26,321 nt of DNA from a virus. The notes beneath the pieces were generated by a model, which was not told the DNA's origin, searched no databases, and worked only from the letters and a program-made list of their open reading frames with translations. How positions within the stretch are numbered: the stretch's first letter is position 1; every line of letters begins with the position of its first letter. The position numbers and the translations under genes were made by a program. Location: positions 1 through 26,321 of the IMG/VR virus record IMGVR_UViG_3300008448_000535. One strand, given 5' to 3'. Shown one piece after another: positions 1 through 26,321 of this stretch.

Positions 1-121
1 TTGCAACATTATCATATCCTAGAGGTTGGGTAGTTTTAATAGACAATGCTAGAGCATGAGCAAGTCTGTGGTAATTTGCTGTTGAACTATCGGAAACAAT
101 TATTAAATATCCAAAGCTCAT
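1..121 (-). CDS. Glycosyltransferase-like protein, N-terminal fragment (runs off the window)
   Basis: The ATG at 121 overlaps the stop of the upstream gene as ATGA. An AGGA ribosome-binding site lies 8 bases upstream, within the end of that gene. The frame stays open for 40 codons to the window edge. The peptide begins MSFGYLIIVSDSS and, after a gap, has LGY near residue 35. It aligns without gaps to the start of the neighbouring 271-residue protein (MSRGILIYAHNNE, then LGYPV), matching at M1, S2, G4, L6, I7, T14, Y17, L20, A21, A23, A25 and LGY. I read it as a second, tandem member of the same family. The catalytic region lies outside the window, so function is inferred only from the paralogue. 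Confidence 0.7.
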   Translation of the reverse strand, partial: MSFGYLIIVSDSSTANYHRLAHALALSIKTTQPLGYDNVA

Positions 122-933
122 AAAAATTTTCCTAAGTGAGGCATTAAATCCTCTTTGTTTAAAAAATGCAAATCAATGCCACTTGTGGAAAGGATATAAG
201 GATCATGAGGCTGAATTAATAATTTTAATTTTGAATCCGGATCAATGCTAATAATTGAGGTTTGACTATATACCGTATTAATTGCAGGAAGTTCGTAATC
301 TGATCCGGTTAAATGTCCTCTTAGAATATGGCAGGCAATTGTGAATGCAATATCGTTGCGATATATTCGATTATCAAAGTTATAAAGACTATAAAAATAA
401 TGGTAGTTTGATTTAATTGAGTCCACAAGATCAAAGATCATTTTCGATTCCTGATCCTTTTTAAACATCAGAGTGGTAGCCCATTTTAAAGGAAGTCCTT
501 GACTAGATGTTTTGTTATCTAAAAACCCCTTTAATGAATCTATAAAAAAATTAGCCGCACTAGCAATCATAAAACTTTGATCAATATCCCAATAATTGTT
601 TAATTTGTCTGTGAAGGTAAAATAGTCTGCATCAATTACAAGAGTATGATCATAGGGGGTAGTATCCCATGCCGAAGATCGATTACCATTTAAAAAAGAA
701 GAAATACTTCCGTTGACAATACGTTTATTTTGATTGTGGGGTTTATCAACTAATACAACCGTTTCAAAATATTTAGAATAAGATGACGAAGTTGAATTGA
801 TAGATTCGTTGTCAGAAACTAATGTCACGGGATAACCTAAATGAGTCGATGCTAATTTAGCCGATGCACATGCCAACGAAACATAGTCGAGCGTTTCGTT
901 GTTATGAGCGTATATTAAAATACCACGACTCAT
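118..933 (-). CDS. Putative GT-A-type glycosyltransferase with DxD motif
   Basis: The protein has 271 residues. It opens with a hydrophobic strand (GILIYAH, residues 4-10), then a predicted helix and a second strand (YPVTLVSD, 34-41). This is the nucleotide-sugar-binding layout of GT-A folds. LVIDADYF places a D101-A102-D103 motif after a hydrophobic strand, which in GT-A enzymes binds the metal and sugar nucleotide. The C-terminus carries DLHFLNKED, a His/Asn/Lys-containing tail. No signal peptide or membrane segment is seen, so it probably acts in the host cytoplasm. The start overlaps the previous stop as ATGA and has no clear Shine-Dalgarno of its own, so translation is probably coupled. 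A role in glycosylating virion proteins or host surface sugars is inference. Donor and acceptor are unknown. Confidence 0.6.
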   Translation of the reverse strand: MSRGILIYAHNNETLDYVSLACASAKLASTHLGYPVTLVSDNESINSTSSSYSKYFETVVLVDKPHNQNKRIVNGSISSFLNGNRSSAWDTTPYDHTLVIDADYFTFTDKLNNYWDIDQSFMIASAANFFIDSLKGFLDNKTSSQGLPLKWATTLMFKKDQESKMIFDLVDSIKSNYHYFYSLYNFDNRIYRNDIAFTIACHILRGHLTGSDYELPAINTVYSQTSIISIDPDSKLKLLIQPHDPYILSTSGIDLHFLNKEDLMPHLGKFL

Positions 934-1280
934 AGTTTTAACAAATCAGTATTTGAGCGTGTAACTTTAAGTTTTTCAAATTCTAACAAATAATTGTTAG
1001 TAGAAGTAAAATACACATCGAGTATTTTTTCTTGAAATTCTAAAACACTTTTTACATTGATTGGATTTTGATTGCAATCAATTATAGGAATATTTTCAAT
1101 TCGAGATTTTGAAATTAAAAATTCTACAAAAACTATCAACGATTGATCAATATGAAATATGCCGCCGTCATACCCAATCGTTAAGTTTGCAGCTAACTTA
1201 TCTTTTAATGTTTTCTTTTGTAGTTCAAGATTTTTTCTAAAATTAGAAAATTCTAAAGCAGATTTAAGAATATCTTCCAT
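930..1280 (-). CDS. Hypothetical phage protein, 116 residues
   Basis: I do not recognise the family by name. The protein is charged and mostly helical at the N-terminus (residues 1-30, LELQKKTLKDKL). The middle contains LTIGYDGGIFHIDQSLIVF, which looks like a beta hairpin leading into a helix. The C-terminus is again helical (YLLEFEKLKV). No membrane segment, cysteines or enzyme motif are visible. The ATG at 1280 has AGGG 6 bases upstream. It is the first gene after a perfect T4-type late promoter box and overlaps the glycosyltransferase-like gene by 4 bases, so it is probably a late gene that leads this small operon. I recall short proteins with a similar GYDGG-type core in marine T4-like phages, without a known role. 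Confidence 0.65.
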   Translation of the reverse strand: MEDILKSALEFSNFRKNLELQKKTLKDKLAANLTIGYDGGIFHIDQSLIVFVEFLISKSRIENIPIIDCNQNPINVKSVLEFQEKILDVYFTSTNNYLLEFEKLKVTRSNTDLLKL

Positions 1281-1305
1281 AAATAACCCTGTAATTGTAT
1301 GCAGT

Positions 1306-1313
1306 TATTTATA
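1306..1313 (-). promoter_or_regulatory. T4-type late promoter box TATAAATA
   Basis: The minus strand reads TATAAATA exactly, inside the 55-base gap between the 328-residue gene and the 116-residue gene. This is the sequence recognised in T4 by the gp55 late sigma factor with gp33 and the gp45 clamp. Its 3' end is 25 bases before the ATG at 1280, leaving room for a transcript start and the AGGG ribosome-binding site. The genome is AT-rich, so such boxes also arise by chance, but an exact match in the widest clear gap of the window supports function. Confidence 0.65.
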
Positions 1314-1335
1314 AAGTACTCTGTTTATATTTTGC

Positions 1336-2322
1336 TTAATTGAAGGACCAAGTGCCGTATGCATAGCTAGTCGGCACAGGTGATATAATAGTATTAGTAC
1401 TTCGACGTTCAGTGACTTGGGGTTCTAAAGTCAACGACACCGAATCTCCGTAGCCGACCGCTCCAGCACCCCCGCCACTCGTCGCACCACCTGCATAAAC
1501 TGACTCGAGTACAACTCGTATGGTTAGTCTGCTTGAAGAGCCGATTGTATTTGTATTAGTTAGTACTCTAATATCAACTCGATTTGTACTATATCGAGCA
1601 TCTGCTAGATTATAAGATATCAAAGTATACCCAGTTGTGCTTGCGTTTCCATACCAGTTTGCTGCTTGAAAAGTTAACAAAGTTGGAGTTCCGCCAGGGG
1701 CGAGTAAATTAGCAAATGCATCACTTTGTAATCGCTGAAAGCCCGTGTAAACACCGTTGGTGGCGTCAATACCAAAAAGGAATGCACCGCCTGCATTAAA
1801 GAATGCGTTAGCAGCAGCAGCATTAGCCCAAGTTACTACAAATTGCCAAGTTGCCCTGGTTGAAAATGTTATAGTTGTTGCTGATGAGCTCAATTGTGCT
1901 GGAGTTATTTCTTCAAATTCTCCAGAGGCAACTAAAAATTTATCAGTTAATAGATCAGATGCAACAGTTTGATATTTGGTGTATACTGAATTTAACACCT
2001 TATCGCCTGTGGTTACATCATTTGCGTTATTATTTCCAGTTCTATCGTTTTGCAGACCTAAGTTATTAGTAACCCACGTAAGACCTTTTTGGTGAGTTCT
2101 AGCTTTAATTAAATCTAATCTTAAATTATCCCACTCGGGGTCGTCGATGTTATCTGATTTTGTAATCGCTACTGATTGTGCTAGGGGTACACCGTAACCA
2201 AATTGGAATCTATTAGCATATTGTGTATCGCCAACTACCCAATAGGTATTGCCGCTGTCAAGCACTGCCCCCAGGGGTTTTCTTATATCTATGTTAAACG
2301 AATCTGCACTAATTTTTGGCAC
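1336..2322 (-). CDS. Tail-associated structural protein, tandem paralogue B
   Basis: The protein has 328 residues and starts at GTG 2322, with AGGA 8 bases upstream. It shares a skeleton with the protein encoded immediately upstream: an ADSFNIDxR start (residues 6-14), EWDNLRLD (63-70) followed by ARxHQxG, FFNAGGAFL (about 172-180), LTIRVVLESVY, and near the end a Gly-rich SGGGAGAxxYGD segment followed by RRS. The stretch between about 20 and 60 and the centre differ most, as expected if a common scaffold carries divergent surface regions. I recall WDNLRxD/ARxHQTG-type proteins from marine T4-like phages, where they sit with tail or fibre genes. No enzymatic motif is visible. A role as a small fibre or adhesin subunit is inferred from context. 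Confidence 0.6.
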   Translation of the reverse strand: MPKISADSFNIDIRKPLGAVLDSGNTYWVVGDTQYANRFQFGYGVPLAQSVAITKSDNIDDPEWDNLRLDLIKARTHQKGLTWVTNNLGLQNDRTGNNNANDVTTGDKVLNSVYTKYQTVASDLLTDKFLVASGEFEEITPAQLSSSATTITFSTRATWQFVVTWANAAAANAFFNAGGAFLFGIDATNGVYTGFQRLQSDAFANLLAPGGTPTLLTFQAANWYGNASTTGYTLISYNLADARYSTNRVDIRVLTNTNTIGSSSRLTIRVVLESVYAGGATSGGGAGAVGYGDSVSLTLEPQVTERRSTNTIISPVPTSYAYGTWSFN

Positions 2323-2330
2323 TGTATTTT

Positions 2331-2334
2331 TCCT
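2331..2334 (-). promoter_or_regulatory. Shine-Dalgarno AGGA fixing the GTG start at 2322
   Basis: AGGA lies 8 bases before the GTG, and the intervening bases AAAAATACA-GTG closely match the leader of the paralogous gene upstream. No in-frame ATG lies nearby, so the GTG start is well supported. Confidence 0.7.
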
Positions 2335-2355
2335 GTTATCTTATTATATATCTAC

Positions 2356-3273
2356 TCACGGATAGGTAACAGGCTGACCCTGAACAGTCCAATTAGCATC
2401 GTAGTTCCAAAACTCAGTGGTTACCGGACTTGGATTGTTTATATAACTTCTTCGTTGTACAATGTCAATAGCTGCAAATCCACCAACTTGATCGCCGTAG
2501 CTAATTGCTCCAGCACCACTTCCGCTAGGACCAAATGTGGTATATACAGACTCTAGCAATACTTCAAAGGTTAATTGAGTTGCTAGTAAGTGATTAGAAG
2601 TATTTGTTGCTGCTCTGAATCTAAGATAGTTACCGCCATATGCCGAATCAGCAGACACTGTGGGAGTTGCCCAGTTTACATAGTTAGTTGTTGCTGATGT
2701 CCACTGGGTTTTTCCATAAAATTGTTGACCCATTTGACTGCTCAATGATTCAAATATTCTACTTTGAGCACCTGCCGGCCCAGTAAGGGTAGGAGTAAAT
2801 TCAAATCTCATTAAAAATCCGCCGCCCGAGTTAAAAAATTGATTAGCGGCCGCGGCATTAGCAAAAGTCACAGTGGTTCTATGATATGCAGTTTTACCAA
2901 AACTTACTGTTAGTGTTGGATTGACTAAATTAGTTGGCACAATATCCTGATACTGCCCAACTGCAACATCACCCGAGTCTAATACTATTTGTTCTGCTAG
3001 GGTTAGATATCGATCAAATACTGCTGTGGAAATTAGATCATTGGCATTTACTTCAGCAAATGCAGGCGATGTACCAATCTGATGTACACGAGCTGCTAGA
3101 GCATCTAATCTTAAATTATCCCATTCTGAGTCGTCAACTAAGGGGTACAAATTTGTTCCTGGATCTCGAATAATTGGCGAAGACAACATCGTACCGCCGT
3201 AACCACTTACAAGAACACTTGCAATTTTTTGCCTTAGATCAATATTAAATGAGTCAGCTGTAATATTTGCCAC
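2356..3273 (-). CDS. Tail-associated structural protein, tandem paralogue A
   Basis: The protein has 305 residues and starts at GTG 3273 with AGGA 7 bases upstream. It is the tandem copy of the next gene downstream. Shared blocks are ITADSFNIDLR (4-14), EWDNLRLD (50-57), ARxHQIG, the alanine-rich FANAAAANQFFNSGGGFL (about 135-152), LTFEVLLESVY and a C-terminal SGxGAGAxxYGDQV followed by QRRS and a Tyr/Trp-containing end. It lacks about 13 residues between the N-terminal block and WDNLRLD compared with its paralogue. It follows the 614-residue fibre gene by 13 bases and probably shares its transcript. The architecture suggests a beta-rich virion surface protein. No catalytic residues are apparent. 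Confidence 0.6.
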   Translation of the reverse strand: MANITADSFNIDLRQKIASVLVSGYGGTMLSSPIIRDPGTNLYPLVDDSEWDNLRLDALAARVHQIGTSPAFAEVNANDLISTAVFDRYLTLAEQIVLDSGDVAVGQYQDIVPTNLVNPTLTVSFGKTAYHRTTVTFANAAAANQFFNSGGGFLMRFEFTPTLTGPAGAQSRIFESLSSQMGQQFYGKTQWTSATTNYVNWATPTVSADSAYGGNYLRFRAATNTSNHLLATQLTFEVLLESVYTTFGPSGSGAGAISYGDQVGGFAAIDIVQRRSYINNPSPVTTEFWNYDANWTVQGQPVTYP

Positions 3274-3280
3274 TGTATTA

Positions 3281-3284
3281 TCCT
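3281..3284 (-). promoter_or_regulatory. Shine-Dalgarno AGGA fixing the GTG start at 3273
   Basis: AGGA is followed by TAATACA and then GTG GCA. The spacing is 7 bases and the leader resembles that of the paralogue starting at 2322, which supports GTG as the true start of both genes. Confidence 0.7.
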
Positions 3285-3286
3285 AA

Positions 3287-5131
3287 TTATAAAATTAAAG
3301 CTTCAATGACCTTCCCGCCTTCGTCATTATTACTTTCTAAAGCTACTGCAAAAACTCTGCTAGCATGAGGAACTGCCATCATTGCATATCCATTATCTGC
3401 TGCAATCAATTCGTCGCCTTTTTTAACGCGACCAATAACTTTAACTGGTACACGACCTTTAAGTGCAATATATACGCCGCCTTCTAGGTCTTTATTCATC
3501 ATATAAGCTGGGTTAGTACTTACTACACCAATAGCACGTTGTCCCCATGAACTAGCAGTAACTTCTTTCTCTCCACCAATCACCACTACAGTGCCAGCTT
3601 CATAGTCTGCATCAGGAAGATATTTTTCTGCTAAGTCAGCATAACGTGCTGCGGTAGCAGTACCGTTCATAACATTAACGTTGATATCGCCGTTGTTGTC
3701 TCTAGATACAATGGAAGTTTTGTCGCCGCCTGATGGAACTGCGATCGATGCAGTATAATATTCGGAACTGCCTACTTTTAATTTATCGGATTTTTCCGAA
3801 GTGCCTTTAAAAATACGGGCAGTTAAGTCGCCATTGACATCCCTAGCTGCTACTGTGTTGACTAGTATGCCGGTTGATGTTGCAGATCTAGCTTCGCCGC
3901 CGTCAACTACCAATGTGCCCGAACGACCAGTAACGTTGCCTGTAACGTCTCCGATAACTGCCGCAGGTACTTGGGTTGTTCCTACAGATCCAGTAAAGAA
4001 TCCGTTGAAAACTCTAGTCTGAGCGTTAAACGATGTAGTACCGTCATTGGCAATAATATTACCAGCAAATGATCTATCAGTGACATTTAGTAATGTTTTA
4101 GTTCCTGTAGAGTCTATGACATTACCTTGGGTATTTGCATACACTGTTGTAGCATAAACGTTTCTATATTTGCTATCTGTTTTACCTATATCAAATACAG
4201 GTAAAGTTGTGCCAGACGGAAGAATAGGATAAAATCCATCTTTATTAATTACGATCGGATCTCTATCTACGTCAACTTGTTTAATTCGAAACGTTAGTGT
4301 ACCCGGGTCACCGTTAAGACCTTTAGAGTTTTGAATAATTGGAAACTCGCCGCCTTCAATAAACACTCTAAATGGTTTACCTCCAGGAAAACCAACTTCA
4401 AAACCGTCGTTGGTAAATGTAACTGGATTACTAAAGCTAGCTTCGCTGGTTTTAATGTATTCACTGGCCAGTGCACCACCTAGTCTATCTGCATTTGCTG
4501 CCGTACCCCAGAATTTCCAGTTTAATGCAGTAACTCCAGTAGTACCATTAGCCTCTGGTAGAGTAAATCCTTTTTTAATTTCACTGAATCCCGGAACCGG
4601 ATTAATTGTTGAATCAATTTTAAATGCAGCTTTACTGATAACAGCAACAGTTTCGTCAGCAACTAATACCTTTACAATAGCATAGTTTGTACCGCCTTCG
4701 GCTCTAACTACCACTGCACTAAATGTCGAAGCACCAAATCCAGGTGCTGTCTGTGGTCCAACCAATACAAATCCAGTATTCGTCCATACTTTAAGTTGAT
4801 TTGTACCAGTGTCTAACCACATCTCGCCAATTTGCAATCCTGTAGGAGCAATATCGCCGATTTCAGCACCGTTAGCAACTTTGAATTGAGAACCGTCAAA
4901 GAATCGCAAACGCTTCTTACCGCTGTCATACCAAATTTGTCCAGAAATACGCTTTGGGGGCTGCGTGGTATTTGCAAAATTTTCTAGTAAATGTAGAAAG
5001 TTTTCGTTCTGAACTTCACCGTAACCAGCATAATTCTTACCAACAAATCGTAGATCTGTAGTAGAATCAATTGTACCGTCCGGTACGTTAGTTAGGAAAG
5101 TTCCATTAAATTTATCAACTTGGTATGCCAT
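3287..5131 (-). CDS. Tail fibre protein with shared N-terminal module and a distinct C-terminal domain
   Basis: The protein has 614 residues. Residues 1-130 are the shared fibre-base module: VGKNYAGYGE, ENFLHLLENFAN, then GQIWYD and MWLDTGTNQLKVW as two Trp-containing beta repeats. Around 306-332 is a segment containing FDIGKTDSKYRNVYATTVYA, a motif also seen in the collar-bearing paralogue. Residues about 340-490 are beta-rich with GNVTGxxGT stretches. The C-terminus (about 490-614) begins YADLAEKYLPDADYEAGTVV and continues with RAIGVVSTNPAYMMN and GRVPVKVIG. This resembles C-terminal domains of other marine phage fibres and loosely the beta-domain of autoproteolytic (peptidase G2-like) fibre ends. 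Cleavage is not shown. The ATG at 5131 has GGAG 6 bases upstream. It probably forms a trimeric distal fibre. Confidence 0.75.
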   Translation of the reverse strand: MAYQVDKFNGTFLTNVPDGTIDSTTDLRFVGKNYAGYGEVQNENFLHLLENFANTTQPPKRISGQIWYDSGKKRLRFFDGSQFKVANGAEIGDIAPTGLQIGEMWLDTGTNQLKVWTNTGFVLVGPQTAPGFGASTFSAVVVRAEGGTNYAIVKVLVADETVAVISKAAFKIDSTINPVPGFSEIKKGFTLPEANGTTGVTALNWKFWGTAANADRLGGALASEYIKTSEASFSNPVTFTNDGFEVGFPGGKPFRVFIEGGEFPIIQNSKGLNGDPGTLTFRIKQVDVDRDPIVINKDGFYPILPSGTTLPVFDIGKTDSKYRNVYATTVYANTQGNVIDSTGTKTLLNVTDRSFAGNIIANDGTTSFNAQTRVFNGFFTGSVGTTQVPAAVIGDVTGNVTGRSGTLVVDGGEARSATSTGILVNTVAARDVNGDLTARIFKGTSEKSDKLKVGSSEYYTASIAVPSGGDKTSIVSRDNNGDINVNVMNGTATAARYADLAEKYLPDADYEAGTVVVIGGEKEVTASSWGQRAIGVVSTNPAYMMNKDLEGGVYIALKGRVPVKVIGRVKKGDELIAADNGYAMMAVPHASRVFAVALESNNDEGGKVIEALIL

Positions 5132-5148
5132 TGTCTGCTCCGTTCTTA

Positions 5149-5156
5149 TATTTATT
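5149..5156 (-). promoter_or_regulatory. Candidate late promoter box AATAAATA (7 of 8)
   Basis: The minus strand reads AATAAATA, one base off the T4 late consensus, in the 31-base gap before the 614-residue fibre gene. The box ends 17 bases before the ATG, which leaves a short leader that would still hold the GGAG ribosome-binding site. A nearly identical box precedes the gene starting at 12649. In AT-rich DNA this is only suggestive. Confidence 0.35.
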
Positions 5157-5162
5157 TGTTTG

Positions 5163-5639
5163 TTACAATAGGTTCACGCCGCGCTTGGCTACTTTTGTAG
5201 CCTGCTCTTCCGCTTCACCGATCCAGTGGAATGAATTGGGATCTGAAAAACCAGCAACTTTGTCAATGTAAGCCTGACGCTGTGCATTTAAAAATGCAAT
5301 CATTTCATTGAATTTTTCAGTTTTTACCAAGGATTCATTGGCATTTAACATCTCTATAATGATATTAATCTGCTTGTGTATAGGGTAAGCATTTAAAATT
5401 TTTACGTTAGCGGCATACTTAACGAGACTTTCGTTAATGACTGGCTTCTCATAGTGATTCCGTACTTCGCCTGTTGCATAATCACCGTAGTAATAATCCC
5501 CGGCGCCTTCATCTAGGTCTACAGATTTAGTATCAAACTTAGCAAGATCCATAAACTCAGTTGATGTTTTGTCAGACAACTCGCCAATGAGCACACCTGT
5601 AGATTTTAAAAATAATAACGTTCTTGTTTCTTTTGCCAT
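5163..5639 (-). CDS. Small protein of the fibre cluster, possible fibre-assembly helper
   Basis: The protein has 158 residues of unrecognised family. The N-terminal half (1-85) is beta-like and acidic, with an aromatic patch around residues 49-54 (YYYGDY). The C-terminal half (about 85-150) is helical: YPIHKQINIIIEMLNAN, then FNEMIAFLNAQRQAYIDK. The last part carries FHWIGEAEEQ. The start is 1 base from the oxygenase stop and has GGGGA 6 bases upstream. Small proteins between fibre genes in tailed phages are often fibre chaperones (T4 gp38/gp57A, Tfa), and a beta N-terminus plus helical C-terminus would fit. I see no diagnostic motif, so the chaperone role is a guess from position. Confidence 0.55.
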   Translation of the reverse strand: MAKETRTLLFLKSTGVLIGELSDKTSTEFMDLAKFDTKSVDLDEGAGDYYYGDYATGEVRNHYEKPVINESLVKYAANVKILNAYPIHKQINIIIEMLNANESLVKTEKFNEMIAFLNAQRQAYIDKVAGFSDPNSFHWIGEAEEQATKVAKRGVNLL

Positions 5640-6137
5640 TTATATTCCCCAATAAAGAACTAAACTGTATTTAGGTCTTTCATTTATTCCTATTGTAGTA
5701 ACTTCATGTTCTACATATAGAGGCATGTCTAATAACATGCCCGGTTTTTCTTCAACTATGTTTTGATTGTTATCTTCGTCATACCAAACAAAATGGTTTT
5801 CGTCGGACTGCAAAAACACCAATTGAAACTTCCAATAACACCCTTGACTATCCTTGTGTCTTAATAAAAAATCACCCGGATCGTATCTGTTAATAACAAA
5901 ATCTCCCCTAGTGTATTTGTCATACGGAAGAGTTTTCCATACTGCGTCTTGTAACTCTTGACTGGCATTATAGTAAAACAAACTTTTTAAATTGCTACTA
6001 CCATACGGTGTTTCAAAATTATCTAACTTTCCAGGACTTCTGATAGAAAATTTTTCAATATGTTGCTCTGCTAACGCAATAATTTCATCAGCATTGGTTA
6101 AAAAATTTTCTATCTTTTTAATTTTATCCTGATACAT
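5640..6137 (-). CDS. 2-oxoglutarate/Fe(II)-dependent oxygenase (prolyl-4-hydroxylase-like)
   Basis: The protein has 165 residues. The family's iron- and cosubstrate-binding triad is visible: H94-K95-D96 in LLRHKDSQG, a distal H144 in YVEHEVTTIG, and R154 in ERPKYSLVLYW, which would bind the 2-oxoglutarate carboxylate. VINRYDPGDF just before HxD matches the usual Y-x-x-G approach strand. The length fits a minimal double-stranded beta-helix enzyme plus an N-terminal helix (1-30). Such enzymes couple 2-oxoglutarate decarboxylation to hydroxylation of a protein or small molecule, and several are known in T4-like cyanophages. The gene overlaps the end of the 604-residue fibre gene by 14 bases and sits 1 base from the next gene, so it is co-expressed with fibres. 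A fibre substrate is possible but unproven. Confidence 0.82.
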   Translation of the reverse strand: MYQDKIKKIENFLTNADEIIALAEQHIEKFSIRSPGKLDNFETPYGSSNLKSLFYYNASQELQDAVWKTLPYDKYTRGDFVINRYDPGDFLLRHKDSQGCYWKFQLVFLQSDENHFVWYDEDNNQNIVEEKPGMLLDMPLYVEHEVTTIGINERPKYSLVLYWGI

Positions 6138-7938
6138 ATTCCCAACTTGTTCTTAGACTATTAGTTCTATAAACTAAATCATTGTTTCTACCAGGATCAC
6201 TAACTGTAGTGGTCACTGATACACCTGTTAAAAACGCTCTACCAATAAAACTACCAGTAGATGCAGTAACTGAAGTGCTTACGTTTTGAATAGTTGATGC
6301 CACTCGACACAACACGCCTGCTGCAAACTGACTCGGAGGTGCTAATGTGTTTAATAATTCAACTACTGTACCAGGACCGGATGTAGTTTCATTTAATCCA
6401 CGAGTATCTAAGCTAATAAAAATAGGCGGGATTGAATCTGCAACAGACTTCGTTTTATAATCTACGTATTCTTTGGTAGCAGCATGAAATTCTTGTGTTG
6501 GTCTAGCATGTAAGGTTATAAACCCGGTAAACTGTCCGCCAGCGTTTGGCATCTTAGTGTTGTCACTAATTGTAATGCTCTGTGTGCCGTCAAATGCTAC
6601 ACCGTTAATATTCTTTGCAGAAACTAATTTTGTAGCAGTGTCTGCATTTCCAATAAACTTAGTTGCTGTGATTTCTCTCGCAGCAAAATCACCCGAAGCA
6701 TCTCTAGCAACTAAAAATAATGGAACTGGTCCGGTATCGGCTTTTACATTCCATGTTTGTATTTCTGCGCCATTGAATGTAGATCCAGATCCCCCGTTAA
6801 CAGTAATATATGCACCGGCTGTTAATCCCGATGCTGCCGATGCACTGATAGTAATATTTTGAGTACCATCAAATGCAACACCGTTAATTGTCCTAGACTG
6901 TATTAGCTTAGTTGCAGTATCTGCATTACCAGTAACATTACCAGTAACACTACCTGTAAACGTAGCATTACCGCCAGTTGTGCCGCTTTCTAAAACTTTT
7001 GTGCCACTAGTTGCATAAACATCACCAGTTAGATCACCTCTTACATTGCCTACTAGGTTTGCTGTAATTTCGTTAGCTGTGAAATTACCAATAATATCTC
7101 TTAAAACAATTTTACCGTTTTGGGTAGTAGATGCATCTACACTCCAAGTCGAACTAGCAGATCCATTAAATCCGGTGGCGCCGCCAATTAGATGTGTTCC
7201 GCGTGAAAGGGAATTTATTAATGTGGCACTGATTGAAATATCTGCTGTTCCATTAAAATCAACTCCGTTGATCTTTCTTGGTATTCTTAATTGATTGGCA
7301 CTACCAGCATTGCCGCTAACGTCCCCTTGGAATCCTGCTAGCAACGATAGGTTAATGCCTTTAGTGATTGACGAAAAACCAGGAATTGCATCCAACGAAT
7401 TAATTGTAAAGATATCAGCACTAAGAATTGCTAATACAATGTCGTTGACTATTAATTTGCTGATAGCATGATAATTTAAAGATAAATCTCGAATTCTTGC
7501 ACTTACTAATCTAGTAACACCAAATGGTGGCTCAACTGCTTCCGGACCAATTAATTTCCAACCTGCTTCGGTATACGGCGAAGTGCCGTCATAGATAAAA
7601 AGTTGTTTAGTAGAATTTTTAATCCAAAGTTCACCTTTGGCAGGAGTAATAGACGGATCATCAGCAATGGATGCTGCTGATACCGGATTCCAATCATTTC
7701 CATCATACAAACTTAAAATTTTAGTTACTGTATTATAATAAATTTGTCCAGTTATCGGTTTAGCCGGAGCACCTTGTCCTGCAAAATTTTCTAATAAAAA
7801 CAAAAAGTTTTCGTTTTGAATCTCACCATAGCCTGAATAATTTCTGCCTACTAGTTTAATACTAGTGTTGGCATTTATCCTTCCGTCTTCAAGAACAGTT
7901 AATTCGTCACCGTTCCATTTATTAATCTGATATGACAT
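6124..7938 (-). CDS. Tail fibre protein with NGVxFDGT repeats
   Basis: The protein has 604 residues. Residues 1-135 are the shared base module (VGRNYSGYGEIQNENFLFLL, GQIYYN, GELWIKNSTKQLFIYDG, IGPE). Three copies of a fibre repeat with core INGVxFxGTxxIxIS follow near 219-235, 347-364 and 441-458. The last two are preceded by GNADTATKL, and GNVTGN/GDLTGD turns lie between. ATKEYVDYK near 486-494 is a motif common before the distal domain of T4-type fibres. The C-terminus (495-604) is beta-rich and unlike the other paralogues. These repeats normally form trimeric beta-structured shafts, so this is probably a tail fibre or baseplate-attached spike. The ATG at 7938 has AGGA 9 bases upstream. Confidence 0.78.
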   Translation of the reverse strand: MSYQINKWNGDELTVLEDGRINANTSIKLVGRNYSGYGEIQNENFLFLLENFAGQGAPAKPITGQIYYNTVTKILSLYDGNDWNPVSAASIADDPSITPAKGELWIKNSTKQLFIYDGTSPYTEAGWKLIGPEAVEPPFGVTRLVSARIRDLSLNYHAISKLIVNDIVLAILSADIFTINSLDAIPGFSSITKGINLSLLAGFQGDVSGNAGSANQLRIPRKINGVDFNGTADISISATLINSLSRGTHLIGGATGFNGSASSTWSVDASTTQNGKIVLRDIIGNFTANEITANLVGNVRGDLTGDVYATSGTKVLESGTTGGNATFTGSVTGNVTGNADTATKLIQSRTINGVAFDGTQNITISASAASGLTAGAYITVNGGSGSTFNGAEIQTWNVKADTGPVPLFLVARDASGDFAAREITATKFIGNADTATKLVSAKNINGVAFDGTQSITISDNTKMPNAGGQFTGFITLHARPTQEFHAATKEYVDYKTKSVADSIPPIFISLDTRGLNETTSGPGTVVELLNTLAPPSQFAAGVLCRVASTIQNVSTSVTASTGSFIGRAFLTGVSVTTTVSDPGRNNDLVYRTNSLRTSWEYVSG

Positions 7939-7952
7939 GCTTTAATTTCCTG

Positions 7953-9866
7953 TTATGATTGGAAAGTCCACACACCCGAATCAAGCGTGTAAGTCTTAAC
8001 TGTTCTAGTAAGAATTAAATCGCTGGTCGGTAACGTGATCGATGATATAGTTATGTCTTCCAATGCAGTGCCCGTAGTAGTTGGACTTACTCCAGTAACA
8101 ACTGTTCTATATTGTTTGTTTAATTCTGTACTGATAGATAATGTTTCAACGCTGTTGGTAAGATATGAACATAATACTCTTAGTGTTGTTCCAGCTATGT
8201 GTTCGACGACTGGAAATACCTGTGCTAGGAAAACAGCAATCGCAGCGTTTGATAATTGCGAACCTGGGTTACTAGGATCACTTATATCCATGGCAAACGC
8301 CAAAGGAGCTTTTTTAACTGCAAAGTCAACATAACCCTTAGGCGCTGCATCATTTGGCAATAGTGGACTTTCAACTTGTTGTGTAAACGAGTTGTAAACA
8401 AATTTTAGATCTTTAATTTCAGTGCCACTTACTCTAATTGTACCAGTTCCAGATGGATTAAACACTAAGTCAGTGTTAGTGAATCGAGTTGAAATTTCAT
8501 TGTCATTAATAAAAATATCATCAACTGTAAAGTCACTAAATGTACCAAAGGATGTTAATCCCGGAGCAGATGTAATCCCAACGCCCAAAGAACTGCCGTC
8601 AATTACCTTGGCACCGTTGACGTAATATGCTTTATTAGCTGCAATATTGAAATCATCTGAGCTATTCCATGCCTGTGACTTTAATGCCGGAAGTGTTCCG
8701 ACTGCTGCTTCGTTAGTCTGTGACCAAATTAACACATGGTCTTTTAGTCCGCCACCGACTGTGCCGCCTTTGAGTATCAGTCCGCCACCGCTGGCAATAT
8801 CATCGCTTGGACTTGGGACTCTAGCAAGCTCAATATTCTTATCTTCAATGGTCATTACTGATGTATTAACTGTTAAAACATCGCCCAGTACCGATAGATT
8901 ACCAGTAATCTCAACACTGCCGCCAACTTTAAGTAAACTGTCCGGAACGTTTTGATAGATGTTTGTTACATCAGTAGCCGCTGAAATTGCAATTACTGTT
9001 CTATATTCAACGTCGTTTTTATTAACTTGAATATTGATGTCTTGCCCTCTAGCTCTGTTTGAGAGTACTAGCTCGCCTAGTGCGGAAATTTTTAAACTGC
9101 CTTGGTTTTGAGATCCAAACGTAAAACCGTCGTCACTGGCTGTTGTAATAGAACCTAAAATAGTAACAGCGGGTGTGTCTGTTCTAACAAAAGATGTAAT
9201 AGGTTGCCCATTTAATAATATCGAATTACTTACAGTGGTGTCAAATTTAACATCATACGCAGAATCTGTTTCTAATCCTGGAAATTTTCCAGAGTTAAAA
9301 CCAATGTTAATGAAAGAATCAGCTGGATAACCAATGATAGGATTAACTGGTTTAAATCGCGCTTTACTAAACACACCTAATAAATTACCGCCAGCATAGA
9401 GTAGAACAACAGTTTGGTCCGATCCTAATGTATCTCTAACTGTCTCAATTATAAATCCACTCTTTAATTGTGTTTTACTATATGCAGGTGATACCAATAA
9501 CGGAGTAGTACCGTCATAAAAGAATAATTGATCCTTACTGGTGTTATACCAAAAATCTCCAGATCCCAACCCAACTGGTTGGATAGATGTTAATGCTGCT
9601 GATCCAACTGCTTTGTAGTCAGATCCTGTATAAACTTTTAAACGTAATTCACCGGTATCGAACCACAATTGTCCCCGTATTGATCGAGAAGGACGAGTAT
9701 TATTCGAGAAATTTTCTAATAACTTAACAAGATTTTCGTTAAGATATTCTCCAAACCCGCTGTAATTTTTTCCAATTAATGTTAAAGACGAACTTAATTG
9801 ATCAATCTGCCCATCTGAAACAGTTGATAAAATATTGCCGTCTGTTTTATTAACTATGTATGCCAT
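7953..9866 (-). CDS. Tail fibre protein, paralogue with GGGLILKGG shaft segment
   Basis: The protein has 637 residues. The N-terminal module (1-130) contains IGKNYSGFGEYLNENLVKLL, GQLWFDTGELRLKVY and GDFWYNTSKDQLFFYDG. A central segment has ITGNLSVLGD, MTIEDKNIELA (about 336-347), GGGLILKGG (about 360), then WNSSDDFNIAANKAYYVNG. I recall this succession from marine T4-like fibre proteins. PKGYVDFAVKK near 507-518 corresponds to the EYVDYK motif of the downstream paralogue and starts a distinct distal domain. The C-terminal 100 residues are Thr/Ser- and Val-rich beta sequence, plausibly the tip that contacts the host. It starts at ATG 9866 with AGGG 8 bases upstream and lies 13 bases after the collar-bearing fibre gene. 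Confidence 0.75.
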   Translation of the reverse strand: MAYIVNKTDGNILSTVSDGQIDQLSSSLTLIGKNYSGFGEYLNENLVKLLENFSNNTRPSRSIRGQLWFDTGELRLKVYTGSDYKAVGSAALTSIQPVGLGSGDFWYNTSKDQLFFYDGTTPLLVSPAYSKTQLKSGFIIETVRDTLGSDQTVVLLYAGGNLLGVFSKARFKPVNPIIGYPADSFINIGFNSGKFPGLETDSAYDVKFDTTVSNSILLNGQPITSFVRTDTPAVTILGSITTASDDGFTFGSQNQGSLKISALGELVLSNRARGQDINIQVNKNDVEYRTVIAISAATDVTNIYQNVPDSLLKVGGSVEITGNLSVLGDVLTVNTSVMTIEDKNIELARVPSPSDDIASGGGLILKGGTVGGGLKDHVLIWSQTNEAAVGTLPALKSQAWNSSDDFNIAANKAYYVNGAKVIDGSSLGVGITSAPGLTSFGTFSDFTVDDIFINDNEISTRFTNTDLVFNPSGTGTIRVSGTEIKDLKFVYNSFTQQVESPLLPNDAAPKGYVDFAVKKAPLAFAMDISDPSNPGSQLSNAAIAVFLAQVFPVVEHIAGTTLRVLCSYLTNSVETLSISTELNKQYRTVVTGVSPTTTGTALEDITISSITLPTSDLILTRTVKTYTLDSGVWTFQS

Positions 9867-9879
9867 GTTTTATACCCTA

Positions 9880-12009
9880 TTATCTATTAGCTGCATCAAA
9901 GAAGTCGCGACCATATCTAATAATGTAATTAATAGTTTGGTATGGGTTCATCAATGGAAATTGTTGAGCCAGTTGAGTTTGATCTTTGATATTTCCAGAA
10001 CTTGCTAAACTAGCTAACTGACCAGCTACAGGCACACCGCCTGCTCTTAATGTTGCACTAGCATCAATAGGAGTTGCGGTGGTTGCGTTAACCGCATAGT
10101 ACTGTTCGCCTGGTGTTCCGTCTGGACGTACACCTCTCATATCATGTTGATGCTGCGGTAAATTACCAGTTGTTAATCCATAGGCAGCTTGACCAGATGA
10201 TCCGCCTAGTCTACTTGCTTCTGTACCAGATACGCGATTAACTGAGCCGCCACCTGCCGAAACAGATGTTGATGCTATTGTTAATCCATTAGACATATTG
10301 TCTGCGCCTAGTGGGAATCGACCTCGAAGATCAGGTAATTTAAAATATGTTTGATAGTCCGATCCTGATTTCCATACATATCCACTAGGAACATATTTGT
10401 CTAATATAAGATTATACAAATCAGAATATTGATTTCTAAAAACTTCACTACCGTCACACAACAAATAACCCTTAGGCACAATGTCACCAGCAAATGGCAT
10501 AATTGTACCAATGGGGACTCCTAGTTCTCCAACAAAGTCGTCTCGAGTCATTTTTCCAAGTTTATTAGATGACAATGAACGAGGAACATATACCAATACA
10601 CTAGTATCATAAGTCGAAGTACTTAGGGTGTTCTGATTAGCAATAAAGTCAAGCGACAGTACAGTATCAAACTCTTTGACAGTTGCTGTTCCAGATCCGT
10701 CAAAGACAACGTCAGTTTTTAATGTAACTGCTCCTTTGAATTTAAAGGTTGTTGTATTTTTTAATGCATTAGCAGTATCAGCATTACCGGAAATGTTACC
10801 TGTAAATGCACCATCAAACTCTTGGGCTGTTATTTTTTTAGAATAGATGTTGTTATATCTAAGTTCGCTTGTTCCAATATCGTAGGTGTTAGATACGGCT
10901 GGTAGAATTGTTCTTGTAGATAATGTGCTTTGAGAATCAATGTTACCGCCAACTACTAATTTCTTTTTAATTGAAACACCGCCTGTGACCTGTAATGCTC
11001 CACTATTGACGTTAACTGCATCAGTTGCGCTGGTTAAATTAACTACATTAGTAATAATTGCATCGCCAGTGACATGCAAGGACGCTTGTGGTTCAAGTGT
11101 ATTAATGCCGACATTATCTTCTTTAACACGAAGAATCGTAGCTGGCAAACCTAATTTAGATGTTTGAATGTCAATTGATCCACCGGCCAACGAATTATAA
11201 AGTTTGCCGCCCGATGAACCACTTAAAATATTAAATGTACTATCAGCACCAACTGTAATACCAGAATTATTTCGAACATTAAGTTGATATTCGGTGGTGT
11301 TAATTGCGTCGGATCTTAAAAATAAAGATGCAGCAACATCTGCTTCGTTAACTCTAAGTGCTTCAGACGATGTAGCAACTCCCAGTAATCTAGTTGGAAA
11401 TCCTGTTACAAATGTTTCTGCGGTAATATTGATTCCGGGTTTAATCCCCTGTGCTGTAAATCCCGCAATATCTGCTTTGGGATAAAATTGCTCCTTGCTG
11501 ATAATCATAATAGGAGAATCATCAATATAAAACGTTACTACTGTCTTATCTAAGTTATCCGATCCAATGATAGTTTCAACAATAGGTCCGGTTCGTTTTC
11601 CGTCAATTGTACTAACATATGGACCAACTAATATCCATTTGTTGCCGGAGTAAATAGAAAGTTGTTGTTTATTAGTATCAACCCATAAATCGCCTTTTCT
11701 ACTAGCCGCTGCATCTGGTGTAGCAACACTAGTTTGAATATTACTAGCTGCTTTCCAGTCAACATTATCCCATATCTGTAATTGCTCGTTGGTTGTGTTA
11801 TACCACAACTGTCCTTCAACGGGGTTGGTCGGTCTTCCCGGTCCTGCAAAATTTTCTAACAATCTAATAAAATTTTCTGCAATAATTTGCCCATAGCCGG
11901 TTACATTACGGCCAGGCAGCGTAATAGAGGTATCAGTATTTGACGTATTGTCATATACAGTAATAGGTACCTTTTGATCTTTTTCAGTAAACGTTACAAT
12001 ATATGGCAT
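9880..12009 (-). CDS. Tail fibre protein with C-terminal phage tail-collar domain
   Basis: The protein has 709 residues. Residues 1-130 are the shared base module (LPGRNVTGYGQ, ENFIRLLENFAG, GQLWYN, GDLWVDTNKQQLSIYSG, LVGPY). VGINTLEPQASLHVTGDA near 298-315 and TYDIGTSELRYNNIYSKKI near 370-390 are shaft motifs typical of long phage fibres. From about 497, PIGTIMPFAG, PKGYLLCDGS and FKLPDLRGRFPLGAD identify a tail-collar domain (Pfam PF07484). The end has LPQHQHDM (about 612-619), an HxH of the kind that binds zinc in the T4 gp12 short tail fibre, and NPYQTINYIIRYGR. The collar fold makes receptor-binding trimers in T4 gp12. The ATG at 12009 has GAGG 6 bases upstream and lies 1 base after the previous stop. 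Confidence 0.88.
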   Translation of the reverse strand: MPYIVTFTEKDQKVPITVYDNTSNTDTSITLPGRNVTGYGQIIAENFIRLLENFAGPGRPTNPVEGQLWYNTTNEQLQIWDNVDWKAASNIQTSVATPDAAASRKGDLWVDTNKQQLSIYSGNKWILVGPYVSTIDGKRTGPIVETIIGSDNLDKTVVTFYIDDSPIMIISKEQFYPKADIAGFTAQGIKPGINITAETFVTGFPTRLLGVATSSEALRVNEADVAASLFLRSDAINTTEYQLNVRNNSGITVGADSTFNILSGSSGGKLYNSLAGGSIDIQTSKLGLPATILRVKEDNVGINTLEPQASLHVTGDAIITNVVNLTSATDAVNVNSGALQVTGGVSIKKKLVVGGNIDSQSTLSTRTILPAVSNTYDIGTSELRYNNIYSKKITAQEFDGAFTGNISGNADTANALKNTTTFKFKGAVTLKTDVVFDGSGTATVKEFDTVLSLDFIANQNTLSTSTYDTSVLVYVPRSLSSNKLGKMTRDDFVGELGVPIGTIMPFAGDIVPKGYLLCDGSEVFRNQYSDLYNLILDKYVPSGYVWKSGSDYQTYFKLPDLRGRFPLGADNMSNGLTIASTSVSAGGGSVNRVSGTEASRLGGSSGQAAYGLTTGNLPQHQHDMRGVRPDGTPGEQYYAVNATTATPIDASATLRAGGVPVAGQLASLASSGNIKDQTQLAQQFPLMNPYQTINYIIRYGRDFFDAANR

Positions 12010-12010
12010 G

Positions 12011-12649
12011 TTATACCTCGTTAAAACCAGTTAAACTTTGAATACGTACAGTGTAATCAATCTGCATCAGTCTGTTCAAAGATTTTTGAACTGGATGGAA
12101 AACAACATGAGTTAACAACTTACCGTTACCGGCTGCATCGAATCCCTTTAATCCAAGTTCGTCAAATATAAAATTACCATCCATCGTTTGACTGTTGTCA
12201 AAGGCTTCTTGTCCGGAAGGTTCTCCGTAGTCTAAGAAACAAGTTACAATAATGTCGGAATAAGTTGCACCACTAATATGTCTAACTTCCATCTTATTTC
12301 TAACAGGATCCAAATTTTCTTTAGCACTTTGATCAACTACTTTGGCGTAGGTTTGATTATAAAGACTAGAATTAGTACCTGTAGTATTTGGAGTTAGATA
12401 AGTAATCAGCCCAGTAGGGTCAACAGTTGTGCCGCCGGTTCCGAATACCATTTGATAAACAGTGCCCTTGCCCTGAACTGATAAGCTTTGGGCTAGTGCC
12501 TGGCTCATATTTTCATAATGAATTGCATTTCGTTTATCACGAAATATTTCACCAGTTGCTGGATCCCATATTTTAATATGGCCTTCAATATGAAAGCCTA
12601 GCGTTTCGTTCGGTTTAGTCATAATTTTTTCATTTTCTTTGTTCGACAT
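12011..12649 (-). CDS. Putative tail/baseplate structural protein, 212 residues
   Basis: I chose the ATG at 12649, giving 212 residues from MSNKENEKIM, over the in-frame GTG at 12661. GAGA lies 6 bases before the ATG, and a candidate late promoter box would place the transcript start near the GTG. After a charged tail the protein runs FHIEGHIKIWDPATGEIF, a beta start, then ENMSQALAQSL. A Gly/Thr-rich stretch follows (FGTGGTTVDPTGLITYL), and the end is beta-rich (LMQIDYTVRIQSLTGF). FIFDELGLKGFD suggests an ordered core. There is no enzyme motif. It sits directly between the giant tail protein and the first fibre gene, a place used for baseplate or fibre-attachment proteins in T4-like phages, but I cannot match it to a named T4 gene product. 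Confidence 0.6.
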   Translation of the reverse strand: MSNKENEKIMTKPNETLGFHIEGHIKIWDPATGEIFRDKRNAIHYENMSQALAQSLSVQGKGTVYQMVFGTGGTTVDPTGLITYLTPNTTGTNSSLYNQTYAKVVDQSAKENLDPVRNKMEVRHISGATYSDIIVTCFLDYGEPSGQEAFDNSQTMDGNFIFDELGLKGFDAAGNGKLLTHVVFHPVQKSLNRLMQIDYTVRIQSLTGFNEV

Positions 12650-12655
12650 AATATT

Positions 12656-12659
12656 TCTC
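12656..12659 (-). promoter_or_regulatory. Shine-Dalgarno GAGA deciding the ATG start at 12649
   Basis: GAGA sits 6 bases before the ATG. The alternative GTG at 12661 overlaps this site and has no purine-rich element of its own at usual spacing, so the shorter form is preferred. Confidence 0.55.
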
Positions 12660-12665
12660 ACAGTG

Positions 12666-12673
12666 TATTTATT
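12666..12673 (-). promoter_or_regulatory. Candidate late promoter box AATAAATA overlapping the giant gene's stop
   Basis: The minus strand reads AATAAATA, one mismatch to TATAAATA, and includes the TAA stop of the giant gene. It lies 16 bases before the preferred ATG at 12649. The same 8-mer precedes the 614-residue fibre gene. It would let the fibre cluster be transcribed independently of the giant gene. The evidence is sequence similarity only. Confidence 0.35.
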
Positions 12674-15600
12674 CTGGTAATTTTGTGCGCTTATTTCTTA
12701 AAAACTTAGCGACCACAGAATCGTTTAAAATTAGTGAAGCACCCGATGCAGGTGTCGTTAACCCACTATCGTAGAAGATTTTACCGCTACGACTAATGAT
12801 TGTAATCTTGGTTCCTGCAGGTACTTTTGACGTAAGTCTAATATATGCTGTAGTTCCGTCAACGGAGAACTCTGCTTCAACATTAATATCGGCTGCTGGA
12901 CTATAAGATCCATTATTTTCCAAGTATTGCGCATACGGATCTTTACGTAAACGTTTTCCGTTAACAAACACTTCGTACTGATGATTTGGTCCAAAGTTAC
13001 TAGGAATTGATGATCGATACCATGTAGTCGGAGTAGCCTTTACTGGGGTATTCATTAACGGTCCAATTAATAAACTACTACCATCGCTGATAAACTCTTC
13101 TTTTTCTTGATATTCACGATACGGTAAACTTTCAGTTACCGATACATCGGCAACATCAGTTCCTGCGGCGTGTACTTCTGGTGTAGAAGATCCTTGAATT
13201 CCCCTAGTCAACTGACCCAGGACATTACCTGTTTTAGTATAGTATTCGATACGTTCGTTGTTGATTAACAACATGCCAGGTACTCTATTTGGCAGATCAG
13301 GCGTAATTAGATCAGATGCATTATTCACAATAATTTCAGTATCGTAATAATTCAATGGCTGATCTAATTTTACTGTGCCGATTGAATAACGCTTATAATG
13401 ATTAACGTTTAGCATATCTTTAAAAATTTCATAAGAGATAGGCAATTCATAATCTTTTTGTCCAAATACAATCAATGTAATAGCGTCTGTTGCTAACGCA
13501 GAATTTTTTAACTTAATAAAACTAAAGTTGATGTCAACTGAGTAATCAACATCAGGAGTCAATCTTGTACCATTTTTGTAAATCCATACTGTTGAAAAAT
13601 TATCAACCTGTCGTCTTAATTTAAAGACTCCTCGATTTCCCGGAAATCTATCTTTGATAATTGACATTGTTGGATATTCACTGAACCATGTTACTTTAAT
13701 AATATCACCGGCTGCTATTGTCAACGATGGCAATAAACGTAGATTATCATTTTCAACTCGATAAAAGTCATCTCGTTGAACTTCTATTCTTATTTCTGCT
13801 CCAAGTTTTAAATATTCTGTAAGCACTGTTAATCGATTATCGATACCATTGAAGCTCCATTGTCTAATAAAGTCAATTGGCTGCTCATCAATATAAACTT
13901 TAATATTTCTAACATCAATACTACCAGGATTGTATAGAGGATCTTGTCCAATGATAATAGAATTATTAATTCCGTCATACTTAAAGAATAGCGCATCGGC
14001 AGAATCAATATATCGCCCGTTAACTTCAACTATCATGTTACCGGCTGCTGAACTTCTATCCAGATTTACAAATTTATCCAAATTATAAATCATTGTACTT
14101 CCATCATGCACAATGAATTGTTCATTGATCCTAATAACACTTTGTCCGGAACTATCAGATTCAATACTATCAGCTAGTACTAATATTTTAATTGACTCCC
14201 TAAATGCAGGTGGAACGGCAAACTGAATTACAGTATTATCTTTGTCATTTAATAATCCTTTAGAAGTAATGAAATTTGCTGGATACTCAATTCCGTTGAC
14301 TGTGACTAGAATATAACGAGTATCTTCAAATCTTGCACTTGTTAAAAATAACGTAGTTGTACCGTCGCCTACAAATTCTTCATAGTCAAGAATTTGGTAT
14401 CCGCCCGGACCGATAGTAACAACTTCTACAATCTTTCCTGCTGGCGGAATTACATTAAATTCAATTTGTTGATCTATTAAGTTAAGATAATAATCATAGG
14501 TTATGTTATAAGGATCTAAACTTTGAGTTTGCTTAATCTTATCAACATATACAATAACTGACTTCGATTCAAGAATGGGGTGGCCAATTTTAAAAATTTT
14601 AGTTGCACCGTCTGTATATTTGACAACACTTCTAACCTGTGCAGCACCAGTGCTTGTACGTTGGAACGTTTTAATAGATACAGAATCTAGCACCTGGCCG
14701 GGAACATTTTCTTCCGGAGCAGGAACTTGATATGGACTAATAAATGTATCACCATTAATGGATATTTCGTCAGCAGTTAGGCCATTAGCGGTAGAATATG
14801 CATTATTAATGTTAGATAAATTACCACCGGATAATGTAGTGTCCTGAACGTTTGTATCAGTAATACTTACAGTACCGTCACTATCGCTAGATCTAAAGAT
14901 TAAAATATCACCAGCTTGTGTATGTAGACTATATGGTAGGTTTATTTCTTTAGTAACACCGTTGCCAATAAATGTATTCATTATTGCGCCTTCGGCTGCT
15001 ACACTATTACCATTAGCTTGTATAGTCGATCCGTCATATAAATTAAAGTAAGGATCATCTATTCTACTAAATCTACCAGTCTTATCTGGTAGTGTAGAAA
15101 AATCTCCACGCTTAATATAAATGTTAATGGCCTGACCAACTGACGGAGTATATGGCAACGTAATACTTGTTGTGCTTCCGTCGGCAACTATATAGTAGTC
15201 TGCATTAGGAATAACACTGTCCCAGCTGTCACTAAACCAAGGCAGGGCATCCCAACCGCCAGTTGAGTTAAAAGAACTGCCCTGTATAACTACACCGCCA
15301 AAGTCTAAGCCGGTCATTAATTGTTTAGGATCTTTTCCTAACATGCCGTCTTTGGCAACATAATGTTTGTTAATCCGGTCAATACTGTCTAAAATATCGT
15401 CATTCTTTTCATATGATATAGTAATAGTCGACAATTCAATCGGTGTACTAGTAAAAGCAAGTTTTCCTTTAAGAACAGTTAGCCCGTCTATAACGTCATT
15501 AAACAACATAATGTTGTATTCATTTGACAACAATAGTGATCCATTAACTGAAACAGTAATCTTAGATTTATCAGTGGTTGGTGGATATTTTAAATCGTAT

Positions 15601-18600
15601 ATTGCAGTAAGTCCGTCGGCTGTGATAGTTTCAGTTTTAAAGAAATTTTGATATGTTCCAGTTTTAGAAATTCTATCAAATTTCATAGTAACATCAAACG
15701 AACGCACAACTCCGTTGCCAATAAATGCTGTGGCCTTTGCTTCAGTTCCGCTGGTTTGATATCCACCAACTAGTGTAATAGTAGGCGCAGATGTATAACC
15801 AAAACCTTGCTCAGTTACAACTACTCCGGTGACTACACCATTTGATGTAAATGCCTGTGCTTTTGCCCCTTGTCCTCCGCCGCCACTAATATCAACTGAC
15901 GGAGTATTAATATATTCACTACCCTCGTCATAGACTACGATATCAGTTATTTTAAATGTATTGTTATCTTTCCAAGCTTTCCACGGATAGGTATTTAATA
16001 ATTCATTGTTAGATTTAACAGGAACTAATTTACCTTCAACTTCGTCGTAGTAAGGAGGCAGGTCAAAATCTGACATTGCAGAGTTTGTATTATCTAAATG
16101 ATCGTAGCTACTTGTATATTCTCTAATTTTAGTTCTATATGGTTTAACTTCTTTTAGATATTCTTCGTAGCTTTCTAGATTATCATTTTTATAATGTGTT
16201 TTCTGATCTAGGCCACCCACACGATGTATTGCATTTAAGAAACTTGTTTTAAATGCCCAGTCAACGTATAGTTGCTCAGAGAAAATATAATGAACACTAT
16301 TAAAGAATAGTTGATTCCATCTAGCCGCTAAGTCGTTAATTAAAATATCATCACGAATTGTTTTGATGATATTGCGAGTTTCACTAACAGGCTGTCTATC
16401 ATAGGAATTAGAATCATAACTACCTATATTGTCATATCCGATTTCATTTATACTTTCGTCATACAACAGTGATGAAAATTCAAATGTACCATTGTGTCTA
16501 CCTACTATTTGATATTTTTCATTAATAGTAGTTGCAGATTCATTGATTAACTTTAATACTGCCCAACCGCCATTACCATATTCGGTAATTTTAATTAGAT
16601 CATTTAATTTAAGTTCAATAGTTCTTGCTAACTGTGGCTCGTAATAGGTACCCGGAATTTCTTCAACTACTCTGCTTGAACTGCCATAGCCCATAGCCCA
16701 CCAATCTTTTAGAGACCAATATCTAGTAGTGTCAAAATCTTGCGTCAGCGATCTAAAGAATGACGTACTCTTGCTATCAAATTGATACACAGACCAATAG
16801 TTATTATATGTTTCATCATTGTTAACCAGTACAGAGAATGCTCTTACTGTTAATGTAACCGAGTCATATTTTTTACCAGCATTATTGATTTTATATCCAG
16901 AAACACGTCCCGAATTATCAATTGTTAATGTAACAGATGCTCCAGTTCCAGTTCCAGTAATAACTACTGGGGGTGCAACACGATAACCAAATCCAGCATC
17001 AATAATATCAATCGATGTTAATTTGCCGTCAACTAAATTTCCTTTAATTAGTGCAGGTTTAATCCTTGCAATGTTAACAGTAATTAGGTCTGCATATGTA
17101 TCTAATGTAATATCATATAGATTTAATTTAGAATTAGGTATCTCGTCAATTGAATTCAACGTTGTAAAATCAATAATATCAGCGAATGAATCAGTTTCTA
17201 AAATTGAATTTACTTCATCAATGAATACTTTTAGTGCTGTTTGTCTGTTAACAAACATGCTCTGTCTTGGACGATAGCCGGTGCCATATCGTTGCTTTGG
17301 TGATAACGCAGGATCAGGAACAGTATTGCCAATCATATCGTAGCCAATTAAACTATCAATCCACTTATTCTCAAGATTAGTTGTAGGTACACTACCTGCA
17401 ACACCTTCAGTTAATAAGTGGTACTCGTGATGGACTAGATTAATTCGACTGTCATTTTTATAAAATTTAAAGTTAAATGTACCAGGTGTGCTTGGTAGAT
17501 ATTTTTCAAAATTGTATGCAAGGAATTTGTTTTCATCAATCATTGCTACAAACGGAATACCCGCAGTAGTTGGATTAGTAATGTATAATGCAACCGCAGC
17601 GGTCGATAATTTTCTGTCCGGAACATCTGGAATATTTGCAGAATTTTTAACCCAATAATAGTACAGTCTCTTTGCAACAGTACCTGTTGCTTCATCGTAT
17701 ATTATCTTTGTATTATAAGAAGTATCGTTAGGATACAACGGCTGTCCGGAGATACCAAGTGAAAGTCCCTCAGTAGTATCGGCAATTGTAGACCATTCGC
17801 TAGGTACAATTAAAGTTTCAACCCATTCAAAAACATCAACGGTTGCTCCTTTAGCAAGTTCGTTCCAATGCCCGGCTCTATAAGCAATGTCCCCTTGCTC
17901 GTAGTTTATCCATTTAACATTTTTCATGTTAATCCAGACTTTGCCAACATTTTTTTCGTACCAAGTTTGGCCAGTGTCAACCGTCACACCTTCGTCAGTA
18001 CCGAACGAGTAAATTGCAGGATCATAAGGAACTTTAAAATCAAGTTCTTGTTCAACAATTCCTAAAAACTTGTATTTGTAGTGATCAACAATATCAATAT
18101 CGCTGATTAGCTCGTTTTTATCAGTATCATAGATTCCAATACTTTTTAGTAAACCAATATTAACCTGTAACGGTTGTGCGCCAATTGTATTCCATGTTAA
18201 CTCACCTTGTTGCTTTTTAAATTTTCTAACTTGTCCAAACGGCAAACCGCCAACTTTATAAGTAGGCGATCCAACAACAATAGTATTGTTCTTAACATCT
18301 AAAGAAGAACCAAAAGATTCATCTGCAATAAATGTAGCATCTAATTCTTCAGCAAGGAAGTATTCTGTGAATTGTTGTTCATATACATAAACTCTACCGG
18401 TACTACCTTGCTCTTTAAAGAAGCCAGTTGTCTTTTTATCAAATGTTGTAGAATTATTATCAAACTTAACTTTAAGTTTTGTTATAGAATTTTGTGCAGA
18501 AATAACAATTTTGTCTGCATCGTCGGTTACTTTAACTTGGGTTCCAAACAATTCAAAGTTAGAAGATTCGATACCGGAAAATTTATTAGTAAGCTTGTAT

Positions 18601-21600
18601 TTGTTTTCAGTAGATGAGTATTTTAAAACATAAGCATAACCGTTGTCGGCAAAATTAATATTGCCAAATGGTGCAGAAGCAATGATAACTGTACCATCTT
18701 TGTTAGTATCAACTGAAGCGCCAAATCGATCGCCTGCTTCTAGTACTTCTAGGCCGATATCAGTAATTGACGGAATAGTAGAATTACTTACTGTTTGAAA
18801 TAGCTGATACACTCCGATCGAATTACGTTTGTAGACAAACAGCTTACCAAACTTTTTACTTGCACTATCAGAGTCAGCAAAATTAATAAATGTCCAATTA
18901 ACTAAAGTTGCCGGAATATCGTTGATGCTGGTAGAAGCAGTTACTCTATAATATTCAGTGTTGTATCTTACAACATCGCCGCTAGTATATAGTTGGTATG
19001 ATACCCAAACGCCTTTATAGTTTGTGATCGATTTTTCATCGCCATACGGAGATCCGACTACAAGAGTAAGTCCGTCAGTACTTAGAGATATCGAATGTCC
19101 AAACTCGTCTCCTGCTTTAACAATTTCCGGAAGTCTAAATGTGGTACCGTTTAAAATACCAACTTCTGTGATTAGTCCGTCTTCTATAATTGCTGCACTT
19201 GTTGGCAACGAACTTTGCGTTATAGTGTCTGACATCTCAATCCAATCAGCAGAGTTAACTGTGATCGAACTGCCGTCGCCGTTGTTGTCAGCTAATGCCT
19301 TCCATAATTTATTTCCGTACCAAACAATTGACCCAGCTGGATAAAATCTCGTTTGATCGTAGATACCAAGGTAAGTACTGTCTTCAATCAATTCCCACTC
19401 TGGCAACAATGGATCAGTACTGTTTAGCTTGTACAGATATACTGCACCTGTGTTGTTGGTTGCTCCTGGTGCAGAAACTGCCAATTGATAAGAGCCGTCA
19501 GCCAATACAGCTGAAGAAATACTAAATCCAAACTTTTCTTCTGGTTGTGGTCTTGGACTTACAAATGTTTCTTTTTCAGTCCACTGTTCATTTTTCCACT
19601 GATATACTGTTACAACCCCTTGTTTAATATAGCCCGCATTACCTGCTGTAGTTATTGCCCAATAAGCAGTATCAATCGGTAAACGACCGGTTGTATTTTG
19701 CAATGCAATATAAGACAAAGATCCGTATTGTACTATTGAACCTTTTCTATAGTACTTGGTATTAACATAGATGCTATTATATGTGTCTGCAAGAATATTT
19801 GTAGCAATTTCCCAATCTTGAGTGTAAACGTTAATAGAACTACCGTCGCCATTAACATTACGCAATGCTCTCCATAATTTCCCTGCAAATATTACAATGT
19901 CATTTTGATTATAAAATGCAGTTGTAGAGAAATCTCCTTGGAATCTAGAACCAACACCACTAACTAACGGAGAACCAACGAATAGCCATTTCTCATCAGG
20001 TGTTGCATTTAATACATAACCAAATTTACCTAACAATCTAGTTTCAAGAAAGTCCGGTGCTGTTAAGGTCTGAAAGCTGCGTAATTTGCCATCAAAGGTA
20101 TCGGTATATGCAACAACCGCATTCGATCCAGGGATTGATACGATAGTTTGATTTCTAATTATTAATTGAAGTACTGCAACTCCGGCATTAACTGGTTGTG
20201 TGAATCCGTATTCGTCAATCAAGTTACTTGAGTAAATCGAATTAATTTTCTCCAATACTTCCCAACGATCATTTTCGTCAACATCAAGAAATAATCGATT
20301 TCCAACTTTTAATTTTGCAAATTCAGTCGGACTGATTGATCTAGCATCATTAAATCTTGCAGGCTCAAAATAACCAACGGCTGCAAGATAACTATCTTCT
20401 AAAATAGGCTCGTCAGTTACTGAAGTTTTAATTCCAAAATCATAACCATCAACTGTTAATATCTTGAAGAAACCAGATAGATTAACAATTCCACTTATGC
20501 TAATAACATCACCTACATTAAACCCATGGCGCATATTACAAGTAACTGTAATAATCTTTGTAGTATTATCCCTAATAACACTTTGAACAAACATGTTAGA
20601 TCTAGTATATCTTAGAACGTTCCATTGTTTCAACGGGTCAAAAGTAATCCATACATGACTTCCATAACTAATGTCAGTCACTGATAACGATGTAATATCG
20701 TCTATGGTTTTAACAATTGCATCAGCTTGATCAATTTTTACATAGCCAGCATTTCTATTCGGTACATCGTAATGTGCCATTGGTAATACCGCACTAGTTG
20801 CACCAACTGATTTAATTGTAAAATCAGTTAACGGAATTCTATAATATAAATCACTTGTATCAACTGCATTTGTTGGGTATTCGCTGATAATAATCGGCTG
20901 CGGAGTTAGTTTAAATTTGCCTTTGTCAAGCAAAAATTCAAATTCAGTGAATTGATCTGTTCCACCAAAATCTCCTACTCTAAACGCCCATTCTTCTTTT
21001 AGACTAATACTATCAGAGTCTGTTCGGCTAAGCTTATCAAATATTTTTGTGATTGCATTTGCTGTCCCTTTTTCTCTAATAAATCCTTGATAGATTTTAA
21101 ATTGTGATACTGGGTCTTGGCTCAGGTTGTTCAAGTAGTCACGCTGCTGATAGCCTACAGCGTGTCTAGCCAAGTCTCTATGACTAGAACTTAATCCGTC
21201 TGCATCTAAGTCGTAATAATCTTCGAATTGATTAATTCGATAATCAAAGTTTGCTACTAAGCCTTTAGTGGGATGACTGTCAAGTTTTGTCCATTTAGTA
21301 TCATCAAATTCTTCAGTACCGGTTTGTTTAGCTTGACTTGTCCAATTAAATTCTCTATAACTTACAATGTCACCTAGGCCATAGTCTATAAACGGTTGCC
21401 ATTCCTGGATGTTTACATTGTCAAACAAGAATCCCGGACTAGTATAGTCACCGTCCCAATCTGTGGTTCTATAGCCAATAACTTTAACTCTATCTTGTCT
21501 ATAGCCCGATGTTTTATCATATAACACATCGTTAAACACAGTTTTATCCTTAAACACAACAACGTGCTCTTTAAGTACAAAATTTAAATTAACAAAGTAA

Positions 21601-24600
21601 ATGCCATCTGTGGTATCAGTTACACTAATAGAAAATGTTTGATAATCTCTGTTTACATTAATAAATGCCGGTAATAAGATATTTCCGTCTTTCTTAAAAA
21701 TTGTATATTCGTAGAAACTGTCAAGCAAATTGTCAACTGATCCCATAAGGAATCTAATATCAAATTTATATGCCGCTGGACTTAGAGTAATTAATTGACC
21801 TTCGGCCCAATTGTGTTTACTCCAGAATAAGAATTCCTTAATTGAAGTGCTCCAGTCATTAACTGACTGTGTGGTGTAATTGTATTCATCAAACACAATT
21901 CCTAGAGATAATAGATATTGCTCGTATCCGTATAGAAAATCTGCAACAGATTGCAACGTCGGTAATACTGTACTATAGGCAATCTTTTTAGTTTCAGTTT
22001 TGTTAAAATACTGACGCTTGTTTACTTCAACTGCGCCAACTTGATCAAGTCGAGCTAGTTGTTTAAATTGAGTATCATCAAATGTGTTACCACTTGTATG
22101 ACCTTTAACAACACGATAGTATTTGTCACCGTTCTTTACAACTTCGCCTACTGCGTAGTATTGTGATGCAGTCCATACTAAAAATGTATCAGTAACTCCG
22201 CCTACAGAAACTAAAGGATCAGATTTTGATTCTAATGCTTGATAATAATTAAAGAACGGATTTTTATTATCATAACCAGAAAGTTTCCAACCTGTATTAA
22301 CTTTTTCAACAATTACACCGCTATAATTAATTGTTAAAAACGGTGTTCCTATGTTAAAAATAATGTCGTAATCTTCTTGCGGAATAAACACACTGCTAGA
22401 TTTTGATTTAGGATTTTTGCTGTCTAGGAGATACCTTTGCTGAGCTTGATCAACAAATCCTCCTATTTTATTAGATAATCTAACATCAATATTTTTAACT
22501 TTATCAGTAAGGATAGACAACGATTGATCTTTTCCTTTTAAGAAATCAGCAATATAATTTAATAATCCAGAAGTTTGTGTTACCAATGGAACCGGTAATT
22601 GAATTGCATCAATACTTAAAAATACATTTGTATCTGTATGAACTGTTTGATTAATTTTATTTTTCTTAATTCTCGACACGTCAATGGCTTTTGGAATAAA
22701 CTCAAAAGGTTTCATTAACGATAATGCTGTTACAATTGCAAACGGATAACTTGGGCTCTTTCTCCAAGCTGCTTCTGCAGGTCCAACGTCACCAAATTTA
22801 AAATTACCAGTTGCATTAATTAAACTAAAGTTTTGTGCTAGATTAGACTGCAAGGGAGAAATTAGTCGTCCTTGATCATCTACTGGCAAATGTGATAATA
22901 GCGATGGTCTTGCATATCGATTGTAAGTTCCAGCACGAGTACCTTGACGTATAATGCCATCACGTAGGTCTTCCCATAGTAATGTGTTGCCCCGAGTATA
23001 TGGAGCAGGACCGTATTCACTTTCCCACCACGTTGGTCGTTGGCTAAACCCTAGCATTTCCCATGGACTGGTGTGCGGTCTATCAGTGTCATAGAACCAT
23101 AAGTAAATGCCTCTCCACCAGCCTAATAAGTTTCGTTCTTGAGTGAAATCGGTCATATCACTATAGGTGTAAGTGAAACTATTTTCAGTGTCTAAATAAC
23201 TGTTCTCTACATAGTCAACATTACTATTAGTGATCCACGAAAGAAATTGTGGTTCTAGAATTTTATCTAGTTGTGCTTTTGTATAAACACCTGTACCGTA
23301 ATAACCACCAAGGATAGCATCAATATCAAACTTTGCAGGGTCATACTCAGCTTTAATATTATTATAAATGCGCTTTTCTAATTCCATTAACAACTCGTCA
23401 CGATAATCATCATAAGCAACTACAATGCTGCCATCATGACCTTGTATTACCTGTGTTGGAGTAATGTAGGTGTCGTCAATAAACATAGTCGGAGTATATT
23501 TTTTATACAACCCAAGCTTGGTTGGGGTAGACGGAATAAAAGCGTAAGATGTAGAATTGTATTCTCTAATCTCAATAACATCGCCGTCGGCCACGTCTAT
23601 TAATAAATTTAGATATCCGAATGTTTTATTAAATGTGTAATCGGTACCGTGTAATAACTGTGTTTGATTTTTATAAACATACACTGCTATTCTAGATAAT
23701 GAATTTAAATCAAACTTTGTTGTTAGTGCAAATGTCTTTACTTGATCTTCGACTTTGTATATTAAATTTTTATGCGATCCTGCGCCGATCATGTCTGAGT
23801 CAGAAAATGCATTGTCGATGTTCTTAATTTTAGACATTTCGTTAAGAATAGCATCAACAAAATTTACAGGATTTTGATCATATTCTAACGTTGTTGCCAA
23901 TGTTAAGAAATTGTTTTTAAACTGTTGATACGATAATGCAGAGTAATTAATAGACTTGATTACGTTTACATCTTTATCGCAGATTAGCATTAACGATAAC
24001 GGTAATACGCCTTCATGTTTAACTAGGCGGCGACCGTATTTTTGGAAACCAGTGATGTCCCTAATATTGCTCGATCCGGGAAATACTCCAGTAAATGCGG
24101 TATCAAGTTCAACCATTGTTCCTAGATGATCAAGCACTTGTCCGTAGGTAATTTCTACTAAATCTTGATTAAGAGGATTCTTTTCCAATCCTGTGGGTAT
24201 TTCGTAAAACCCCTGATCCGCCTCAGCATCGGAGTATACCTTAATAGAAATTACATCATCAACTGCAAAGTTTTTCTCAAAGACGAATTGCTCTTTACGT
24301 AGCCCTTGTCTTGTAAAGGGTTTGTTAAACAACAGACCATTTTTATAAAACACAATTTTTTCTTTAGATGCTTGATTCCAATACACACTGTCAAATGCAA
24401 CAATATTAGTAGCCTTGGTTATTAAAATACTATCCACAACTGGTTGTAGATAGTCAGATGCTGTAATTTCCCAAGTGTTAGTGTATGAGGACGATCGATT
24501 AGCTGCATTGATTTTTAAAAAACCAGTATTGATTTTTTTCGTTGCAATAGATGGCTGCTGATACGCAAATGTATCAGTATCCCAATTAGCAGTAAACAAT

Positions 24601-26321
24601 ACATCACCGATGTTATCAATGTTTAGGTAGCTCAATGAGATACCTAGTTCTTTATCTACTACTCCATTGCCTATCTTATAACCAAGTATCGTTGTACCTG
24701 TAAATGTGCTCACTGGATATGTCAATGTATCACCGAATGAGTTTTCATCGGTGTCATATACATCAAATAATATTGGTTGATTAACCGTAGTCTTTGATTG
24801 ACTAATTTTCCAAGTGGTGCCATTAAAGTGGAACATCTTACCGCGATAGGTTGCACCTTTTAATACTAACACTCCATCGCCTGCTTGACTAATAGCATCA
24901 GTATCTTCAACTAAACTAATTTGTGTTCCGGTATTTCCGCTATACTGAGTAGCAATAAAATTAACTCTATAAATTTTATTTTTTACTAAATTGTCTGTAT
25001 CTGCTGTGACTAGTACTCTTGCGCCCTGGAATAGGCGTTCCCCGTCTATGCTATAACCCGACTTACCTTCAATGGTGCTAAAAACATCTTTAGTAAAGTT
25101 ATCTATAAAATCAACTGCTACTTTAGCAATTGCACAATGGTCGAATAATTGAACATTAGGTGCATATTCGATGATGGGACGTTTTGCACGTAGACTTTCA
25201 TCTGCATCTAAACTAGAATTATTAAGGCTGTGAGAATATTCTAAAACACTTTTATGAAACCATCTATTATTTCTACTCCACGGATTTCCGTCAATGCTGG
25301 CACGATTAGAAATAATATAGTCTTTTACGCCGGGAAATGATGTTGCTTCGTCATATGGTAATGTATCAAATCCTTCGTTATCAAATAATACTTCTGTATT
25401 TGTATTATCTAAGACTGGCGGAGTTAATCTGTCAAACTCAATTAGAGTAATGCTAGAGCCAACGCCTTCAATTAACCATCTACCGGTTGCATATTTTGTA
25501 GGACTTGTCTTACCGGCAAAACCGATAACCATGCCATTGGTAAACTTAACACCGTTACTACTAGTGTATGTTTTCTTTTGTAGTATTTCTTTTTCAATGT
25601 CAATAAAGGTATTTTCTAAAATATCTTTGATAATGAATTGCCCGGTTCGCAGGGGTTCTTGTTCACTGATGTAAAATAGGCTGTCCGGAGCATCGTTGGG
25701 AACTGTAAATGTTAAAGTCCCCACTTCGATACCGTTGTTGGTAACTCCAGTATTATAGGTATTAACATCGGTTAGGTCAGTGGCTTCCCAGTCTTGTGAA
25801 AATTCATTGATTGAACTGCCGTCACCTTGAATGTCAACTTTTGCCTTCCACAATTTATTATTGTAGGCAACTACTTCACCGGCTGTATAAAACATCAACG
25901 GGTTGAATTGCCCCTGAACTAGATCAATAGATCCAGTACGTCTAATAGAAAATTTATTTCTAGGGGAATTAACTTCAAAATTGTAGGTTTGACCTCTGTA
26001 TAGAATAATCGTTGGATTATAGGTTAGCCCGTCTGGATAGAATAACCAGGTTGGTAAATCACCGTTTTCAACTGCTCTAACTCTAAACGTTGATTCGATC
26101 TTTTGAGATTGCCCTAATACTGCGACAGACGGTGGTCCACTTGGTTGCCAATAGTATTCTCTAAAATTAACAAACTTATCCCAATCAATTGGAGGAGCCC
26201 AGCTATAACATTCATCCTTGGTAATTAAATCATCCCGCTGAATATCATTAGCAAAAAAGTTTAATTGATTTTTAAAATCTAAGTAATCGTAGAAATTAGT
26301 GATTGTTTTCTTTTTATTTGT
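12669..26321 (-). CDS. Giant mosaic virion protein, at least 4,550 residues, 5' end outside the window
   Basis: The frame is open from the window edge (26321) to TAA at 12669-12671. I translated the 141 codons upstream of the TTG at 25898 and found no stop, so that TTG is not the start. This upstream part contains WDKFVNFREYYWQPSGPPSV and ILYRGQTYNFEV, a cupredoxin-like beta motif. In order the protein then shows a cassette of the GDxVxY/W type (25895-25781); PTPTKLGLY and QGHDGS segments near 23470-23530; a Trp-rich block (23142-22938); two cassettes (22160-22048, 21391-21277); a six-blade FG-GAP propeller interrupted by four cassettes (20037-18209); GxGY repeats (17034-16824, 15960-15690); beta-sandwich-like repeats (15650-13440); and a C-terminus with QLTRGIQGS and AKFLRNKRTKLP. 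There is no membrane segment or enzyme motif. Very large proteins near baseplate genes are known in T4-like marine phages (some annotated VrlC); homology to those is my recollection, not tested. Confidence 0.85.
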   Translation of the reverse strand, partial: TNKKKTITNFYDYLDFKNQLNFFANDIQRDDLITKDECYSWAPPIDWDKFVNFREYYWQPSGPPSVAVLGQSQKIESTFRVRAVENGDLPTWLFYPDGLTYNPTIILYRGQTYNFEVNSPRNKFSIRRTGSIDLVQGQFNPLMFYTAGEVVAYNNKLWKAKVDIQGDGSSINEFSQDWEATDLTDVNTYNTGVTNNGIEVGTLTFTVPNDAPDSLFYISEQEPLRTGQFIIKDILENTFIDIEKEILQKKTYTSSNGVKFTNGMVIGFAGKTSPTKYATGRWLIEGVGSSITLIEFDRLTPPVLDNTNTEVLFDNEGFDTLPYDEATSFPGVKDYIISNRASIDGNPWSRNNRWFHKSVLEYSHSLNNSSLDADESLRAKRPIIEYAPNVQLFDHCAIAKVAVDFIDNFTKDVFSTIEGKSGYSIDGERLFQGARVLVTADTDNLVKNKIYRVNFIATQYSGNTGTQISLVEDTDAISQAGDGVLVLKGATYRGKMFHFNGTTWKISQSKTTVNQPILFDVYDTDENSFGDTLTYPVSTFTGTTILGYKIGNGVVDKELGISLSYLNIDNIGDVLFTANWDTDTFAYQQPSIATKKINTGFLKINAANRSSSYTNTWEITASDYLQPVVDSILITKATNIVAFDSVYWNQASKEKIVFYKNGLLFNKPFTRQGLRKEQFVFEKNFAVDDVISIKVYSDAEADQGFYEIPTGLEKNPLNQDLVEITYGQVLDHLGTMVELDTAFTGVFPGSSNIRDITGFQKYGRRLVKHEGVLPLSLMLICDKDVNVIKSINYSALSYQQFKNNFLTLATTLEYDQNPVNFVDAILNEMSKIKNIDNAFSDSDMIGAGSHKNLIYKVEDQVKTFALTTKFDLNSLSRIAVYVYKNQTQLLHGTDYTFNKTFGYLNLLIDVADGDVIEIREYNSTSYAFIPSTPTKLGLYKKYTPTMFIDDTYITPTQVIQGHDGSIVVAYDDYRDELLMELEKRIYNNIKAEYDPAKFDIDAILGGYYGTGVYTKAQLDKILEPQFLSWITNSNVDYVENSYLDTENSFTYTYSDMTDFTQERNLLGWWRGIYLWFYDTDRPHTSPWEMLGFSQRPTWWESEYGPAPYTRGNTLLWEDLRDGIIRQGTRAGTYNRYARPSLLSHLPVDDQGRLISPLQSNLAQNFSLINATGNFKFGDVGPAEAAWRKSPSYPFAIVTALSLMKPFEFIPKAIDVSRIKKNKINQTVHTDTNVFLSIDAIQLPVPLVTQTSGLLNYIADFLKGKDQSLSILTDKVKNIDVRLSNKIGGFVDQAQQRYLLDSKNPKSKSSSVFIPQEDYDIIFNIGTPFLTINYSGVIVEKVNTGWKLSGYDNKNPFFNYYQALESKSDPLVSVGGVTDTFLVWTASQYYAVGEVVKNGDKYYRVVKGHTSGNTFDDTQFKQLARLDQVGAVEVNKRQYFNKTETKKIAYSTVLPTLQSVADFLYGYEQYLLSLGIVFDEYNYTTQSVNDWSTSIKEFLFWSKHNWAEGQLITLSPAAYKFDIRFLMGSVDNLLDSFYEYTIFKKDGNILLPAFINVNRDYQTFSISVTDTTDGIYFVNLNFVLKEHVVVFKDKTVFNDVLYDKTSGYRQDRVKVIGYRTTDWDGDYTSPGFLFDNVNIQEWQPFIDYGLGDIVSYREFNWTSQAKQTGTEEFDDTKWTKLDSHPTKGLVANFDYRINQFEDYYDLDADGLSSSHRDLARHAVGYQQRDYLNNLSQDPVSQFKIYQGFIREKGTANAITKIFDKLSRTDSDSISLKEEWAFRVGDFGGTDQFTEFEFLLDKGKFKLTPQPIIISEYPTNAVDTSDLYYRIPLTDFTIKSVGATSAVLPMAHYDVPNRNAGYVKIDQADAIVKTIDDITSLSVTDISYGSHVWITFDPLKQWNVLRYTRSNMFVQSVIRDNTTKIITVTCNMRHGFNVGDVISISGIVNLSGFFKILTVDGYDFGIKTSVTDEPILEDSYLAAVGYFEPARFNDARSISPTEFAKLKVGNRLFLDVDENDRWEVLEKINSIYSSNLIDEYGFTQPVNAGVAVLQLIIRNQTIVSIPGSNAVVAYTDTFDGKLRSFQTLTAPDFLETRLLGKFGYVLNATPDEKWLFVGSPLVSGVGSRFQGDFSTTAFYNQNDIVIFAGKLWRALRNVNGDGSSINVYTQDWEIATNILADTYNSIYVNTKYYRKGSIVQYGSLSYIALQNTTGRLPIDTAYWAITTAGNAGYIKQGVVTVYQWKNEQWTEKETFVSPRPQPEEKFGFSISSAVLADGSYQLAVSAPGATNNTGAVYLYKLNSTDPLLPEWELIEDSTYLGIYDQTRFYPAGSIVWYGNKLWKALADNNGDGSSITVNSADWIEMSDTITQSSLPTSAAIIEDGLITEVGILNGTTFRLPEIVKAGDEFGHSISLSTDGLTLVVGSPYGDEKSITNYKGVWVSYQLYTSGDVVRYNTEYYRVTASTSINDIPATLVNWTFINFADSDSASKKFGKLFVYKRNSIGVYQLFQTVSNSTIPSITDIGLEVLEAGDRFGASVDTNKDGTVIIASAPFGNINFADNGYAYVLKYSSTENKYKLTNKFSGIESSNFELFGTQVKVTDDADKIVISAQNSITKLKVKFDNNSTTFDKKTTGFFKEQGSTGRVYVYEQQFTEYFLAEELDATFIADESFGSSLDVKNNTIVVGSPTYKVGGLPFGQVRKFKKQQGELTWNTIGAQPLQVNIGLLKSIGIYDTDKNELISDIDIVDHYKYKFLGIVEQELDFKVPYDPAIYSFGTDEGVTVDTGQTWYEKNVGKVWINMKNVKWINYEQGDIAYRAGHWNELAKGATVDVFEWVETLIVPSEWSTIADTTEGLSLGISGQPLYPNDTSYNTKIIYDEATGTVAKRLYYYWVKNSANIPDVPDRKLSTAAVALYITNPTTAGIPFVAMIDENKFLAYNFEKYLPSTPGTFNFKFYKNDSRINLVHHEYHLLTEGVAGSVPTTNLENKWIDSLIGYDMIGNTVPDPALSPKQRYGTGYRPRQSMFVNRQTALKVFIDEVNSILETDSFADIIDFTTLNSIDEIPNSKLNLYDITLDTYADLITVNIARIKPALIKGNLVDGKLTSIDIIDAGFGYRVAPPVVITGTGTGASVTLTIDNSGRVSGYKINNAGKKYDSVTLTVRAFSVLVNNDETYNNYWSVYQFDSKSTSFFRSLTQDFDTTRYWSLKDWWAMGYGSSSRVVEEIPGTYYEPQLARTIELKLNDLIKITEYGNGGWAVLKLINESATTINEKYQIVGRHNGTFEFSSLLYDESINEIGYDNIGSYDSNSYDRQPVSETRNIIKTIRDDILINDLAARWNQLFFNSVHYIFSEQLYVDWAFKTSFLNAIHRVGGLDQKTHYKNDNLESYEEYLKEVKPYRTKIREYTSSYDHLDNTNSAMSDFDLPPYYDEVEGKLVPVKSNNELLNTYPWKAWKDNNTFKITDIVVYDEGSEYINTPSVDISGGGGQGAKAQAFTSNGVVTGVVVTEQGFGYTSAPTITLVGGYQTSGTEAKATAFIGNGVVRSFDVTMKFDRISKTGTYQNFFKTETITADGLTAIYDLKYPPTTDKSKITVSVNGSLLLSNEYNIMLFNDVIDGLTVLKGKLAFTSTPIELSTITISYEKNDDILDSIDRINKHYVAKDGMLGKDPKQLMTGLDFGGVVIQGSSFNSTGGWDALPWFSDSWDSVIPNADYYIVADGSTTSITLPYTPSVGQAINIYIKRGDFSTLPDKTGRFSRIDDPYFNLYDGSTIQANGNSVAAEGAIMNTFIGNGVTKEINLPYSLHTQAGDILIFRSSDSDGTVSITDTNVQDTTLSGGNLSNINNAYSTANGLTADEISINGDTFISPYQVPAPEENVPGQVLDSVSIKTFQRTSTGAAQVRSVVKYTDGATKIFKIGHPILESKSVIVYVDKIKQTQSLDPYNITYDYYLNLIDQQIEFNVIPPAGKIVEVVTIGPGGYQILDYEEFVGDGTTTLFLTSARFEDTRYILVTVNGIEYPANFITSKGLLNDKDNTVIQFAVPPAFRESIKILVLADSIESDSSGQSVIRINEQFIVHDGSTMIYNLDKFVNLDRSSAAGNMIVEVNGRYIDSADALFFKYDGINNSIIIGQDPLYNPGSIDVRNIKVYIDEQPIDFIRQWSFNGIDNRLTVLTEYLKLGAEIRIEVQRDDFYRVENDNLRLLPSLTIAAGDIIKVTWFSEYPTMSIIKDRFPGNRGVFKLRRQVDNFSTVWIYKNGTRLTPDVDYSVDINFSFIKLKNSALATDAITLIVFGQKDYELPISYEIFKDMLNVNHYKRYSIGTVKLDQPLNYYDTEIIVNNASDLITPDLPNRVPGMLLINNERIEYYTKTGNVLGQLTRGIQGSSTPEVHAAGTDVADVSVTESLPYREYQEKEEFISDGSSLLIGPLMNTPVKATPTTWYRSSIPSNFGPNHQYEVFVNGKRLRKDPYAQYLENNGSYSPAADINVEAEFSVDGTTAYIRLTSKVPAGTKITIISRSGKIFYDSGLTTPASGASLILNDSVVAKFLRNKRTKLPE
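13440..15650 (-). repeat. Array of degenerate beta-sandwich-like protein repeats in the giant gene
   Basis: About seven units, with an eighth near 12775-13105, follow the pattern: Asp-Gly-Ser/Thr plus hydrophobic strand, then VxVNG or IYKNG, then a Tyr-containing strand, then PPAG or a similar turn before a last strand. Examples are DGTTTLFL with LVTVNGIEY, DGSTMIYNL with VEVNGRYI, and TVWIYKNGTRL with VDYSVD. The units differ too much for recent DNA duplication. They resemble stacked beta domains seen in long phage tail proteins and probably form an extended rod. Confidence 0.6.
15690..15960 (-). repeat. GxGY glycine-rich repeats, second cluster
   Basis: Two successive units, EGSEYINTPSVDISGGGGQG and QGFGYTSAPTITLVGGY, are each followed by a Gly/Ala-rich strand (GAKAQAF, EAKATAF) and NGVV. 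This GxxYxxxPxVxIxGG pattern recurs in marine phage structural proteins and suggests a narrow beta-solenoid or hairpin stack. Confidence 0.6.
16824..17034 (-). repeat. GxGY glycine-rich repeats, first cluster
   Basis: A first unit AGFGYRVAPPVVITGTGTG is followed by ASVTLTI, and a second, weaker unit AGKKYDSVTLTV follows DNSGRVSGYKIN. It is the same pattern as the cluster at 15690-15960 and lies about 290 codons before it in the protein. Confidence 0.55.
18209..20037 (-). repeat. Six FG-GAP propeller blades interrupted by carbohydrate-binding-like cassettes
   Basis: FG-GAP-type blade cores, in protein order: FGYVLN..WLFVGSP (about 20030), FGFSIS..LAVSAPG (19540), FGHSIS..LVVGSPYGD (19115), FGASVD..VIIASAPFGN (18740), FGTQVK..IVISAQ (18560) and FGSSLD..TIVVGSP (18325). 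The G-x-VYVY strands of these blades are also visible (GAVYLYK, GYAYVLK, GRVYVYE). Spacing between cores is about 165, 142, 125, 60 and 78 residues. The three long gaps hold small cassettes of the form GxxVxYxxxxYxA...DW at 19925-19800, 19755-19647, 19350-19231 and 18995-18885. FG-GAP blades form integrin-alpha-like beta-propellers. Confidence 0.75.
21277..21391 (-). repeat. Carbohydrate-binding-like cassette
   Basis: DYGLGDIVSYREFNWTSQAK is followed by FDDTKWTKLD. The order GDxVxY, an aromatic strand, then a terminal W fits small chitin-binding (CBM5/12-like) folds. It lies apart from the propeller. Confidence 0.5.
22048..22160 (-). repeat. Carbohydrate-binding-like cassette
   Basis: YYAVGEVVKNGDKYYRVVKG is followed by FDDTQFKQLARLD. 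It matches the cassette at 21277-21391 including FDDT, with Phe in place of the last Trp, so it may be a degenerate copy. Confidence 0.5.
22938..23142 (-). other. Tryptophan-rich segment of the giant protein
   Basis: Seven Trp occur in about 61 residues: GWWRGIYLWFYD, SPWEMLGF, TWWESEYGPAPY and TLLWEDLRDG. I recall closely similar PWEMLGF/PTWW segments in other giant marine phage proteins, so this looks like a conserved core rather than a variable tip. Function is unknown. Confidence 0.5.
25781..25895 (-). repeat. Carbohydrate-binding-like cassette with GDGSSI motif
   Basis: FYTAGEVVAYNNKLWKAKVD, then GDGSSINEFSQDWEATD. The NGDGSSI/QGDGSSI loop and KLWKA/KLWRA strand recur in two of the cassettes inside the propeller (19925-19800 and 19350-19231), and the matching DNA is also similar there, which points to duplication within the gene. 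Confidence 0.55.

Follow-up and report, generated by a model that had tools for sequence, protein, structure and literature searches.

The giant gene in the window, i.e., the whole stretch of 26,321 nucleotides analyzed in this study (IMG/VR virus record IMGVR_UViG_3300008448_000535), encodes a protein in which a beta-propeller appeared to be interrupted by small domains resembling carbohydrate-binding modules (CBMs). The questions raised by this locus were to which part of the phage the protein belongs, what kind of propeller it carries and what the inserted domains, hereafter referred to as cassettes, might bind.

12669..26321, minus strand: giant virion structural protein, relative of phrog_10938, 4550 residues in the window, 5' end truncated by the contig end

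The giant protein matched the phrog_10938 profile with an E value of 0 and 1018 bits, and an NCBIfam search of the protein returned no match. Its full-length copy in L002 was 100% identical (rounded); L002 was the same phage as that of the window and was omitted from the counts. The sole match in the genome collection was a MAG labelled Rickettsiales, which is weak evidence for the host. The giant gene was preceded by the genes of a hub/lysozyme, a small wedge protein and a large wedge protein, in this order, the gene directly upstream of it being that of the baseplate wedge subunit phrog_10646; four fibre proteins were encoded downstream. Homologous blocks flanking the propeller site were also found in the phrog_10938-type giant proteins of eight named jumbo phages (PA5oct, RaK2, GAP32, Atu_ph07, Phosso, SCTP-2, XaC1 and Vibrio 2.275), and an annotated baseplate wedge gene directly adjoined the giant gene in six of these eight phages and not in the other two. 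In T4, gp7 comes directly after the wedge gene gp6. The giant gene, which follows a gp6-like wedge gene, takes the place that gp7 has in T4, within a T4-like baseplate cluster, and the giant protein is probably a component of the tail base of this uncultured phage. Counting against this assignment are the PHROGs category of its match, 'head and packaging', and the lack of homology to T4 gp7 in a search of PDB sequences with profiles of two conserved blocks, which returned no match at E up to 5 and otherwise three at chance level only. The available part of an article on MIJ3, a relative of PA5oct, did not mention the giant protein (PMC6892783).

The propeller and its blades were located as follows:

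18201..20240, minus strand: predicted integrin-alpha-type seven-bladed beta-propeller, residues 2028-2707 (AlphaFold2 model, VIA-align to integrins, Pfam FG-GAP_2)
20061..20174, minus strand: blade W1, residues 2050-2087, four strands in the model
19563..20030, minus strand: blade W2, residues 2098-2253, B-C loop occupied by cassettes S1 and S2
19389..19538, minus strand: blade W3, residues 2262-2311
18789..19109, minus strand: blade W4, residues 2405-2511, with cassette S4 in its B-C loop
18576..18731, minus strand: blade W5, residues 2531-2582, without a large insert
18345..18554, minus strand: blade W6, residues 2590-2659, B-C loop with a small extra
18201..18320, minus strand: blade W7, residues 2668-2707

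Six FG cores, starting at residues 2100, 2264, 2407, 2533, 2592 and 2670, were found as claimed in the first-pass annotation, and so was their uneven spacing, with gaps of 164, 143 and 126 residues followed by gaps of 59 and 78 residues. The model, however, has a seventh blade, W1, preceding these six and outside the region to which the blade cores had been assigned. The AlphaFold2 model of the window propeller, whose mean pLDDT was 77.6, aligned with integrin alpha-L in VIA-align with a Z of 38.5 (360 aligned residues, rmsd of 3.0). Similarly, the model of a relative with one cassette had a mean pLDDT of 81.9 and a Z of 37.5 to integrin propellers. All 50 fold matches listed for each of the two models were integrins, and the lectin-like propeller proposed earlier was rejected as not supported; an integrin-type seven-bladed propeller is predicted instead. 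Of the Pfam families suggested for checking, FG-GAP_2 (PF14312) scored 49.4 bits over the whole protein (cut-off, 23) and CBM_5_12 (PF02839) scored 43.8 bits over the whole protein (cut-off, 26.2), whereas PF01839 alone remained below its cut-off (16.1 vs. 22.1 bits). Among 90 proteins including those of the eight named phages, the blade profile had 421 matches vs. 1 in the same proteins when shuffled and 2 when reversed, and the cassette profile had 476 matches vs. none in either decoy. As both profiles were built from the tested proteins, this control is a test of specificity only.

The best fold match of the window propeller was the integrin alpha headpiece (alpha-L, alpha-M, alpha-X and alpha-V), which is likewise a seven-bladed FG-GAP propeller. 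The A-B loops of integrins carry a calcium-binding motif of the DxDxDG type, and in alpha-I integrins a whole domain is inserted in a top-face loop. Different from integrins, the window propeller belongs to a phage protein, its inserts are cassettes of the CBM5/12 fold, its identities in the listed rows were only 14-18%, and the calcium-loop pattern D.[DNS].[DG]..[DNE] had no match in residues 2028-2710.

Seven cassettes were found in the giant protein:

19794..19940, minus strand: cassette S1, CBM5/12 fold, residues 2128-2176, W2 B-C loop
19644..19784, minus strand: cassette S2, residues 2180-2226, W2 B-C loop, in tandem with S1
19230..19376, minus strand: cassette S3, residues 2316-2364, between W3 strand D and W4 strand A
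18879..19022, minus strand: cassette S4, residues 2434-2481, W4 B-C loop
25776..25913, minus strand: cassette N, residues 137-182, outside the propeller
22056..22202, minus strand: cassette K1, residues 1374-1422, conserved core, outside the propeller
21270..21428, minus strand: cassette K2, residues 1632-1684, conserved core, outside the propeller

The pattern of FG cores and cassettes noticed in the first-pass annotation was real, as the long gaps between cores were filled by the four cassettes S1-S4. One of them was correctly placed between blades (W3 and W4); three rather than two, however, were within blades (two in W2 and one in W4), and three more (N, K1 and K2) occurred elsewhere in the protein. 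In the predicted structure, the cassettes were separate small domains in the loops of a propeller and not integral blade strands, and, judged from the strand order, all four propeller cassettes of the window protein are predicted to be on one face. In the search of the L002 contig genome, CBM_5_12 exceeded its cut-off at none of seven single places. The buried-core Tyr position before GD was at least 90% aromatic at all six cassette sites tested, and the core Trp position near the end was at least 90% aromatic at three sites, 60-90% at two and unresolved at S4 (S2 left out in both cases). Recent intragenic copying of cassettes was rejected: the DNA identities among the seven cassettes were just 0.40-0.58, and no cassette in the comparison among relatives scored a paralogue from its own protein above its best match in another protein.

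The search for relatives yielded 597 stretches and 575 relatives, of which the best 80 were used. Eight of these loci were without a complete propeller region; of the remaining 72, 53 had regions of 600-870 residues and 43 were kept after removal of near-copies. At least three blade matches were found in all 72 relatives with a complete region (among the best 80 of 575), and the number of propeller cassettes ranged from zero to four among the best 80 of 575, with up to five matches in L083 and L086. In the 44-row alignment drawn from the best 80 of 575, two sequences had four cassettes, 37 had three, four had two and one had a single cassette. S1 was present in all 44 rows of this alignment (best 80 of 575) and absent from L092, L093 and L099, which had blades and no propeller cassettes at all. 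S2, among the sequences examined (best 80 of 575 relatives), was found only in the window phage (window and L002) and L016. The W4 B-C loop was 13 residues long in L017, which has one cassette and is without S4, vs. 67 in the window protein; in W3 and W5, where the B-C loops bear no cassette, their length was 11-20 residues. Because the blades were constant while the number of cassettes varied, the cassettes are separate and dispensable domains, as the proposed comparison of homologs bore out for the best 80 of 575 relatives. Taken together, the propeller, its cassettes as separate optional domains and the gene position form an architecture that prediction and comparison make highly probable.

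The cassettes were confined to a few positions in the 44-row alignment (best 80 of 575), i.e., the W2 B-C loop, the stretch from W3 strand C to W4 strand A and the W4 B-C loop; S3 was after W3 strand D in 13 of 13 realigned rows bearing it. The A-B and C-D loops in this alignment varied by 14 residues or less, except the W3 C-D loop, in which the insert of L036 is real. For the wider family, the rule that every insert is strictly on one face was rejected, as other loops also had large inserts. For instance, 11 of 34 sequences (best 80 of 575 relatives) had 94-199 residues other than a cassette inserted in the W3 C-D loop, and the W3 A-B loop of L074, L083 and L086 had an insert of 383-404 residues with one or two cassette matches. 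The distant loci L089, L091, L094 and L095 had 92-104 residues in W3 C-D, where the alignment was unsure. Outside the propeller, K1 and K2 were near-constant, being found in 81 and 82 of 82 sequences, respectively (best 80 of 575 relatives). A counterpart of K1 was aligned in PA5oct, Phosso, Atu_ph07 and SCTP-2 and not in Vibrio 2.275 or GAP32, and none of the six named jumbo phages that were aligned at the site of K2 had a counterpart of it; the site-assignment script left K1, K2 and N unplaced in the named phages and scored them as 'other'. Different from the window protein, the giant proteins of all eight named jumbo phages had no match to the blade profile. The propeller had no match in the named phages at 1e-5 and only weak ones at E up to 10, and S3 alone had no match in them.

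In a tree of 38 hand-chosen loci of the 80, in which the label 'three cassettes' refers to S1, S3 and S4 only, the eight named propeller-less jumbo phages formed one side of a branch (100/99), and the window phage was paired with L016 (100/100). The bare L092 was grouped (100/99) with L089, L091 and L095, which all bear S1, and its bare state may be a loss. A bare propeller was perhaps the starting state, which is supported by L099 only, a long branch.

The first-pass annotation had inferred a sugar-binding role for the cassettes. The best solved matches of the cassette profile were chitinase binding domains (2rts, 5.3e-8; 1ed7, 8.3e-6), and the cassettes share the sequence profile and buried aromatic core of chitinase CBM5/12 (chitin-binding type 3). 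The available text of PMC8449059 describes an exposed aromatic pair in chitin-binding CBM5, which is Y282-W283 in CjCBM5. In contrast, both aromatic residues were present in none of 460 phage cassettes, one in 30 and neither in 430 (best 80 of 575 relatives; position mapped via the 2rts alignment, with 9 of 469 cassettes excluded as too short). Moreover, the cassette profile matched All3316/Cis13 from the injection system of Anabaena (E of 1.2e-5, residues 40-63) and the tail spike gp124 (1.8e-5 overall, its stretches 29-67 and 80-117 being weak singly with 0.44 and 2.3); the matched chain, 8fqc_P1, is inferred to be gp124 of phage Milano from the name and length (587) of the chain. Two proximal subunits of long tail fibres had weaker matches close to their N-termini (0.038 and 0.074). 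According to the parts of the articles available, the N-terminal domains of Cis13 bind the baseplate (PMC8894136) and residues 1-175 of gp124 are the tail-binding module (PMC10811340). Since none of the 460 cassettes had the exposed pair and the cassette-like stretches of these two described tails are in baseplate-attachment parts, glycan binding is not supported by the sequences, and the cassettes seem closer to docking modules than to sugar-binding ones.

We propose that the giant protein would be part of a T4-like contractile-tail baseplate, whose lineage would have gained an integrin-alpha-type propeller between two conserved blocks, which span about residues 330-1810 and 2710-3400. This propeller, possibly a platform at the baseplate edge, would then have collected CBM5/12-fold cassettes in the W2-W4 loops, all on one face in the window phage. 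On that face the cassettes might serve as small protein-docking modules to which spikes, tail fibres or adjacent components of the baseplate are held, by analogy with what the cassette-like domains seem to do at the roots of the spike and fibre in the two described contractile tails. A docking role has a probability of about 0.5. Docking of cassette to cassette in the tail of the window phage is unsupported, because none of the 11 other minus-strand frames tested in the window had a cassette (best domain E of 0.09, 16 residues); none was found on its tail fibres. The wider family also has inserts that depart from a strictly one-sided arrangement, which speaks against this explanation, and the loss of a cassette between close relatives (L017 vs. 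the window) would be equally expected from host-range adaptation.

The latter fits a propeller acting as an adhesion head, in which the cassettes are CBMs that attach weakly and multivalently to polysaccharide of the host surface, comparable to the CBMs of evolved Dit proteins. Four cassettes predicted on one face, their varying number among close relatives, the CBM_5_12 score and the chitinase domains as best solved matches are consistent with adhesion, and residues of the cassettes beyond the tested pair could bind sugars. Phages are also known to have baseplate proteins into which CBMs are inserted, as described in the available part of PMC8540738. We nevertheless regard adhesion as rather unlikely, given the missing exposed pair, the conservation of a buried core pattern instead, the attachment parts in which the cassette-like stretches of described tails reside, and the near-constancy of K1 and K2, which is unlike a host-range determinant. 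Less likely still are cassettes as near-neutral decoration, in which case small and stable folds would have invaded loops that tolerate them and would persist or disappear with no particular binding function. Unrelated inserts in W3 C-D and W3 A-B and the intact propellers of several lineages with missing cassettes would agree with decoration, but S1 is in every row of the main alignment, though not in L092, L093 and L099, and of the 441 cassettes with an assigned site (best 80 of 575 relatives), 435 had a nearest neighbor from the same site, which points to long-lived residents. This test was partly circular, as sites were assigned from alignments containing the cassettes and near-copies were in the set; another 28 of 469 cassettes were without an assigned site. 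A sequence artefact without any propeller, in favor of which no evidence was found, is very improbable in view of the Pfam scores, the two models matching integrins, the blade matches in 72 of 72 relatives (best 80 of 575) and the 421 blade matches vs. three in decoys. A wider scenario, which we put forward tentatively, would be an evolvable integrin-shaped baseplate head in a widespread group of uncultured T4-like phages, whose propeller was acquired once, perhaps bare, one face of which in W2-W4 turned into a socket strip for CBM5/12-fold cassettes, and whose cassettes dock fibres or host molecules, their number tuning the tail.

The architecture had been thought undescribed, and no description of a cassette-bearing propeller was recognized in the literature searched. 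Baseplate proteins with inserted CBM-fold domains, however, are already known, and the propeller-cassette combination is a variant thereof. Evolved Dit and evolved tail proteins of siphophages with Gram-positive hosts, a comparison of how they work, likewise have CBM-fold domains inserted in a conserved baseplate protein (PMC8540738; see also PMC6669499 and PMC10688798); different from them, the window protein is encoded in a contractile-tail gene cluster, has a propeller as scaffold within a giant protein and bears several small cassettes of a different CBM fold with a putative function only. Similar to the window protein, Milano gp124 and Cis13 have cassette-like sequences in a contractile tail; there, a trimeric spike or fibre bears the domain at its root, whereas in the window protein it is inserted in another domain of a giant protein. 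A predicted integrin-type propeller is placed in a phage baseplate protein, baseplate being assigned by gene position, and phage tail proteins labelled 'carbohydrate-binding module' may carry a docking fold under this name instead of a sugar binder. The natural series from none to four cassettes on one propeller of one conserved protein renders the role of inserted CBM folds testable across relatives.

The propeller and its cassettes lie within a giant protein of the virion structural family phrog_10938, which is encoded as follows:

12669-26321, minus strand: giant open frame of 4,550 residues, its start cut by the contig end

The whole gene is present in L002, a 115 kb IMG/VR contig of the same phage, whose product is 100% (rounded) identical to ours. 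Both FG-GAP_2 (49.4 bits) and CBM_5_12 (43.8 bits) of Pfam matched the giant protein above their cut-offs. All six FG cores and all four cassettes were found where the first-pass annotation had read them (window 18209-20037), with gaps between cores of 164, 143, 126, 59, and 78 residues. In 90 proteins, a local cassette profile gave 476 matches, versus zero once the proteins were shuffled or reversed, and a local blade profile gave 421 matches versus 1 in shuffled and 2 in reversed copies; because both profiles were built from the proteins tested, these decoys control for specificity only.

An AlphaFold2 model (mean pLDDT 77.6, pTM 0.74) was built for residues 1950-2756 from an alignment with 43 relatives, all uncultured. 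By VIA-align, the model matched integrin alpha-L with a Z of 38.5 (360 aligned residues, rmsd 3.0) over model positions 79-758, which are about residues 2028-2707 of our protein. The model of L017, a related locus with one cassette, had a pLDDT of 81.9 and a Z of 37.5. The propeller expected from the sequence was obtained, integrin-like, in both models; all six blades proposed earlier were present, but an extra blade, W1, precedes them. The cassettes (S1-S4) formed small separate strand groups and not blade strands, also as had been proposed. Confidence was lowest for S2 (pLDDT 61-69 by blocks), because only two sequences of the alignment possess it. Among viral predicted structures, the best matches were giant-virus proteins, including one named FG-GAP repeat, which ranked second; their TM-scores to our model were low, not exceeding 0.41 among the matches listed.

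Model and alignment placed S1 and S2 in blade W2, between its strands B and C. S4 occupies the corresponding B-C position in W4, and S3 follows strand D of W3 and precedes strand A of W4. Within-blade and between-blade cassettes therefore both exist, as the first-pass annotation had stated, but three (S1, S2, and S4) are within blades and S3 is between them. The B-C and D-A loops of an up-and-down blade share one face, so that all four cassettes should, by strand order, project from a single face of the propeller. The A-B and C-D loops varied by at most 14 residues across 44 sequences, except for the W3 C-D loop, which has an insert in L036. In a wider set, this loop had a non-cassette insert of 94-199 residues in 11 of 34 sequences, and may have one in four distant loci. 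Moreover, the W3 A-B loop of L074, L083, and L086 contained an insert of 383-404 residues with cassette matches, which reads as repeated domains and lies on the face opposite the cassettes. A one-face rule for all inserts is thus broken in the wider set by these two loops.

Directly upstream of the giant gene in L002 is a baseplate wedge subunit gene (phrog_10646, E 3e-294); before it lie the genes of a small wedge protein and of a hub/lysozyme protein. In T4, gp7 follows gp6; judged from gene order, that of L002 is the T4 order, with the giant gene in the gp7 position. An annotated wedge gene also adjoins the homolog in 6 of eight named jumbo phages (PA5oct, RaK2, GAP32, Atu_ph07, Phosso, and XaC1), the neighbor being labelled otherwise in SCTP-2 and Vibrio 2.275. 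The annotation of the PA5oct homolog marks detection by mass spectrometry. However, the PHROGs category of phrog_10938 is "head and packaging," which disagrees with the location of the gene among baseplate genes, and sequence profiles of two conserved blocks of the giant protein revealed no gp7 homology; both count against the baseplate reading. The named homologs matched ours in two blocks, one running from about residue 300 to 1810-1940 and the other starting at about 2700; the stretch between these blocks was shortest in GAP32 (109 residues) and longest in Phosso (about 1,530). This junction, at about residues 1940-2710 of ours, looks like an insertion hot spot.

The best 80 of 575 relatives from one scan were sampled. 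Their comparison, which the first-pass annotation had suggested, revealed that cassettes come and go; the propeller region was complete in 72 loci, and at least three blades were matched in all 72. Among 44 aligned rows, four cassettes were found in 2 (ours and L016), three in 37, two in 4, and one in 1. L092, L093, and L099 had none in the propeller, and L083 and L086 had up to five matches there, one partial. The W4 B-C loop was 13 residues in L017, which lacks S4, versus 67 in ours. The cassettes outside the propeller, K1, K2, and N, were found in 81, 82, and 72 of 82 sequences, respectively, not all of which are complete. Among the named phages, PA5oct, Phosso, Atu_ph07, and SCTP-2 have a counterpart that aligns with K1; for K2, none of the six that were aligned has one. 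The L002 contig also carries one cassette (residues 376-430) in another frame, of 832 residues (L096:5833-8328, minus strand).

In a midpoint-rooted core-protein tree of 48 rows, which include 38 of the 80 loci and whose deep order is unsure, the eight named jumbo phages, all without propeller, formed one side of a branch (100/99), followed by L099 with its bare propeller. Ours and L016 paired (100/100), with L017 as sister (98/95). On the simplest reading of these sequences, the propeller would have been gained once; ours and L016 would have acquired S2, L017 would have lost both S3 and S4, and one or more other lines would also have lost S3. A bare propeller as the starting state is uncertain, L099, on a long branch, being the one locus that points to it. 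L092 may have lost S1, because it groups with loci carrying S1. L099 is a contig of a MAG labelled Rickettsiales (MED657) and holds the same phage gene cluster; Rickettsiales as host is a possible but weak suggestion of that label.

We consider it about an even chance (0.5) that the cassettes are docking modules. In favor of docking, the cassette profile matched All3316/Cis13 (E 1.2e-5), whose N-terminal domains bind the baseplate (PMC8894136). It also matched tail spike gp124 (1.8e-5 in all, its two stretches each weak alone), of which residues 1-175 are the tail-binding module (PMC10811340), and, weakly, two long-tail-fiber proximal subunits near their N-termini (0.038 and 0.074). Against it, no docking partner emerged: 11 further frames of the window were screened, and none carried a cassette. 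The sugar binding inferred in the first-pass annotation appears doubtful. The best solved matches of the profile were chitinase domains (5.3e-8 and 8.3e-6). However, CBM5 domains have two buried aromatics and, with almost full conservation, a pair of exposed ones (PMC8449059); the cassettes keep the buried pattern, but the exposed pair of CBM5 was found in 0 of 460, one aromatic being there in 30 and none in 430. That the cassettes are decoration is less probable still than sugar binding.

Baseplate proteins with inserted CBMs are already known from evolved Dit (PMC8540738), which our probable baseplate protein resembles in having CBM-fold inserts. No description of a phage baseplate propeller bearing CBM-fold cassettes was recognized in the literature searched, mainly of non-subscription journals. 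Propeller domains are reportedly treated in phage papers on SU10 and T7.

The start of a 271-residue protein at window 118-933 (minus strand) gives the impression of a possible glycosyltransferase; it had no Pfam or PHROGs match at the limits used. Downstream of the giant gene is a paralogous set of fiber-like proteins with a common N-terminal domain (phrog_14394/phrog_15511):

3287-5131, minus strand: tail fiber-like protein
6124-7938, minus strand: tail fiber-like protein
7953-9866, minus strand: tail fiber-like protein
9880-12009, minus strand: tail fiber-like protein with a Collar domain
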